DNA of 64,000 bases from positions 1 through 64,000 of the forward strand of contig CACXLY010000009.1 of the NCBI GenBank assembly GCA_902768605.1. The letters run 5' to 3'. The stretch comes from an uncultured Bacteroidales bacterium. GTDB lineage: Bacteria; Bacteroidota; Bacteroidia; Bacteroidales; Bacteroidaceae. Made by a program: the position numbers and the translations under genes. The notes under the pieces are model-generated. The model had not been told where the DNA came from. It was given only the letters and a program-made list of their open reading frames with translations, and made no database searches. Below are positions 1 to 64,000 of the stretch, piece after piece (the stretch's first letter is position 1; each line of letters starts with the position of its first letter).

Positions 1-99
1 ATTGGGGGATTTTTCTTATCTCCTGCAAAGATACAAAAAAAATATCACATTGACAAATAAATGGTTATAAATAATCATGACATTTGGCGATAAGCCCTA

Positions 100-345
100 T
101 AGTAGTTGGCACGCTTTTTGAGTTGGGTGAAAGAGCTTAGTCGGGGAGGATGAAGGCTGAAAGCATGATAAGAACATAGGCGGGGGTGAAACCCCCGTAA
201 AGGAGATATTGTAACATAAAAGTGCCGTAGGTACGACAGAACATCCAAAATCTGCCACCCTTTCAGGGTTTGTTTTCCCTGCTCGCACTCGTTACGGGGG
301 TTACACCCCCGCCTGTAGTCTTTCCAGCCTTTCAGGCTTCCATTG
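100..345. repeat. Degenerate copy of the mirrored hairpin element (R1)
   Basis: This gene-free stretch holds two G-run/C-run hairpins facing each other (GGGGGTGAAACCCCC near 182-196 and GGGGGTTACACCCCC near 296-310), separated by motifs resembling those in the better preserved copies at 48318, 56349 and 59711. The terminal repeats seen at 59711 are not recognisable here, so this is probably an old, decayed copy. No credible gene lies between 1 and 512. Confidence 0.5.
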
Positions 346-377
346 TGCCAACTGCAATATTGTTTCCAAAAATTTTC

Positions 378-476
378 CCTCATGAGGGGATTTCAGACGC
401 TACACGTGGGAACGGCCGACGCTACACGTGGGAAAAGCAAACGCCACACGTGGGAATGGCCGTTCCCACGTGTGGC
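378..476. repeat. 22-bp-period array, CACGTGGGAA core
   Basis: Units start at 381 (CATGAGGGGA), 403, 425 and 447 (each CACGTGGGAA), exactly 22 bp apart, followed by an inverted copy (CCCACGTGTGG) near 465-475. It lies between the R1 element and the stop codon of the VFGGGN-repeat fragment. The inverted last unit could form a hairpin and terminate the minus-strand gene. Confidence 0.8.
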
Positions 477-512
477 GTCTGAAAGGGGTTCGCAAGGCGG
501 GCGGATTTCCTG

Positions 513-2315
513 CTAATTCTCCTTGCCGATTCTGACGTTCGTCTTGCCCGTCACGTCGGCCTGGTTGCCGCCTCCGAAGACGTTGTTCTTGATGTCAACA
601 CCCAGCACGGTCTTCGTGCGCTGAGCCTCCGTGGCAGTTTCCGGCGTGACGAAGACGATGCTCTCACCCATCTGGGTGCCGATGTTGACATACGTGCTGC
701 CTGTCACCTTCGCAGCATTGCCGCCGCCGTAAACGTTGTTGATGCTTCCGATGGCACCGACCGTGTGCGCCGGCTGGAAGACGGACTCCGTGATGGGAGT
801 GCCCGAGCCGTCCTCGCCTACCACAATGTCGATGTTCTTGCCGGTGTGGGCAGCCGTCTCGCTAACCTCCGAGCTGTGATTCACTCCAAGACACTCGTCG
901 ATGTTGACGTAGGTATCTCCCGTGACGATAGCCGAAGCGCCATAGCCTCCGCCGTAGATGTCGCCGATGCTCGTGAAGGAGCGGACGTTGAGTGTCGGTC
1001 CGGCTGCTCCGTCGGGTGCCTTATATGGAGCCAGATTGCCGCCGCCGTAGAGCTGACCTATGATGATGGGATGGCAGCCCGTCTCCTCGACGTTCACGGT
1101 GATAGTGCCTTTGAGGTCACCATTCACATTGTTGCCGCCAAAGACCCTGTCGAAGCGTCCGCTCGTGATGGACAGCACAACGTTGCCGCCCAAATCAGCC
1201 TCACGCGCTCCGCCATATATTTCCTTCAGGTAGGAGACACAACCCAACTGGATTTGCGCCGTGCCGTCCTGATCCGCCTTATTGCCAGCGCCATAGACTT
1301 CCTCTACCTCCAGCGGACAGTCTCCTGCCTCGTCGAGCCTCATGGTAGCGCCCTCGCGGATGTTGCCCTTCGTATTCGAACCGCCGAAAGCGTAGTGGAT
1401 GGTGCCGCCCAACAACTCGGCAAACGTCTTGCCCTGGCCATATTCCGTCGTGCCGTCGGCAAGGTAGCCCACATTGGCGCCGGGGTTCGGGTCGCCGTTG
1501 GGAAGAGCATCCTTACCATTACCGCCACCGAAAACATAACCTATCTCGTAGGCTCCGTTGAGCGTCACCCTTGTGGCAGGTACTGAGGCAGCATTGCCAC
1601 CACCATAGACATATTCGATACTACTCAGGTCGCAGCCGTCGATGATAACCTCAGAGAAGCCGTCGCTGGCTGTTGGCTGATAGGCCGACATGTTGCCGCC
1701 GCCATAGACGGCCATCAGCTCATACTTGTGGTCGGCTGCCGTCGGGCTGAAAAGCTTGTCGGAAGGCGTACGGACATTCGTAGAGCCGTTGCCCGCTGTC
1801 TTATAGACATGAACCAGCACTGTCCCTGTAGGCGTGCCGTTCCGGTTGTTGCAGCCGAAGATGCTGCCCATCACGACACAATTGTCTGTCGCTGTATTCT
1901 TGTTAAGTTCAACCAAGGTGTTGCCATTGACGAGAGCCTCCACATCGCTTGTTGCGTCAAAGAAACCGGTCTTCTGTCCCAAACCGCCGCCATATACATC
2001 GTGAACTATGGTGCCGCCAGACAAGTTAACAGTGGTGTTGCCCGTGTTAGCCAAAGCGCCACCCCCATAGACATCCGTTAGTACTGTACCACCCTGAATG
2101 CCCACGGTCGTGCTTCCATCCACATTGGCAATGTTGCCTCCACCGAAGACATCTTTGGTAACTTCAACATCACCCTTAATTATCACTTCCGTATTAGAGC
2201 GAGACGGACTCTCGTTACCGCCGCCAAAGACGTTGCCGTCCACCGTCGCGTGTCGTTGCCAACGAGAAGCTGACGTATTCGACAAACAGACGTGCATAGT
2301 TGGCATATTAGGCAC
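513..2315 (-). pseudogene. Fragment of a VFGGGN-repeat surface protein
   Basis: About 600 residues made almost entirely of ~35-residue units, each ending in a [VI][FY]GGGN-type turn; about 16 units are visible (VFGGGNES, VYGGGNMS, VYGGGNAA, IYGGGYGA and so on). Such repeats suggest a beta-helix or stacked-strand surface protein of the large type common in Prevotella. The piece has no signal peptide and no type IX C-terminal sorting domain; it stops right after a repeat (…RIGKEN). The first ~20 residues before the first repeat look out of frame: another frame there reads ARLFVEYVSFSLATT, more like a real protein. I read it as a fragment or pseudogene of a longer gene. A complete cytoplasmic protein is unlikely. 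Confidence 0.6.
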
Positions 2316-2441
2316 AGGGCGTGGGCAAGGGACATGGGAAACACTGCTCCAAAGCCTGAATTACAGGCGATGGCGCACCTTCATATTTGTCCTTTAGAGA
2401 AAATTCCTATCCCAAGCAATGATTATCTCGGATAATTGTTG

Positions 2442-2449
2442 TAACTTTG
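2442..2449 (+). promoter_or_regulatory. Bacteroidetes -7 element (TAACTTTG) of the TlpA-like gene
   Basis: TAACTTTG fits the TAnnTTTG -7 consensus and lies about 45 bp before the start codon at 2493. No convincing TTG -33 element is placed at the usual distance. Confidence 0.5.
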
Positions 2450-2492
2450 CATCACCATTGATGATATTGTTTCAAATTGCTTCACTTAATTT

Positions 2493-3053
2493 ATGAATAT
2501 CCTTTTTCGGTTCAAAGAAAAAAACAAGGGCATAGGGCATCTTGTCCTCTGCTCCCTGGTACTGTTGCTGGTTTCATGTATGCACGATGACGTGGAACCT
2601 GCCGACTCGACGATGCTTGTTAAGGTTGGGAACCAAGTCCCGAGTTTTATCCTTACATCTTCAGAAGGAAAAGAATTGACATCCTCTTCGCTTAGCGGAC
2701 ATGTTTACATCCTTAATTTCTTCGACACCGGATGTCGCGACTGTCAGAAGGAACTGCCTGTCATGCAGCAGGTCTATGACGAATATGAGGGAAACGTACT
2801 CATCCTGAATGTGCCACGCAGCCAGACAAAGGAGGAAGTAAGCGTTTATTGGAAAGAAGCAGCATTTACCATGCCCTTCTATATCCCCCAAGACAAGAAA
2901 CTTTATTATAAGTTTGCTACCAAAACCATTCCACGTACTTATATAGTAAATGCTGAAGGAAAAGTGGTTGCAACCTATTCCGATGCTCCAATAGCAGATC
3001 TGACTTCAGTCTTACATCACCTGCAACAGTTGCTTGCCAAGGGCAGTAACTGA
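2493..3053 (+). CDS. TlpA-like thioredoxin-fold lipoprotein
   Basis: 186 residues. A hydrophobic N-terminal segment ends in a lipobox (LVLLLVSC, Cys about residue 29), so the mature protein should be a membrane-anchored lipoprotein facing the periplasm. From about residue 42 it reads as a TlpA/ResA-type thioredoxin domain: PSFILTSSEGKELTSSSLSG, then LNFFDTGCRDCQKELP with a CxxC redox pair (C-R-D-C), and the cis-proline segment TIPRTYIV. CRDC replaces the usual CxPC, so redox potential and partner may differ. The family reduces or exchanges disulfides in exported proteins; the substrate here cannot be told. Monocistronic, with a strong hairpin just downstream. Confidence 0.85.
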   Translation: MNILFRFKEKNKGIGHLVLCSLVLLLVSCMHDDVEPADSTMLVKVGNQVPSFILTSSEGKELTSSSLSGHVYILNFFDTGCRDCQKELPVMQQVYDEYEGNVLILNVPRSQTKEEVSVYWKEAAFTMPFYIPQDKKLYYKFATKTIPRTYIVNAEGKVVATYSDAPIADLTSVLHHLQQLLAKGSN

Positions 3054-3094
3054 GAAGGCAACGCCCCTGTTTATTCACCGCACGCCAATAACAA

Positions 3095-3132
3095 AAGAGA
3101 GCTGCATAGTCTTAGGATTATGCAGCTCTCTT
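3095..3132. terminator. Bidirectional hairpin terminator
   Basis: A perfect 14-bp stem (AAGAGAGCTGCATA at 3095-3108 with its complement at 3119-3132) and a 10-base loop. It lies between the convergent TlpA-like gene and the giant secreted-protein gene and could serve both strands. Confidence 0.85.
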
Positions 3133-3183
3133 AAGTTTACTTCCCGCCTCTCTTGGTAAAGCTTAATGCTAATTCACCATACA

Positions 3184-6100
3184 TCAGTAGCTGATCTTCT
3201 TCACCTGTCTCAGATCATCAGTATTGGCCGTTACTATATAGACACCCTTGGGCATGCGGAATCGGTGTTCACCGAAGTCTGGCTTAGCAGAATAAACCCT
3301 ACGTCCGCCAACATCAAAGACATTCACTTCTGTGATGGGTTGTCCTGTCGTTGAAGTCACAACAACAATACCATCCTCACCATAGATTTGCAGACTGTTC
3401 TCAGCGATTGCCCGCTGGATGCTGGATGCCTGTACGATGAAGAAGCGGTTCTGCGTACGGCCAGGCATACGGGTTGACATTCCAGAGTAGAGGGGCACTG
3501 CTTCACCTATCTTAGCATCATAGAGCATCAGGCTGTCGCCCAAGGACTCAACACCTTGGAAGGTAACAGTTGCAGGCTCGTCGCTATTGCTCTCAATGCC
3601 AATGGGCAGTACCATGAAGTCGTGGATGCGGTTGACGCTGGTAGCCAAACGGCCTGTCAAAGTGTAAACTACAGGTATGCTGGAACTGATATCGCTGACG
3701 ATGAACGTCGCAAGGTCTTCCTCTGGCAGGAACTTGTTGCTGGCATCAGCACTCTTAATCACACTGGCCTCACTCTGGTTGCCGTCCCGGTCTGCACGAA
3801 TGACGAGATAATGCAATCCATCGGGCCTTGAAGACGCTGTTCTTGGAGTAAGCGTCATCATGTCGGTGGTGTACTTCAGTGTGATTTCGCTGACATCATC
3901 GCTCTTACTCTTCACGAAGAAGCCATAGCGCGCAGGAACAATCGTCTGCCCCTGCAAGCCGGAACCTTCACCATCATCATATGCTGCGAAGTTCATGTCC
4001 GTCCACTTCCAGGAAGTTCCATTTGGATTCAAGTCGGGATTCTTTGGATCCAACTCGCTATTCTTCATCACGAGGAAGTAAGGCATTATGACATTGCTAT
4101 TCTTCTCGAAGAACTTCTGCATGTCGAGACCGCAAATGAACGGGTTGCCAGCAAGGAAGTAGCCTATGCTGCCCTGTCCTTCGTTCTTTAACGTTACCTC
4201 GTATTCTTCTGGCGGAGTGCTGCCATCATCTGGCGTTGCGAAGTAGTCAGAACGCAGACGGCCACGGTTGTTCAATGTTATGGTGTTCGTTGCTGTAGCT
4301 CCATCGGGCAATTCACGTCCATCATCGATGTAAACACGCACGCGCCTTTCTATAATATAGCTCTTTGTCCAGTCCCAGATATCGTAGTACTGGTCGTCCT
4401 TAGGAAGGCGGAAGACAGTCCGCAAGCTTTCGCTATTGTAGGGGCTCTTCAAGTTGTTGATGGGCATCACGCTGAAACCACCATTGTCGTAGGGCACGGT
4501 ATGATCGTTGTGCGCACCGCTCCAAGAGCCGCGAACTGCAACATTGATCTTACTGTTTCCGAAAGGCTTATATACCAGACGGTTCAAATAGTCATCAGCA
4601 TTAGAGCTATCCCACTCAAAACCCTGACCGACTCCTGTCCAGTCTCCTTCCTCATCATAACCGAGGTTTTCTGTTTGGCTGGCATCGTCAGCCGACCAGA
4701 TGGCACCACGCTCGTAGAGCACTGCCTTGGCCTTGTCCCACTGACGCTGATAGACGGCAGGCGCAAAGCGGTCGTAGTCGAGACCTGAGGGATAGGTGCC
4801 GCTGATGCCCCTCATTTCGATATGATTGGTCACATCGAAGTTGATGGGCTCGAAGTAAGTGGTCTCCTGTCGGCCGCTCCAAGATGGTGCATACCATTCT
4901 CCAGAGATTGTTCCCTGCAAGGGTGAGCTGGCAAGACTCCAGAGGTTCTTAGGCAGGGCGAACTCTACCCATGCTTTGTTATAATTCAAGAGATGAGCAT
5001 TCACCAACTCTGTTTCAGACTGGAAGACGATGCCGTCGCAGACATTGGTCGAGTAGAGCTCAGTAACCATATCACCGATGTCACGAACATCCTTGGCATG
5101 TTGTGATGTTTCGGCATCGTTTTCCCGCTCTTCTGTCCACTCATGAGCCTGGAAGTCGTAGCGGATTAGTGGTGATGATGTGGAGCGTAGGGCAGGGAAA
5201 CCTGTCAGATTTCCTTCACCATCGACTTCATCACCATCATCATAGAGTTCAGATGCAGGAGCCGTTTCACTTGTCATCATCAGAATCTCAGTGCAGTAGA
5301 GCGGAGCAAAGCCTTTGCGCCGCTGACGATCTTGATCGGTAACGTAGTTTACATCGTTGGTCATGTAATAGTTGTCGTCCTCCTCATTAGCTGATAAGAG
5401 GATTCCATTGCCACCATAGAGTTCGTCGAAATCAGCACGTCGCCAGTTCTCATCGTTACTCCAATCTTTATTGCCAGCTTCACCTGTCCAGACTTCATAG
5501 TCGGGCACAATCTTCAGCAGCACCTCACTAAAGCCTTCGCAAGACTCTGCCACGCTACCGGGTTTCATGTCCTCGACAAAGGGGAAACGCAGGTTGTAGG
5601 AATAGCCTTCGCGGACGTGGAAATTGTCGTTGAAATAGAATTTCACACATTCCGCCTCATCACCGTTGGTCGTGCCAGGTGTTCCCTTCAAGTAAGTCAT
5701 GGTGCCTACTACGGGCGGTAGCAGGTTGTCGTAGTTATCTAGGATGTACTGTTCCATGATGGGGTCGGATGAACCAGTAAGCAACACCACCCTTTGCTGT
5801 AATTCTTGGGGCATTGTGACACCGACAGCTTCCTCTTCGTTTGCCAATTCAATACCTCTCAGGGGAATATGAAGGTTCTTAGGCGTAGCAGTTCCTGTCT
5901 TGTGTACCTGCTCAAACTGTTTCTTTGAAATTCTGACACTTAGCGTGGCAATGTCATCAGGATAGTGTTTCTCGCTGAAACCAACGTGTATGGCAGGAGC
6001 AATACCACTGACCTGTATTTTGATAGGTTGCGGCTCTGAGCAAATAAAAGTATAGTTATCCGTACCTGTGTTAATCTGCTGTTCAATAGGAATGGCACAA

Positions 6101-9100
6101 GCATATACATAATGGTTAATGCCACCCTCGATGTTGGTTTCATCGACAATCTTCATATAATCCTGACTCAGATTGATATCCACTAACTTGCTGTTGAGAA
6201 TCAGACGCGGCGTACTGCCATCAGATGGGTTAGCCAGTTCACGCAAGTAGTCGAGCATCGCTTGTGTAAACTCTTGGTCGGGATATAACTCTGATGCTCC
6301 CAGATGGATGTTTGTATAGAGGTCGGTAGCATAGGGGTTCATTAATCGGAAGCACTTCATGGCATCATAAAGCCTAATGGTGCCATCGCTGTTGGTAGCC
6401 GCCTTATATTCCTCCACCGTACCTGGAGTGTCATTGTCAGTTCCTATCCACCAGTCAAAGTTCACATCGTCAAGCACCCAGACTGTTTCATCGCCCTCAT
6501 CGGTGAATGTATAGCCAGCTAATTTGATGGCAAATGTTACAATGCTATTTTCACAAAAGACAAATTCATCAAGTGACTGTTGACCTTTGTGCCCTACAAT
6601 CTGTAGTTTAGGCAATAGTTTGAGGTTGCTTTGGTTGGAGCACGCGTCAAGCAGGTTGAACCATTCGGCAAAATCAGGCACGTCTTCATCTACAAGCCGA
6701 CGCCCTGGCTGAATGGTTAGCAGTGTGTAGGTCTTATAGTCTTCCCATGTGTTGATGCCCATTGTTCCGTTGAATACCAGTTTGCGTATACCATTATCTG
6801 TATGGGCAAAAACGGTGAGGTTTTCGTCTTGAGCCATCTTTTTGAAGGTGTAGGATTCCATCGAGCTGAAATTTGTGTTCCATTCAAAGTTACCATAGGG
6901 AACGCGCAGTCCTGTTACATGTCCCTCATTATCCACCTCGTCAATCTTCATTAATGCCTCATCGAAAGCTATTTTATAGCTGTTGAAATAGTCAGGATTA
7001 TCAAATTCGCCCGCATTCAAATGCTCAACGAACTCTTCGATACTGGTATAGTTGAGGTTATGGTCAATGCTCAGTCGCTCACGGAATAATCTATAGAACT
7101 TGTCTCGGTCTAGAAATACACAACTCAGATAGTCGGTTTCACCAGGATTGTCTCCAGTGGCTTCCTGCATACCTTTTGATGACAGCAGGCTCTCGAAATC
7201 GGTCTCCAGCTTCATCACGGCCAACTCACCACCACAGAGTGGCGACGACATAGCCATGCGCACCTTGGGTAACTTGGCAAATACCCACACGTCGTCCAGC
7301 AGATAGTCTCCACCTGTCGTAGAGTAGCTGTTGTTTTCAATGTTCAGTTCATATTCATCATACAGCTCCGATACGACGAAGTCGAAGTAGAACTGATGCC
7401 ATAACACCTCATGGTTGTTCTCCTCATAGTTAAAGAACTCTGTGCTTCCCTGACGGCGTGCCTTGTTGTCGACCATTCCCGGACAGAAAGTGTAGAGCAC
7501 AGTTTCCGTATTGCCTCGTTTCCCAATGACACTTAATATCACACCGCCAGGAGTCTTTGACTCAGAATTGTTGGTCGATCCGCCCACAGAAGCCATCCAT
7601 CCAGAACAAATCAAGCGTGAACCTACACAGAACGTTCCGTTGAACTTAATCCTAGCCACTGTACCAGGCATATCGGATGCATCGATGTAGAGAAAACCTG
7701 GATTATACTGATTAGAGTATTGGTCACCCGTATAGCTGCTCACAGGCACCATTTTAGGAGCTATACTATGGCCACTAAAGTTATAAGTTGCCTCTTTGGC
7801 AATACCATAGGTTCCCCAGCTGGCCGTTACGGGACCATACGTGTAGTTGGTGGAAGAATATTGAAGTGGTAACGCTGACGAATTGGCGTTATTGCTGACA
7901 CCCTCACCACCTCCTGTAGCGACTTTGTACGACTGATTTGTAGGATAGTCAAAATCGATATGTGCCACTGGCGGTTGATTATCGCACATGGCTCGCAGAC
8001 TCTGTGTCGACCGTTCGCTATGTGGTGCGTCATTGCCTACCACATCTTTATAATAAAGTGTTTCTGAGTCATCATCGAACAAGATGGTGAAGCGTGCCAA
8101 CTGGTATTCTGTAGAAGTGTTTGGATCGCGTGCATAGACCTTGAAAACAGCATAGCTGCCAGACGGCACTTTCCAACCTGTAGGATACTTAAATTTCAGT
8201 AGACGACGTCGCTTCATTGTTGAATTCTGTACAACCTGTCCTCTATTGCAGTTGGGAGCAGTTTGAAAGCCTAACAAAGAAACGCCCGCCCCGTGATCCT
8301 CCAGTTCATAGCGTACATAGTCGTTACTCACAAGGTTCAACAGATTGTCTTCGCCTTCCTCGCCCCCTTTGTATATCCAATAATTTTCCAATTCATGATT
8401 CAATGGAACGAAATCCTCACTGCTGCCGATGGTTTCCGACGGGAAATGAATGGTGTGTTCTTCCAGCCAATTAGCACCACCCTTTGTCATGGCAGTCAAC
8501 TGGCGGGCCATCACATTGGCGTCAATCAGCGTATAAATATGGCGCAGGGTCAGACTGGGCTCAGTCAAATCACCGCCCACGTTGCCCGTTGAAGCGGAGG
8601 CATTCTCATAGGTAAAATCCTGGTAGCGTGTAATATCACTGGCGATAACCAATTCGTTACCGTCATAGTTTATAGGCAGACGAGCTATCATAGAAGTACT
8701 TACATGCCCTGTTGTACCCAGCGATGACTGCTTCAGCTTACTTCCAACAACCCACCCATTCTGATAAACGTAGCCACGGACTTCGGGAAGGAAATAATCT
8801 GTGGTCAGGGGGGTTTCCGTATCATAGAGATACCAGCGCTGATAGCGGTTATGTTTGGTTGTGCCTGTCTGATTGCTTGTCGATAGATAGAGTGGAGAGA
8901 ACTCACCTCGTTTCACATAGCGGGTCATATGGTATTCCGAGACATTCTGAATATTCGTACCGTCGTCTTTGGTCATCCAACCCATATTTTCCTGAAGGAA
9001 CTCAACAGGAAAGTGGATGCCCTGGTTAGCGAGGTTGTCTGCCCTGTCAGCCAGATACGACTGGCGATGGATTACCTTGTTCCCTACTGTCGAGGTGTCG

Positions 9101-10482
9101 AGGGCACTATTGTCGAGGGTGGTCTTCAGCAGATAAACCCTTGCCTTGTCCGTGCCCACCGCGCCATCAGTAAAGTATGTACCCGTATTATTGTTGTTCA
9201 TTACAAAGGCCTGGGTTTCACCACCTGATATGCGTTGCATATTCCAACCGTTAGCTACACGCACAAACCTGAAAGAACAGGCACGTGAATCTACAGAAGT
9301 TGTCTGGTAGTGTTCTGTCTCAGCATTCCAGCTGATGTAGCGGTCGGCAGAATTCTTCAAAACGAAGTTGTCTGCCGTTCCCACAAACATCCACGCCTCA
9401 CTGACGTTCTGGTAGATACCCACTAGATCTTCATCAGTATTGAGTCCACGACCAACATCAATAAGACCGCGCGACCCGCTGTTGATATTATTATTCTGCA
9501 TCAGCAGGAAATACTTTGTGGGGGACTGCTCAAAGCCCAGAAAAGCGGCATCGGTATTGCGTATCAGCTCCAGATAACACTGCTGAATATTTTCTCCTCC
9601 TCCTTCTGAAATCTGGCTATTCGCATTGTTATTGTTATTTACTCGGCTTACATAGAGAGAAGCGTCTGCGTCCGTTCTGTGCAACACCACATCACCGCTG
9701 GCAGTATGTTCCAATACGAACTCAACAGCTGTTCCTGCATTAGCGACAACTGTATAACGTTGATTGTTATTGTTCCAACCTATATATCGGCCTTGTTTGC
9801 TCTTGAGGAGGAAGCCATTGGCCGTTATCTCCTTCTGCCATATCAGGTCGTTTATATTGGTCGAAGCGGCCGATGTCAGAAGATTCTTCCCTGAGCCGGT
9901 GTCCTTGATATAGTTGTTCTCCATGTTGCCACTGCCGGAAAAACGAAGGAAATACTCTTGATCCTCAATCATCGAGTAGTCTATCATTTCAATCTTTGCA
10001 GCGTTGCCACCTGCTGTACCAGCTACGACGGGCGAGCCTGCATTGTCGCCTCCCTTAGCCAGTGCAAAGCCATCGCTCTGTCGCACCAAGTTCAGCTGGC
10101 CCTCCACATCGTAGAAACGGCTCATGTTCACAGCCTGTGTAGCATCATCGGTGACAGAGAATCCATCACCCGATGTAGCCATCGACAAATAATGACCAGC
10201 CAGGTTTTTCAGTTTGTCACCTTCCCAGGTCCACAGTTTATTGTTGTCGATACTGGCAACAGGGGTTTCTACACTATGACGCACCTGGATAGTAAGCGTC
10301 TGTGCGACACCATTATCAGTAACGTATTGTATTGATCGTGTCTTATTACTGAAACGCATGTAGAAATATCCTTCTGGCACCGTTGAGGTCTGTGCCAATG
10401 ATAAAGATGAATATGCCATAAATGCCAGAAGCAGTACGGCAACGCGGCGGGAGCATTTATAAAGATTGTATATTATATTCAT
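3184..10482 (-). CDS. Giant type IX secreted protein, last gene of the fimbrial operon
   Basis: 2432 residues. N-terminal signal peptide (VAVLLLAFMAYSSLSLAQ), then several hundred residues of recurring beta-rich segments (YFYMRFSNKTRS…, YFLRFSGSG…, YISWN…) that look like trefoil or carbohydrate-binding-like repeats; this reading is tentative. The long middle part contains no domain I can name. The last ~70 residues have the layout of a type IX C-terminal sorting domain: VNVFDVGGRRVYS, then MPKGVYIVTANTDDLRQVKKISY. It is expected to cross the outer membrane by the PorSS/type IX system and be anchored at the surface. Only 15 bp separate it from the fimbrillin-like lipoprotein upstream, so it belongs to that operon. 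By position it matches Mfa5, the large tip-associated protein ending the P. gingivalis mfa cluster, but no vWA domain is obvious. A tip or adhesin role is inference. Confidence 0.8.
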   Translation of the reverse strand: MNIIYNLYKCSRRVAVLLLAFMAYSSLSLAQTSTVPEGYFYMRFSNKTRSIQYVTDNGVAQTLTIQVRHSVETPVASIDNNKLWTWEGDKLKNLAGHYLSMATSGDGFSVTDDATQAVNMSRFYDVEGQLNLVRQSDGFALAKGGDNAGSPVVAGTAGGNAAKIEMIDYSMIEDQEYFLRFSGSGNMENNYIKDTGSGKNLLTSAASTNINDLIWQKEITANGFLLKSKQGRYIGWNNNNQRYTVVANAGTAVEFVLEHTASGDVVLHRTDADASLYVSRVNNNNNANSQISEGGGENIQQCYLELIRNTDAAFLGFEQSPTKYFLLMQNNNINSGSRGLIDVGRGLNTDEDLVGIYQNVSEAWMFVGTADNFVLKNSADRYISWNAETEHYQTTSVDSRACSFRFVRVANGWNMQRISGGETQAFVMNNNNTGTYFTDGAVGTDKARVYLLKTTLDNSALDTSTVGNKVIHRQSYLADRADNLANQGIHFPVEFLQENMGWMTKDDGTNIQNVSEYHMTRYVKRGEFSPLYLSTSNQTGTTKHNRYQRWYLYDTETPLTTDYFLPEVRGYVYQNGWVVGSKLKQSSLGTTGHVSTSMIARLPINYDGNELVIASDITRYQDFTYENASASTGNVGGDLTEPSLTLRHIYTLIDANVMARQLTAMTKGGANWLEEHTIHFPSETIGSSEDFVPLNHELENYWIYKGGEEGEDNLLNLVSNDYVRYELEDHGAGVSLLGFQTAPNCNRGQVVQNSTMKRRRLLKFKYPTGWKVPSGSYAVFKVYARDPNTSTEYQLARFTILFDDDSETLYYKDVVGNDAPHSERSTQSLRAMCDNQPPVAHIDFDYPTNQSYKVATGGGEGVSNNANSSALPLQYSSTNYTYGPVTASWGTYGIAKEATYNFSGHSIAPKMVPVSSYTGDQYSNQYNPGFLYIDASDMPGTVARIKFNGTFCVGSRLICSGWMASVGGSTNNSESKTPGGVILSVIGKRGNTETVLYTFCPGMVDNKARRQGSTEFFNYEENNHEVLWHQFYFDFVVSELYDEYELNIENNSYSTTGGDYLLDDVWVFAKLPKVRMAMSSPLCGGELAVMKLETDFESLLSSKGMQEATGDNPGETDYLSCVFLDRDKFYRLFRERLSIDHNLNYTSIEEFVEHLNAGEFDNPDYFNSYKIAFDEALMKIDEVDNEGHVTGLRVPYGNFEWNTNFSSMESYTFKKMAQDENLTVFAHTDNGIRKLVFNGTMGINTWEDYKTYTLLTIQPGRRLVDEDVPDFAEWFNLLDACSNQSNLKLLPKLQIVGHKGQQSLDEFVFCENSIVTFAIKLAGYTFTDEGDETVWVLDDVNFDWWIGTDNDTPGTVEEYKAATNSDGTIRLYDAMKCFRLMNPYATDLYTNIHLGASELYPDQEFTQAMLDYLRELANPSDGSTPRLILNSKLVDINLSQDYMKIVDETNIEGGINHYVYACAIPIEQQINTGTDNYTFICSEPQPIKIQVSGIAPAIHVGFSEKHYPDDIATLSVRISKKQFEQVHKTGTATPKNLHIPLRGIELANEEEAVGVTMPQELQQRVVLLTGSSDPIMEQYILDNYDNLLPPVVGTMTYLKGTPGTTNGDEAECVKFYFNDNFHVREGYSYNLRFPFVEDMKPGSVAESCEGFSEVLLKIVPDYEVWTGEAGNKDWSNDENWRRADFDELYGGNGILLSANEEDDNYYMTNDVNYVTDQDRQRRKGFAPLYCTEILMMTSETAPASELYDDGDEVDGEGNLTGFPALRSTSSPLIRYDFQAHEWTEERENDAETSQHAKDVRDIGDMVTELYSTNVCDGIVFQSETELVNAHLLNYNKAWVEFALPKNLWSLASSPLQGTISGEWYAPSWSGRQETTYFEPINFDVTNHIEMRGISGTYPSGLDYDRFAPAVYQRQWDKAKAVLYERGAIWSADDASQTENLGYDEEGDWTGVGQGFEWDSSNADDYLNRLVYKPFGNSKINVAVRGSWSGAHNDHTVPYDNGGFSVMPINNLKSPYNSESLRTVFRLPKDDQYYDIWDWTKSYIIERRVRVYIDDGRELPDGATATNTITLNNRGRLRSDYFATPDDGSTPPEEYEVTLKNEGQGSIGYFLAGNPFICGLDMQKFFEKNSNVIMPYFLVMKNSELDPKNPDLNPNGTSWKWTDMNFAAYDDGEGSGLQGQTIVPARYGFFVKSKSDDVSEITLKYTTDMMTLTPRTASSRPDGLHYLVIRADRDGNQSEASVIKSADASNKFLPEEDLATFIVSDISSSIPVVYTLTGRLATSVNRIHDFMVLPIGIESNSDEPATVTFQGVESLGDSLMLYDAKIGEAVPLYSGMSTRMPGRTQNRFFIVQASSIQRAIAENSLQIYGEDGIVVVTSTTGQPITEVNVFDVGGRRVYSAKPDFGEHRFRMPKGVYIVTANTDDLRQVKKISY

Positions 10483-10497
10483 CGTAGTGAAACATGC

Positions 10498-11994
10498 TTA
10501 GAGATTTTCCTCGTATATGTTATAGTTGAACTGATAGGCGAAGCCACCGAGCTGCAACTTAATAGTAACCGTTACCATACCAGCAATCTTGTTATTGGTC
10601 AGTTGCCCGACGATGTCTCCCGATGCAATCTGCACGAAGCGCTGCTCAAGGATGGCAAGGTCACCGGTGATGACAATACCTGTGCCGGTAGTCGGGTCAA
10701 TCGACTCTGCCACTCCAGTTGCCGGCGTTGTCCAACCATATACATTTTCCTCGGTAATTTCCAGTTCCTCAGCTGGTGAACCATTTACGGTATAGGGCTC
10801 ACCGCGAAGCACGAAGGTGACATCGCTGTCGTCAAAGCCACGCCAAACTCCTTCTGGGTCATTGTTGTTGCGGAACATAGGACGGAGGAAGATATAACCA
10901 CCAGAGTTGAAGGCGATGCTCAAGGCATCGGCAGAAAGCACACGAGTCTGGAAGCCAGCGATGGGCGGGAAAGGCAGTGCCTCGATGCGGAACGTCCAGT
11001 CGGTGAGCATGATGGGAATCTTAATCCAGTCGTTGCGGCGAATATAGTCGAAGCCATTCGTCGTTCCTGTCTTCCATGCAGAACCAGATGTCTGGCTATT
11101 CACGGTAAAGCCATATCGCATCTCTTCCACGCCTGCGTCACCGTCAGCACGGTGACGCTTGACCAGGATACGAATGGAGTATTGGTTCTTGGTGGCCGTA
11201 GCTGTGGAATTAGTCTCGTTGACATAAAGGAAGAAGGTCTTGGAATCTGGCTCTACAGTTGGCTCATCAGGATTCCATGCATTCAAGGTAATCGGTGATT
11301 CTCTAAACTCTACCTTATAAGAAACAGTGTCTCTGTTGGGAATGTCTTCAGGAGTTGCAGGTTCCTGAATGCTGACATCGGTTTCAGTCAATGGGAAGAC
11401 CTCGTAGCCAATGATGTCTATCTGTTGCTGCGAGTTGTTGATGAAAGTAATCTCGAGCTTTGCCATCGTGCGTATCAGCTCCACCTCGAACGACTGGTTC
11501 TCAGCCTCCACCACAGTAACGGCTTGTCCGCCCGTTTTACCGGTCATGGGAATGTTCTTATCCCATCCGTTGGTAGTGGGGAGCGTTACATCCGTCATGT
11601 CGGGCATAACCTCTCCTTTCACGATGTTCAAAGAAGAGAAGGGAGCCTCTTCTGGCAGGTTGGCAAAAGCAAATGCCCTGTATGCACCTGGAGGCAGGGT
11701 GAAGCGGAATGCATGTTCCTCAGCACCCAGAGCATCACCATGAGCTATTTCCTCAACGATATTGTCACTGTTAACAAATGCCACCCAGAATTCATGAATC
11801 TTTTCCTTGGAGTCGGTGGGAGAAAGCCAGTCGCCTGTGGCACGTGTGGCACCGAGATAGCGAGAGGAGAGTCGCACCTGCACCTGAACCATACCCTCCG
11901 GCACCTGGTTTATGTTGTCCTCACTGCTACAAGCACTCAGTCCCAAGACAGTGGCGAGGGCAAGAAAACAGTATATGGTGATATTCTTCTTCAT
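10498..11994 (-). CDS. Fimbrillin-like lipoprotein (accessory/tip subunit candidate)
   Basis: 498 residues with a lipoprotein signal peptide (LALATVLGLSAC, Cys about 22). The N-terminal half (VQVQVRLSSRYLGATRATGDW… KIHEFWVAFVNSDN… FRFTLPPGAYRAFAFANLP) shows the strand pattern of type V fimbrial subunits, including the segment where an Arg-specific protease would trim the N-terminal strand (near GATRATG). Six bases separate it from the subunit gene upstream, and the giant secreted-protein gene follows after 15 bp. The position corresponds to mfa3/mfa4-like accessory subunits. Which step of fimbrial assembly it serves cannot be told from sequence. Confidence 0.7.
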   Translation of the reverse strand: MKKNITIYCFLALATVLGLSACSSEDNINQVPEGMVQVQVRLSSRYLGATRATGDWLSPTDSKEKIHEFWVAFVNSDNIVEEIAHGDALGAEEHAFRFTLPPGAYRAFAFANLPEEAPFSSLNIVKGEVMPDMTDVTLPTTNGWDKNIPMTGKTGGQAVTVVEAENQSFEVELIRTMAKLEITFINNSQQQIDIIGYEVFPLTETDVSIQEPATPEDIPNRDTVSYKVEFRESPITLNAWNPDEPTVEPDSKTFFLYVNETNSTATATKNQYSIRILVKRHRADGDAGVEEMRYGFTVNSQTSGSAWKTGTTNGFDYIRRNDWIKIPIMLTDWTFRIEALPFPPIAGFQTRVLSADALSIAFNSGGYIFLRPMFRNNNDPEGVWRGFDDSDVTFVLRGEPYTVNGSPAEELEITEENVYGWTTPATGVAESIDPTTGTGIVITGDLAILEQRFVQIASGDIVGQLTNNKIAGMVTVTIKLQLGGFAYQFNYNIYEENL

Positions 11995-12000
11995 ACGGCT

Positions 12001-13590
12001 TTAGATGTATATGATAGGATGCTCTACAGAGTACCATTTCCTCACATAGATGCGCGCCTTTAGTTCCTCAGGCTCGCGCGTTTCGATAGTAGGTGTGCCA
12101 GGTCCTGTCGTGGGCTTAAGCATCATACGGTAGATGTTGTTGCGCACAATGCCGAACTCCATAGTGTCGTGGATGACTTCAACATTGTTGGAGTGACGCA
12201 GATAGGTGACATAGTAGCAAATGCCATTGGTGTAAGTCACCACTTTGCAGAAATGTTTCTCTGCATAGGCCTCCGCATCTTCTTGATTCTCGAAGTATAG
12301 GCACTGGGTCTCGTCGATGTCAGGGGTGTTGGGTTCTGCCATATAGAAAGTATTACCCAGTGTATAGGTGCCCGACGTCAATACGTCACTTTCGGAATCA
12401 TAGGCGGTATAGTAGTGTGCCACAGGAGCATAACGGCACTGGAAGATGACGCCAGTAGCGTATTCCGAGAACGTTGACTCCTTGGCAAATGTGTTTTCGT
12501 TGACGTAACCCAGAATGACGGTTGAGTTCGTATTGGTAATGGTGGGCATCAAGGAAGCATCGCTGCTCAGCATTGTTGCTATATTGCCAATGCGACTTTC
12601 GCCGTAGAGGTTCGTCAGGAATTCTGTATTCGTGCGGTTTGCCTCGTTCTTCTGTGTAGAATAGGGATCGATGACATAATTGGTAGCAATTCCACTGGGT
12701 GCCGGACTTTCATCGCCCAGATAGACAAGGTTTGTGCCATTGATATCGTTGGCCACTCGCTTTACGTAGAAAGATGGCTTTTGGCATCCATTCATGATAG
12801 CCAAGCGGTCAACATAAAGATAAGCCTGTGGAGCAGATGCCGTGCCGACAGTATAGCGCAATCCATCGCCAGTAATCTCTGAACCGGTGGGAAGGAAGTC
12901 GATGCGGGCAGCAAGTCGCTCCACGGTAACATGCATGCGAACAGGGTCCTCAGAATCACCTGTACCTGTGGCATAATATTCGTCGTTCTCGTTGCACATG
13001 ACGAAGCGTGTGGGCAAGGAGTTCTCTTCAGTGGGTTCTGTCCATGTCTTTTCGGGGATACCTTCTCGCAAGGCTCCCACGGTCTGATAGGTGCCTGTCA
13101 GGTCACCTGCATTTGCGACAACTATGAAACGGAAGATAAGGGGATTTATTTCATCTCGGCTGGCAATAATGGGAATAGAGAATGAATAAGTGAGTACATC
13201 TTTATATATGGCAGGGTCATAGTCCTTCAGATTCAGATTCTCACGGAAAGAGTCGACCCTTGCCACCTCTTCGTCATTGAAGTAGCGACTTCCATAGAAG
13301 CGTGTATTTGCAACAGAATTGATATCTGCTCCGCCACCAATTACAAAGACAGTAAAGTTGTGCAACTTATTCTCGTTCTCACGAGCATATTCCCAGCCGT
13401 CGCCTTCTTCGCCTCCATTGGGCATCGCACGAGTGACAGCACCCACTCTCTCGAAGTCGAACGTTAGCTCAACGTAGAGGCTGTCGCGACCATAGCTCTG
13501 ATAGTTCAGAACATCCTGATAGTCGTCGCTGCAAGCCGTCAAGACGCCAAGCACCGCCAAAGGGAGTATTATATAATGGAACAGTTTCAT
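12001..13590 (-). CDS. Fimbrillin-family (Mfa/Fim-like) lipoprotein subunit
   Basis: 529 residues with a lipobox (LAVLGVLTAC, Cys about 20). VELTFDFERVGAVTRAMPNGG contains a likely Arg-protease cleavage site before the mature strand. The C-terminal part (GIVRNNIYRMMLKPTTGPGTPT… ELKARIYVRKWYSVEHPIIYI) matches the end of Mfa1/FimA-type fimbrillins: an NNxYxM strand, a linker, then a final strand with a central Trp. These proteins polymerise by donor-strand exchange after proteolytic removal of their first strand. It lies between the anchor-like gene and the second lipoprotein and is probably a minor subunit. Confidence 0.75.
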   Translation of the reverse strand: MKLFHYIILPLAVLGVLTACSDDYQDVLNYQSYGRDSLYVELTFDFERVGAVTRAMPNGGEEGDGWEYARENENKLHNFTVFVIGGGADINSVANTRFYGSRYFNDEEVARVDSFRENLNLKDYDPAIYKDVLTYSFSIPIIASRDEINPLIFRFIVVANAGDLTGTYQTVGALREGIPEKTWTEPTEENSLPTRFVMCNENDEYYATGTGDSEDPVRMHVTVERLAARIDFLPTGSEITGDGLRYTVGTASAPQAYLYVDRLAIMNGCQKPSFYVKRVANDINGTNLVYLGDESPAPSGIATNYVIDPYSTQKNEANRTNTEFLTNLYGESRIGNIATMLSSDASLMPTITNTNSTVILGYVNENTFAKESTFSEYATGVIFQCRYAPVAHYYTAYDSESDVLTSGTYTLGNTFYMAEPNTPDIDETQCLYFENQEDAEAYAEKHFCKVVTYTNGICYYVTYLRHSNNVEVIHDTMEFGIVRNNIYRMMLKPTTGPGTPTIETREPEELKARIYVRKWYSVEHPIIYI

Positions 13591-13620
13591 CCTGTCGTTA
13601 AAGTCTGTTTAATAGACTGG

Positions 13621-14682
13621 TTATTCGAGCGTTACATTCTGGATGCGCTTAATCCAGGGCATGTCATGTATGCTCAAAGTGAGGTATTTCCATCTTCCGC
13701 CTATGAGGACGAAGTCGAGGCGGTAATCGTAAGCGCGATCGAGGAATTCCTGCGGTGAGTAGGCAAAGCGCTCGAAAGCGCCACGTCCCTGCTGCAGGAT
13801 TTCTGGCAAATTGATAGTAGCCACCTCCTTGCCAGAGAGGCGGTTGACAATGTAGAGCATAGCCGGTACGACGGGACTGCTGCCCTGTCGCAGCATAAGA
13901 CGGTTGAAGTCGAGGTCGGCATGTGCTGCTTCTTCCACTTCATCATCGCCAGCAGGTCGCTCATCGTAACTCATTGCAGTGGTACGGCTATAGTAGGTGT
14001 TCCATTCGTCGTGTGGCGTGTAGGTCAGTTGTGGTGTACCATCTGTGTCCACGCTGTTGTCCCAAAGTACTTTACCATTCTGGTCAACGATGCTGATAGC
14101 AAAGTCGGCAATGTCGCAATGAGCAGGGTCGTCGGCCTGACGAAGGGAGATGTGCAGGCGCTTGGTGTCACGCACCAGGCTGACTACGCAAGTGGTGAGT
14201 TGGTATTCCTTTACGGTTACTGTCTGTGCCTCGACCATTGCTGGTGTGCTGCTGGCACGCGTCACAGGATTCTGGGTATATTGTGCAGAGCGTAGAATGC
14301 CGTGCCAAAGCGTGTCGAGTACCTGCGAAAGGTCGGTGGCGGCCTTCGAGTTAGACAAATCGGTCAAAGTGACACTGAGGTCGTTCATCGGTCCGTTCAG
14401 TCCGTCGCGTAGATAGCGCACACCTGGGAGCTGGCTGATTTCGGCATACGGACGCTGGTTGGCCAGTGCCAGTAAGCGATATTCACCAGGTTGCAGTCCA
14501 TCGACTCTCATGCGGTAGTTGGGGTTGCGCAAGGGTTGGGCAGAGGCGCTATTGTCCTCTGTCTGCGTACGCACCAGATTTCCGGCTAAGTCGTAGACAT
14601 AGAGCGTGACGCTCCCGACATGGTCGTTGAACATATTGAGAGCCGTCAAGGCAATCAATGTCTTTATCTTGAACTGCATCAT
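13621..14682 (-). CDS. FimB/Mfa2-family fimbrial anchor protein lacking its lipobox
   Basis: 353 residues. DHVGSVTLYVYDLAGNLVRTQ, MRVDGLQPGEYRLLALANQ and the closing IHDMPWIKRIQNVTLE are typical of the FimB/Mfa2 family, which normally anchors and length-limits fimbriae as an outer-membrane lipoprotein. Here the N-terminus reads MMQFKIKTLIALTALNMFNDHVG: the first half of a signal peptide runs straight into the first beta domain. The cysteine lipobox and the ~40 residues usually found between it and the YDYNM…DHV strand are absent. No frameshift is apparent, so an in-frame deletion is likely. The protein may not be lipidated or exported correctly. The gene follows the major subunit after 110 bp. 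Confidence 0.75.
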   Translation of the reverse strand: MMQFKIKTLIALTALNMFNDHVGSVTLYVYDLAGNLVRTQTEDNSASAQPLRNPNYRMRVDGLQPGEYRLLALANQRPYAEISQLPGVRYLRDGLNGPMNDLSVTLTDLSNSKAATDLSQVLDTLWHGILRSAQYTQNPVTRASSTPAMVEAQTVTVKEYQLTTCVVSLVRDTKRLHISLRQADDPAHCDIADFAISIVDQNGKVLWDNSVDTDGTPQLTYTPHDEWNTYYSRTTAMSYDERPAGDDEVEEAAHADLDFNRLMLRQGSSPVVPAMLYIVNRLSGKEVATINLPEILQQGRGAFERFAYSPQEFLDRAYDYRLDFVLIGGRWKYLTLSIHDMPWIKRIQNVTLE

Positions 14683-14737
14683 TATTGAGTTGAGTTAAAG
14701 TATCTATGCTTTTGTGTGTCGCGTAGTGAGTTTTTTT

Positions 14738-14772
14738 AAGATGGCCGACGCCCGCATTGCGCCGGCCATCTT
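14738..14772. promoter_or_regulatory. Stem-loop between the mfa1- and mfa2-like genes
   Basis: A 10-bp stem (AAGATGGCCG at 14738-14747 with CGGCCATCTT at 14763-14772). The T run follows the stem on the plus strand; on the transcribed minus strand an A run follows. It is therefore not a classical terminator for the operon. It could protect the 3' end of a processed mRNA and raise the output of the major subunit over the anchor (inference). Confidence 0.5.
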
Positions 14773-14792
14773 TTTATGAGAGATTTGGAGGT

Positions 14793-16712
14793 TTAGAAAT
14801 TCACTTCCTGAGTGCGCTTCACCCAAGGCAGGATATGAACTTCTGCAGTGATGAAGTAGCTTGTGGGAGGATTGTCGTCGGGAGTCTCGTTACCGCTGAA
14901 GTCTTCGGGAACGGGAGAACCGATACCGGAAATCTTCTTCAGAGTCAGAGAGTACCAGTTGTTGCGGACAACACCCCAGCGGCCCAGCCATGCGTTAGCG
15001 CGATCTGTGCCATACTGTGTAGCAGTACCATCAATAGTCTGTGTGGCATTTGCAGGATATACCAAATCGTAGTGATTATAAGCCTCAGCAGGTGCGTTCC
15101 AAGGAGTCTCGACGTCACCGAAGTGCTGGATGCGAGTAGCATAGTAAGAAATACCACCTACATACTTGTAAAGCTCAGAGTTTTCGGGGTTAGCAACTTC
15201 ACCGATGTTAGCGCCAGCGAGAGTCTCGAGAGCAGTTACCTGCGCAGTAGTAGCGTCTGCGCCACCGACCTTAACGTTAGCCAGACCGAGAGTAACGGTG
15301 TAAGGAAGTTTACCAGTTGTTGCGTCAAATGTACCTTCAGTAACAGTAACTGTAACATCATAAGTTACCTCAGAACCAGCAGGGATATCGGGATCTGTAG
15401 AAGTCTTGATAGCAGCATTGATAGCCAAAATCTTCTGGTTGATGACGTCGCGCAGACGAGTCTTAACGACGGCAACGATGTCGGCATTGGTCTTCAGCAT
15501 TGTGTTGGGCTGACCCTGAATTGTGAAGAAGTCGCCATCGTTGATCTTAGCCTTCACACCAACATAAGTGGTGTTCTTGTAAACCTGTGACTCCGCATCG
15601 AAGGTGTTCTCGTAGGTGTAAACAACCTCTTTAGACGCGTGGGTGTACTGTGCGTCTGCCAACTCGGCATTAATCAGACCTGTATTGCCATCGAAGTTAA
15701 TATCCGTGCCAAAGTAGGTACGATAAGCGGGGTTGGGAGTGTGGGTGTCAGGGAAGAATGGAGTGCGACCTACCATACGATACTTCAATGAGGGAATTGC
15801 CTGCATGTTGTAGTAAGGCAGCCAGGTCTTGTCAATCTGACGGGTGTTGTAATAAGCTACGTTCAAATTACCAAGAGCCCATTTTACATCTTCAGCTGCA
15901 ATAGTAGTAGGTGTGTCATCGCCATCGAGCTGAACGGCGAAATCATCAGCAACTGTAACCTCAACCTTCACAGCGGCACGCTCCACGTAGATGCAAACAG
16001 CAGATGTTGTGGCAGCCGTAGCCTCTTCTTTGGTCTTATAGATAGCTTCCTTGTTGATTTCGGTGAAGGTGAGAATCTCTGCATCAGCAGGAGTAGTTTC
16101 GCCACCGGCAACAGTTGCGATGGGCACACTGGTCATAACGAGGCCCTTTGCTCCCATAGCACCATAACCAGCTGCTTCCGAAGCAATACCAATGGCCTTC
16201 AGCTGCTGCTTCTTGAAGTCAGCACCAGTAGTTGTGCCCACTGTTGCAGTAATGCCAGTTGCATTGCCTTCGTCATTCAGAATAACATAAGCATAGAGCT
16301 TGTCCGTAATTCCCAGTTCGGGGTTCTTGATTTCCTGAACAATTTTCTGGCTGGTAGAAGTGATGTTACCAATGCCGCTTGAGCCAACAGGTACATCAGC
16401 TGTTTCACCTTCGAATGTGGTGTTGATGGGGAAGGCCTGGAAGAACGTTGCAGCGTCCTCGTTAGCACCCTTGAAGAGATACAGTGTACCACTCTTCACG
16501 GCGTACTCAGTTTCAAGACCATCGTTGAGATCCTCGTTAGCGCGAGTGACGGGATCACCAGGCATAGCAATGCCTACTGCAAGCCATGAGCTTTCGCCAG
16601 CGATAAGGCCATAACCGTTTTCGGGCTCAGCTACTTCCTTGACAGATTCAGTCGAGCATGCTCCAAACAGCAGACCTGCTACTGCGAGAGCGAACAGATA
16701 AAACTTTTTCAT
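14793..16712 (-). CDS. Mfa1-like major fimbrial subunit
   Basis: 639 residues with a lipoprotein signal peptide (AVAGLLFGAC, Cys about 19). SWLAVGIAMPGDPVTRANED supplies a plausible Arg cleavage site (VTR/AN). Typical fimbrillin features follow: ERAAVKVEVTV, WALGNLNVAYYNTRQ, and a C-terminal block YVGGISYYATRIQHFG… GRWGVVRNNWYSLTLKKISGIGSPVP… YFITAEVHILPWVKRTQEVNF, close to Mfa1-type shaft proteins. It is the longest and most canonical fimbrillin in the cluster and directly precedes the anchor-like gene, as in P. gingivalis mfa1-mfa2. Role: structural shaft of a type V pilus, polymerised at the cell surface after lipoprotein transport and trimming. Confidence 0.85.
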   Translation of the reverse strand: MKKFYLFALAVAGLLFGACSTESVKEVAEPENGYGLIAGESSWLAVGIAMPGDPVTRANEDLNDGLETEYAVKSGTLYLFKGANEDAATFFQAFPINTTFEGETADVPVGSSGIGNITSTSQKIVQEIKNPELGITDKLYAYVILNDEGNATGITATVGTTTGADFKKQQLKAIGIASEAAGYGAMGAKGLVMTSVPIATVAGGETTPADAEILTFTEINKEAIYKTKEEATAATTSAVCIYVERAAVKVEVTVADDFAVQLDGDDTPTTIAAEDVKWALGNLNVAYYNTRQIDKTWLPYYNMQAIPSLKYRMVGRTPFFPDTHTPNPAYRTYFGTDINFDGNTGLINAELADAQYTHASKEVVYTYENTFDAESQVYKNTTYVGVKAKINDGDFFTIQGQPNTMLKTNADIVAVVKTRLRDVINQKILAINAAIKTSTDPDIPAGSEVTYDVTVTVTEGTFDATTGKLPYTVTLGLANVKVGGADATTAQVTALETLAGANIGEVANPENSELYKYVGGISYYATRIQHFGDVETPWNAPAEAYNHYDLVYPANATQTIDGTATQYGTDRANAWLGRWGVVRNNWYSLTLKKISGIGSPVPEDFSGNETPDDNPPTSYFITAEVHILPWVKRTQEVNF

Positions 16713-16769
16713 AATTGTTAATAAAACACATTAAAAAATTAATAAAAAGATTAATTAATACTGATTTTC

Positions 16770-18245
16770 TTATTGATTTTGTAATTTACGGATTGCTTCG
16801 CGGTTGCGACTTACGTCGATGCCCTTGCGCTCAGCCTGATCGAGCAGGCGACTGGCCTCGTCGTAGCGTTCTTTGAGGATGCAGAGGACGGCGCGTGCGT
16901 TGATTGCCTCACCGCTGTCGCCTGCATTCTTCAGCAGGGTCTCAGCCTTGAGCTTGTCGCCTTCATGCAGGGCAATGTTGGCCAGGTTGATGACTGCGGC
17001 AGTGGAGTCAGGATAGATATTGACAGCCTTCTGCATAACTTCGTTGTATTCGTCGCTATAGGTCTTGTAGGTGTTAGCCACCTGCCAGAGCTCGTAGAGT
17101 GAGAGCTGATAGGGGCGTTTCTGGTACATCTGCTTTGCCTCTTCAAGCGTAAAGCGACGGATATTGAAGGTGATGTCGTAGTCGGAGCGGCGCAGGCTGG
17201 GATATACGTTCTTCAGCAAGTAGTTGTACTCCTGTGGATATTTTGCCTTAAGGCTCTTTTCGTCGCGGTCGGCCTTGTTGGTTATACCTTCGTCGAGGTC
17301 GCTCAACACCTTGTCGATGATTCCGAGGATTTCTGCACGATGCGGGAGTTCGTTGGTGCTCATCTCGTCGACAGCCTGACGCAGTCCTATCCAGTTCTCG
17401 GGTGTGGCTTCAGCAGGAGCGAAGACGTCAGCAGGCAGGTCGTAGGCCTTGCGAACATAGTCGGTGAGTGACTTAGCGCGATTGGTGGCAAGCATGCTGT
17501 TGTGCTGATAGGGAGACTCGGGTGATGCCCAGCCGTGTATCTTGATTTCATGCACGGTGATATTGGGGTCATTCACCATGATGTCGAGTGTGTCGGTAAT
17601 CTTGCGCACTTCACGATAGTTGTCCATATAGTCGGTCCTCATCTCCCACCTGTCCACAACGAAGTTGATGAATGCCGAGCCATGCAGGCTGAGCATGGGC
17701 TTTGAGGGATCTGGAGTGACATTGGCCAGGTCGATGAGTGACAGAGGATCGATAGGCAACCGGCGCGCCACGGAAGGAACTGCGGGCAGATCCGAGAGGT
17801 CGCCGCAAGCACACATGTCCTCCTCGAGGCGCAACTGGCTACGTTCCATCCAGGACTGGTATGGAACGATGTCGTAATAGTGTTCTGTCTGTGCTTTTCC
17901 TTTGTTGCGCTTCACGTGGGAAGCGTCGCGATAGGCCTTGTTCGAGACACCGCGCTTATAGAGCACATACTCTGTACGGCTGTCGATAACCAGTGGCTCG
18001 AAGGCAGCCTTCTGCGTGCCGTCGAGAGAATAGAGCACGGGATGCATCACCACCGACTGGTTGCGCTTGAGCTTAAGATTGTCGAGACAAACATCCATTG
18101 TAAGCATCATTTGCTCGTTCTGAGGTGTCAGCATAGCATTCTTCACCAGCGTCTGACCGTCGCTCAGCGTCTGTGCGCTCAGTAACTGCGAGGCCAAGAT
18201 AACGAGGCCTGCAAGAATATGGCGTGGATTGATGGACATATACAT
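16770..18245 (-). CDS. DUF3868 / OmpA-like / TPR protein of the fimbrial operon
   Basis: 491 residues. Signal peptide (AGLVILASQLLSAQ), then an N-terminal DUF3868-type domain (VKNAMLTPQNEQMMLTMDVCLDNLKLKRNQSVVMHPVLYS). An OmpA-like segment follows around 225-265 (ITVHEIKIHGWASPESPYQHN…ATNRAKSLTDYV), the peptidoglycan-binding type of fold. The C-terminal ~110 residues look like TPR helices (YLLKNVYPSLRRSDYD…, INLANIALHEGDKLKAETLLKNAG). DUF3868 proteins recur at the head of Bacteroidales fimbrial operons and probably assist assembly or tether the machine to the wall. It sits 20 bp after the DUF3575 gene and 57 bp before the major subunit. Confidence 0.8.
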   Translation of the reverse strand: MYMSINPRHILAGLVILASQLLSAQTLSDGQTLVKNAMLTPQNEQMMLTMDVCLDNLKLKRNQSVVMHPVLYSLDGTQKAAFEPLVIDSRTEYVLYKRGVSNKAYRDASHVKRNKGKAQTEHYYDIVPYQSWMERSQLRLEEDMCACGDLSDLPAVPSVARRLPIDPLSLIDLANVTPDPSKPMLSLHGSAFINFVVDRWEMRTDYMDNYREVRKITDTLDIMVNDPNITVHEIKIHGWASPESPYQHNSMLATNRAKSLTDYVRKAYDLPADVFAPAEATPENWIGLRQAVDEMSTNELPHRAEILGIIDKVLSDLDEGITNKADRDEKSLKAKYPQEYNYLLKNVYPSLRRSDYDITFNIRRFTLEEAKQMYQKRPYQLSLYELWQVANTYKTYSDEYNEVMQKAVNIYPDSTAAVINLANIALHEGDKLKAETLLKNAGDSGEAINARAVLCILKERYDEASRLLDQAERKGIDVSRNREAIRKLQNQ

Positions 18246-18265
18246 TATTATATTATAAGGGGGGG

Positions 18266-18847
18266 TTAGAGGTTGTAAATCAAGTTAAAGGCCAGCTTCG
18301 TCGGACCGAAATAATGATAATGACCGCTGTCGGTCTGTGTGCCACACTTCTCGCATGGGAATTTCTTGTACTTCAGATAGTCGTAGCCTACGCCAATGAC
18401 AGCCTCGACGCTGAAATGGCGGCTGACGGGCCACTGATAACCATAGACAAAGCCACCGCCGACGAACCATCCCTCGTAGCGATTATCACGGAGACAAGGG
18501 GCGATGCCCATCGGAAACTTCACGCCGCCGGCATTGAACTGACCACCCATGGCGTGGAAACCGACGAAATGACCGTTGAACTTCTCGCAGAACCAATAGC
18601 GTGCTTCGGGCTGAAGGAGCCAGTGGCGAATCTTCTTGTTGTCGCTGAACGTCCAAGGGTTGAGGCCGAAAGTGGTGTCAAAGGTCCACTTGGGAGCCAA
18701 TCCCACCTCCATGCCGATGTTGGGAGTCAGGCTGGCATCATACAACAGGTTGTTCTTCAACGAGATCTGTGCCTCTGCCTGTTGGCCTACGGCTATAAAA
18801 GCCAACAACAACAGCGCTCGGCCAAGGGTTCTTTGCATGTATTGCAT
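18266..18847 (-). CDS. DUF3575 outer-membrane beta-barrel protein
   Basis: About 193 residues from Met at 18847 (an alternative Met lies at 18838). Signal peptide (GRALLLLAFIAVGQQAEA), then ISLKNNLLYDASLTPNIGMEVGLAPKWTFDTTFGLNPW and alternating strands to the end, with a terminal aromatic/leucine strand (KLAFNLIYNL), as expected for a small barrel. DUF3575 proteins often pair with DUF3868 proteins at the start of Bacteroidales fimbrial clusters. The frame stays open further upstream, to 19000, but that part is rich in Cys, Lys and Arg with no secretion signal, and it overlaps the operon promoter, so I start at 18847. Confidence 0.8.
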   Translation of the reverse strand: MQYMQRTLGRALLLLAFIAVGQQAEAQISLKNNLLYDASLTPNIGMEVGLAPKWTFDTTFGLNPWTFSDNKKIRHWLLQPEARYWFCEKFNGHFVGFHAMGGQFNAGGVKFPMGIAPCLRDNRYEGWFVGGGFVYGYQWPVSRHFSVEAVIGVGYDYLKYKKFPCEKCGTQTDSGHYHYFGPTKLAFNLIYNL

Positions 18848-18971
18848 ACTTAAAGTTATTATAAAAACGTTACTTTCTTTCTTATCTGCTCTTTGGATTT
18901 TGTTTTTTTGCCGCACCAAACATTTCCTTTTTCCTAAAAACGCGCACAGGCGCGATATGACAAAATCGCAG

Positions 18972-19000
18972 CAAAGGTACAACTTTTTACACTTATACAA
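18972..19000 (-). promoter_or_regulatory. Promoter of the fimbrial operon
   Basis: On the minus strand TTG (18998-19000), an 18-base gap, then TACCTTTG (18972-18979). This gives a leader of about 115-125 bases before the DUF3575 start. No other promoter is obvious inside the operon. Confidence 0.65.
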
Positions 19001-19299
19001 ACAGATTTTTACTTTTTCTATGCTACCCTCCCCCGTTTTTTAACGTCTGTTAACGTAATATTACATAATTATTCAGATATTCACTCAGGTTTTCTCCAAA
19101 ATTTCGGTATTTTGTGTTGATTTTGGTAAAAAGAATTGGCCGATTTCTGAAAATATGTGAAAGACGATTAAAAAAAATGGGGCAGGTTAAGCATGGTGCT
19201 GAGAATGAGGGCTTTTTATGGAAAAATGAAAAAAATCGAGAGGTCGGTTTTATGACAGATTTAGGAAAAAATCCAAACTCCTGACGGGACGGAAAAGAC

Positions 19300-19445
19300 C
19301 TCCTTATCTGTGGGGTTCGACTTCCTTGCTGTGGCATCGCGACTTCCTTGCTGTGGCATCGCGGCTTCCTTGCTGTGGCATCGCGGCTTCCTTGCTGTGG
19401 CATCTCGACTTCCTTGCTGTGGCGTTTGGACTTCCCTCGTGAGGG
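19300..19445. repeat. 22-bp-period array before gyrB, TTGCTGTGGCA core
   Basis: GTGG cores at 19331, 19353, 19375, 19397 and 19419, with a GAGG variant at 19441, all exactly 22 bp apart; a degenerate unit precedes at 19310. Looser units (GTGTGGC, GTGATG) continue to about 19515. The array fills the gap between the fimbrial promoter and gyrB (19001-19810); no gene is credible there, since the open minus-strand frame simply translates the repeat (repeated MPQQGSRD-like peptides). Confidence 0.85.
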
Positions 19446-19651
19446 AGTTCGTAATTTCGACGTGTCGCGACTGATTTTGCGACGTGTGGCAAGCAAATCA
19501 GCAACGTGATGTGAACGATTTATCGACACGTTGTTATTATCCTCTTTTACTTTGCCGAATAGCCGTGGAAATGCAATTTCTTCCCATTCCATCGAAATAA
19601 TTCACCCCGACTCTCCAAACGCAAAGAATCTTCCTGCACGACGGTTTGTAA

Positions 19652-21784
<2,133 letters not shown>

Positions 21785-21835
21785 GCTAATAGGCCTCGTC
21801 CCCTACATGGCTCGGCATGATGGGGCTAATAGCCT

Positions 21836-22015
21836 AATGGACAAGCAGGGTTTCCCATCTCCCCCTATCAGCCCCATTAGCCCTATCAGCCCCATTTGCC
21901 CCATTAGCCTTATTAGCCTCATTAGCCCCATCAGCCCATTTGCCTCATCAGCCCCATTAGCCCCATTTGCCCCACAAGCCCCATTTGCCCCATTAGCCTT
22001 ATTAGCCTCATCATC
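21836..22015. repeat. 9-bp minisatellite, AGCCCCATT unit
   Basis: About twenty 9-bp units of the type AGCCCCATT/AGCCTCATT/TGCCCCATT between gyrB and rpsT. Both strands are open through it only because the unit length is a multiple of three; the translations (ISPISPISP, GANGANGAN) are not protein-like. This accounts for most of 21785-22084. Confidence 0.9.
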
Positions 22016-22027
22016 CCACAAAAAAAG

Positions 22028-22054
22028 AAGAGACTGCCCGATGGACAGTCTCTT
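22028..22054 (-). terminator. rpsT terminator
   Basis: Stem AAGAGACTG (22028-22036) with CAGTCTCTT (22046-22054); on the minus strand a T-rich run follows (22020-22027). It ends the tRNA-Glu/rpsT transcript. Confidence 0.85.
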
Positions 22055-22084
22055 ATACGTTATAGCGAAAAGATTGTGGCTTGG

Positions 22085-22339
22085 TTAGCCGAGCTTCTGG
22101 ATGTACTGAGCCAGCTTGGATTTCAAGTTAGAAGCCTTGTTCTTGTGAATGACATTGATCTTTGCGAGCTTGTCAAGTGCCTTCTGAACGCTGGGATACA
22201 TCTCTATTGCTGCTGCCTTGTCGGTAGTCGAGCGAAGCTTGCGCACTGCGTTACGCATAGTCTTGGCGTAATAACGGTTGTGGAGTCTTCTCTTCTCCTC
22301 CTGACGAATGCGCTTTAATGATGATTTGTGATTAGCCAT
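22085..22339 (-). CDS. rpsT: Ribosomal protein S20
   Basis: 84 residues, [35 protein letters not shown], a small basic helical protein that matches S20 in length and start. It binds 16S rRNA early in assembly of the small subunit. It lies 38 bp after tRNA-Glu on the same strand and shares the promoter at 22502. Confidence 0.95.
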
Positions 22340-22376
22340 CTGTTTTTCTATCTAATTTTATTACTTTATTCCTTTG

Positions 22377-22448
22377 TAGTCCCTAGGAGAGTCGAACTCC
22401 TCTTTAGAGAATGAAAATCTCTCGTCCTAACCGATAGACGAAGGGACC
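22377..22448 (-). tRNA. tRNA-Glu (anticodon UUC)
   Basis: Read on the minus strand: acceptor GGTCCCT, D arm GTC…GAC, anticodon stem AGAGA/TCTCT with loop TTTTCAT (anticodon TTC), T arm AGGAG-TTCGACT-CTCCT, acceptor AGGGACT. The CCA end is not encoded, as in many Bacteroidetes tRNAs. G1 pairs with U72. Confidence 0.93.
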
Positions 22449-22501
22449 TTACCTTCGGCGTTTTAGCCAGTGTAATTGGGCATGGGGCTCAATTGCGGGT
22501 G

Positions 22502-22531
22502 CAAAGGTATAACATTTTCTGAGACTGACAA
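22502..22531 (-). promoter_or_regulatory. Promoter of tRNA-Glu and rpsT
   Basis: Minus strand TTG (22529-22531), 19 bases, TACCTTTG (22502-22509). Confidence 0.75.
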
Positions 22532-22604
22532 AATAATTTCAAGGAAAAATATGCTTTTCTTCGCTTTTTTCCTGTTTCTTGCCCATAAAGTGCGGGTTTT
22601 TGCG

Positions 22605-22612
22605 TAACTTTA
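22605..22612 (+). promoter_or_regulatory. recO -7 element (TAACTTTA)
   Basis: TAACTTTA ends four bases before the recO ATG at 22617, so transcription would start at or within a few bases of the start codon. This suggests a leaderless or near-leaderless mRNA. Confidence 0.5.
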
Positions 22613-22616
22613 CGCC

Positions 22617-23345
22617 ATGCTTGAGAAGACGAGCGGCATCGTGCTGCATTACAACCGATATGGTGACGACAGCGCCATCGTGGACATTTTCACGGAGTCG
22701 CGAGGCAGTTTGTCGTTCCTTGTGCGCGACCGCCGCGGCAGCAGGAAGGGCGGTCTGCACACCACGCTCCTGCGCCCGCTCAACATCGTGGAGATGGTCT
22801 TCGACTATCGCGCGTCGGCTTCCCTGCAGAGGCTTCAGGAACTCCATATCGGGCACTGCTACACTTCCCTACCCTACAACCCCACGAAGGAAACGATAGG
22901 TCTGTTCCTCTCTGAGTTTCTGCACAACGTCCTGAGGAGTGAGGTGAGGAATCCCGACCTATACCATTATATATTATATAGTCTGCAATGGTTCGACGCG
23001 ACGACAGAGGGGATGGCGAACTTCCACATCGCCTTCCTCATCCGACTGGCGTACTACCTCGGCTTCTGGCCCAACATCGACAAAGGGAACATGTTGCCTT
23101 TCTTTGACCTAAAAGACAGCATTGCTACGGCGACAGCACCCGCGCACACTTTCTTCCTCGAGGGCGAGGAAGCTGAAAAGGTGCCGTTGCTGCTGCGAAT
23201 GAATGTAAGAAACATGCATAGCTTTCGCCTGAACCGGCAGCAGCGCAATCGCATCCTGGACATACTGACGGCGTACTACAAGCTGCACGTACCCGAGTTC
23301 CGCGACTTGCGCTCGCTTGCGGTCCTGCGAGAGGTTCTGGCATAG
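22617..23345 (+). CDS. recO: DNA repair protein RecO
   Basis: 242 residues: MLEKTSGIVLHYNRYGDDSAIVDIFTESRGSLSFLVRD is the RecO N-terminal OB fold; LHTTLLRPLNIVEMVFDYRASASLQRLQEL and the all-alpha C-terminal half (LFLSEFLHNVLRSE, FLIRLAYYLGFWPN) follow. RecO loads RecA on SSB-coated gaps with RecR. The zinc-binding cysteines of some RecO proteins are absent, as in other Bacteroidetes members. It is divergent from tRNA-Glu/rpsT and convergent with ftsZ. Confidence 0.9.
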   Translation: MLEKTSGIVLHYNRYGDDSAIVDIFTESRGSLSFLVRDRRGSRKGGLHTTLLRPLNIVEMVFDYRASASLQRLQELHIGHCYTSLPYNPTKETIGLFLSEFLHNVLRSEVRNPDLYHYILYSLQWFDATTEGMANFHIAFLIRLAYYLGFWPNIDKGNMLPFFDLKDSIATATAPAHTFFLEGEEAEKVPLLLRMNVRNMHSFRLNRQQRNRILDILTAYYKLHVPEFRDLRSLAVLREVLA

Positions 23346-23407
23346 CCTCCTTCCCCAGCCCTCCGCCAACGGGAAGGGAGGGGAAAATGGCTGCCACGCC
23401 GCGGGGC

Positions 23408-24736
23408 CTACAGCTCGAAGGCAACGCCCATGGCGGGCGTGTCGTTATCCTGCGTCGGACAACTCTTCTCCTTTATCTTGTTCACGTCTTCCTTCGTACG
23501 GTTGTACGTGGGGCGTGCATCGACCATCGAGATGATGTCGTCGTTGTCGAGGTCTTCGTCGGAGAAGACATACGTGTTGTGACGGCGACGGCGAACGGGC
23601 GAACCGGTTGACGAGCCGTAATAGAAGCCGGCGCGCTCATCGTTGTATTCCTCGCGCTCACGGTCAGCGACCGACTGCTCCTGGTCTTTCTGTTCGACGA
23701 TGCTACGCACGCCGGGCACGTTCTGCAGGCCAAAGCCGGTGGCGAGCAACGTGATCTTCACCTTGTCGCCCAGCGAGCTGTCGGTGGCCAGTCCCCATTT
23801 CGTCTCCACATCCTTGCGGAAGCGGCTCATGAAGTCATTCACTTCGTTCATCTCCTCCATCATGAGGTTGCCCGTCTCGTTTTCGCTGCAGAAGTTGATG
23901 TTGAGCAGTACCTTCTTGGAGTTGAAGATGTCGTTGTTGTTGAGCAGAGGGCTGTTGAGTGCCTCGTGTATGGCTTTGGTGACGCGGTTCTCGCCTTCGC
24001 CGTATCCGGTGCTCATGATGGCGACACCGCCGTCCTTGAGTACGGTGGTGACGTCCTGGAAGTCGAGGTTGATGGTGCCATGCATCGTGATGATTTCGGC
24101 GATGCTTTTGGCAGCGATGCTGAGGGTGTCGTCGGCCTTTGCGAAGGCGTTGATGACGGTCAGTTCGGGGTAAATCTCGCGCAGACGCTCGTTGTTGATG
24201 ACGAGGAGGGCATCCACGTGCTTGGCTATTTCCTCCACACCGTCGAGGGCCTGGTTTATCTTCTTGTTGCCCTCGAATTTGAAGGGGATGGTGACGATGC
24301 CTACAGTGAGGATGCCTGCATCCTTGGCGCACTGTGCGATGATAGGTGCGGCGCCAGTGCCTGTTCCGCCACCCATGCCGGCGGTTATGAAGACCATTCG
24401 GGTGCCGTCATTGAGCATCGCCTTGATGTCTTCTATACTCTCCTCGGCTCGCTGCCTGCCGACTACGGGGTTGTTACCGGCTCCGAGACCGTCTTTGCCC
24501 AGTTGCAGATGGTTTGGGACGGGCGAGTCGTTGAGTGCCTTCTTGTCGGTATTGCAGACGACATAGGTCACCTCGTGTATGCCTTCGCGATACATGTGGT
24601 TTATGGCGTTACCGCCGCCACCGCCCACGCCCACTACCTTGATGATGCAAGGATTCTCGGTCTGACGCAAATTGAATTGGATGCCGCCCATTGGCGTTAT
24701 GCTTTTTTCTTCTGCCATAGTTGTATCTTTTATCAT
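23408..24736 (-). CDS. ftsZ: Cell division protein FtsZ
   Basis: 442 residues. Tubulin-like GTPase that forms the division ring. GVGGGGGNAINHM binds nucleotide, the tubulin signature GGGTGTG is at 122-128, and VDALLVINNERL and INLDFQDVTTVL match the T6/T7 regions. The C-terminal tail after ~340 is a charged linker; the usual conserved tip is weak (TPAMGVAFEL). Met at 24718 (MAEEKSITPMGG) is an alternative start. Last gene of the dcw cluster, 16 bp after ftsA. Confidence 0.95.
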   Translation of the reverse strand: MIKDTTMAEEKSITPMGGIQFNLRQTENPCIIKVVGVGGGGGNAINHMYREGIHEVTYVVCNTDKKALNDSPVPNHLQLGKDGLGAGNNPVVGRQRAEESIEDIKAMLNDGTRMVFITAGMGGGTGTGAAPIIAQCAKDAGILTVGIVTIPFKFEGNKKINQALDGVEEIAKHVDALLVINNERLREIYPELTVINAFAKADDTLSIAAKSIAEIITMHGTINLDFQDVTTVLKDGGVAIMSTGYGEGENRVTKAIHEALNSPLLNNNDIFNSKKVLLNINFCSENETGNLMMEEMNEVNDFMSRFRKDVETKWGLATDSSLGDKVKITLLATGFGLQNVPGVRSIVEQKDQEQSVADREREEYNDERAGFYYGSSTGSPVRRRRHNTYVFSDEDLDNDDIISMVDARPTYNRTKEDVNKIKEKSCPTQDNDTPAMGVAFEL

Positions 24737-24752
24737 TCAAGGTTAGTTAATC

Positions 24753-26105
24753 TTAGTTCTCGTCTCCGTCGGGTTCGTCGGAGAGCATCCTCTCGAAGGT
24801 GCTCCATATACGCTTGAGGGCCGACGGGCCTTTGGGCTTCTCGGGCTTCTCGTCGGGGTCGGTCTTTACCTCTGTGGGCTGCTCGACTTTCTTCTCCGGC
24901 TCTTCCTGTTTCGGCTCGAAGTCCATCTCGGTCTGAGCGGGGACTTTGGCTGCTTCTCCCACGCAGTTTTCCTTTCCTGCGAGCAGGAGGGAGTAGAGGG
25001 TATTGAGGCGGTCGTGGTCCGTAATCTGTATGCCGAAGGAGACGGTGACGTTCTCGGGGTGTCCCTTTACTATTTTGACGCCGATGTTGCCGCCTGTCTG
25101 CCGGGCGAATGCCTGCAGCAGGTCGGGGATGCGTGCTGCGCCGCCGGTCACGATGATGCCTGAGAGCAGCTTGTCCTTATAGGCTTCGATGTGATGATAG
25201 ACGTTGGCGAGGATTTCCTCGTAGCGTGCCTCGACGATTTCCTGCAGCCTTTCCACTTCCTCTGTACGGTCGAAGCTGAGGTTTACCTTCTCGCCCGTCT
25301 TGTCGTCGTTGTCGGAGCGGTAGGCCGTGCCGTACTTCTTCTTGAGTTCCTCAGCCTCTTCGGCCTCCACCTTCAGGCTGGTGATGTCGCTCGTGACATT
25401 GGAGCCTCCGAGGGGGATGACGCAGAGGTGGCGCAGGATGTTGTTGGAATAGACGCTCACGGTGGTGGTGTCGGCGCCCATGTCGACCAGTGCGCAGCCG
25501 GAGCGCTTCTCGTTGGGCGAGAGCAGGGCATTGGCTTCGCACAGGGGTGCGATGAGCAGCTCCTGCACCTCCAGGCCGGCGCCGTTGACGCACTTACGTA
25601 TGTTCTCCTCCAGGGTGGGACGAGCCACGATGTTGACGAAGTTGGCTTCGAGCATCTCGGCCTGCATGCCGACGGGGTCGACGATGCTACGGCTGCCGAT
25701 GGTGAACTCCTGGGGGACCACCTCCTTTATCTCGGCGTTGGGATAGACCACGCCGCTGTTCGTGTCGCGCATCTTGTCGATGGTCTTGTGCGAAAGCAAT
25801 TCGAGGCCGTCGAACTGCAGAAGCACGCGGTTGTGGACCGAGCGGAGCGACTGTCCGCCCAGGCCGACGTAGATGCTGTTGACCTTGACGCCCAGCTTGT
25901 CGCTGAGCTTGGCGATGACGCGCGACAGGGCCTGCGTCGTCTTGTCGATGTTGTCGATGATGCCCTTGCGGATGGTGTTGGGCGAATCCTCCTGGGCAAA
26001 GGCAAGAACCTGCATACTGCCGTCGGGTTCCCTCTTGCCTGCGATAGCACGTATTGCCGTCGATGCCAGCTCTACTGCAATGATGATGTCTTTTTCTGCT
26101 CCCAT
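24753..26105 (-). CDS. ftsA: Cell division protein FtsA
   Basis: 450 residues with an actin/Hsp70-like ATPase fold: DIIIAVELASTAIRAIAG (phosphate 1), GCALVDMGADTTTVSVY (phosphate 2), LSGIIVTGGAARIPDLL (adenosine). The SHS2 insertion is at about 80-165. FtsA tethers FtsZ to the membrane. The last ~70 residues are a Glu/Lys/Pro-rich linker (PKQEEPEKKVEQPTEV) followed by a short helix (SALKRIWSTFERMLSDEP), which should be the membrane-binding amphipathic end. ftsQ lies upstream beyond a repeat array. Confidence 0.95.
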   Translation of the reverse strand: MGAEKDIIIAVELASTAIRAIAGKREPDGSMQVLAFAQEDSPNTIRKGIIDNIDKTTQALSRVIAKLSDKLGVKVNSIYVGLGGQSLRSVHNRVLLQFDGLELLSHKTIDKMRDTNSGVVYPNAEIKEVVPQEFTIGSRSIVDPVGMQAEMLEANFVNIVARPTLEENIRKCVNGAGLEVQELLIAPLCEANALLSPNEKRSGCALVDMGADTTTVSVYSNNILRHLCVIPLGGSNVTSDITSLKVEAEEAEELKKKYGTAYRSDNDDKTGEKVNLSFDRTEEVERLQEIVEARYEEILANVYHHIEAYKDKLLSGIIVTGGAARIPDLLQAFARQTGGNIGVKIVKGHPENVTVSFGIQITDHDRLNTLYSLLLAGKENCVGEAAKVPAQTEMDFEPKQEEPEKKVEQPTEVKTDPDEKPEKPKGPSALKRIWSTFERMLSDEPDGDEN

Positions 26106-26145
26106 ATTGATGATATTTAGGTTGATACTTTATGATGATTCACGC

Positions 26146-26245
26146 CTCACGTGGCGTTGGCTGTTCCTTGCTGTGGGAAGCGGCATCGCTTGCTGTGGGA
26201 AGCGGCGATGCTTGCTGTGGCGTCGGCCGCTCCCTCGCGAGGGGT
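26146..26245. repeat. 22-bp-period array between ftsQ and ftsA
   Basis: Cores at 26151 (GTGGCG), 26173, 26195 (GTGGGA), 26217 (GTGGCG) and 26239 (GAGGGG), each exactly 22 bp apart, inserted in an operon whose other gaps are mostly short. The last unit, CCCTCGCGAGGGG, is a palindromic end variant like those at 381, 19441 and 33550. Confidence 0.9.
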
Positions 26246-26266
26246 CTTCCGGTGCCTCTTTTCAGC

Positions 26267-27010
26267 TCACTTTTTCTTCTCGCTTGCCCTGGTGCATACC
26301 ACCTGTCCGTCGTACGCCAGGCTTATCTTCTTGTACTTGTTCCAACCCACGCGCTCCAGACCCTCGCGGTAGAAGGTGCGCAGGCGGCTGAGCTTGTCGT
26401 AGAAGTTGTCGGTGCTGCCCAGCTCGATGATGTGCTGTCCGACGCGCGGATACAACTCTATCTCCTCGGGGCTGACGACGTGTATCTGCTCGATCTGCTC
26501 GCTCCAGAAGAGGTCGTCGTGAATGTATCGGGCGAGCTCCAGAAGGTGTTCGGAGGCGAATTTCTTCGTGACGTTTCCCGTGGCCACGCACAGCTCGACG
26601 TTGAAGCCGGCGGTGGGCATCGTCAGGCCCGTGCTCGAGAGGTAGTAGTCCTCGCCCTTCGCGCTGATGACGTGCAGTATAGGCTGCTGCGGCACGACCT
26701 TTATGCAGAGACGGCCCGCCGCGTCGTAGTAGCAGGAGGCACTTTCGATGTGCGACTCCTCGAACATCAGCTGCTCTATCTGCTCCAGGTTGATGTTGCT
26801 GATCTTCATGCCCTGAGGCGATATCTTGTTCTTTGTCAGAAGCGAGCGGATGTAGTCGGCCGTGATGAAGCCATCAGGGATGCTGTCGATGATCTCGACG
26901 CGCACGCCCTCGCACGTCCTGTCCTCGGCCTCGCCGCCAAACTTCCAGATGGCCACCACGAGGTATCCCACAACTGCCAGAAGCAGAAAGATCTTGAATG
27001 CTGTCTTCAT
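26267..27010 (-). CDS. ftsQ: Cell division protein FtsQ
   Basis: 247 residues: short cytoplasmic start, one membrane segment (FKIFLLLAVVGYLVVAIWKF, 5-24), then a POTRA-like domain (VRVEIIDSIPDGFITADYIRSLL) and the FtsQ beta domain (LELARYIHDDLFWSEQIEQIHVVSPEEIELYPRVGQHIIELG). It bridges early and late divisome proteins. Its start overlaps the murC stop by four bases (ATGA). Confidence 0.88.
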   Translation of the reverse strand: MKTAFKIFLLLAVVGYLVVAIWKFGGEAEDRTCEGVRVEIIDSIPDGFITADYIRSLLTKNKISPQGMKISNINLEQIEQLMFEESHIESASCYYDAAGRLCIKVVPQQPILHVISAKGEDYYLSSTGLTMPTAGFNVELCVATGNVTKKFASEHLLELARYIHDDLFWSEQIEQIHVVSPEEIELYPRVGQHIIELGSTDNFYDKLSRLRTFYREGLERVGWNKYKKISLAYDGQVVCTRASEKKK

Positions 27011-28377
27011 GATAGAGGTCGCAGTATGTCAGTTATCTGTTGAACATAGTCTTCGATGTCGCCGGCCCCGAGCGTCACGAGGACGTCGAAGCCGCCTTGG
27101 CGCACCACGTCGAGGATGCCGTCCTTCGAGCACATCTGACGTCGGATGCCGGGGCGCAGGTTGTCGTAGATGAGCGCGCTTGTCACGCCCGGGATGGGCT
27201 CCTCGCGTGCCGGATAGATGTCCACGATGCAGACGTCGTCGAGCAGCGAGAGGGCATCGGCAAATTCGCGGTAGAAGTCGCGCGTCCGGGTGTAGAGGTG
27301 CGGCTGGAAGATAGCCTTGATGCGGCGCCCGCTGTAGAGTTCGCGCAGGCTCTCCAGGCTGCAGCGTATCTCGTTCGGATGGTGGGCGTAGTCGCTCAGA
27401 TAGACCATCCTGTCCGTCTTGATGTGGAAGTCGAAGCGGCGGTCAACGCCTCGGAAGGAGGCCATGCCGCGCCGTATCTCGTCGGCCGTGGCGCCGGCTA
27501 TCTGAGCCAGTGCCATCGCCGCGATGCCATTCTCGATGTTGACGCTGACGGGCACACCCAATTCGATGTCCGCGATGTCGCCGAGGGGCGAGACGAGGTT
27601 GAAGACGATGCGGCCGTCGCCTATGCGGACGTCCTCCGCGTGGAAGTCACCCGCCTCGCGGCTGTAGGTGAAGAGGGTCACGCCGTCCTGCACGGCAGGC
27701 TTCATCTTCAAGCCCGTGTGGAGGACGAGGTAGCCGCCGGGCTGTATCAGGCTGCTGTATTTGCTGAAGCTCTCCAGGTAAGCCTCCTCCGTGCCGTAGA
27801 TGTCGAGGTGGTCGGCGTCGGTGGCCGTGATGACGCTGGCGAAGGGTGTCAGCCAGTGGAACGAGCGGTCGAACTCGTCGGCCTCAATCACCACGTAGGG
27901 GCTCGTCTTGCTCAGGATGTAGTTCGTCCCGTAGTTCTTCGTGATGCCGCCAAGGAAGGCGTTGCAGTCGATATGGCTTTGGTGGAGCATGTGCGCCGTC
28001 ATGCTCGAGGTCGTCGTCTTGCCGTGCGTGCCGGCCACGCAGAGTCCCTTGTAGGAACGCGTCAGCGAGCCAAGCACCTGGGCACGTTTCTGCACCTCGA
28101 AGCCCTGAGAGCGGAAGAAGGACAGCTCGCCGTGCTCCTCAGGAATGGCTGGCGTATAGACCACGAGCGTGTGCGCCTTGTCGCGGCACGGGTCTGGTAT
28201 GAGATCCGTATCGTCCTCATAATGAACCAGGGCACCCTCCTTCTCGAGTTGCCCGGTGAGTTCGCTCGGCGTCTTGTCGTAACCGGCAACCACCATGCCG
28301 CGGCTCAGGAAGTAGCGGGCAATGGCACTCATGCCGATGCCGCCGATGCCCACGAAGTAAACAGCCTTTATCTCCAT
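27007..28377 (-). CDS. murC: UDP-N-acetylmuramate--L-alanine ligase
   Basis: 456 residues. Adds L-Ala to UDP-MurNAc in the cytoplasm. N-terminal Rossmann motif VYFVGIGGIGMSAIARY, ATP loop CVAGTHGKTTTSSMTAHML (about 115-133), central IEADEFDRSFHWLTP and C-terminal DRRFDFH, YLSDYAHHPNEIRCSLE and IFQPHLYTRT are all MurC-specific. 42 bp separate it from murG. Confidence 0.96.
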   Translation of the reverse strand: MEIKAVYFVGIGGIGMSAIARYFLSRGMVVAGYDKTPSELTGQLEKEGALVHYEDDTDLIPDPCRDKAHTLVVYTPAIPEEHGELSFFRSQGFEVQKRAQVLGSLTRSYKGLCVAGTHGKTTTSSMTAHMLHQSHIDCNAFLGGITKNYGTNYILSKTSPYVVIEADEFDRSFHWLTPFASVITATDADHLDIYGTEEAYLESFSKYSSLIQPGGYLVLHTGLKMKPAVQDGVTLFTYSREAGDFHAEDVRIGDGRIVFNLVSPLGDIADIELGVPVSVNIENGIAAMALAQIAGATADEIRRGMASFRGVDRRFDFHIKTDRMVYLSDYAHHPNEIRCSLESLRELYSGRRIKAIFQPHLYTRTRDFYREFADALSLLDDVCIVDIYPAREEPIPGVTSALIYDNLRPGIRRQMCSKDGILDVVRQGGFDVLVTLGAGDIEDYVQQITDILRPLS

Positions 28378-28419
28378 GCTTTCTTCTCCTCTTTATGACG
28401 TTATATCGTTCTTTCGTTA

Positions 28420-29538
28420 TTACCTCTGGCTTTCCTTTGCCAGCTTGATGACCTCCTCTGCAATGATGCGGGCCGAGTCGCGCAGCGCCATCGCGGAGGC
28501 ATTCTCGCCGAGCGTCTTCAGCTTTTCCGTATCGACCACCGTCTCCAGCGCGAGGGGGATGAGCTGCTCGGGGGCGTCGGCATCGCGCACAAACAGGGCG
28601 GCGTGCTTGTTCACCAAAGCCATCGCGTTGTGCGTCTGGTGGTCTTCCGCCACGTTGGGGCTGGGCACCAGGATGCTCGGCTTGCCCAGGAGGCAGAGCT
28701 CGCTGATGCTGCCGGCACCGGCACGGCTGATGACCAGGTCGGCCAGGCAATAGGCCTGGTCCATGCGGCTGATGAAATCCGTCGCCACAAGGTTCGTCGG
28801 CTTCCCCTTCACGTCGAGCATCTGCTCTATCTCCTTCTTATAATAACTGCCCGTTTGCCATATGAACTGCACCGACGACGCAGCGATGCGGGAGAGGTTG
28901 CGGATGACGCTCTCGTTCAGCGTACGTGCCCCGAGGCTGCCCCCGATGAGCAGAACGGTGGGCTTCGACGGATTGAGGCCGAATGCTGCTGCACACTCCT
29001 CGCGCGTCAAGCTGTCGTTCAGCAAGCTCTGACGCACAGGATTGCCCGTCAGCAGGATACGGTCCTTGGGAAAGAAACGCTCCATCCCCTCGTATGCCAC
29101 ACATATCTTCCGCGCCTTCTTCGCGAGTGTCTTGTTCGTCAGACCTGCAAAACTGTTTTGCTCCTGAATAAGGCAGGGGATGCCCAACTCGTAGGCGGCG
29201 TTGAGGGTCGCCGAGCTGGCATATCCGCCCACGCCGACCGCCACCTGCGGCTTGAAGTCGCGCAGCGTCTGCTTCACCATGCGCTTGCTCTTCAGAAAGT
29301 CCATCAGGATGCTGATGTTGCCAGGCTTCCACAGAGGTCTGAGCAGGCCGCGCACCGGCAGTCCTATTATCTTGTAGCCCGCAGCAGGTACGCGCTGCAT
29401 CTCCATCCTGCCCTCTGCGCCCACGAAAAGTATCTCGGCATCGGGGTCTATCTCTCGCAACGCATTGGCAATGCTGATGGCGGGAAAGATGTGTCCGCCC
29501 GTGCCGCCGCCGCTTATTATAACTCTCAGTCCGTTCAT
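28420..29538 (-). CDS. murG: UDP-GlcNAc:lipid I GlcNAc transferase
   Basis: 372 residues from Met at 29538 (MNGLRVIISGGGTGGHIFPAISIA); another Met is three codons upstream. MurG converts lipid I to lipid II at the inner membrane face. GGGTGGH near the N-terminus, VGVGGYASSATLNAA, LIGGSLGARTLNESV, ISRAGAGSISELCLLGKPSILVP and AEDHQTHNAMAL are the family motifs of this GT28 enzyme. Confidence 0.96.
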   Translation of the reverse strand: MNGLRVIISGGGTGGHIFPAISIANALREIDPDAEILFVGAEGRMEMQRVPAAGYKIIGLPVRGLLRPLWKPGNISILMDFLKSKRMVKQTLRDFKPQVAVGVGGYASSATLNAAYELGIPCLIQEQNSFAGLTNKTLAKKARKICVAYEGMERFFPKDRILLTGNPVRQSLLNDSLTREECAAAFGLNPSKPTVLLIGGSLGARTLNESVIRNLSRIAASSVQFIWQTGSYYKKEIEQMLDVKGKPTNLVATDFISRMDQAYCLADLVISRAGAGSISELCLLGKPSILVPSPNVAEDHQTHNAMALVNKHAALFVRDADAPEQLIPLALETVVDTEKLKTLGENASAMALRDSARIIAEEVIKLAKESQR

Positions 29539-29557
29539 GTACATCAATTAATATATG

Positions 29558-30778
29558 TTACGCTTCAGCCGTCTCCAGCTGTCTGCTTTCGTATTCAGGT
29601 TTACGCTTTGCCGTGTGGCTCACACTCAGTATCATGCCGATGTAGGTACAGGTGATGAAGAGGCTCGTGCCGCCTCGGCTGACGAGCGGCAACGGCTGGC
29701 CCGTGACGGGGAATGCGCCGACAGCGACCGCCATATTCATCATGGCCTGCACCACTATCATCAGGGAGAGGCCCATCACAAGATAGGAGGGGAAGAGCGC
29801 CTTGCATTTCTGGGCGATGCGCATCGAGCGGTACATCAGGACGAGATACAGGACGAGCACCGTCACCGCGCCAAGGAGGCCAAGCTCCTCGATGATGATG
29901 GCATAGATGAAATCAGAGAAAGCCTGCGGGATGAAGTCACGCTGGCGGCTGTTCCCCGGGCCGCGTCCGATGACGTTGCTCGTGGCGATGGCCACCTTCG
30001 CGTAAGCCTTCTGCGGATTGTCCTGCGGGCGGTAGTCGCGGGGATCGGCAGGACGCTCCTGCTTGTCCGTAATGCGGTGGATCCACGTCGGCACGCGATG
30101 CAGAGGCCCCGACGACATCTGCCATTCCGTCAGCGTTTTCTCCGGGATGGAGTACGCCACGGCGAAGATGCTGCCTATGCCCAGCATGCCCAATACGAGC
30201 GCACCGATGAGTATCTTCTTGCGGATCTGCGCATAAAAGCATATGCCGTACATGACGATGGCTATGATAAAGGCGGTCGATGCATTCTCGGTGAAAATGA
30301 GCAGAATCGTGATGAATGCCATCATGGCTACTATTTTGAAGCCCATCGGACTTGCACCCTTCTCGTCGCGCAACGAGGAGAGGATGAAGCAGCTAAAGCC
30401 GACGAGGCTCAGCTTGGCGAGTTCGCTGGGCTGGAACCTGATGAAGCCAATGGATATCCATCGGCCCGCGTCGTTCGTCTTCTGCCCTATCGCCAGCACC
30501 GCTATCAGCAGGAAAAGCGACAGGAACATACCAATGGTGCAGAAGAGCTTGAAGTAGTTGCAGGGGATGAGATGCACGAGCCAGGCGATGAATATACCCA
30601 TGAGCATGAAAGATGCGTGCTGCATGATGGGGTCCCAATACGCTCCGGAGGCAAACGTCATGCGTGAGCTGGCGCTATAGACCTCGATGAGCGAGGTGGC
30701 GCACAGCAGGATGAAGACCGCCCAGATGCCAAGGTCGCCGTGTATCCACGTCTTGTCTTTCAGTTTATTTAGTTTCAT
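29558..30778 (-). CDS. ftsW: SEDS peptidoglycan polymerase FtsW
   Basis: 406 residues with about ten membrane segments. WISIGFIRFQPSELAKLSLVGF and the C-terminal FPVTGQPLPLVSRGGTSLFIT (the PLPFVSYGG-type signature) identify the SEDS family; dcw position favours FtsW over RodA. It polymerises septal glycan from lipid II together with the ftsI product. Confidence 0.92.
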   Translation of the reverse strand: MKLNKLKDKTWIHGDLGIWAVFILLCATSLIEVYSASSRMTFASGAYWDPIMQHASFMLMGIFIAWLVHLIPCNYFKLFCTIGMFLSLFLLIAVLAIGQKTNDAGRWISIGFIRFQPSELAKLSLVGFSCFILSSLRDEKGASPMGFKIVAMMAFITILLIFTENASTAFIIAIVMYGICFYAQIRKKILIGALVLGMLGIGSIFAVAYSIPEKTLTEWQMSSGPLHRVPTWIHRITDKQERPADPRDYRPQDNPQKAYAKVAIATSNVIGRGPGNSRQRDFIPQAFSDFIYAIIIEELGLLGAVTVLVLYLVLMYRSMRIAQKCKALFPSYLVMGLSLMIVVQAMMNMAVAVGAFPVTGQPLPLVSRGGTSLFITCTYIGMILSVSHTAKRKPEYESRQLETAEA

Positions 30779-30816
30779 TGGTCATTATTTTATAGGTACT
30801 ATATATATTATAGTTA

Positions 30817-32151
30817 CTATAGGTTCCTCACTTGTTCACAAAACTGTTCGCCTCGGTCCTCCATGTTTTTGAAGAGGTCAAAGCTTGCGCAGCAGGGGCT
30901 GAGCAGAACGGTGTAGCCTGGCTTTGCCATGCGGTGGCAAGCCTCAACGCAGTCCTTCATATTGTTGGTGTCGGCCACAGGAATGCCCATTCCATCGAAG
31001 AAATTGTGCAATTTGGTGTTGTCGGCTCCGAGATAGACGAGGCCGGCGCACTTCTTCTGGACGAGGTCCTTGATGGCATTGTAGTCGTTGCCTTTGTCCT
31101 TACCGCCGATGATGAGGATCGTCGGCGTGGTCATGCTTTCGAGAGCGTACCAGCAGGCATCTACATTTGTAGCCTTCGAGTCGTTGATGTACTGGACTCC
31201 GCCCACGCGTGCCACTTTCTGGAGCCGGTGCTCGACACCCTCGAAGTCGCTCAGGCTCTGGCGGAGCGAGTCGTCGTCTATGCCGCTGATGCGCGCCGCG
31301 ATACCCGCAGCCAGGCTGTTGTACATGTTGTGCTTTCCGCGAAGGCTCAGGCTCTCCTGCTCCATGTTGAAGGGCGTGGGGTACTCGATGACGTACTGCC
31401 CGTCGGCAATGTAGCCGATCATGCCTTCTTTCCTGATGATGCTGAACGGGCACTTCTTGGCTTTGATGCCGTATTTGCGGAGCTCGGCTGAGATGACGGG
31501 ATCGTCGTTCCAATAGATGAAGGCATCTTCCTCGGTCTGATTCTGCACGATGCGCATCTTGGCGTCTGTGTACTTCTGCATCGAGCCTTCGTAGCGGTCG
31601 AGGTGATCGGGGGTGATGTTGAGCAGAATGGCAATGTTGGCCCGGAACTCGTACATGTTGTCGAGCTGGAAACTGCTGAGCTCGATGATGTAGTACTCAT
31701 AGGTGCAGCCTTCGGCTATCTGGAGTGCGAGGCTGCGACCTATGTTGCCGGCCAGCCCGACGTTATAGCCTGCCTTTTGGAAGATGTGGTAAATGAGGCT
31801 CGTGGTGGTTGTCTTGCCGTTGGAACCTGTGATGCAGATCATCTTGGCGTCGGTGTATCGGCCGGCGAACTCTATTTCGCTGATGACGGGAATGCCGGCG
31901 TTCCTGACCTTCTGCACCATGGGTGCGTCCTCCGGTATGCCGGGGCTCTTCACCACCTCGCAGGCGCTGAGGATGAGTTCCTCTGAGTGCTGGCCTTCCT
32001 CCCAGGGCACGTCGTACTCGCGAAGCAACTGCTTGTAGTTCTCCTTGATTCGGCCCATGTCGCTGACGAAGACGTCGAAGCCTTTCACTTTCGCCAGCGC
32101 CGCTGCTCCCACACCGCTCTCGGCGGCTCCCAATATCACGATTCTTCTCAT
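30817..32151 (-). CDS. murD: UDP-MurNAc-L-Ala--D-Glu ligase
   Basis: 444 residues. IVILGAAESGVGAAALAK is the N-terminal domain, ICITGSNGKTTTTSLIYHIF (about 108-127) the ATP loop, ELSSFQLDNMYEFRANIAILLNITPDHLDRY the central domain, and GVEHRLQKVARVGGVQYINDSKATN with LSPCCASFDLFKNMEDRGEQF the substrate-binding C-terminal part. It adds D-Glu in the second step of stem peptide synthesis. Confidence 0.96.
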   Translation of the reverse strand: MRRIVILGAAESGVGAAALAKVKGFDVFVSDMGRIKENYKQLLREYDVPWEEGQHSEELILSACEVVKSPGIPEDAPMVQKVRNAGIPVISEIEFAGRYTDAKMICITGSNGKTTTTSLIYHIFQKAGYNVGLAGNIGRSLALQIAEGCTYEYYIIELSSFQLDNMYEFRANIAILLNITPDHLDRYEGSMQKYTDAKMRIVQNQTEEDAFIYWNDDPVISAELRKYGIKAKKCPFSIIRKEGMIGYIADGQYVIEYPTPFNMEQESLSLRGKHNMYNSLAAGIAARISGIDDDSLRQSLSDFEGVEHRLQKVARVGGVQYINDSKATNVDACWYALESMTTPTILIIGGKDKGNDYNAIKDLVQKKCAGLVYLGADNTKLHNFFDGMGIPVADTNNMKDCVEACHRMAKPGYTVLLSPCCASFDLFKNMEDRGEQFCEQVRNL

Positions 32152-32220
32152 CTATTCATTTACCATTTAATCATTTACCATTTACCATTTCCTCCCCTTG
32201 CGGTGGAGTTGGAGGTGGCT

Positions 32221-33486
32221 TTATCTTATCTTAAGTGTTACGATGGCAAGGGCTGCCATGATGATTGTGACAATCCAGAAGCGTACTGTTATTTTGGACT
32301 CGAGCCAGCAGCCTTTGGGCCAGTTGATGAGCACCTTGAAGTTGGCTGGCAGCTGACCTGGGGCGACGCGGAACGTGTCGTGGAGCGGGGCGCGCTTTAT
32401 GACGCGCCACTTCAGTCCCCGGCGATTGCCCATCCGCGCATAGTTGGTCTGCAGGATGACACTCAGGCTCTCCATGAAGAAGACGAAGCAGAGCAGGGGC
32501 AGCAGCAGCTCTTTGTGGATGATGATGGCTGTGACGCCGATGATGCCGCCGATGGCGAGGCTGCCGGTGTCGCCCATGAAGACCTGCGCCGGATATGCGT
32601 TGTACCAGAGGAAGCCGATGAGTGCGCCCACGAAGGCGCAGATGAAGATGACGAGTTCCTCCGAGCCGGGGATGTACATGATGTTGAGATAGGCGGCCAT
32701 GTGGATATGGCTGCTGACGTAGGCCAGTATGCCGAGGGCGATGCACATGATGGCAGCATTGCCCGCGCACAAACCGTCCATTCCATCGTTCAAATTAGAG
32801 CCGTTGCTCACTGCCATGACGATGAATGTGGTGACCAACACGAAGAATATCCACCCTGCTGCAGACTTGTGTTTGCCCAGCCACGAGAAGATGTCGGCAT
32901 AGTTGAGGTTATTGTTCTTGACGAACGGGATGGTGGTGATGGTGCTCTTCACCATTTCGCTGCGATGCGTGACGACTTGCTCGGTGCCCTGCCTCTGGTC
33001 CTCGATGTTCTCGCAAATGACGGCATCGGGGCTCATCCACAGCGTCAGTCCGACCACCAAGCCGAGGAGTGCCTGCCCCAGAAGTTTCCAGATGGGGCGC
33101 AATCCGTCTTTCGTCACCTTCATCTTGATGTAGTCGTCGGCAAAGCCGAGTGCACCGAGCCACACGGTCGTGAAGAGCATGAGGAGCATGTAAATGTTGC
33201 GAAGGCGTCCCAAAAGCAGACACGGGACGAGGGTTGCGACAATGATGATGATGCCGCCCATGGTTGGCACCCCCTTCTTCTCCACGCCGAAGGGGTCGAT
33301 GCTGGCGTCGCGCTGGGCCTCGCTGACGTGGTGCTTGCGCATCCACTTCACGAAGTACTGGCCGAACCACATGGAGATGAGCAGGCTCAGGACGAGCGTG
33401 AGGACTGCGCGGAAGGAGATGTAGTGCCAGACGTTGGCGCCGGAGACGCCAAATTCGCCTAAATATCTGAACAGGTAGTATAGCAT
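32221..33486 (-). CDS. mraY: Phospho-MurNAc-pentapeptide transferase
   Basis: 421 residues with about ten membrane segments. HHVSEAQRDASIDPFGVEKKGVPTMGG, FADDYIKMK (catalytic DD), SNGSNLNDGMDGLCAGNAAI and GDTGSLAIGGIIG are MraY signatures. It makes lipid I from the UDP-pentapeptide and undecaprenyl phosphate. The ~50-residue insert at about 185-235 (DQRQGTEQVVTHRSEM…) is, as far as I recall, typical of Bacteroidetes MraY. Confidence 0.95.
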   Translation of the reverse strand: MLYYLFRYLGEFGVSGANVWHYISFRAVLTLVLSLLISMWFGQYFVKWMRKHHVSEAQRDASIDPFGVEKKGVPTMGGIIIIVATLVPCLLLGRLRNIYMLLMLFTTVWLGALGFADDYIKMKVTKDGLRPIWKLLGQALLGLVVGLTLWMSPDAVICENIEDQRQGTEQVVTHRSEMVKSTITTIPFVKNNNLNYADIFSWLGKHKSAAGWIFFVLVTTFIVMAVSNGSNLNDGMDGLCAGNAAIMCIALGILAYVSSHIHMAAYLNIMYIPGSEELVIFICAFVGALIGFLWYNAYPAQVFMGDTGSLAIGGIIGVTAIIIHKELLLPLLCFVFFMESLSVILQTNYARMGNRRGLKWRVIKRAPLHDTFRVAPGQLPANFKVLINWPKGCWLESKITVRFWIVTIIMAALAIVTLKIR

Positions 33487-33542
33487 TCGTTGACGTTTAC
33501 TTTATGTTGAGTTTTCTTGTTCTTTTTCATGTCTTCTGAAAC

Positions 33543-33645
33543 CCCTCGTGAGGCATCGGCCGCTCCTTGCTATGGCGTCGGCCGCTCCTTGCTGTGGCAT
33601 CGGCCGCTCCTTGCTGTGGCGTTGGGCTTTCCTTGCTGTAGCGTT
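33543..33645. repeat. 22-bp-period array between murE and mraY
   Basis: Cores at 33550 (GAGG), 33572 (ATGG), 33594, 33616 (GTGG) and 33638 (GTAG), every 22 bp, ending next to the murE stop. With the array at 26146 it is one of two inside the dcw cluster; the flanking halves GGCCGCTCC are also conserved between units. Confidence 0.9.
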
Positions 33646-33646
33646 T

Positions 33647-35098
33647 TCAAAGGCCAAATGCGTCGCGTATCACCTCGTGGTCGTCGAAGTGGTGCTTCAC
33701 GCCCTTGACGATCTGGTAGTCTTCGTGTCCCTTGCCGGCCACGAGCACTACGTCGCCGGGCTGCGCCATGGTGCAGGCGGTGCGGATTGCTTCGCGGCGG
33801 TCCACGATGCTGAGTACGCTGCGGCGCTGACTGGCATCGAGTCCGGCCAGCATATCGTCGATGATGGCCTGCGGGTCTTCATTGCGGGGGTTGTCGCTCG
33901 TGATGATGACGCGGTCGCTGTGCCTGACGGCCTCCTGCGCCATCAGGGGGCGCTTGCCCTTGTCGCGGTTGCCGCCCGCGCCGCATACCGTCCAGCACTG
34001 TCCCTTGCCCTGCAGCACCTCGTTGATGGTCGTGAGGACGTTGACGAGGGCATCGGGCGTGTGGGCGTAATCGACGATGGCGGTGACGCCCTCCCGCGAG
34101 CGGATGGCCTCGAAGCGACCGTTGACGGGCTTCTGCGCGCTGAGGAGCACGAGGGCCTGCTGCGGCTCGACGCCCAGCATGACGGCCGTGCCATAGACGG
34201 CCAGCAGGTTGCTCACGTTGAAGCGCCCCACGAACTGCACGCTGACGTCGCGGCCGTCAATCTCCAGGTCCATGCCTTCGAAGCTCTCCTCCATGATGCG
34301 CGCCTTGAAGTCGGCAGCCGAGTGGAGCGAGTAGGTCTTGACCGTCGCCTTGCAGTTCTGCACCATGACCATGCCGTTGCGGTCGTCGGCGTTGATGATG
34401 GCGAAGGCATCGGCGGGCAGGGCGTCGAAGAAGCCCTTTTTCGCGTCGCGGTAGGCCTCGAACGTGCCGTGGTAGTCCAGGTGGTCGCGCGTCAGGTTGG
34501 TGAAGATGCCGCCCGTGAAGGTGAGGCCTCCGATGCGCTTCTGGCTGACGCTGTGCGAGCTGACCTCCATGAAGGCGTATGCACAGCCCTCGTCGGCCAT
34601 GCGGCCCAGCAGGCGGTTCAGCGTGATGGGGTCGGGCGTCGTCACCTCCGTGGGGATGGGCTCGCCGTCGATATAGTTGCAGACCGTGCTGCAGAGGCCG
34701 CACTTGTAGCCAAGCTGACGGAATATGTTGTAGAGCACGGTGGCGATGGTGGTCTTGCCATTCGTGCCGGTGACGCCGACGAGATGCATGCGCTCGCTCG
34801 GGTTGCCGAAGAAGTGCGTGGCAAGCGTGCCGACCACGTCCTCCGTGCTGGGATAGACCAGATAGGTGACGTCGTCCCTGGTCACCTCAGGCAACTGCTC
34901 GCAGACCACGACGCCTGCGCCCAGCTCGATCGCCTTGTCGATGAAGGTATGTCCATCCACTTGCGTGCCGCGCATCGCCACGAAGGCCGCGCCCTGCTGT
35001 ATGCGGCGGCTGTCGATTTCGATGCCGGTCACCTCCCTGTCCGTGCTGCCCACGATGCGCTGTGGTGCGCAGCCATGTATGAGTTGTTCAAGTTTCAT
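33647..35098 (-). CDS. murE: UDP-MurNAc-tripeptide synthetase
   Basis: 483 residues. [20 protein letters not shown] (about 105-124) is the ATP loop; [32 protein letters not shown] and NGRFEAIRS follow. [19 protein letters not shown] contains the DNPR motif of enzymes that add meso-diaminopimelate, so the stem peptide should carry mDAP at position 3. It lies 65 bp after ftsI. Confidence 0.96.
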
Positions 35099-35163
35099 TG
35101 CTATCGTATTTCAGTATTATCCGAGTCTTCATAGTGTTCAGAGTGTCCGGGACAGCCCATTGC

Positions 35164-37278
35164 TCACAGTTTCCTGGGCGAGGCGGTCAGGTTGATCTGC
35201 TTTCCCTTGACGGCCACCGTGCCCGGGGCGATGTCCTGCTTTGTTATCTCGCCGACGCCGTTGATGCGGACGCGCAGACCGCGCTTCTGCAGGGTGAAGA
35301 CCGCGTCCTTCACGCCCATGCCGACCACATCGGGTACCCTGTCGTCCGCTATCGTGTCGGCATCGGCCAGGCTAAGCTGTTTGCCCGAGATGCCCATGCC
35401 CTCGACGATGGCCTCGGCTCTGCGCTTGTTGCCCTTCGTCACCTCAGGCACGAAGACGCTGTTCGTGTCGGCAGCCAACGCGGCACTCTGCATCGAGTCC
35501 CTCGACATGATAAACTGCGATATCTCGCTGAAGACGGGTCCGCACTGCCCACCGCCGGAAGCCGGCAGGCCTTTCTTTCGGATGCAGACGATGCAGCTGT
35601 ACTTCGGGTCGTCGCTTGGGAAGTAGCCGCAGAAGCTGACCATATACTTGCGTCCGGCATACGAGCCGTTCTCGCTGAACTGTGCCGTTCCGGTCTTGCC
35701 GCTCACCTTGAAGAGCTTGCCGCCATTGCCGGCCTTCCTGCCCAGGCCGCCGCTCACGACGTGCTCCAGGCAGTATTGGATGTCGCGGAGCGTCGAGGGC
35801 TTGCATATCCTCTCCTTGATGACCTCCGTCGGGAACTCACGTATCACCATGCCGTCCTTCAGCTCAGCCTTCACGAAGCGAGGCTTCACCATCTTGCCGC
35901 CGTTGGCAATGGCGTTGTAGAACGTCAGCGTGCTGATGGGCGGCAGCATCGTGACGTAGCCGATGCTCATCCATGGCAGGTCGGGCTTGCTCCAGTAGCG
36001 TTTCTTGTCCTTCGGGTGGGGCACGTAGGGCTCACCCTTGCCCACGAAGGGCAGATTGAGCGGGATGCCGACGCCCTCGCGGTGGAGACCATCGACGTAG
36101 GCCGACGGATTGTCGCTGTAAGCACGGTCGATGATGGTGCTCACGCCGATGTTGCTGCTCTGCCCAAGTATGTCCTCCACCTTCAGCGTGCCATAGCCGC
36201 CGCGATGCCAGTTGTGGTCCTTCATGTTCCTGCCATGCATCTGGACGATGCCCGGCGCACAGTTCACGCTGGTATTGAGGTCGATCTTGCCGTCCTCAAG
36301 CGCCACCATGATGCTCGCCGTCTTAAACGTCGAGCCCGGCTCCCAGAGGTCGCTCACGGCGTTATTCTTCATCTCGTAGTACTCCCCGTCTTCGCCGCGC
36401 GTCAGGTTGACGATGGCCTTCACGTCGCCTGTCTTCACCTCCATCACGACAACGACACCCACCTCGCCGTTCACCAGCTCTTCTTTGAGCTTGCTACGCA
36501 ATGTGCGGTCCGCGAAATCCTGTATGTTGATGTCGATCGTGGTGAGGAGATCGTGCCCGTTCTCTGCTTGCGTGTCGATGATTGGCACCAGGCGATTGCG
36601 CATCACAATGAAATGCTTCGAGCCCGGCTTGCCTCGCAGGATGCTGTCGAAGCTCAATTCGAGGCCGCACTTAGGCTTGCTGCTCGTGTCGTTATACAGT
36701 TCGCCGATGGTGCGGCTCGCCAAGCCGCCGTACGGCTTAAGGCGGAGAAGCATCTCGTCGGCGTGGAAGCCGCTGCGATACATGCTCTCGCGAAGGAAGG
36801 GCAATTCTTTGCAAGCACGATACTGTACGTAAGTGGCCAGCTTCGGATAGATGCGCCACGAGTACTTGCCACGCTGTTTGCCCTGCAGCAGACGCTGTCG
36901 GAACCACTCGGCCTCGCGGTCGGGGAAGATGCGTGCAAGGCCTCGGGAGATGCTGTCCAGGTCGACGCGGAAGGCGGAGTCGCGGAAAGCGCGGGTCTTT
37001 GCCTCGATATTCGAGTCCGGATCGTGCACGGCGAAATCCATGTAGAGTGCGTATTTGGGCACCGTTCCCGAGAGTACCTGGCGGTCGCACGACAGGATGT
37101 TGCCGCGGTTGGCCGGTATTTGGGCCGTCCGGCTGTTGAGTCCCACCGCCTTCCAGTACTCGTTCTCGGGCGGCAGCATTGTATAGAGAGCCTTGCCCAG
37201 GATGTATAGTCCTGCGAGACACATCAAGACGAAGATGACGAAGTAGCGTCTGGGAGCTTTATCTTTGCCAGTTTGCAT
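35164..37278 (-). CDS. ftsI: Division transpeptidase FtsI (class B PBP) with PASTA domain
   Basis: 704 residues. One membrane segment (YFVIFVLMCLAGLYILGKAL, 13-32), a dimerisation domain with SRTAQIPANRGNILSCDRQVL, then the transpeptidase: PGSTFK around 313 (acylated Ser), SSN around 374 and KTGTAQ around 527. The C-terminal ~58 residues form a PASTA domain (VPDVVGMGVKDAVFTLQKRGLRVRINGVG), unusual compared with E. coli FtsI but common in Bacteroidetes. It crosslinks septal peptidoglycan with FtsW. Confidence 0.95.
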   Translation of the reverse strand: MQTGKDKAPRRYFVIFVLMCLAGLYILGKALYTMLPPENEYWKAVGLNSRTAQIPANRGNILSCDRQVLSGTVPKYALYMDFAVHDPDSNIEAKTRAFRDSAFRVDLDSISRGLARIFPDREAEWFRQRLLQGKQRGKYSWRIYPKLATYVQYRACKELPFLRESMYRSGFHADEMLLRLKPYGGLASRTIGELYNDTSSKPKCGLELSFDSILRGKPGSKHFIVMRNRLVPIIDTQAENGHDLLTTIDINIQDFADRTLRSKLKEELVNGEVGVVVVMEVKTGDVKAIVNLTRGEDGEYYEMKNNAVSDLWEPGSTFKTASIMVALEDGKIDLNTSVNCAPGIVQMHGRNMKDHNWHRGGYGTLKVEDILGQSSNIGVSTIIDRAYSDNPSAYVDGLHREGVGIPLNLPFVGKGEPYVPHPKDKKRYWSKPDLPWMSIGYVTMLPPISTLTFYNAIANGGKMVKPRFVKAELKDGMVIREFPTEVIKERICKPSTLRDIQYCLEHVVSGGLGRKAGNGGKLFKVSGKTGTAQFSENGSYAGRKYMVSFCGYFPSDDPKYSCIVCIRKKGLPASGGGQCGPVFSEISQFIMSRDSMQSAALAADTNSVFVPEVTKGNKRRAEAIVEGMGISGKQLSLADADTIADDRVPDVVGMGVKDAVFTLQKRGLRVRINGVGEITKQDIAPGTVAVKGKQINLTASPRKL

Positions 37279-37332
37279 AATCTCTTTTCTCTAATCCCTA
37301 ATCTCTTTTCCTTGTTTCTGAATCCTCAATCC

Positions 37333-37860
37333 TTACTCTTGGGAATTGATGACATACGGCGCAACTTTGCTTGGTGTAAGCGTGCTGTCGCCCTGTTCGC
37401 GCAGTTTCTGTTCGAGCTGGCTCTGCCGGCAGAGTTGTGTGAGTTCGCTGACGCGGGTGATGCTGCGGTAACGCCAGTCCTTGAGCTCCGTCTCGAGTTC
37501 CGTCTCCTTCATTATCTCGACTTGTGCCTGATAACCATTCGTGATGTAGAGGAAGATGCCGGCGAGGACGAGGATTAACATTTTCCATTGGCTCAGAAAC
37601 CAACGGGGGGCTGCATCGAGCACCTGGCGGACGCTGTCGAGCGTCAACTCATCGACCTCGTCGTCGTCGCTGACGAGCGAACGCATCAGCTTCTCCTTGT
37701 CGCTGACTTGCTCGGGAGCGTCCTGCGCCTCTGCTGCCTCTGGGTTTTCCGATGGCTCGGAGGGTTCCGGGCTTTCAGCAGGCTCAGGGGATTCGGAGGG
37801 GTCGGAGGGGTCGTGCAACTCCTGCAACTCGTCGATGCTATCTAATTCAATCTCTGCCAT
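37333..37860 (-). CDS. ftsL: FtsL-like divisome protein with acidic N-terminal extension
   Basis: 175 residues. Residues 1-50 are a Pro/Glu/Ser tract of near-repeats (DPSDPSESPEP, SPEPSEPSENPEA), followed by one membrane segment (WKMLILVLAGIFLYITNGY) and a short helical periplasmic part (ELETELKDWRYRSITRVSELTQLCRQSQLEQKLREQG). The position between rsmH and ftsI, single membrane pass and coiled helix identify FtsL by synteny more than by sequence. The cytoplasmic extension makes it longer than classical ~100-residue FtsL. The stop is 54 bp from the ftsI start. Confidence 0.8.
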   Translation of the reverse strand: MAEIELDSIDELQELHDPSDPSESPEPAESPEPSEPSENPEAAEAQDAPEQVSDKEKLMRSLVSDDDEVDELTLDSVRQVLDAAPRWFLSQWKMLILVLAGIFLYITNGYQAQVEIMKETELETELKDWRYRSITRVSELTQLCRQSQLEQKLREQGDSTLTPSKVAPYVINSQE

Positions 37861-37868
37861 ATCGTGTC

Positions 37869-38798
37869 TTATAATTCTCTCTTTCTTGCGATGCGGAGCT
37901 TTGCCGAACGACTGCGCGGGTTGCTCTTCTGCTCGTCGTCGCTGGGGATTATGATGCTCCTGTTGACGGCCTCGAGTGGCGCTCCCGTCCGCCCGTAGAT
38001 GTCTGTCTCGACTTTTCCTTCGACGTTGCCTGCCTTGACGATATTCTTCACCATGCGGTCCTCGAGGGAATGGTAGGTGAGAATGCTGAGGCGGCCTCCC
38101 GGCCTGAGCAGCTCCGTCGCTGCGCTCAGCATCTGTCTGAGGGCGCCCATCTCGGCGTTGACCTCTATGCGCAGTGCCTGGAACACTCGCGCCAGGTCTT
38201 TCTTCTCGCGGTCATAGCCCATGAGTGGCCTGAGCACCTCGACAAGCTGTGTGGTCGTCTCGATGGGCTGTTGCTGGCGGGCCTTGACGATGGCTGACGC
38301 GATGCGGCGGCTGTTCTTCAGTTCGCCGTAGAGGTAGAGGATGTCTGCCAATTGCTGCTCGCTGTAATCTGCTACGATGCGCCCGGCCGTGAGGTTGGCC
38401 TGCCGGTTCATACGCATGTCGAGAGGTGCGTCGAAGCGGAAGCTGAAGCCTCGCCTCTCCTCGTCGAGGTGATGGCTACTGACACCGAGGTCGGCCAGGA
38501 TGCCGTCCACCTGCTCATGCCCGTAGTAGAGCATCCAGTTCTTGAGGAATCGGAAGTTGCTGCGGATGAAGGTGAAGCCAGCCTCGCCCTCCATGGCGCT
38601 GGCGTTGCTGGCGGCATCCTCGTCCTGGTCGAAGCTGTAGAGGTGGCCAGTGCCTGCCAGGCGCCGCAGTATCTCCCTGCTATGGCCGCCGCCGCCGAAC
38701 GTGAGGTCCACATAGATGCCTCCCGGCTTGATGTCGAGCCCATCGACTGCCTCCTTGAGCAGCACCGGCACATGATATTCCTCCTCACGCGTGTACAT
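37869..38798 (-). CDS. rsmH: 16S rRNA m4C1402 methyltransferase
   Basis: 309 residues: HVPVLLKEAVDGLDIKPGGIYVDLTFGGGGHSREIL (SAM site), LADLGVSSHHLDEERRGFSFRFDAPLDMRMN, LARVFQALRIEVNAEM and the C-terminal LSILTYHSLEDRMVKN are RsmH (MraW) signatures. It methylates the 16S rRNA decoding centre. Second gene of dcw, eight bp before ftsL. Confidence 0.96.
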   Translation of the reverse strand: MYTREEEYHVPVLLKEAVDGLDIKPGGIYVDLTFGGGGHSREILRRLAGTGHLYSFDQDEDAASNASAMEGEAGFTFIRSNFRFLKNWMLYYGHEQVDGILADLGVSSHHLDEERRGFSFRFDAPLDMRMNRQANLTAGRIVADYSEQQLADILYLYGELKNSRRIASAIVKARQQQPIETTTQLVEVLRPLMGYDREKKDLARVFQALRIEVNAEMGALRQMLSAATELLRPGGRLSILTYHSLEDRMVKNIVKAGNVEGKVETDIYGRTGAPLEAVNRSIIIPSDDEQKSNPRSRSAKLRIARKREL

Positions 38799-38814
38799 TA
38801 TATTATATTGTTTA

Positions 38815-38868
38815 GGCCTTATGGGGCTTATGGGGCTTATAGGACTTATAGGGCTTATGGGCCTTATG
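38815..38868. repeat. 9-bp minisatellite between mraZ and rsmH
   Basis: Six tandem 9-bp units of the type CTTATGGGG/CTTATAGGG lie just before the rsmH start on the operon's leader side. The family is the complement-like partner of the AGCCCCATT repeat at 21836. Confidence 0.85.
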
Positions 38869-38888
38869 GGTTCGGCTCATTGGGCTCT

Positions 38889-39344
38889 TTACTGCCCTGC
38901 TGGGTCGTTCATCATCTCCTCTAAGATGTCGGCCACCTCGTCGGGATTGCTGAGCAGATCCTCGGCGGCCTGTTTGCTCCAGATTTCTATGGTATCGTCC
39001 ACGCCGATGAATCGCACGTCGCTCTTTATGCCGGCGTGTTCGAGGTAGCGACGCGGGATGAGCATGCGTCCCCCGCTGTCGAGCGTGATGTTCTCGGCGT
39101 CGGCAGTGAAGAGCCTGAGCCCTTGCCGCTGGTGACGGTTGAAGAGGTTGGTGCGGGCGCGTACGGCATTGACCTGCGCATCCCACACGCTCTTCGGATA
39201 GAGCACAAGGCAGTGCTCGAAGATGTCGCGGCGAAGCACCAGTCCTTCCTCCGCCTCCTTCTGGAGGATTTTACGGAAGACGCTGGGCACGAAAACGCGT
39301 CCCTTCTCGTCTGTTTTGGCATCTATACTTCCTGTAAATCTCAT
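38889..39344 (-). CDS. mraZ: Transcriptional regulator MraZ
   Basis: 151 residues from Met at 39344 (MRFTGSIDAKTDEKGRVFVPSVFRKIL); the frame is open upstream to 39398 but that would overlap the promoter. Two AbrB-like SpoVT halves are visible: DEKGRVFVPSVFRK and, around residue 80, DSGGRMLIPRRYLEHAG, each with the DxxGR motif. MraZ binds repeated TGGG boxes in the dcw promoter and regulates the cluster; such boxes are present at 39386-39405. Confidence 0.93.
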   Translation of the reverse strand: MRFTGSIDAKTDEKGRVFVPSVFRKILQKEAEEGLVLRRDIFEHCLVLYPKSVWDAQVNAVRARTNLFNRHQRQGLRLFTADAENITLDSGGRMLIPRRYLEHAGIKSDVRFIGVDDTIEIWSKQAAEDLLSNPDEVADILEEMMNDPAGQ

Positions 39345-39376
39345 CGATTCGGGGCTTTCTTTGCAAATTCTGCTGC

Positions 39377-39384
39377 AAAGATAC
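39377..39384 (-). promoter_or_regulatory. dcw cluster promoter -7 element
   Basis: Minus-strand TATCTTTG close to 39377-39384, in the context TATCTTTGCAGCAG, about 35 bp before the mraZ start. It directly abuts the MraZ boxes. Confidence 0.7.
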
Positions 39385-39385
39385 A

Positions 39386-39405
39386 CAATTCCCCACAATT
39401 CCCCA
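39386..39405 (-). promoter_or_regulatory. Two MraZ boxes (TGGGG-AATTG direct repeats)
   Basis: Minus strand carries TGGGGAATTG twice in tandem, 10 bp apart, immediately upstream of the -7 element. MraZ is known to bind TGGGN motifs spaced by five bases in its own promoter, so autoregulation of the dcw cluster is expected. A further inverted pair, TTCCCCAC (39553-39560) and GTGGGGAA (39573-39580), lies upstream. Confidence 0.75.
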
Positions 39406-39618
39406 CACTTTCTGCAATTTTTTTTTCAGAAGATTTTCGCTTATGTTGTTAATAACCTCGCGGCGCGCTATTCCTCAACTCGCGCGGAATGCCCATAAAC
39501 AAAGAGGTTTCAGTGCATTATGAGTTGTCAAAACAGGTGGTTGAAAACTTTTTTCCCCACTTAGCAAAAATGGTGGGGAACTTTTGGAAAGAATCGATTT
39601 TTTAGGTCAGAAATGCAA

Positions 39619-39655
39619 ACGCCACACGTGGGATGACGTTTTCCACGTGTGGCGT
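39619..39655. repeat. CACGTG palindrome downstream of the M16 peptidase gene
   Basis: ACGCCACACGTGG and its exact inverted copy CCACGTGTGGCGT form a hairpin. The sequence matches the CACGTGGGAA units at 381-475. It probably serves as 3'-end structure for the minus-strand peptidase gene. The rest of 39406-39686 holds no gene. Confidence 0.75.
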
Positions 39656-39686
39656 ATCTGTTGTGAAGCGGTCGGGGCGGGTTTCC

Positions 39687-40922
39687 TCAGACGTACTCGA
39701 GGGTCAGCAGGCGGTCGGGGGCGAAGACGTGCTGTGCGGTGGAAAGCAGGTCTTCGGGAGTGATGGCGTCGAGCCGCTCGAAGAACTGCTCCTTCGTGAG
39801 CGTCTTGCCGTAATGGAGATAGCGTTTCGCCATGCCGAGCGCGACGTTCTCGAAGCTGTCGTACGAGATGCCGATCTGCCCTTTCAGCTGACGGCGTGCG
39901 GCATCGATAGTGCGCTGGGAGAGAGGATGTTGCGTGAGGCGGTCGAGTTCGTGCGCCACGAGCCGCCGGCAGCGGGCGCGGTCCTTGGCGTCGCATCCGT
40001 AATAGACCGACCAGAGGCCCGTGTCGGTATAGGCCGTGCAAACGCTCTCGACGGTGTAGACCAGGCCATTGCGCTCGCGCAGGGCGAGGTTGAGACGGCT
40101 GCTCATGGCCGGACCGCCCAGCATGTTGCTGAGGAAATAGAGGTGGAGCTGGCGCGGGTCGGAGGCTCCGAAAGCCTGTGCGCCGACCACGACGTGCGCC
40201 TGGTGCGTGTCCTTCTCGCGGACGACGTGGGCACCCCCACATGAGGCGTCGGCCGACGCTTGCTGTGGGAAAGGCTCCTCCTTGCTGTGGGAAAGGCCGA
40301 CGCTTGCTGTAGCATTTTTCGCGGCCAGCCGGACCACCTTTTCGGGGTCCACGTTGCCGAGCACGTAGAGTACCATGCGGTCGGGGTGATAGAGGCGATG
40401 GGCGAAGCGCTGCATGTCGGCGGAGCGGAACGTCCGGAGCGTCGCGGCGTCGCCCAGTATGTTGCGGCCGAGCGGGTGCCCGGGGAAGAGCAGGCTTTCG
40501 AACTCGTCGAAGATGAGCTCGGAGGGCTGGTCATTGTAGCTCTCTATCTCATCGATGACCACCTCCGCCTCGCGCCCCATCTCGTCCTGAGGATAGGTGC
40601 TACGGAGGGCGATGTCGAGCAGGAGGTCGATGGCCTTGTGGACGTGCTGCTGCAGGCAGGTGCAGTAGTAGATGGTCTCCTCCTTGCCGGTGAAGGCGTT
40701 CAGGTCGCCGCCCACGCGCTCCATGGCGGAGATGACCTGCCTGGCGGAGCGGTGCTCGGTCCCCTTGAACGACATGTGCTCCGTGAAGTGTGCCATTCCG
40801 CTCTCCGAAGGCAGTTCGTGGCGCGTCCCGGCATCGACCGCGATGCCGAGGTACACGACGTCCGTCCGGCCCGGAGCGCAGATGACGCGGAGCCCCCCTG
40901 GAAGGGTGAAAGTATGGAACAT
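39687..40922 (-). CDS. M16-family zinc peptidase carrying an in-frame repeat array
   Basis: 411 residues. The inverted zinc motif HFTEH is at 45-49 (SGMAHFTEHMSFKGT), followed by the second zinc ligand region EAEVVIDEIESYNDQPSE and the partner-domain segment LNLALRERNGLVYTVES. M16 enzymes of this size (pitrilysin/MPP type) degrade peptides; here there is no signal peptide, so it is probably cytoplasmic. Residues ~202-229 (HSKEEPFPQQASADASCGGAH) are encoded by four units of the 22-bp repeat (40236-40315), in frame, at the linker between the N-terminal domain and the VREKDTHQAHVVVG strand. That linker is variable in relatives, so the enzyme may still work. Confidence 0.88.
   Translation of the reverse strand: MFHTFTLPGGLRVICAPGRTDVVYLGIAVDAGTRHELPSESGMAHFTEHMSFKGTEHRSARQVISAMERVGGDLNAFTGKEETIYYCTCLQQHVHKAIDLLLDIALRSTYPQDEMGREAEVVIDEIESYNDQPSELIFDEFESLLFPGHPLGRNILGDAATLRTFRSADMQRFAHRLYHPDRMVLYVLGNVDPEKVVRLAAKNATASVGLSHSKEEPFPQQASADASCGGAHVVREKDTHQAHVVVGAQAFGASDPRQLHLYFLSNMLGGPAMSSRLNLALRERNGLVYTVESVCTAYTDTGLWSVYYGCDAKDRARCRRLVAHELDRLTQHPLSQRTIDAARRQLKGQIGISYDSFENVALGMAKRYLHYGKTLTKEQFFERLDAITPEDLLSTAQHVFAPDRLLTLEYV
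40236..40315. repeat. 22-bp-period array inside the M16 peptidase gene
   Basis: Cores at 40243 (GAGG), 40265, 40287 (GTGG) and 40309 (GTAG), exactly 22 bp apart; same family as at 48643 (TTGCTGTGGGAAAGGC). It is read through as protein. Confidence 0.92.
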
Positions 40923-40935
40923 ATCAACTAAAAAA

Positions 40936-40959
40936 GCGGGAAGCGTCTCCGCTCCCCGC
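40936..40959 (-). terminator. Terminator of the L28-L33-DUF4295 operon
   Basis: Ten-bp stem with one mismatch (GCGGGAAGCG at 40936-40945 with CGCTCCCCGC at 40950-40959), followed on the minus strand by a run of six T. Confidence 0.85.
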
Positions 40960-40984
40960 CTTCCAACTCATATAACTATACAAC

Positions 40985-41143
40985 TTAGTTCTTGAAGAAA
41001 TCCTTAACGGCCTCGTTGGGCACCATCTGCTCGTCGAAAGAGTAGGAGCCTGTCTGAGGGTTCTTCACCATCTTGATAACCTTGGTGTACGAACGGCCAT
41101 CGGTTTTACCCGTCTGAAGGGTAGCGACTGTTTTCTTTGCCAT
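40985..41143 (-). CDS. DUF4295 small ribosome-associated-type protein
   Basis: 52 residues: MAKKTVATLQTGKTDGRSY, then KVIKMVKNPQTGSYSFDEQM and VPNEAVKDFFKN. Very basic, and restricted as far as I know to Bacteroidetes, where it follows rpmB-rpmG. The context suggests a small ribosomal or ribosome-associated protein; its exact function is not known to me. It sits 82 bp after rpmG. Confidence 0.85.
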   Translation of the reverse strand: MAKKTVATLQTGKTDGRSYTKVIKMVKNPQTGSYSFDEQMVPNEAVKDFFKN

Positions 41144-41225
41144 AATTCTGAATATTTTTGACTACTGACAGCTGGCCGCGGATTGCGGAATGTCGGTCGT
41201 CCGCGGTCGATTGTCCGTTGTCCGA

Positions 41226-41414
41226 TTACTTAATTTCCTTGTGAACAGTCATCTTCTTCAAGATGGGGTTATACTTCTTGAGCTCGAGTCGCTCCGGAGT
41301 ATTCTTCCTGTTCTTCGTGGTGATGTAGCGAGATGTACCTGGCAGACCGCTCTGCTTCATCTCTGTGCATTCCAGAATCACCTGTATTCTGTTGCCTTTA
41401 ACTTTCTTTGCCAT
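41226..41414 (-). CDS. rpmG: Ribosomal protein L33
   Basis: 62 residues ([54 protein letters not shown]). The zinc-ribbon cysteine pairs of some L33 proteins are reduced to one Cys, so this is a zinc-independent (C-) form. Between rpmB and the DUF4295 gene. The gap after it carries degenerate GTCCGTTGTCCG motifs related to the 7-bp repeats. Confidence 0.93.
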
Positions 41415-41521
41415 AGTTTTTTCCTTTTTTGACTACAGACTCCAGACGCTGTGACCCAGGCCACGGGTTAACGTTCCCTGAAGGCCGGCTGCCTGTCGCC
41501 CGTCGTCAGTTGTCCAATCAC

Positions 41522-41782
41522 TTAGCCGATTACACGAATTTCCTTCCAATCACAATACCCTTGAGCCACTGCGTTCTTCAGAGCGGCATCGAGTCCTACC
41601 TTGTTAATATAGCGCAGACCGGAAGCGCTGATGTTCAGACTAATCCAGCAGTCCTCTTCCACGTAATAGAATTTCTTCGTGAACAGGTTCACGTTGAAAG
41701 TCCTCTTCGTGCGGCGCTTGGAGTGTGACACGTTATTGCCAATCATGGCCTTCTTACCGGTAATTTGACAAATCTTAGACAT
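41522..41782 (-). CDS. rpmB: Ribosomal protein L28
   Basis: 86 residues: [40 protein letters not shown], typical L28 start and basic loop; [18 protein letters not shown] closes the fold. First gene of the operon, with a clear promoter at 41840. Confidence 0.95.
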
Positions 41783-41839
41783 TTCTAAATCTTCTCCTTT
41801 TTAGTCTATTCCAATAGACGACTTTTTCCAAACCGGCTG

Positions 41840-41869
41840 CAAAGGTACGACAATTTTTCATTCCACCAA
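41840..41869 (-). promoter_or_regulatory. Promoter of the rpmB operon
   Basis: Minus strand TTG (41867-41869), 19 bases, TACCTTTG (41840-41847). Confidence 0.75.
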
Positions 41870-41926
41870 GCATTTTCGCCCTTTTTTCTTATTAAATATG
41901 TGTTTTTTTGCATTTTCCGACAGAAA

Positions 41927-41962
41927 GAGAGCACGTCGGGATGCGAAACGCGACGTGCTCTC
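41927..41962 (-). terminator. Terminator of the BspA-like gene
   Basis: Twelve-bp perfect stem (GAGAGCACGTCG with CGACGTGCTCTC), loop of 12, T-rich stretch on the minus strand. Confidence 0.75.
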
Positions 41963-41995
41963 CCTGCAAATGCGACGTCTGCCGCAGCCGCTCGC

Positions 41996-44245
41996 CTACA
42001 GACTCAGTTTCAGAGTCTTCGTGCCGGCCTTGACGACATAAACGCCGTGGCCGTCCATCTTGATGCGTGTCGGACCGGCAGCCGACGTCTCCTGCCTTAC
42101 CAGCTTCCCGCCGGCATCATAGACGCTGACCGTTTCGCCGGCCTCGAGATTGCCGACGCAGATGGTGCCGTCTGCCTCGCCATACACCTTCACATTGCTG
42201 TACGCCGGCGACTGGATTGCGGTTTCCTTGTCCTCGACCACGACCACGAGCGTAGAATTCGTCGTGATGGCAGGCGTCGTGTATGCACCATCCACCAGCT
42301 GACCCGTCACGTCTGCACCATTGAACGTGACACTATGGATGATCCATCCCTCCTCGGGGAGAATGTCGAAGCGATAGGTGGCGCCCACGTTGACAGCCAT
42401 ACGCAAAGCACAAGGCTCCGTCTGGCGAATGGTCAGATAAAGCTGTTCGCCAATGGACTCAATCTTGTTGAACTCCCTCCACCCTTCTGCCTCAGCATAA
42501 AGGCCTACTGATTGGGAGGGGACGTAGAGCGTAGCATCATAATTGGAGAATGCATACGACCCAATCGACGGCGGCTCAGGAGCCATGACGGTCAACGACT
42601 TCAATGTGCCGCTTCCACTGAAAGCTCTGTAGCCTATCGCCTTAATGCCGCTGCCCAGCGTCACCGTCTGCAGCCTCGGGCAATCGCTCAGCATATACTG
42701 CGGAACCTCTTCCACGCCATCGCCCACCTTGACAGTCGTCAGGCTGCTACACCCAGAAAAAGCACCGGGTTCGATAACCTTCACAGAATTTGGCACGTTG
42801 ACCGTCTCCAGCTCTTTGCAACCATTGAAGGCGTTTGCACCAACGACGGCGGCTCCTTCATGTATCTCCACGCTTTTTATGTTGACACAATCGCTGAACA
42901 CATTGCTATCCATCGTCTGCACGTCACGACCGATGACGGCGCTCGTCAGGCTGGTGCACTTTTCAAAAGCATAGGCTCCGAAGGACTTGATGGCATCGTT
43001 CAGGTTGATTTCCGAGAGAGCGGTACACTCGGCAAATGCACGATAGCCTATCTCCACCACTCGCGCACCAAGCACGACCTGTTGCAAGCTCGAGCAATTG
43101 CTGAAAGCATACTGTGGCACAACCTTCAGGCCGACGCCCATAATGACTGTGGTCAGGCTGCTGCATTCGGAAAAGGCATGGCTTCCAAGCGTCAGGACAG
43201 ACTGGGGAATACGTACACTTTGCAGCTTCCTGCACCTTTCGAAAGCGTTCGGACCTATGACGACAGCACCTTCGTGCATTTCCACGCTCTCGAGGTTGAT
43301 GCAGTCGGAGAAGACGTTTGACTCCATCGCCTCCAGATTCTTACTGATGACGACGCTTGTCAGACTGGTGCATTCGGCAAATGCATAGGCTTTCATACTC
43401 TTGATGTTGTCGTGGAGATTGATGTCCTTAAGGTTCGTGCAAGACGAGAAAGCACGATAGCCAATCTCTTCCACGCTGTTGCCAAGCACCACCTGTTGCA
43501 AGCTCGTGCATTCGCTGAAAGCATACTGCTGGACTTCCTTCACGCCATCGCCGATAACGGCAGCAGTCAGGCTGGCACATCCTGCGAAGGCATGACTCCC
43601 GAGGCTTCTCACAGAGTTGGGGAGGGTGACTGCTTGCAGCTTCTTGCAGTTCTCGAAGGCATTGTTGCCTATAACGCAAGCACCATCGTGCACCTCCACA
43701 GTCTCGATGTTCGCACAACCGCTGAAGACATTCGAGTCCATCGATATGACTCTCGCTCCTATGACAACACTCGTCAGGCTTGTGCAGCCGGCAAAGGCGA
43801 AGGCTCCGAAAGAGGTGATGTTGTCATTCAGATTGATGTCCTTAAGGTTGATGTTGTCGGAAAATGCCCGATAGCCTATCTCCTCCACGTTGCTGCCAAG
43901 CACCACCTTTTCCAAGTTCTCGCATTCGGCAAAGGCATACTGAGGAATCACGCGGATGACGTCGTTCAGCGTAACGGATATCAGCCCGCCGCACTTGTTG
44001 AAAGCGCTTTTGTCCATGCCTGCAACGGTATAGGTCACGTTGCCATTTGTGACGGTGGCGGGAATCACTATGTTGCCGGCATACTTTGTGTCGCCAGCCA
44101 CCACGTTGACAAACCCTGCAGCTTCATCGCTGATAGAGTAGAAGATGCCGTCCGCCTCGAAATCGTAGGAAGCGGCCGACGCGTTCAGAAACATGCCCAG
44201 CACTAACAGGCCGAGCGTCAGACTACGTTGTAAGAGAGTTCTCAT
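41996..44245 (-). CDS. BspA-type leucine-rich-repeat surface protein
   Basis: 749 residues. Signal peptide (LGLLVLGMFLNASAA), then about 23 LRR_5 (BspA/TpLRR) units of ~23 residues from ~75 to ~590, each of the form …ixxxAFxxCxxLxxvxlgxxv… (AFAECENLEKVVLGSNVEEIGYRAFS). A segment with NATSVxV-like strands follows. The last ~60 residues (VSVYDAGGKLVRQETSAAGPTRIKMDGHGVYVVKAGTKTLKLSL) form a type IX sorting domain. BspA-like proteins of oral and gut Bacteroidales bind host proteins or mediate coaggregation. The ligand here is unknown. Confidence 0.92.
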   Translation of the reverse strand: MRTLLQRSLTLGLLVLGMFLNASAASYDFEADGIFYSISDEAAGFVNVVAGDTKYAGNIVIPATVTNGNVTYTVAGMDKSAFNKCGGLISVTLNDVIRVIPQYAFAECENLEKVVLGSNVEEIGYRAFSDNINLKDINLNDNITSFGAFAFAGCTSLTSVVIGARVISMDSNVFSGCANIETVEVHDGACVIGNNAFENCKKLQAVTLPNSVRSLGSHAFAGCASLTAAVIGDGVKEVQQYAFSECTSLQQVVLGNSVEEIGYRAFSSCTNLKDINLHDNIKSMKAYAFAECTSLTSVVISKNLEAMESNVFSDCINLESVEMHEGAVVIGPNAFERCRKLQSVRIPQSVLTLGSHAFSECSSLTTVIMGVGLKVVPQYAFSNCSSLQQVVLGARVVEIGYRAFAECTALSEINLNDAIKSFGAYAFEKCTSLTSAVIGRDVQTMDSNVFSDCVNIKSVEIHEGAAVVGANAFNGCKELETVNVPNSVKVIEPGAFSGCSSLTTVKVGDGVEEVPQYMLSDCPRLQTVTLGSGIKAIGYRAFSGSGTLKSLTVMAPEPPSIGSYAFSNYDATLYVPSQSVGLYAEAEGWREFNKIESIGEQLYLTIRQTEPCALRMAVNVGATYRFDILPEEGWIIHSVTFNGADVTGQLVDGAYTTPAITTNSTLVVVVEDKETAIQSPAYSNVKVYGEADGTICVGNLEAGETVSVYDAGGKLVRQETSAAGPTRIKMDGHGVYVVKAGTKTLKLSL

Positions 44246-44281
44246 AACTTTTGGATTATTTGTTAAACATAATGAAAGATG

Positions 44282-45418
44282 CTATTTGACGATGGCCGAT
44301 GGCGGCTCCCATTCGTCGCGCCAGCGGACGACGGGCTTGCCGTCCTCGAACTCGATGGGGAGCCAGATGTAGCGCGCGTCGCTGGGATGGCGGGGGCGCC
44401 ATATATCGGCCATGAAGATATACTGACACGTATCGTTTGCGACGACAGGGAGGATGAAGGTGCTCTGGCCGCCGAAGGTGAGCTCGGCTTTCGGACCGCG
44501 GCATGGATTGGGATGCTGCTGCCAGGGCCCCCAGATGCTTGGGGCGGAGAACATGCGGGCCTCGTTTGGCGCCCAGCCCGTGCAGCCGGACGTTATCATC
44601 CAGTAGGTGCCGTCGCGTTTGAAGATGGCGGGCGCCTCGTTGTGTCCCGCCGGCGCCAGGCGGGTGTAGCGTCCTGTGTGGTGAAGGTAGTCGCAGGTCA
44701 GTTCGGCGATATGGAGCGTGAGGTTCTCCTCGGAGCTGAAGATGTGGTAAGCCTTGCCGTCGTCGTCCACATAGAGTGTCATGTCGCGCGACATCTGCCC
44801 GGAGCCGAAGTCGCGTTTCACGAAGAGTCCCTCGCCCACGGCCTTGAGCCAGGCGGGCGTCCACTGCTCCTTGAAGTTGGCTGCGTTGAGCGTATCGACC
44901 GTCTGCAGTTCCTTCTCCCCGAACTCCACGGGCCAGGTGCCGGCGTTTGCTCTTTGGGAATAGAGGAAACGGTAAGGGCCTTCGGGACGGCTGCTGACGG
45001 CCACGCCGTAGCGGGCGGCATTGTAGCCCTGCCCTTTCAGTTCGAGGTGGAACCACATGCAGAATTGCTTCGTGACGGGATTGTAAATGACCTTCGGCCG
45101 CTCCAGCACGCAGCCCCGCTCGATATCAGAGCCCTGTTCGTCGCTCACGCTAAGTGCCACGCCGCGGTTGCGCCAGTTGAGGAGGTCGGTTGAGGAATAG
45201 CAGGTGACGCCCACCAGCGCGTTCGACGTATGGTCCGACTTGTGTTCGCCGAACCAATACCAGGTGTCGCCGTACTTGAGCACACCGCCGCCGTGGGCAT
45301 TGATGTGGACGCCGGCTTCGTCGGGCCAAAGCTCACCGCTTCGGATGGTTCGCCGCACGCCCTGCCCCATCGTGGGCAAAGCCATCATCACAGCTAACGC
45401 GATAAGAATCTTCTTCAT
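44282..45418 (-). CDS. Secreted glycoside hydrolase, GH43 family (galactanase-like)
   Basis: 378 residues with a signal peptide (ILIALAVMMALPTMGQG). VHINAHGGGVLKYGDTWYWFGEHK is the opening of the five-bladed propeller in GH43 members of the exo-beta-1,3-galactanase type; DIERGCVLERPKVIYNP, SRDMTLYVDDDGKAYHIFSS and GHNEAPAIFKRDGTYWMITSG hold the conserved acids (Asp of SRDM, Glu of NEAP). It probably trims galactose- or arabinose-containing side chains in the periplasm; the substrate is inferred only. Its stop is 36 bp from the BspA-like start. Confidence 0.85.
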   Translation of the reverse strand: MKKILIALAVMMALPTMGQGVRRTIRSGELWPDEAGVHINAHGGGVLKYGDTWYWFGEHKSDHTSNALVGVTCYSSTDLLNWRNRGVALSVSDEQGSDIERGCVLERPKVIYNPVTKQFCMWFHLELKGQGYNAARYGVAVSSRPEGPYRFLYSQRANAGTWPVEFGEKELQTVDTLNAANFKEQWTPAWLKAVGEGLFVKRDFGSGQMSRDMTLYVDDDGKAYHIFSSEENLTLHIAELTCDYLHHTGRYTRLAPAGHNEAPAIFKRDGTYWMITSGCTGWAPNEARMFSAPSIWGPWQQHPNPCRGPKAELTFGGQSTFILPVVANDTCQYIFMADIWRPRHPSDARYIWLPIEFEDGKPVVRWRDEWEPPSAIVK

Positions 45419-45438
45419 AGTATTTGTTTTTCTTTATA

Positions 45439-45546
45439 GACAACGGACTACGGACAACAGACAACGGAACTTTTGCGACTACTGACAACTGACTACGGAC
45501 TATGGGCAACGGACAACTGACTACGGACAACTGACAACTGACGACA
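45439..45546. repeat. 7-bp minisatellite (GACAACG/GACTACG)
   Basis: Two blocks of 7-bp units, four from 45439 and ten from 45477, of the type GACWACK. They occupy most of the 277-bp divergent gap before the nuclease gene. The same unit occurs in frame at 46570 and 62849. Confidence 0.88.
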
Positions 45547-45630
45547 GATAGCGGAGCTTCCAAACTGGTCAAACGTGATGCAAATTTACACATTTCCGCG
45601 CTATTTTGCAAGGAAAAGAGGCGTTTCCCT

Positions 45631-45660
45631 TTGCACAAAAGATAAAAAACGCTACCTTTA
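45631..45660 (+). promoter_or_regulatory. Promoter of the 45696-48283 operon
   Basis: TTG (45631-45633), 19 bases, TACCTTTA (45653-45660), 36 bp before the start codon. Confidence 0.7.
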
Positions 45661-45695
45661 CGCCCAAATTACGCTAAAACTAAAACAAAACGACC

Positions 45696-46694
45696 ATGCA
45701 CAAAGGCTATTTTCTCTCCTCGAGTCTCTTTCTCCTGCTCCTGCTCATCTGTCAGACTATTTCTTCGCAGGAGGACTACATCTCGGTGCGTATGCTGACC
45801 TACAACATCCAGCACGGAGCGGGGACGGACGGCGTGGTGGACCTGGACCGCCAGGCAGCCGTCATCGAAAGCGCCGACGTGGAAGTGGTCGGGCTGCAGG
45901 AGGTGGACAGCTGCGTGAAGCGTTCGGGCTACATCCCCGAGGCGGCAGTCCTGGCCCAGAAACTCGGCATGTACAGCACGTTCGGCGGAGCCATCCCCCT
46001 GACCGGCGGCAAGTACGGCGTCGCCATCCTCAGCAAGGAGCCGCCCCTGACGGTTCACCACTACCCCCTGCCCGGCACGGAGAAGCGCACCCTGCTGGTC
46101 TGCGAGTTCCAGGAATACGTATTCGCCACCACCCACCTCGACCTCGACGAGGAACAGCGACTCGCCTCGCTGCCCGTCATATTGGAAGAGGCTGCCAGTT
46201 GGGGCGACAAGCCTTTCATCATCTGTGGAGACTGGAACGACGAGCCCACCTCGACCCTCATCAAGACGATGAAGAAGGACGGCTTTGTCATGCTCAACTA
46301 CCCCGCGAATCCTGGCAGTACCTACTATACCTTCCCTGCCGGCAAGCCCAACCGCATCATTGATTACATCGCCAGCTACGGCAGGGTGGTGCGGTCCGTG
46401 CGACGCCGACAAGTGCTCAACGAGCCTGCAGCCTCCGACCATCGCCCCGTCCTGGTCGAGGTGCGGCTTAACCAATACACCACTGGCATCACGGCTCCCG
46501 AGGCCTCGGCCCTCGGCATGACGGACGCCCCCGAAGAGCTGTACGACCTCAGCGGACGACGTGTGGGAGGACTACGGACGACGGAAGACGGACAATGGAC
46601 TGCGGACGGCGGACAGTCCTCAATGCTCAGCGACAAGCTGCCCAAGGGCATCTACATCCTGAAGAATAAGAAGCGGAAAATCTTCGTCAAATAA
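45696..46694 (+). CDS. Secreted endonuclease/exonuclease/phosphatase-fold protein with sorting tail
   Basis: 332 residues. Signal peptide (LFLLLLLICQTISSQ), then the EEP fold: LTYNIQHGAGTDG (metal Asn), VVGLQEVDSC (catalytic Glu), YGVAILSKEP, ATTHLDLDEEQR, IICGDWNDEP (catalytic Asp-x-Asn) and SDHRPVLVEV (catalytic His). The substrate could be nucleic acid, a phospholipid or an inositol phosphate. The C-terminal ~45 residues (LYDLSGRRV… LPKGIYILKNKKRKIFVK) resemble a type IX sorting domain. Residues ~292-308 within that tail are encoded by seven 7-bp repeat units (46570-46618). Eleven bp separate it from the dipeptidase gene. Confidence 0.85.
   Translation: MHKGYFLSSSLFLLLLLICQTISSQEDYISVRMLTYNIQHGAGTDGVVDLDRQAAVIESADVEVVGLQEVDSCVKRSGYIPEAAVLAQKLGMYSTFGGAIPLTGGKYGVAILSKEPPLTVHHYPLPGTEKRTLLVCEFQEYVFATTHLDLDEEQRLASLPVILEEAASWGDKPFIICGDWNDEPTSTLIKTMKKDGFVMLNYPANPGSTYYTFPAGKPNRIIDYIASYGRVVRSVRRRQVLNEPAASDHRPVLVEVRLNQYTTGITAPEASALGMTDAPEELYDLSGRRVGGLRTTEDGQWTADGGQSSMLSDKLPKGIYILKNKKRKIFVK
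46570..46618. repeat. 7-bp units in frame in the sorting tail
   Basis: Seven consecutive 7-bp units (GACTACG, GACGACG, GAAGACG, GACAATG, GACTGCG, GACGGCG, GACAGTC) between YDLSGRRV and the LPKGIYI strand of the nuclease-fold protein. Confidence 0.85.
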
Positions 46695-46705
46695 GCGATT
46701 ACATC

Positions 46706-48283
46706 ATGCATATGAAATACTTAGCACTTCTGACCCTTGTGGGCTGGACCTGCCTCGGCATGGCCCAGACGCCCCAAGACGCCTGCACCAGCATCATGGT
46801 GGGCAAGCAGGCCTCCACCGACGGTTCGGTGATGACGAGCCACACGTGCGACTCCTGGTACCGCACCTGGATGAGCATCGAGCCGGCCCGCGACTACCCG
46901 CGCGACACCATCACCGCCATCCGCGAAGGCCTGATGCACACGGAGCACGCCCAAGACATGACGGGCGTGAAGGAACGCGGCACCATCCCGCAGGCCCACC
47001 ACACGTACCGCTACCTCAATACCGCATACCCCTGCCTCAACGAGAAGCAGCTGGCGATGGGCGAAACCACGATAAGCGGTCGCGACACGCTACAGAACAA
47101 GGCCGGCCTCTTCATGATCGAGGAGCTGCAGCGCATCGCCTTGCAACGCTGCACGACGGCCCGCGGCGCCATCCGCCTCATGGGCAGCCTGATCAAGCAG
47201 TACGGCTACGGCGACAGCGGCGAATGCCTCACCATTGCCGACCAGAACGAGGTCTGGATTTTCGAGGTCTTCGGCGAGGGACCGAAGCGCATCGGCGGCG
47301 TGTGGGCCGCGCAGCGCATTCCCGACGATGAGGTGGCCGTCAGCGCCAACATCTGTCGCATCGGCAGGCTCGACCTCAGCGATACGGACCACTTTATGGC
47401 GTCGGACAACGTCTTCACCGTAGCCCGCGAGCTGGGCCTCTGGGACGGCACGGGCGAGTTTTCGTTCTGGAAAGCCTACTCCGGCGGTAACTATTTCGAC
47501 GAGCCCAAGAACTACAGCGTGCGCGAACTTTTCATCATGCAGCAGCTCGCGCCCGACGCCAATTTTTCCGATGAAATGGGCGAATTACCGCTTTCTGTGA
47601 AGCCAAAGGAGAAGCTGTCGGTCGAGAAGGTTTCGAAGCTTTTGGGCTCTTATTATGAAGGTACGGAGCTGAGTCTTTCCTGCAAGATCGACTCCCTGGC
47701 CAAGGGCAACGGCGAGGTGAAGATCAAGGGAGGCAAGCCGCTCGTCAGCAATCCCTGGATGCGTCCCGACGAGATACGCCGCTATGCCGGACTGCTCAAC
47801 GACTCCACGATGACGAATATCCGCACCGTCAGCGTCTCGTGGTGTGCCTACAGCACTGTGATACAATTGCGTTCCTGGATGCCCGACGACATCGGCGGCG
47901 TGGCGTGGATAGCGCTCGACAATCCGGGTCAGTCGCCCCGCTTCCCCGTCTTCTCCGGCAACACCGAACTGCCCATGATGCTCGGCGTCTGCGGTCAGCA
48001 TCGGAAAAGGGACGACGCAGCACTCTGGCATTACCGCGAAGCGAACCGTATTTCTTCGATGAAATGGGGCCAAACGCGCGCATCGCTGCAGTCGGCGCAG
48101 CAGTATTTCCTCGACAAGGGAGAGCGCGAACAGGCGTTCGTAGAGCAGACGTGGTGGAACACGCCCGAGAAGCAGCGGACGGCCTTCCTGAATGGCTACA
48201 CCGCCGACTTCTTCAACGCCACCGTGGGCCGTTGGGACGAGCTCGCCCGCAAATACTGGCGGCAGTTCTGGTCCGGCTTCTGA
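46706..48283 (+). CDS. C69-family dipeptidase
   Basis: 525 residues (Met 46712 is an alternative start). The signal peptide ends in LGMAQTPQDAC; the Cys in DACTSIMVGKQASTDGSVMTSHTCDS would be the N-terminal nucleophile after processing, as in PepD-type (Ntn hydrolase) C69 enzymes. GDSGECLTIADQNEVWIFEVFGEGP and WAAQRIPDDEVAVSANICRIG are family signatures. It is expected to cleave dipeptides outside the inner membrane. Cotranscribed with the preceding nuclease-fold gene. Confidence 0.9.
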   Translation: MHMKYLALLTLVGWTCLGMAQTPQDACTSIMVGKQASTDGSVMTSHTCDSWYRTWMSIEPARDYPRDTITAIREGLMHTEHAQDMTGVKERGTIPQAHHTYRYLNTAYPCLNEKQLAMGETTISGRDTLQNKAGLFMIEELQRIALQRCTTARGAIRLMGSLIKQYGYGDSGECLTIADQNEVWIFEVFGEGPKRIGGVWAAQRIPDDEVAVSANICRIGRLDLSDTDHFMASDNVFTVARELGLWDGTGEFSFWKAYSGGNYFDEPKNYSVRELFIMQQLAPDANFSDEMGELPLSVKPKEKLSVEKVSKLLGSYYEGTELSLSCKIDSLAKGNGEVKIKGGKPLVSNPWMRPDEIRRYAGLLNDSTMTNIRTVSVSWCAYSTVIQLRSWMPDDIGGVAWIALDNPGQSPRFPVFSGNTELPMMLGVCGQHRKRDDAALWHYREANRISSMKWGQTRASLQSAQQYFLDKGEREQAFVEQTWWNTPEKQRTAFLNGYTADFFNATVGRWDELARKYWRQFWSGF

Positions 48284-48317
48284 CGGCACCCCCTACCCCA
48301 CCCGGGCATCAGAAACG

Positions 48318-48638
48318 CTTGCTGTCAGGTAAAAGTTATTCGCTCTGACCCCTACATGCTTGTTCATCGGTGTTTCGGGCGAAAGGCAGCAGACAGGGCT
48401 TACTTAAGTCTCGAAGAGACGACAGACCACAGACGGGGGTGCTAACCCCCGGTAATAGTGCGAGGGGAAAGGAAGTCCTAAAGGGACGACAGAACCCTCA
48501 AGCAGGTTGAAATAAAGCAAATTACATATTCTGTCGCCCTTCCAGGGCTTTGATATAGTGAATGGCACGAGCCCGGGGGTTGACACCCCCGTCTGTGGTC
48601 TGTCGCACCTTTGGTGCTTTCTGCCGGACAGTCATAAT
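48318..48638. repeat. Mirrored hairpin element (R2), reversed orientation
   Basis: A ~320-bp element bounded by degenerate TTGCTGTC-type ends (TTGCTGTCAGGTAAAAG near 48318 and its complement-like GCCGGACAG near 48622-48632). Inside: GTCTCGAAGAGAC, GGGGGTGCTAACCCCC, GTCCTAAAGGGAC, GCCCTTCCAGGGC, GGGGGTTGACACCCCC and GCACCTTTGGTGC hairpins, in mirrored order. With the adjoining 22-bp array it explains the 647-bp gap 48284-48930; no gene is seen. Confidence 0.7.
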
Positions 48639-48642
48639 CAGA

Positions 48643-48745
48643 AACGCTTGCTGTGGGAAAGGCTCTTCCTTGCTGTGGGAAAGGCTCTTCCTTGCTGTGG
48701 GAAAGGCCGATGCTTGCTGTGGGAAAATCCGACCCCTCGCGTGGC
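48643..48745. repeat. 22-bp-period array beside R2
   Basis: Cores at 48653, 48675, 48697, 48719 (GTGGGAAA) and 48741 (GTGGCG), exactly 22 bp apart; nearly identical to the copy inside the M16 gene. Confidence 0.92.
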
Positions 48746-48868
48746 GCTTTTCCACCGCCATGGTTTCATGTCTTGGCGTCTGATATAAAAACGCCGGACG
48801 TCAACAATTTTGAATTCACTCTCTACTAATTTTGAATCGACTCTCATCTAATTTTGAATTCACTTATT

Positions 48869-48898
48869 TTGAATTATGAATTATTCTCCGTACCTTTG
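48869..48898 (+). promoter_or_regulatory. Promoter of the acid phosphatase gene
   Basis: TTG (48869-48871), 19 bases, TACCTTTG (48891-48898), 32 bp before the ATG. Three ATTTTGAATTCACT-like repeats lie just upstream. Confidence 0.75.
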
Positions 48899-48930
48899 CG
48901 GCGCAAAAACCATTTAAACTAACAATCATT

Positions 48931-49653
48931 ATGAAAAAGACAAGTTGCATCATCGCATTAATGTTCGTGGCAATCGTCTGCTACGGACAGTCCAATCACT
49001 ACCTGACTAAAGAGGAAGCTCCGCACGACACGACTTTCATGGGGCCGCCACCGGCATTCGGCACACTGCTGTTCGAACAGGACTTCCACATGTACCAGTA
49101 CGGCAAGACGCTGCGTCCGACCGAGCGCGGCAAACAGGCCGTCAAGGACGCCAACACCTCCACCGACAACATCCTGGAGGTCTTCTCCGAGGCTTTCGGC
49201 ATGACGCTCTCGAAGGACAACACACCCGAAATCTACAAGCTTATCAACAGGATGAAGGAGGACGCAGGCAGCTACGCCACGCGCTGCACCAAGAACACCT
49301 ACATGCGCACACGTCCCTATGCCCTCTACAACGAGCCGACTCCCGTGCCCGAGGCTGAGGAGCACCTTCGCAACAACGGCAGCTACGTCTCCGGCCACAG
49401 CGCAACGGGCGTCGCCGTCTCGATGGTGCTGGCCTGCATCAACCCCGAGAGGCAGGACCAGCTCTACAAGCGCGGACTGGAGTTTGGCGAGAGCCGATGG
49501 ATCGTGGGCTTCCACCACTACAGCGACGTCAAGGCAGGTCAGATGGTCGGCGCACTCGTCCTCCCCGCCCTCATCAATAACGACGAGTTCATGGAGCAGC
49601 TAGCCAAGGCGAAGAAAGAGTTCGCCAAGCTCGCCAAGAAGAAAAAGAAGTAA
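48931..49653 (+). CDS. Class A (PhoN-type) acid phosphatase
   Basis: 240 residues with a signal peptide (CIIALMFVAIVCYGQ). The PAP2-superfamily signature of class A nonspecific acid phosphatases is present: KNTYMRTRP (K-x6-RP), GSYVSGHSATG (SGH, with Val where Pro is usual) and SRWIVGFHHYSD (SR-x5-H-x3-D, catalytic His). It releases phosphate from diverse organic phosphates in the periplasm. The C-terminus is a Lys-rich helix (AKAKKEFAKLAKKKKK). Single gene with its own promoter and terminator. Confidence 0.92.
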   Translation: MKKTSCIIALMFVAIVCYGQSNHYLTKEEAPHDTTFMGPPPAFGTLLFEQDFHMYQYGKTLRPTERGKQAVKDANTSTDNILEVFSEAFGMTLSKDNTPEIYKLINRMKEDAGSYATRCTKNTYMRTRPYALYNEPTPVPEAEEHLRNNGSYVSGHSATGVAVSMVLACINPERQDQLYKRGLEFGESRWIVGFHHYSDVKAGQMVGALVLPALINNDEFMEQLAKAKKEFAKLAKKKKK

Positions 49654-49763
49654 ACGAACAAGCGCATGTACAATTTGACAATGTACAATGTACAACGTAT
49701 CTTCAATTGATTAATTTACAAGGTACAGCGCATGTACCATTGAGCAATATACAAGCCCTCTGC

Positions 49764-49790
49764 AAGCCTCTCCCGCGATGGGAGGGGCTT
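49764..49790 (+). terminator. Terminator of the acid phosphatase gene
   Basis: Eleven-bp stem AAGCCTCTCCC with GGGAGGGGCTT, four-to-five-base loop, then TTCTTG. The stretch before it holds ATGTACA-like 7-bp repeats. Confidence 0.8.
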
Positions 49791-49838
49791 TCTTGTTATC
49801 CCCCCAAAGACGTGACCAGCGCCAAGGCACAAACCAAC

Positions 49839-49869
49839 AAGCCCAGCACCGACATGCAGTGCTGGGCTT
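49839..49869 (-). terminator. Terminator of the DUF4332 gene
   Basis: Eleven-bp perfect stem (AAGCCCAGCAC with GTGCTGGGCTT) downstream of the minus-strand gene; a short T-rich stretch follows on the minus strand. Confidence 0.7.
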
Positions 49870-49893
49870 TGCGAAGGGATGCGATATGTCTCA

Positions 49894-50301
49894 TCAATAC
49901 TTCATTACGGGCGGCAGTTCCTTGGCCTGGGCTATCATCTTCTCAACCTGCTTCACGGAAGGCACGCGGCGGACGAGGTTCTTCGCGTCGTTCGTCTCCT
50001 GCATCTTCTGCACGAGGTTCTCAGCCACGCGATGGCGGAACTCCTTGACGGTGTCCACGCCGGCAGCCTCGAGCAGCTCGGCAAACTGCGGGCCGACGCC
50101 CTTGATGCGGAACAGATCGGCATGGTTCGTCCACTTCAGGATGAGCTTTTCGCTGATGCCCGTCTCCTCTGCAAGAGCAGCACGGCCCTTCGGAGCAGCA
50201 CACTTTGCCAGCAGATCAGCAACCTTCACGATGCCAGCCTTGTTGAGTTTCGGAGCATAAGCCTCGCCCACGCCCTCGATGTCGATAATCTTGTACGTCA
50301 T
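49894..50301 (-). CDS. DUF4332 helix-hairpin-helix protein
   Basis: 135 residues. Two helix-hairpin-helix-like halves: IEGVGEAYAPKLNKAGIVKVADLL and IKGVGPQFAELLEAAGVDTVKEFRHR, matching DUF4332. The fold suggests DNA or nucleic acid contact; the function is unknown. Its own promoter lies at 50348-50355 (minus-strand TAACTTTG). Confidence 0.85.
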   Translation of the reverse strand: MTYKIIDIEGVGEAYAPKLNKAGIVKVADLLAKCAAPKGRAALAEETGISEKLILKWTNHADLFRIKGVGPQFAELLEAAGVDTVKEFRHRVAENLVQKMQETNDAKNLVRRVPSVKQVEKMIAQAKELPPVMKY

Positions 50302-50347
50302 AATAAATAATGTTTAGGTGGTTAATAAATAATCGTTACTTCGCCTA

Positions 50348-50355
50348 CAAAGTTA
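50348..50355 (-). promoter_or_regulatory. DUF4332 gene -7 element
   Basis: Minus-strand TAACTTTG about 47 bp before the start codon. Confidence 0.55.
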
Positions 50356-50487
50356 CGCTTTTTTTCTTTACGCTCAACCTTTTTCGCCTGTTTTTTTTGC
50401 TTTTGCACGAAAAACACAGCCGCCAGCCAGCCGCAGGCCGCGATATTTCATTGCTGTCCGGTAAAAAGTTCTTCCCAAAGTCCGCAC

Positions 50488-51543
50488 CTAAGGCTTTGCC
50501 GTCACCATCGTCACGAAATAGCTGAGGATGGCGCGGGCCTGCTCCGGCGTGATGAAGAGGTAGAAGTGGCGGCCGGCCGGGTCCTGCGTGAAGTGGGTGT
50601 AGCCCTCGTCGGTCACCGCGATGCGCCCGGCAGGCGAGATGTTGAAGAACTGCCGCGGGTCGACGGCATAGAGCACAGCCGTGAGGTCCCACGTCGGCCG
50701 GTCCTCTATCTTCTCGAGGTAAGCCTTGTAGGAATCGACGATGGGATGATGCCTCGTCCACGTGAAGTCGTGCTCGATGCTCTGCGCCGGATAGCGCACC
50801 TGCAGGCCCAGCTCGAAGGGCGATATGACGATGGGCGTGGGCCACTCGGCGAAGACGCGCTGGCATGCGGCGACATCGTTCACCACATTGTACTCGGCGT
50901 ACTTCGGGTTCTCAATGTGCCCGGCCATCGCGACCAGCTTTTTCACCTTGCGCGCTATCAGCTCTCTGCCTAAGAGGGGCGAGAACTCGTCGGCCTTCGT
51001 GTCGAGGAGCAGCGCCAGGTTCGTGCTGAAGCCGACCGAGACGACGGTGACCGAGGCATCCTCCGCCTTGGCAAGCAGCTTGCGGTAGAGCTTGACGGCA
51101 GGCAGCAGGCGACCGTAGTCCTTGATGCTGCGCTTGTAGAGCGGCCGGCCCCGCTCGTCCTGCTTCTCGCAGACCACCTGCGTGTAGTTCGCCCCCGCCA
51201 CGATGCTCTTGCCAGAACGCGGGCTCAGGCCGATGGGGATGCGACGCAACCCGTACCACGTGTTCAGCAGATCGATGTACCGAGGCGGGAAGTCGCCCTC
51301 CTTGTTCAGCATGACGGCCATCAGGTTGATGCGCTCCTGCCGGTGGTACTTGTAGAGCATGTCGATGGCCAGCGCATCGTCCACATCGTTGCCCATGTCG
51401 GTTTCGAAGATGAGATTCATGCGCGTGTTGGTGCTGACGGGCGCATTGTCATCGCGGAGCTCCGCCCGCATGCCGGCCGAACCCTTTGCCCGCATGCCAC
51501 TCGCCGTGCACAGCACAGCCAAAAGTAAAAGAAGTCGCTTCAT
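50488..51543 (-). CDS. Exported nucleoside hydrolase-family protein
   Basis: 351 residues with a signal peptide (LLLLLAVLCTASGMRA). LIFETDMGNDVDDALAIDML carries the Asp cluster that binds calcium and ribose in IunH-type hydrolases (here ETDMGNDVDD instead of DTDPGxDD), and EYNVVNDVAACQRVF is the second conserved block. Periplasmic members of this family are common in Bacteroidetes; the substrate (nucleoside or another riboside) is not determined. The C-terminal end lies next to a solitary GTGCGGACTTTGGGAAG motif (50471-50490). Confidence 0.85.
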   Translation of the reverse strand: MKRLLLLLAVLCTASGMRAKGSAGMRAELRDDNAPVSTNTRMNLIFETDMGNDVDDALAIDMLYKYHRQERINLMAVMLNKEGDFPPRYIDLLNTWYGLRRIPIGLSPRSGKSIVAGANYTQVVCEKQDERGRPLYKRSIKDYGRLLPAVKLYRKLLAKAEDASVTVVSVGFSTNLALLLDTKADEFSPLLGRELIARKVKKLVAMAGHIENPKYAEYNVVNDVAACQRVFAEWPTPIVISPFELGLQVRYPAQSIEHDFTWTRHHPIVDSYKAYLEKIEDRPTWDLTAVLYAVDPRQFFNISPAGRIAVTDEGYTHFTQDPAGRHFYLFITPEQARAILSYFVTMVTAKP

Positions 51544-51571
51544 GGTTTCGCTTTTTATTCAATTCGTCCTG

Positions 51572-51601
51572 CAAAGTTACGAAAAAGCAAGCAAAAGACA
51601 A
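51572..51601 (-). promoter_or_regulatory. Promoter of the nucleoside hydrolase gene
   Basis: Minus strand TTG (51599-51601), 19 bases, TAACTTTG (51572-51579), about 29 bp before the start. Confidence 0.65.
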
Positions 51602-51636
51602 AATAATTTGGGACGTTTCGTGCTCTCTCACAAAAC

Positions 51637-51795
51637 AACACGTTAGTAAATTGCAAACGATGCGTTAGTAATTCGTCATCGACACGTTAGTAATTCGTCA
51701 ACGACACGTTAGTAAATTGCCAACGACGCGTTAGTAAATTGCCAACGACACGTTAGTAAATTGTCAACAACACGTTAGTAAATTGCAAACGACGA
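51637..51795. repeat. 22-bp-period array, CGTTAGTAAATTG core
   Basis: GTTA cores at 51642, 51664, 51686, 51708, 51730, 51752 and 51774: seven units exactly 22 bp apart. The unit sequence (CACGTTAGTAAATTGCC plus five bases) is unrelated to the GTGGGA family but has the same period. It fills the gap 51602-51835 between two divergent-tail minus genes. Confidence 0.95.
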
Positions 51796-51835
51796 TAATT
51801 GCACCGAGTGAATCAATTCAAACCTGCACGGCACG

Positions 51836-52327
51836 TCACAGTATCTCCCTCGCTATCCAGGCGCAGGCTTCGGCGTCGGCGAGCGCGTGGTGATGGTTCT
51901 GCAAGCAGAAGCCGCAGGCCTCGGCCACCGTCTGCAGCTGGTGATTCGGCAGCCAGGGAAACCTCCGCCGCGCTGCCCAAAGCGTGTCGAAAAACCTGTA
52001 GTCGGGGTAGTCCATCTGATAGACGCGGAAGACTGACTTCAGGCACCTCTCGTCGAATGCCTTGTTGTGAGCCACCAGCGGCAGGCCCTCAATCAGAGGC
52101 TCCACCTGCGCCCACACCTCGGGAAACAGCGGAGCGTCGTCCGTGTCGGCATGACCCAGTCCGTGAACCCGCTGGCACCAGTAGTTGTAATAGTTTGGCT
52201 CGGGCTGGATGAGCGAGTAGAACGAATCCACCATCTCGCCATCCCTGACAATGACAACACCAACGGAGCAGACCGAACTGCACTCGCTGTTGGCCGTCTC
52301 GAAATCTATCGCTGCAAAGTCCTTCAT
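51836..52327 (-). CDS. DEDDh 3'-5' exonuclease
   Basis: 163 residues, a single DnaQ-like exonuclease domain: FAAIDFETANSECSSVCSVG (motif I, DFE), LVAHNKAFDERCL (motif II, HN-AFD) and HHALADAEACAWIA (motif III, H and D). Small stand-alone proteins of this kind resemble the DNA polymerase III epsilon exonuclease domain and may act in repair. A TAACTTTG element lies at 52397-52404 on the minus strand. Confidence 0.92.
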   Translation of the reverse strand: MKDFAAIDFETANSECSSVCSVGVVIVRDGEMVDSFYSLIQPEPNYYNYWCQRVHGLGHADTDDAPLFPEVWAQVEPLIEGLPLVAHNKAFDERCLKSVFRVYQMDYPDYRFFDTLWAARRRFPWLPNHQLQTVAEACGFCLQNHHHALADAEACAWIAREIL

Positions 52328-52544
52328 CTTCTGCCCTCTCCTATTTATATTTTAGCGGCGTCTCCTTACTTCCTTGTTTCGAACCTGAATTTTCTGCAAA
52401 GTTACGAAAAAGGAGCACAACTTCGAAGCAAAAGGCGGAGAAAATTGCATCGCCCCCATGTTTTTGGAGGTAAAGACCGCATTCGGATGACCGCTCCGAG
52501 TAGCGAGGCCCTGCAGTTGCTATTTGTTTCTTCCTCTCACAATT

Positions 52545-52648
52545 CTTCCCAAAGTCCGCACCTTGACGTGAAAAGTCCAGCCTTCGCACACTGAAAAGAG
52601 ATATTGCAAAGCTGTGTCCGCCTCCACCATGTGCGGACTTTGGGAAGA
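52545..52648. repeat. Two GTGCGGACTTTGGGAAG motifs
   Basis: One copy on the minus strand (52545-52562) and one on the plus strand (52631-52647). They belong to a 17-bp motif that recurs about a dozen times between 50.4 and 57.4 kb and that I did not see elsewhere in the window. Confidence 0.8.
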
Positions 52649-52654
52649 TTTTGC

Positions 52655-53035
52655 GCAGAACCCATAAGCCCCCAAAACGCCCATTACCCCCATTACCCCA
52701 TAATGCCCATTAGCCCCCAAAAGCCCATTAGCCCCATTAACCCACAATGCCCATTAGCCCCCAAAAGCCCATTAACCCCATTACCCCATAATGCCCATTA
52801 GCCTCACATCGCCCATTACCCCCATTACCCCATAATGCCCATTAGCCCCCAAAAGCCCATTAACCCCATTACCCCATAATGCCCATTAGCCCCAAAACTC
52901 CCATTAGCCCCATTAACCCACAATGCCCATTAGCCCCCAAAAGCCCATTAACCCCCAAAAGCCCATTAACTCCATTACCCCATAATGCCCATTTACCCCA
53001 TTAACCCCATTTAGCCCATTTACCCCATTAGCCCC
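52655..53035. repeat. 44-bp (2 x 22) tandem array made of 9-bp-like units
   Basis: AATGCCCATTAGCC recurs at 52702, 52746, 52790, 52834, 52878 and 52922, exactly 44 bp apart; each 44-mer is two 22-bp halves (AATGCCCATTAGCC… and CCCATTAACCCC…). A further unit at 52984 follows after an 18-bp expansion. No coding potential. Confidence 0.93.
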
Positions 53036-53062
53036 ATAAATCTCCCGACCATTGGGGAATAG

Positions 53063-53249
53063 TTCCCAAAGTCCGCACCTTCTCTTTTTTGCTTTCGTGG
53101 TTTTATATACTTCTTGGTGCGAACTTTGAGAACACTCTTTGGGTCGAGGTGCGGACTTTGGGAAGAAATCGGCTGCGAAGTGCGGACTTTGGGAAGATTT
53201 TTCGTAGGATTTATTGTTTCCTCTGCATCCTGGTGCGGACTTTAGGAAC
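53063..53249. repeat. Cluster of GTGCGGACTTTGGGAAG motifs
   Basis: Copies at 53063-53079 (minus) and 53117, 53149, 53180 and 53233 (plus), with substitutions in the two outer plus-strand copies. Two more degenerate copies are at 53416-53432 (minus) and 53458-53474 (plus). Spacing is 31-53 bp, unlike the 22-bp arrays. Candidate protein-binding sites of the replicon locus. Confidence 0.8.
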
Positions 53250-53318
53250 AAACGGTGGTAGTTTTTCGGCTTGAAGTGGGCAGTCTGCTCTGCTGCCTGA
53301 TGCTTTGCTCCCTATTAA

Positions 53319-53428
53319 AGTCAGGCTTTCTCGAAAAAGAAGTCAAGCTTTCACGAAGTTAAAGTCAGGCTTTCTCGAAAAAGAAGTCAAGCTTTCCCAA
53401 AGTTGAAGTCAGGTTTTCCCAAAGTTCG
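53319..53428. repeat. 22-bp-period array, AGTCAGGCTTTC core
   Basis: AGTC starts at 53319, 53341, 53363, 53385 and 53407, exactly 22 bp apart. The last unit grades into the CCCAAAGTTCGCACC motif. The remaining gene-free sequence 53433-53983 holds a looser CACGTG array (ACGT near 53640, 53664, 53684 and 53708) and nothing gene-like. Confidence 0.93.
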
Positions 53429-53983
53429 CACCTTCGTGGGTTGCTTTGGGCTATTTGGTGCGAATATCAGGAACAAATTTATGGAAAAAGATGCGAAAAA
53501 GGTGCACCCTTGTGATGAAAAAAACTGAAAAATTAGAAAAAGCGTTACAAATCTGAAGAATATTTTCGGCGCTTCCTGTTGAATTTTGAAGTCATTGGTT
53601 TTCAAGCAGTCAACTTGTGCTGTCAAATTGGCAAACGCAACGTGTTGAATCCGCCTTTCCTACACGTAGCATTTGCCTTTCCCACGTGTGGGAATTGACT
53701 TCGCCACACGTGGAATCAAATAACTATCGATTTTAAGGAAATATGGTGATGCTAAAGCAGAGCAAAACCTTAGGAAAAAACTTTACAACTTTTTTATGAC
53801 CTTCCTGAAACGACCTCATTTTGAGGCCAAAAACTCCTCAATTTGAGCGTTTTTACACTCAATATTGGAAAAAACCATCTGCCCGCTCCGATTGGGCGAA
53901 ACGAGCAACGGCAAGGCAGCGCCCGAAGAGCCGAACGCTCCCCTACCCTACTCGCGATGTGAAGCTGGAAGCGGTTCCCTCGC

Positions 53984-54355
53984 TCAAACCCACTGATAGA
54001 CGCTGTCCTCGTACTGCTCGATGATGCGCATCGACTCTGCATCGAGGCCCTGGCCCTCCTTGTAGTGCTGCTTCAGGAATTGATGGAGAGCGGCGCGCAC
54101 GACGTTCTGCTTCTCCAGTTTCTGACGGAAAGCGATGTAGTCCAGTGCGTTGCGGTCGTCTTCCGCAGTGAAAAACGTGAAGCCGCCCACCTTCTGGATG
54201 GTGCAAACGCGACGCAAAGGCTTCGGTGCCGGCGTCTCCTGCACGATCTTGTTGCGCACGGCATCGTTGCTGGCCAAAGGCTTCGGAGCCACGTAGTTCT
54301 GCGTAGCTTCGGCCGCTACCCTGCTGATATTCAGCGCCTTCTTCTTGATTGCCAT
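53984..54355 (-). CDS. Small basic protein downstream of parA (ParB/ParG-like candidate)
   Basis: 123 residues: MAIKKKALNISRVAAEATQNYV, a flexible basic N-terminal half, then VCTIQKVGGFTFFTAEDDRNALDYIAFRQKLEKQNVVRAALHQFLKQHYKEGQ. The second half looks like a ribbon-helix-helix or similar small DNA-binding fold. It lies 76 bp after parA on the same strand, where partition operons carry the centromere-binding partner. I do not recognise a named family; the partner role rests on position, size and charge. Confidence 0.65.
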   Translation of the reverse strand: MAIKKKALNISRVAAEATQNYVAPKPLASNDAVRNKIVQETPAPKPLRRVCTIQKVGGFTFFTAEDDRNALDYIAFRQKLEKQNVVRAALHQFLKQHYKEGQGLDAESMRIIEQYEDSVYQWV

Positions 54356-54431
54356 AATCTTGTCCTCCTCTGTTCTATGGTATTTCGATGTGTTTTCTGG
54401 TGAATTCTCTCATATTCAAACACCCAAGTAC

Positions 54432-55343
54432 TCAGGTTTCTGAATACTCAGATATTTGAGTACTCCGCTCTTTGATGAAGTTGTCGTAGGCTGCGTTTGC
54501 TATCTGGCCCCACTTGGCAGGCGTCCAGGTCTTCGGACGCGCCTTGCGGCCTATCATGAACTCTGCTACGCGCATATAGTCGTCGGCCACTGGGCTGTTG
54601 CTGGCATACTCGAAGAGCGACATCTCGTAAGCAACTGATTCCGTGCAACGTACGCTCTCGCGAACACTCACGGGAAACAACGGAGCCTTAACCTCGTCCT
54701 CATTGCTGTAGTACTCCTTTACCTCACGACTGATGCTGCGATTCTTGTTCCAGCGGACCAAAAGGTAACCCATGATACGGACCGGGCAGCGGAGTTGGGT
54801 GTGCACCTTATTTATATAGTCGAGCAGACGCGGAAGGCCCTGCAGACTATAGATGCCGGCTTCGGTCGGGACTATCACGAAATCGCTGGCTACCAAAGCA
54901 TTAGTATTCATCAGCGTCTCGCCGCCCGGGGCGCAGTCAATGAAGATGTAGTCGTACATGTCGCGAATCCTGAGTCCACTGTCGGGGTCAATCAGGTCGA
55001 GGAAATCAGCCAGACGACGTTCTCGATTGTACATCAACTGCAGTTCCGCGTTGATATTGCTCATGCTGTGACTGCCGGGAACGTAGTCCAGACCGTCATA
55101 GCGCGTGTAGATCGGCAGCGGGAGCGACTCGCCCGGAACGCTGTCGTGCAGCCACTCGTAGATAGTGCTATCCGCCTCTAAATGAACGGTTTTGTCGACG
55201 GTATCAGTCAGGTTGCACTGCGGGTCAGTATCGACGAGCAGTACCTTCTTGCCGAGCAGCCACAGGGCAAAGCCCAGGTTGACGCACGTCGTTGTTTTCG
55301 CGCAGCCACCCTTATCGTGTAAAAGAGAAATAACTTGTGACAT
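54432..55343 (-). CDS. parA: ParA-type partition ATPase
   Basis: 303 residues. Deviant Walker A HDKGGCAKTTTCVNLGFALW (KGGxxKT, residues 11-17), LLVDTDPQCNLTD (A'), YIFIDCAPGGETLMNTNALVASDFVIVPTEAG (Walker B region) and SLQGLPRLLDYI identify ParA/Soj. These ATPases move plasmids or chromosomal origins together with a centromere-binding protein. No N-terminal HTH domain, as in the chromosomal and type Ib forms. It diverges from the initiator gene across 2.1 kb of repeats. Its last codons (TQISEYSET) are written in a 9-bp-like repeat also found around the intergenic AT-rich region. Confidence 0.92.
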   Translation of the reverse strand: MSQVISLLHDKGGCAKTTTCVNLGFALWLLGKKVLLVDTDPQCNLTDTVDKTVHLEADSTIYEWLHDSVPGESLPLPIYTRYDGLDYVPGSHSMSNINAELQLMYNRERRLADFLDLIDPDSGLRIRDMYDYIFIDCAPGGETLMNTNALVASDFVIVPTEAGIYSLQGLPRLLDYINKVHTQLRCPVRIMGYLLVRWNKNRSISREVKEYYSNEDEVKAPLFPVSVRESVRCTESVAYEMSLFEYASNSPVADDYMRVAEFMIGRKARPKTWTPAKWGQIANAAYDNFIKERSTQISEYSET

Positions 55344-55440
55344 AATCTATACGTAATTACTTTGTCGTTACCTTTTCTTCCTAAATATTTGAATATCCCA
55401 GGCAGAGGGAATAACCATCTTGCTACGCTGGAAATTCAGT

Positions 55441-55473
55441 TGCAAAGGTAAAGCTTTTCATCGACAACTGCAA
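55441..55473 (-). promoter_or_regulatory. parA promoter
   Basis: Minus strand TTG (55471-55473), 20 bases, TACCTTTG (55443-55450), giving a leader of about 95 bases. Confidence 0.7.
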
Positions 55474-55484
55474 GAAAATACCTA

Positions 55485-55770
55485 AATATTTTCAAATATC
55501 TGCATACTTTTATACTTGGATAGGTCGAGATATCTGAATATAAACGCGGATTATACAGGAAAAATAGCGAGTTATATAGTATTGTATTTGGATATTTAAG
55601 GATATGCAAATAGTTAGGTATTGTGAAGTATTCGAAGACTTGAATAGTGAAGAATGCGGATACGTGAGTATGGGAGTGTGCAGATATCTGAATATAAATG
55701 AACACAGATACAAAGAAATTTGAGTATGCAAATATTTGGATATACGAATATAACGGGTAGGAAGAAATGG
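55485..55770. repeat. AT-rich segment with 22-bp phasing (possible unwinding element)
   Basis: Strongly AT-rich sequence. The 16-mer GATATCTGAATATAAA occurs at 55529 and again at 55683, exactly 154 bp (7 x 22) apart; GCGGA recurs at 55546 and 55656 (5 x 22). Cutting the stretch into 22-mers from 55485 gives ~12 loosely similar units. A DNA-unwinding role is inferred from position and composition only. The purine-rich tract 55770-55880 (GAGAGG/GATGAAA runs) follows. Confidence 0.6.
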
Positions 55771-55891
55771 GGTAGGGAGAGAGGATGAAAGAATAAAACG
55801 ATGAGAGGGGAGAGGGAAAACGATGAGAGGGGAGTTAAAAGAAGATGAAAAGGGAGAGAAAAGAAGATGAAAGGGGAGAGAAAAGCAAATG

Positions 55892-55978
55892 TTCTGCAAA
55901 TTCGCACCAATAGTACATGAAGACTGCACCAGATGTTCTGCAGATTCGCACCTTATGTTCACGGAGTTCGCACCAGTT
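55892..55978. repeat. 22-bp-period array of TTCGCACC units
   Basis: Units start at 55892, 55914, 55936 and 55958, exactly 22 bp apart, each ending in TTCGCACC or CTGCACC. On the minus strand this is GGTGCGAA, the left half of the GTGCGGACTTTGGGAAG motif. Confidence 0.88.
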
Positions 55979-56150
55979 GGGGATTAAAGCAATAAGTGAC
56001 AGAGAGTTAGATCAAAGGATAACTATTATAAGATATACAATATTATATAATAGGAGAATTCTTTTAGAATATCGTTTATCACAGTATCGAATTATATAGT
56101 TTATCGAAATGCGTAACTGCTTGTGTGTTATTGGAGTAGGGGATAGCTGG

Positions 56151-56238
56151 TGCGGAGTTTAGGAAGAGTAGGTGAGGGGTTCGTGAAGTATTCGTGAAGA
56201 GGAAGGGGGCATTTGGTGCGGAGTTTGGGAAGAATTGG
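56151..56238. repeat. 22-bp-period array of GTGCGGAGTTTGGGAAG units
   Basis: Full motifs at 56151 and 56217 (66 bp apart) with half-motifs GTGA at 56173 and 56195, all in one 22-bp register. Confidence 0.85.
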
Positions 56239-56348
56239 CGTGAGGTGGCACATTATGTTTAGATGAAATGTGACTACGGATATATTATCTCAAAAAAAAA
56301 TTGCTTTAGGGGTTTACAAAACGAGGGGTGGCGAGTATATATATAATT

Positions 56349-56581
56349 ATTGCTGTCCGGGGAAAAGCACCGAAGGTGCGAAAGACCACAGACGGGGGTG
56401 TTAACCCCCGGGACAGGATAACCTAACAATAGTAAGCCCTGGAAGGGCGACAGAATATGTAACTTGTTTAATAATAACTTGCTTATGGCTCTGTCGTCCT
56501 TTCAGGACTTTCTCTGTCGTCGCAACATTACCGGGGGTTGTCACCCCCGTCTGTGGTCTTTCGTCTCTTCGAGACACCAAT
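56349..56581. repeat. Mirrored hairpin element (R3), internally shortened
   Basis: 233 bp starting ATTGCTGTCC and ending CACCAAT. Six small hairpins in mirror order: GCACCGAAGGTGC (56367), CGGGGGTGTTAACCCCCG (56393), GCCCTGGAAGGGC (56436), then GTCCTTTCAGGAC (56496), CGGGGGTTGTCACCCCCG (56532) and GTCTCTTCGAGAC (56563). A 22-base segment at 56379-56400 is the exact reverse complement of 56542-56563, so the whole element can fold as one long arm. Confidence 0.8.
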
Positions 56582-56632
56582 AATATATAATAGAAGCAGG
56601 GTAGGGGAGGGAGCCAGGGCGATACAGTTTCC

Positions 56633-56885
56633 TTGCTGAGGGAAGGGCAGAACCTTGCAGAAGGAAGTGGAGTTGTCTGCTGTAGCAGGGACGTGAAGTT
56701 GCTTTGATAGAGACGTTTACTTGCTATGGCGGGGTTGTTTCCTTGCAGAGGGAAGTGGAGTTGCTTGCAGAGGGAAGTGGAGTTGCTTGCTGTGGCAGGG
56801 GCGTTTCCTTGCTGTGGCGTGGATGATTTCTTGCGATGGGAGGGTTTTCAAGTTGCTGTGGCGGGGACATTCTGTCGCGGAGAAG
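56633..56885. repeat. Long 22-bp-period array, TTGCTGTGG core
   Basis: Cores at 56638, 56660, 56682, (56706, off register), 56726, 56748, 56770, 56792, 56814, 56836, 56858 and 56880; all but one share a single 22-bp register over 242 bp. Units vary (GAGGGAAG, GTGGCAGG, ATGGGAGG) but keep CTTGC before the core. Confidence 0.93.
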
Positions 56886-56896
56886 TGAGACTTTTC

Positions 56897-57390
56897 GAGA
56901 CAAAGGGGCGAAACATCCTTGTGCTGGCTGCATGAAGAGCGAGGTGTAAGACTTTGGGCAGACTAACGTGCAAGAATCAGGGTCATGCTGGTGAAGAATC
57001 CTGTCCAAATGCTGGTGACGATGGACGAGAACAGAGATGTGACGGCCTGCATGAAGACTTATGTACGAGCGGAATGTAACATCGATGTAGGAGAGAACGG
57101 TCACATCTGCGTACGAAACACGCTCACATCTACGTACGAAACAGCAGCCGTTTCCTCTTGCGAGAGGTGATGAATACCTTCGTGACAGGTATCGATAACA
57201 AGTCTGTGCGGAGGACATGATTCTTCATGTGCGAGGGACGAAGCATATCGACGTGACGGAATCGGAGATGAGTCTTGTGCGGAGACGGAATGCATTGCCG
57301 TGCGACGACGAGATGCATCACGATGCGATGGCTGGTGACAGCTAAGTGCGAAACTCATCTAACAGCTAAGTGCGAATGTTTGGAACACTT
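56897..57390. repeat. Iteron-like array upstream of the initiator gene (23-24 bp period)
   Basis: GTGC/GTGA/GTAC cores at 56921, 56944, 56968, 56991, 57015, 57039, 57063, 57087, 57111, 57134, about 57160, 57182, 57206, 57229, 57253, 57277, 57300, 57323, 57346 and 57370. Steps are 23 or 24 bp with one disturbed pair. The last unit, GTGCGAATGTTTGGAAC, matches the 17-bp motif spread over 50.4-56.2 kb. The array ends about 50 bp before the initiator start, the usual place for replication iterons. Confidence 0.82.
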
Positions 57391-57436
57391 TAAAACATAA
57401 TTCTAATATTTTTTACTGAAAAATTTGCATAATACG

Positions 57437-58933
57437 ATGGAAAACTTTAATTTTGCAGCTGAAAACTTATTTGAAGACGAAGAAATGGCCAAAAAGAAAG
57501 GACCTGCTATAGTCAGCACGACGAACGAGCTGGTGCAGACGATAGCGAACAATCGCGACCTGGATTTCATTCTCAATCCGGTGAGCTACACACAGATACG
57601 CGGCAACTTCTCGTTGGTGCAGACCAACCTGATGATAGCCATCATCTCGCAGTTGCAGAACCGCATCCGCGAGCAGCTGAGCATCGGCGAGAAGTCGTTC
57701 CTCTTCAAGCCAGAGGACTTGACGGGCAACCTGCTCAACTTCGAGATACCGCTGAAGGAGCTTGGCATCAGCCCGAAGAAGTACGGCGAGCTGGAGGCGG
57801 CTTGCGAGGCGTTGCTCCACGTCGATATGTCCTACAAGCGTTGGGACGAGTACGAGCGTCAGGAGTATAATGTGAAGCAGAACATCTTCCACAAAATCGA
57901 GTTCCCGACGGCCGAATTGAATGCAGCCGGCGAGAAGGTGGCCTACAAGGGCGGGCAGCGACGGAAGGGCGTCATCAAAATCTCGATGGTGGACGAGAGT
58001 GCCCGCGAGATTCTGAACCTTCGCAAGGGCTACACGCGCCACCTGAAAGGCATCACGCAGCTCTGCCGCAGCCCTCGCACGCCGCGACTCTACATCTACC
58101 TGAGCGCCTGGCGGAAGTACGGCTCCTGCAAGGTGAACTACATCGACCTGAAGGAGTTCTTCGGCGTGCTCACTTTCAGCAAGGACCACAAGCGCATCGT
58201 CGAGAACCGTTACGTCAAATACGGCGCCTTCCATCGCGACGTGCTCGACCCCGTGCTCAAGGAGATGAAGAAGCTGTCGGACGAAGGCAAGGTGGAGTTC
58301 TGCTTCGAGTACGAGCCCATCTACCCCCACGGCGTCAGTCGTGGCGACCCGGACAGCATCCGCTTCACCATCATCGAGGGCAAGATGGGTCAGGCGCAGC
58401 TGCACGAGAGTTTCCTGGGCAAGATGCGCGCCAAGCTCATCACGAAGTACGCCCTGCAGCCCAGCGAGTGGGCCAGGCTCGAGGACCTCATCTACGACGG
58501 GCTCGACCTTAAGCCCGAGCTGGACCGCATCGACAAGCTCGTCGAGGACAAGCAGCCCGACAACGTCCACGCCTACGTCACCGAGGTGCTCTACCGCTGG
58601 CTCCTGGAGCAGCAAAAGCCCAAGCAGCCGGAGTTCACGGAAGCCGTCGAGGTGAAGGACGAGGCGCTGGAGCGTCCGTTCGTGCAGCCCGTCTATCTCG
58701 AGAAATGGAACCTCTGGATGGAGAAGGCCAGGGAGCGCCTGGGCGAGCAGTTCTACAACCAGTACATGACCTGCTGCAGCCTCTGGGCGGTGCGCGACAA
58801 GAACGTCCTGGTGTCCGTCCCCAACAAGTTCGTCTCCGAACAATGGGAAGAACATCTCAGCGAAATCGTCAGCTACTTCTACAGCGCATTCGGTGCCGAC
58901 AAGACGCTGACGTACGTCTTCCAGGACGTTTAA
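57437..58933 (+). CDS. Rep_3-type replication initiator with DnaA domain I-like C-terminus
   Basis: 498 residues from ATG at 57437 (MENFNFAAENLFEDEEMAKKKG); a TTG 12 bases upstream is possible but less likely. Residues ~30-330 fit the Rep_3/RepB initiator fold: NPVSYTQIRGNFSLVQTNLMIAIISQLQ, FKPEDLTGNLLNFEIPLKELGISPKKYGELEAACEALL (first winged helix) and CRSPRTPRLYIYLSAWRKYGSCKVNYIDLKEFFGV (second winged helix). The last 75 residues (NLWMEKARERLGEQFYNQYMT… VLVSVPNKFVSEQWEEHLSEIVSYFYSAFGADKTLTYVF) align well by eye with DnaA domain I, the DnaB- and DiaA-contacting part. Predicted role: bind the upstream iterons, open the origin and recruit the helicase. Confidence 0.85.
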   Translation: MENFNFAAENLFEDEEMAKKKGPAIVSTTNELVQTIANNRDLDFILNPVSYTQIRGNFSLVQTNLMIAIISQLQNRIREQLSIGEKSFLFKPEDLTGNLLNFEIPLKELGISPKKYGELEAACEALLHVDMSYKRWDEYERQEYNVKQNIFHKIEFPTAELNAAGEKVAYKGGQRRKGVIKISMVDESAREILNLRKGYTRHLKGITQLCRSPRTPRLYIYLSAWRKYGSCKVNYIDLKEFFGVLTFSKDHKRIVENRYVKYGAFHRDVLDPVLKEMKKLSDEGKVEFCFEYEPIYPHGVSRGDPDSIRFTIIEGKMGQAQLHESFLGKMRAKLITKYALQPSEWARLEDLIYDGLDLKPELDRIDKLVEDKQPDNVHAYVTEVLYRWLLEQQKPKQPEFTEAVEVKDEALERPFVQPVYLEKWNLWMEKARERLGEQFYNQYMTCCSLWAVRDKNVLVSVPNKFVSEQWEEHLSEIVSYFYSAFGADKTLTYVFQDV

Positions 58934-59159
58934 TCAATTCATAATTCTTAATTTACGATTTGACGATTTACTATTTACGATTTATTTACGATTTAGTAAT
59001 TTAGCTATTTATAGCGCGGTAGCAAATTTTTGCACGCTTTAGCGGCAAGGCGCAATGTTAGCCAGCGGAGGTAGTCGCGGAGCTTCACTTTTCACCCTTC
59101 ACTTGCGAAGCAATTCTTCTCTTTTAATTCTTCTTTCATAATTCTTAATTCATAGTTGT
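58934..59159. other. Low-complexity gap after the initiator gene
   Basis: Tandem TTACGATTT-like units (58950-59005), then sequence with no gene or clear terminator. Confidence 0.6.
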
Positions 59160-59648
59160 ATGTCAGAGCAGTTAATCATTCAGGGCGAGACGAAGCAGGA
59201 GCGTTACGAAGCGCTTTTGCCGCAGATACAATCAGTAGTGGAGGACGAGCCCGACCTCATTGCCAACATGGCGAACGTGGCGGCGATGCTCCACGAGACG
59301 TTCGGCTTCTGGTGGACCGGCTTCTATCGCGTGGAGGGCGAAGAGCTCGTGCTCGGTCCGTTCCAGGGTCCGATGGCCTGCACACGCATCCGCAAGGGTA
59401 GGGGCGTATGCGGGACAGCTTGGGCGACGGCTGAGACGCAGGTAGTGCCCGACGTCGACAAGTTCCCCGGGCATATCGCCTGCTCGTCGGCCTCACGGAG
59501 CGAAATCGTCGTCCCCGTCTTCCATGAAGGACGCGTCGTTGCCGTTCTCGACATCGACAGCGCCCAGCTGGGCACCTTCGACCAGACCGACCGCCAATAC
59601 CTCGAACAAGTTGCTTTTTTCGTCTCGCCTGCACGGAAATTGAAATAA
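59160..59648 (+). CDS. msrC: Free methionine-(R)-sulfoxide reductase (GAF domain)
   Basis: 162 residues, a single GAF domain. FGFWWTGFYRVEGEELVLGPFQGPMACTRIRKGRGVCGTAWA and GHIACSSASRSEIVVPVFHEGRVVAVLDIDS are the fRMsr signature with the three conserved cysteines (ACT, VCG, ACS). It reduces free Met-R-sulfoxide in the cytoplasm using thioredoxin. Single gene, plus strand. Confidence 0.92.
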   Translation: MSEQLIIQGETKQERYEALLPQIQSVVEDEPDLIANMANVAAMLHETFGFWWTGFYRVEGEELVLGPFQGPMACTRIRKGRGVCGTAWATAETQVVPDVDKFPGHIACSSASRSEIVVPVFHEGRVVAVLDIDSAQLGTFDQTDRQYLEQVAFFVSPARKLK

Positions 59649-59710
59649 ATGGCGTAACTCTGACCTCCGGTCGAAGTTACTCTCGCTCGGAAATAAAAGA
59701 GAAAATAATT

Positions 59711-60027
59711 ATTGCTGTCCAGTAAAAAGCACCGGAGGTGCGAAAGACCACAGACGGGGGTGCTAACCCCCGGGGCTATGTCATTTAGTATATCTAAGCC
59801 CTGGAAGGGCGACAGAATATGTAATTGGTTTAACTACAACTTGCTTTAGGGCTCTGCCGTCCTTTCAGGACTTTCCCTTTCATCGCACAATTACCGGGGG
59901 TTGCACCCCCGTCTGTTGTCTGTCGTCTCTTCGAGACTATGGCAAGCCCTGTCTGTTGCCTTTCGTCCGAAACACCGATGAAGAAGTTCGTGAAAGGGAA
60001 AGGAACTAACTTTTACCGGACACCAAT
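59711..60027. repeat. Mirrored hairpin element (R4) with terminal inverted repeats
   Basis: 317 bp, best-preserved copy. Left end ATTGCTGTCCAGTAAAAAG and right end CTTTTACCGGACACCAAT are near-perfect inverted repeats of ~18 bp. Inside lie GCACCGGAGGTGC, GGGGGTGCTAACCCCC, GCCCTGGAAGGGC, GTCCTTTCAGGAC, GGGGGTTGCACCCCC and GTCTCTTCGAGAC hairpins. Flanks show a possible imperfect ~10-bp duplication (AGAAAATAATT / AGAAAAAATT). It has no coding capacity, so it is MITE-like. A separate ~52-bp direct repeat (59656 and 60068) also brackets it. Confidence 0.75.
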
Positions 60028-60134
60028 AGAAAAAATTGTCTTTTCTCTTTGTATTTCTCTCACTTATTCGTAACTCTGACCTCCGGTCGAAGTTACTTTC
60101 GCTCGGAAATAAAAGAGAAAAAAGTCTTTTCTCT

Positions 60135-60164
60135 TTGTATTTCTCTCACTTATTCGTAACTTTG
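60135..60164 (+). promoter_or_regulatory. Promoter of the GH43 gene
   Basis: TTG (60135-60137), 19 bases, TAACTTTG (60157-60164). Copies of the same surroundings with the box changed to TAACTCTG occur at 59658 and 60070, as if the promoter region had been duplicated and two copies lost the box. Confidence 0.7.
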
Positions 60165-60186
60165 CCCTCGAAAGAAGCTTAGTCTT

Positions 60187-61908
60187 ATGAAAAGAACAAC
60201 TATTTTGCTGCTTGCCCTGCTGAATGTGATGATGCAGGCACAGGCCCAGAAGCCGCAGCCGACGAACCCGAGCGACGCCGGCTCACACTACATCAACCCC
60301 ATCGTCCGCGCCGACTTCCCCGACCCCGACGTGATACGCGTCGGCAACACGTACTACATGGTCAGCACCACGATGCAGCTCTTCCCCGGAGCCACCATCA
60401 TCAAGAGCGAAGACCTCGTCAACTGGGAATACTGCGCCCAGCCGCTGAAGTCGCTGCTCGACGACGACCGCTACAACCTCCGAAACGGCAAGAACGCCTA
60501 CGCCAAGGGCATGTGGGCTTCATCGATGAAGTACCACAACGGGCGGTTCTGGCTCCTCGTCAACGGTAATGACGACAGGGCCTGGCTGCTCTCGGCCACC
60601 GACCCCGAGGGCGAATGGGAAGTGCGTCGCCTCTCGCGCAACTACTACGACCCGGGCATGCTCTTCGACGGCGACAAGGTCTATATCGCGTGCGGCTACT
60701 GCAACATCTCGATGTGCGAGCTCGATGCCGACTTCAACTTCATTCAGGAGAAAGAAATCATCGTCCGTGAGCGCTCCGGCCTCGAGGGCTGCCACGTCTA
60801 TAAGATTGGCGACTACTATTATATATATGCCACTTACGGCGGCTTCCCGAGCGGACAGGCGGCGTTCCGCTCGAAGAGTCCGTTCGGGCCGTTCGAGGAG
60901 AAGATGCTCGTCGAGAAGCATTACGACGGGAAGATCAATACCATCCACCAGGGCGCGCTCTTCGAGGACACGGAGGGCAAGTGGTGGACCGTGATGCAAG
61001 AGGACTTGGGAGCCTTCGGGCGCTTCCCCAACCTGCTGCCCGTCGAGTGGCAGGACGGCTGGCCCATCGTGGCAGAAGGCAAGCGGCCGCCAGTCAGCTT
61101 CGTCGACAAGATACCTGCTCCGAGCAAGCAGAATGCTCAGAATAGTCAGAGTACTCAGAATGCTCCGAGTACTCAGAGCACTCAGAACACTCCAAGTATT
61201 CAGAAAGTCCTGCCGACCAGCGACGACTTCAGCGGGAAGGAGCTCGGCATGCAGTGGCAGTGGAACCACAATCCTGTGGCTGGCGGTTGGAGCCTCACCG
61301 AGCGGCCGGGCTGGCTGCGACTGAAGGCCGTCAGCGCCGCAACGGAACTCCATCAGGCTCAGGGCATGCTGACGCAGCGCATCTTTGCCGACCCGGATAA
61401 AGCATCGACAGGCACCATCCGCCTCGACGTCAGCAAACTGAAACCAGGCGACCGCGCTGGCATCTGCATCTTCCAGGACCCCTACGCCCAGATTTGCGTG
61501 GAGAGGACCCCCTCTAATAAGGGGGAGAATAAAGACTCCCTCCCTTTAAGGGAGGGCAGGGGTGGGTCTGCCTACCAGCTCGTTTGGCGTCAGGACAAGG
61601 TCCGCAATGCCGGCCGGGACTTCCAGGCAGCCGAGAAGGTGCAGCCCATCAAGCCCAAGAAAGGCATCGTCTGGCTTCGTGCAGCCATCAAGTACGGCGA
61701 CAATAAGGCTTACTTCTTCTATTCGCTCGACGGCAAGACGTGGGAACGCCTCGGCGGCGAGACACAGCAGTCGTTCAACCTCACCGTCTTCGTCGGCTCC
61801 CGCTTCGGTCTCTTCTGCTATCATCATGCAGAGGGCGCAGAGAGCACGGAGCACGGCTATGCCGACTTCGATCTTTTCTCGGATGCTCTTGCACCGAGGC
61901 GCGATTGA
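60187..61908 (+). CDS. Secreted GH43 glycoside hydrolase with C-terminal beta-sandwich
   Basis: 573 residues with a signal peptide (ILLLALLNVMMQAQAQ). GH43 propeller: IVRADFPDPDVIRVGNTYYMVSTTMQ (catalytic base Asp), YYDPGMLFDGDKVYIACGY (pKa-setting Asp) and SGLEGCHVYKIGDYYYIYATYGG (acid Glu). Residues ~350-570 form a laminin-like sandwich (GMLTQRIFADPDKASTGTIRLDVSKLKPGDRAGICIF), as in beta-xylosidase/arabinofuranosidase GH43 enzymes. Residues ~315-341, at the domain boundary, are nine 9-bp repeat units, and residues ~440-461 are encoded by a palindromic CCCTCCCTTTAAGGGAGGG-type repeat, both in frame. The second lies inside the sandwich domain and may disturb it. Confidence 0.88.
   Translation: MKRTTILLLALLNVMMQAQAQKPQPTNPSDAGSHYINPIVRADFPDPDVIRVGNTYYMVSTTMQLFPGATIIKSEDLVNWEYCAQPLKSLLDDDRYNLRNGKNAYAKGMWASSMKYHNGRFWLLVNGNDDRAWLLSATDPEGEWEVRRLSRNYYDPGMLFDGDKVYIACGYCNISMCELDADFNFIQEKEIIVRERSGLEGCHVYKIGDYYYIYATYGGFPSGQAAFRSKSPFGPFEEKMLVEKHYDGKINTIHQGALFEDTEGKWWTVMQEDLGAFGRFPNLLPVEWQDGWPIVAEGKRPPVSFVDKIPAPSKQNAQNSQSTQNAPSTQSTQNTPSIQKVLPTSDDFSGKELGMQWQWNHNPVAGGWSLTERPGWLRLKAVSAATELHQAQGMLTQRIFADPDKASTGTIRLDVSKLKPGDRAGICIFQDPYAQICVERTPSNKGENKDSLPLREGRGGSAYQLVWRQDKVRNAGRDFQAAEKVQPIKPKKGIVWLRAAIKYGDNKAYFFYSLDGKTWERLGGETQQSFNLTVFVGSRFGLFCYHHAEGAESTEHGYADFDLFSDALAPRRD
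61129..61209. repeat. 9-bp repeat in frame in the GH43 gene
   Basis: Nine consecutive 9-bp units (CAGAATGCT, CAGAATAGT, CAGAGTACT … CAGAAAGTC) coding for QNA/QST/PST-type tripeptides as an interdomain linker. Confidence 0.93.
61507..61569. repeat. Palindromic intergenic-type repeat inside the GH43 gene
   Basis: CCCTCTAATAAGGGGGAG and CCCTCCCTTTAAGGGAGGG followed by CAGGGGTGGGTC, a sequence type usually seen between Bacteroidetes genes, here read through as TPSNKGENKDSLPLREGRGG. A related stretch follows recO (23345-23395). Confidence 0.8.
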
Positions 61909-61963
61909 AGTCGCGGATCACGACAGAGCCATAGAGGGGGGCGAAATAACACCACTCTTATAG

Positions 61964-61997
61964 AGCCATCGCTCAACCTCGAGCCGATGGCTTTTTG
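61964..61997 (+). terminator. Terminator of the GH43 gene
   Basis: Eight-bp stem AGCCATCG (61964-61971) with CGATGGCT (61985-61992), then TTTTTGTTTG. Confidence 0.85.
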
Positions 61998-62058
61998 TTT
62001 GTTAAAAAGTGATGCTTGGGGTTAGCTTTTTATATCCCCTTCCTGTCTATAATAGTGT

Positions 62059-62535
62059 ATGACTCAAAAAGAAATCGAACAATTGTTCCGACTGCACTAC
62101 GCCCCGATGACGCGGCTGGCAAGGACGCTGCTCTACGACGTCGAGGAGGCACGTGACGTCGTGAGCGAGGTGTTTGCCACATTGCTGGGGGCTGATATCG
62201 CTCCTAAGAATATCGAAGGCTATCTGTCGGCGAGCGTACGCAACAGATGCCTGAATCTGCTGGAGCACAAGAGCGTCAGAGCGAAGTTCGAACGGGCATA
62301 TACGTTAGAAATGAAGACTGAATCCCTGCCTGCCACCGATGATGACAGACTGAAGCGACTGATGGCATACGCTGAGCAGAATCTGACGGAACAAACGTTG
62401 AAGGTGTTCCGGATGCGACACCTGCAAGGTATGAAGTATCAGGAGATAGCGGGCGAGCTGGGCATCAGTCGTGTGATGGTCTATAAACACCTGAAGCAGG
62501 CGATGGAGACAATCAGAGAATATATAATAAGGTAA
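62059..62535 (+). CDS. ECF-type RNA polymerase sigma factor
   Basis: 158 residues. Region 2: IEQLFRLHYAPMTRLARTLLYDVEEARDVVSEVFATLL; region 4: NLTEQTLKVFRMRHLQGMKYQEIAGELGISRVMVYKHLKQAMETIREYI with a clear HTH. It belongs to the FecI-like sigma factors of Bacteroidetes that respond to outer-membrane receptors through an anti-sigma partner. Its stop overlaps the next start by one base. Confidence 0.9.
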   Translation: MTQKEIEQLFRLHYAPMTRLARTLLYDVEEARDVVSEVFATLLGADIAPKNIEGYLSASVRNRCLNLLEHKSVRAKFERAYTLEMKTESLPATDDDRLKRLMAYAEQNLTEQTLKVFRMRHLQGMKYQEIAGELGISRVMVYKHLKQAMETIREYIIR

Positions 62536-63170
62536 TGACTATGGACAGAGACGAAAGGATTAAGATGCTACTTGATATGCAGGAGCATCCCGAACATTAT
62601 TCAGAGCAGGAACTGGAGCAGATGCTGCATGATACCGAGGCACAGGAGCTGATGGAAGCTACGGCTTTGTTGAAGCGTGCCATGAAGCACGACGAGTTCA
62701 CGATGTCAGGACAGGAGATAGCGGGCGAGTGGCAGCGTTTTGCCGCTACGCACTTTGCTCATCAAGTGCCAAGACGCGGTTGGCTCAAAGTCGCAGCTTC
62801 TTTCATAGGCATTCTTCTCATCGCAGGCTTATCCTTTGCTTTTTATTGGACAACGGACAGCAGACAACGGACAACAGACGATGGACAACGGACGTCAATG
62901 GTCAATGGTCAATGTCCAATGGCCGCCGACTCCCTCATCCGCTTTGTCGATGTCCGCTTGGACAGCATGCTCAGTATCGTAGGCAATCATTACGGACGCG
63001 AAGTCTGTTTCCGCGACGAGGCACCATGCGAGTTGAGGTTCACCATCACTTGGAACCGTCGGCAGCCAATGGCAACATTCGTCGGCTCGTTGGGTGAGTT
63101 CGACGGCTTGAAGCTGAAGGAGGAGCATGATACATTGTTTGTGGAATCCGTGGAAACAGAGAAAGAATAA
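62535..63170 (+). CDS. FecR/DUF4974-like anti-sigma factor
   Basis: 211 residues. A cytoplasmic helical part (1-80), one membrane segment (WLKVAASFIGILLIAGLSFAFYW) and a periplasmic DUF4974-type end (IRFVDVRLDSMLSIVGNHYGREVCFRDEAPCELRFTITWNRRQPMATFVGSLGEFDGLKL). The central FecR core of full-length proteins (~330 residues) is missing, so this is a short form. Residues ~105-130, just after the membrane segment, are translated from ten 7-bp repeat units (62849-62918). Met codons 1 and 3 are both possible starts. It is expected to hold the ECF sigma factor until signalled. Confidence 0.83.
   Translation: MTMDRDERIKMLLDMQEHPEHYSEQELEQMLHDTEAQELMEATALLKRAMKHDEFTMSGQEIAGEWQRFAATHFAHQVPRRGWLKVAASFIGILLIAGLSFAFYWTTDSRQRTTDDGQRTSMVNGQCPMAADSLIRFVDVRLDSMLSIVGNHYGREVCFRDEAPCELRFTITWNRRQPMATFVGSLGEFDGLKLKEEHDTLFVESVETEKE
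62849..62918. repeat. 7-bp units in frame in the anti-sigma gene
   Basis: GACAACG, GACAGCA, GACAACG, GACAACA, GACGATG, GACAACG, GACGTCA, then ATGGTCA twice and ATGTCCA: ten units in a row, coding for TDSRQRTTDDGQRTSMVNGQ between membrane segment and periplasmic domain. Confidence 0.92.
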
Positions 63171-64000
63171 TGAAGCGCCTGTGTTATCTCATCGTGCTGT
63201 TCCTCCTTTGCGGCAGGCTGACAGCCCAGCATCTTTATTCTTTCAGTTTTCGTGACGCTTCCCTCGCCGTCGTGCTCGACACATTGGCAGCTGTGCAGGA
63301 CGACTATTCCATTTCCTTTATCCACAACGACCTCGAACATCTGCACGTCTCGACCCGCATCAAGAACCTCACGCTAAAGGACGCTGTGGAGAAGGTCTGC
63401 AAAGGTCAGCCGGTGAAAGTGAAGACGAAAGGCAAGAACATCTTTATTCAGTACAAGCCGGAGAAGGACTTCACAGGTAAAACTGTACACATCTCGGGTG
63501 CTGTGGAGGATGGCTTTTTAGAGATGCCGCTGCCCCATGCTAAGGTCTCGGTGCTGCGGACAGACAGCAGCGTCGTTGTAGATTCTTCACAAATTTTTGT
63601 CTTCTACGGAAGCGGCATGAGGATGGTTAGAGCGCAGTTCGGAGCCGATGTCAACGCCACAGAGCGGGAATACCTCGTCCGAGCCAGTTTGGATGGTTAC
63701 GACGACGCGTGGCAACATGTGACGATTCCCCTTCCTTTGCCGGAGACAGGAGTGGAAGTGCCAAAGTTGAAGATGCGCAAGTCGCCAGCCAAGACTCTGC
63801 GCGAAGTAACCATAAACGCCACCAAGATAAAGATGTTCTACCGAGGAGATACCATCGTCTATGATGCAACAGCCTTTAAGATGCCTGAAGGCTCCATGCT
63901 CGATGACCTTATTCGTCAGTTGCCTGGCGTGACGATGAATGCCGATGGCGAAATCTTTGTCAACGGTCGTAAGGTGGATGAATTGCTCCTCGGCTCCCGC
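63170..64000 (+). CDS. Outer-membrane barrel protein with STN and plug domains (partial)
   Basis: 277 residues visible; the gene runs off the window end. ATG overlaps the preceding stop (TAATG). Signal peptide (LIVLFLLCGRLTAQ), then an STN-like domain (FSFRDASLAVVLDTLAAVQDDYSISFIHNDLEHLHVST), a carboxypeptidase-like beta domain (VHISGAVEDGFLEMPLPHAKVSVL) and the plug region (EVTINATKIKMFYRGDTIVYDATAFKMPEG, then SMLDDLIRQLPGVTMNADGEIFVNGRKV). An STN domain after an ECF sigma / anti-sigma pair indicates a TonB-dependent transducer-type receptor or related barrel. The ligand is unknown. Confidence 0.85.
   Translation, partial: MKRLCYLIVLFLLCGRLTAQHLYSFSFRDASLAVVLDTLAAVQDDYSISFIHNDLEHLHVSTRIKNLTLKDAVEKVCKGQPVKVKTKGKNIFIQYKPEKDFTGKTVHISGAVEDGFLEMPLPHAKVSVLRTDSSVVVDSSQIFVFYGSGMRMVRAQFGADVNATEREYLVRASLDGYDDAWQHVTIPLPLPETGVEVPKLKMRKSPAKTLREVTINATKIKMFYRGDTIVYDATAFKMPEGSMLDDLIRQLPGVTMNADGEIFVNGRKVDELLLGSR

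Follow-up and report, generated by a model that had tools for sequence, protein, structure and literature searches.

How chromosomes derived from plasmids load their replicative helicase, and whether they need DnaA to do so, is an open question in the excerpted accounts of such replicons (PMC6090056, PMC4755523). We examined a locus that raises it in an uncultured Bacteroidales bacterium. In a 64,000-nt stretch of DNA (the window), a parA operon and a Rep_3-type initiator gene, rep, diverge from a long gap on the same molecule as gyrB and the dcw cluster. The original prediction proposed that this locus may be the working origin of a chromosome; its main alternative was an integrated plasmid. 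Our analysis makes it probable that the locus is the working Rep-type replication origin of a chromosome-scale molecule with gyrB and dcw. Among uncultured gut bacteria, a group appears to copy a molecule carrying essential genes from a plasmid-style origin, and the initiator itself may hold the answer to the helicase question, in the DnaA domain I fused to it.

Replication and partition genes on a molecule with core genes

The predicted divergence of parA and the initiator gene was confirmed; the two genes are separated by a 2,093-bp gap (55344–57436) that holds AT-rich stretches, also as predicted (Table 1). We compared the window locus with 27 relatives (28 loci), all metagenome-assembled genomes titled Bacteroidaceae, Prevotellaceae or Bacteroidales bacterium, with a ruminant host in 12 of the 27 titles; the suggested Prevotella identity is not confirmed by them. 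The divergent order is kept in 26 of the 28 loci and the two remaining loci are cut short. For L031 and L034, whose contigs end there, the gap is only the available stretch preceding rep. The small gene orf123 accompanies parA in 26/28 loci, and its product has no Pfam match at E ≤ 0.001, no NCBIfam match at E ≤ 1 and no convincing match in Pfam or PDB at E ≤ 10. The motif ATATTTG, of the A/T-rich repeats adjoining parA that are candidate partition sites, is present in 27/28 gaps.

Plasmid-type replication and partition genes and core genes thus share one molecule, as in a chromid. Both gyrB and the dcw cluster are on the molecule, as had been reported, 20–39 kb into the window; of the ribosomal proteins also listed, S20 alone was tested and it was found. 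The dcw stretch comprises ftsZ, ftsA, murC, a ftsW/rodA-family protein, mraY, an ftsI-type PBP, rsmH and two further Mur ligases (the names ftsW, ftsI and murE were given by best model or position).

Table 1. Features of the locus and its surroundings (window positions)
Feature	Position	Strand	Evidence or remark
Core genes: gyrB, rpsT, tRNA-Glu, recO, ftsZ-ftsA-mur-ftsW-mraY-ftsI-rsmH (dcw), M16-type peptidase gene	19724..40922		Same molecule; gene order conserved in relatives
Second iteron array, 9 sites, both strands, beyond partition genes; putative copy-number control array	52541..53478		Iteron matrix
orf123, small protein; presumed centromere-binding partner	53984..54355	-	Downstream of parA
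parA, partition ATPase	54432..55343	-	AAA_31, 133 bits, E 1.2e-38
A/T-rich 14–17 bp repeats, AAATATTTGAATAT type; candidate partition sites	55383..55754		Adjoin parA
Left origin arm, 3 iterons, starts 55887, 55931, 55953	55887..55975	-	Refound with matrix from 27 relatives only
AT-rich spacer, 172 bp, 31% GC; putative DNA unwinding element	55976..56147		Position between arms
Right origin arm, 3 iterons, starts 56148, 56170 (weak), 56214	56148..56236	+	Iteron matrix
Single iteron; putative autoregulatory operator	57368..57390	+	69 bp ahead of rep ATG
rep, 498 aa	57437..58933	+	ATG at 57437; Rep3_N match E 1.5e-7
DnaA domain I-like module, coding segment of rep	58691..58930	+	Homology
GAF-domain protein gene, after rep	59160..59648	+	Family match; 15/16 nearer-clade relatives, 0/9 of the other clade (within fetched stretch)

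The cassette is plasmid-like in appearance, and a plasmid that has integrated, or a mobile element in decay, could leave rep and par genes that persist without origin function. Such an origin for the cassette would fit the patchy occurrence of the window-type gene in the genus (full-length in 25 of 139) and the rep match of G007, which is broken into two pieces, one with a stop. Against it, no close Rep was found in 72,556 plasmid records: 38 matched, and the best 20 of these 38 share 23.9–27.2% identity with the query, none over more than 80% of its length.

Mirror-image iteron arms around an AT-rich spacer

Comparing the window with its relatives yielded a conserved 23-bp iteron, TGGTGCGAAgnTtgGGAACAcTT. 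In 27/28 loci, the 28th being truncated, minus-strand and plus-strand iterons form mirror-image arms around an AT-rich spacer of 143–174 bp and 17–32% GC. A further plus-strand iteron lies 48–115 bp ahead of the matched rep start in all 28 loci; this start was taken from the tblastn match and is not in every case the true start codon. The window has six arm sites and one operator within the gap, and nine more sites beyond the partition genes. These nine fall outside the interval originally described (53984..58933). Of 25 relatives, a count that excludes L031 and L034, 16 have second arrays of 5–10 sites; the nine without them all belong to the more divergent clade. Iteron sites also occur inside parA in the divergent clade.

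The phased repeats of the original prediction stood in part. The gap does carry a 22-bp periodicity (90 6-mer pairs at multiples-of-11 lags versus 3.5 in dinucleotide shuffles); the tandem repeats singled out at 55795–55882 and 56627–56868 do not match the conserved iteron. At 18 bits or more, the iteron matrix produced 212 matches in 39.5 kb of gaps versus 4 in 963 kb elsewhere, at least one of the four (window 50467) being close to the locus. Because the full matrix was trained on the gaps that it scored, the fair test is the matrix from the 27 relatives scored on the window (Table 1). Among the genomes compared for it, the iteron pattern is present in 7/7 with a window-type rep and in 1 of 17 others, with a single site there; the window-type iteron was not among the repeated 8-mers in about 1.5 kb upstream of four divergent Reps (L007–L010).

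From this anatomy a mechanism can be proposed. The winged-helix domains of Rep would bind the 23-bp iteron and, because the iterons stand in two inverted arms flanking the 172-bp spacer, Rep complexes would face the spacer from either side. Once the spacer has melted, DnaA domain I at the C terminus of Rep would bring the replicative helicase to both strands, with forks departing bidirectionally. The lone iteron at the rep promoter would provide autoregulation of rep, while the array beyond the partition genes may limit copy number via titration or pairing. ParA and the orf123 product would segregate the replicated product. The symmetry of the origin suggests a simple way for a plasmid origin to become one that replicates a chromosome bidirectionally.

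GC skew and gene order in relatives

We calculated the cumulative GC skew of five long relative contigs (99–248 kb), picked by length; G108:C20 was covered to 200 of 224 kb, and the sample excluded other long rep contigs, for example those of G112, G179 and G182. The minimum adjoins rep in all five, at −1909, −1305, −1540, −615 and −3270 bp relative to the matched rep start (0.6–3.3 kb upstream). With 10 kb around the origin omitted, the contrast between left and right skew has permutation P-values of 5e-5, 5e-5, 0.007, 5e-5 and 0.0016, which are optimistic because 2-kb blocks were taken as independent. The third-codon-position skew, calculated from mechanical ORFs without a gene finder and compared within the same gene orientation, rises from left to right in eight of nine comparisons. 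Because this rise persists within one orientation, gene direction alone is not the sole cause of the skew.

A skew minimum elsewhere on the molecule had been set in advance as a finding that would speak against an origin here. Since the minimum adjoins the locus in 5/5 contigs, the locus passed this check in the relatives, as distinct from the window's own molecule. Four of the five contigs retain the dcw-to-rep gene order, counting linkages that tblastn confirmed on joined stretches; the one exception belongs to a more divergent clade.

The conserved arms, spacer length and operator, the skew minima and the synteny point to an origin that works, is bidirectional and is inherited vertically, and away from an integrated plasmid. 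Together with the lack of a close plasmid Rep, these results support the origin that had been predicted and leave its main alternative, persistence of rep and par without origin function, highly improbable.

A Rep_3 initiator ending in DnaA domain I

Rep consists of a Rep_3 WH1 domain (residues 52–222), a weak WH2 domain (256–312), a linker and a C-terminal DnaA domain I (about 419–498). In the window Rep, WH1 (Rep3_N) scores 32.4 bits versus a cut-off of 22.4, and it was found in all 21 aligned sequences; WH2 (Rep3_C) scores 17.7 bits versus a cut-off of 21.1, and it reaches E ≤ 0.05 in 19 of the 21. The DnaA domain I of the window Rep has a Pfam score under the curated cut-off and is supported by homology among the aligned sequences. 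The DnaA model TIGR00362 matches Rep at model positions 1–71 of 437 only. Unlike in DnaA itself, domain I here is C-terminal, and the AAA+ domain III and DNA-binding domain IV are absent. The fused DnaA domain was overlooked in the original prediction.

Residue F465 of Rep corresponds in the alignment to the PNEF-motif phenylalanine of B. subtilis; it is invariant in the 21 aligned sequences and is a tyrosine in the divergent G032 form. In E. coli, the DnaB-binding surface of DnaA domain I includes Phe46 (PMC5448010, in excerpt), and F465 lies at the equivalent surface. We favor, with modest confidence, that Rep recruits the helicase through its DnaA domain I. An initiator with such a fused piece of DnaA may be able to summon the copying machinery by itself.

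Alternatively, DnaA and Rep could act jointly, the DnaA-like module only dimerizing Rep or pairing distant iteron clusters, without helicase recruitment. DnaA is encoded elsewhere in the carrier genomes, two separated iteron clusters are available for pairing, and E. coli DnaA domain I dimerizes and has species-specific partners (PMC5448010, in excerpt). However, DnaA-box-like sites (TTATCCACA, 0–1 mismatches) are found in none of the 27 spacers, and F465 is conserved as described above. Joint action without helicase recruitment seems somewhat unlikely. It departs from the favored mechanism in the helicase step only. In its fullest form, the favored mechanism holds that a plasmid-type initiator acquired the helicase-recruiting domain of DnaA and starts an essential, bidirectional chromosome without DnaA, its mirror-image arms loading one helicase per side of a central unwinding element. 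We advance this form tentatively, with its chances a little short of even.

Number of replicons

In all five window-type carriers checked (G006, G009, G013, G025 and G035), which are draft genomes, dnaA is on a different contig from rep. The two contigs are close in composition in G013 (48.9% GC for the rep contig and 44.8–49.7% for windows of the dnaA contig). A plasmid-type origin might have displaced oriC on a sole chromosome, with no separate DnaA-driven one. The molecule bearing the locus does carry gyrB, dcw and S20, and the G013 dnaA contig (C12) shows no origin-like skew switch, six of its seven sampled windows being negative. Against a sole chromosome, G013, about half of which was sampled, has a second negative-to-positive switch around C16:197 kb as well as three in the opposite direction, on C5, C10 and C17. 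This pattern is suggestive of either multiple replicons or rearrangements. We regard a sole chromosome as unlikely; the measurements suggest, short of proof, a second chromosome instead. The choice concerns the number of molecules and is compatible with a working Rep-type origin in either case.

The C16 switch is not claimed as an origin: it adjoins tRNAs, crcB and a urease operon, with only about 16 kb to its right. DnaA-box clusters were uninformative as a mark of canonical oriC, both when five genomes were searched for exact TTATCCACA (no 1-kb stretch held a cluster of three) and with up to one mismatch around this switch (at most 3 per 600 bp). At the three opposite switches, dispersed repeats and scattered dif-like words were the only dif sites or shared words seen (80 of 121 shared words listed).

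Comparison with known replicons

Iteron plasmids of the Rep_3 kind include P1 and F, and the 317-kb Segatella hominis plasmid NZ_CP137560 is a further close comparison. In classical iteron plasmid origins, the iterons run in one direction, as a single block of direct repeats on one side of an AT-rich region, and a DnaA box is present. The two inverted arms around a spacer in 27/28 loci do not match this layout. Two traits of Rep_3 initiators are present: repeated sites lie by rep, and its promoter has an operator copy; Rep would bind to these. DnaA_N was undetected in the three named plasmid Reps scanned. The combination found here is a Rep_3-type initiator that ends in DnaA domain I together with mirror-image iteron arms. 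Among the literature matches listed, seen in excerpt and excluding subscription papers and preprints, none describes a Rep_3-DnaA fusion or such an origin.

The second chromosome of Prevotella intermedia OMA14 is likewise a Rep_3 replicon with housekeeping genes in the Bacteroidales, and its dnaA is on the other chromosome. It differs from the present locus in that the excerpted account reports no iteron-like repeats or maintenance genes by rep and no clear GC-skew transition there, and calls the origin unknown (PMC4755523). The 568-kb replicon of P. nigrescens also differs: DnaA_N went undetected in its Rep, which is 388 aa long. The best 20 of 139 gyrB matches and the best 20 of 77 ftsZ matches do not include the record of this replicon.

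Iteron chromids are placed in beta- and gammaproteobacteria in the excerpts of PMC6090056. There, ori2 of the Vibrio cholerae chromid shares with the present locus an iteron origin, an AT-rich region, a site overlapping the initiator promoter, an adjoining array that restrains initiation, and nearby partition sites. The interaction of its initiator, RctB, with DnaB still awaits demonstration according to the same excerpts. The present locus differs from ori2 in its initiator, which has a DnaA domain, and in its arms, which are mirror images.

An iteron core between divergent parA and rep genes

We compared the sequences upstream of rep, which encodes a 498-aa Rep_3 initiator, in the window and in 27 relatives (28 loci). 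The named relative loci come from GTDB genomes, all of them MAGs titled Bacteroidaceae, Prevotellaceae or Bacteroidales bacterium, with a ruminant host named for 12 of the 27; the closest genome compared has 26% of the window's sampled 31-mers in common. The parA and rep genes diverge in 26 loci, the contigs of the remaining two being cut, and are separated by 2,093 bp in the window, which also carries gyrB, rpsT, tRNA-Glu, recO and the dcw cluster. One relative has a rep match split in two, one piece with an in-frame stop (L006 and L014, contig C51 of genome G007), which is a broken or misassembled copy.

The pooled upstream sequences show a strong 22-bp spacing (558 6-mer pairs at lag 22 versus 11.5 in shuffles), and the 8-mer GGTGCGAA occurs 84 times across 26 of the 28 loci. 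The iteron matrix (consensus TGGTGCGAAgnTtgGGAACAcTT) has 212 matches of at least 18 bits in 39.5 kb of parA–rep gaps, compared to 4 in 963 kb elsewhere, and the iteron pattern is present in all seven genomes with a window-type rep versus 1 of 17 others. Scoring the 64-kb window with a relatives-only matrix identified 18 iteron sites. The conspicuous tandem repeats singled out in the original prediction (55795-55882 and 56627-56868) differ from this conserved site.

Genes and iteron sites of the locus in the window
Feature	Position	Strand	Matrix
orf123	53984-54355	minus	
parA	54432-55343	minus	
rep	57437-58933	plus	
Left-arm iterons	55887, 55931, 55953	minus	relatives-only
Right-arm iterons	56148, 56170, 56214	plus	relatives-only
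Iteron preceding rep	57368	plus	relatives-only
Second array, nine iterons	52541-53478		relatives-only
Weaker iteron site	55619		relatives-only
Further iteron site	50467		relatives-only

We found that minus sites on the left and plus sites on the right enclose a spacer of 143–174 bp (17–32% GC) in 27 of the 28 loci, including one with an additional plus iteron near the left arm (L041); the exception is truncated. The gap itself varies from 1.0 to 2.5 kb in length, pointing to a conserved core within surroundings that drift. Beyond orf123, 16 of the 25 relatives examined have a second array of 5–10 sites, and the nine that lack it all belong to the more divergent clade.

The window's gap also contains an inverted repeat (56371-56571; 41 nt, 88% complementary, 119 nt apart), possibly a small dispersed element. 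The stretch spanned by the second array also has a strong C excess (GC skew −0.305 at 52001-53000) and a 9-bp repeat, ATTAACCCC, at 53000-53037.

GC skew at the locus

We calculated the cumulative GC skew over joined stretches of five locus-bearing contigs from relatives, 99 to 248 kb in length. The minimum was located near the locus in all five cases: in genomes G025, G009, G013, G124 and G108, it preceded the matched rep start by 1909, 1305, 1540, 615 and 3270 bp, respectively. In these relatives, this supports the prediction of a working origin. Judged by gap lengths, three minima are inside the gap, one is just inside parA and one is in the second-array region. The left and right skews differ in a permutation test that dropped 10 kb around the origin (P = 5e-5, 5e-5, 0.007, 5e-5 and 0.0016, in the same order), though these P-values are optimistic because 2-kb blocks were treated as independent. 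Within a single gene orientation, the skew at third codon positions shifted likewise in eight of nine comparisons; only the minus genes of G108 went in the opposite direction. On shorter flanks, the skew was higher on the right than on the left in 17 of 21 comparable loci, including the window, and not in the other four.

Chromosome or plasmid

The original prediction's main alternative, an integrated plasmid, was a fair one to raise. Rep matches were found in 38 of 72,556 plasmid records, all distant and none covering over 80% of the query; the 20 matches listed stop by residue 342, short of the DnaA-like part. The gene order gyrB-recO-ftsZ-ftsA-murC-ftsW-murD-mraY-murE-ftsI-rsmH-M16-C69 peptidase-orf123-parA-rep-GAF, in which some names were assigned by best model or position, is kept in full in G025, G013 and G108; the G009 contig starts at recO and keeps the order from there. 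The 189-kb contig of G124, from a more divergent clade (rep 75% identical), has none of these dcw genes. We detected dnaA in 43 of the 44 genomes searched, and on a different contig from rep in all five window-type carriers searched (G006, G009, G013, G025 and G035). In G013, of which about half was sampled, the skew suggests more than one replicon. We file the locus as an iteron-type chromosome or chromid origin. Three points are new: an iteron origin with mirror-image arms, a skew switch at this origin in five relatives, and an initiator that carries a fused DnaA domain.

A 317-kb Segatella hominis 'plasmid' (record L110, NZ_CP137560) has a chromid-like layout, with ftsZ beside a ParA gene diverging from a Rep_3 gene over 2.6 kb; DnaA_N was not detected in its Rep.

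A DnaA domain fused to the initiator

In the proposed mechanism, Rep would fill both arms, the spacer between them would open and domain I of Rep would bring helicase to both spacer edges. According to one account, domain I of Escherichia coli DnaA contacts DnaB via Glu21 and Phe46, while no such role is known in Bacillus subtilis (PMC5448010); the helicase step is therefore one that we infer. Rep F465 lies within a PNxF motif aligned with DnaA and is invariant in 21 aligned sequences, with tyrosine in its place in the divergent G032 form. Of the E. coli pair, the alignment suggests a counterpart in Rep for the phenylalanine only.

In P1, iterons serve both autoregulation and copy control. By analogy, the single iteron ahead of rep may act in autoregulation and the outer array in copy control, the roles described for a site overlapping the initiator promoter and for an adjacent array in a Vibrio iteron system (PMC6090056).

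Six genomes (G102, G112, G124, G141, G168 and G179) have a second, shorter Rep paralogue with a DnaA-I module (open frames of 395–445 aa). They already carry the long form, and the paralogue is possibly the initiator of another replicon.

Other observations

The DnaA box TTATCCACA occurs 3 times in the 2.4 Mb of genome G012, compared to 18 times for the reversed control; the other four genomes searched show no such depletion. Completeness is 61–97%, mostly in the 70s and 80s, for the listed genomes of G001's genus, and 90% or more for 20 of 24 other-family genomes compared; the lower values could stem from genes lost in the lineage or from replicons that binning missed. Elsewhere in the window, 10498-16712 and 41996-44245 encode Fimbrillin/Mfa-type surface proteins and a BspA-type leucine-rich repeat protein.
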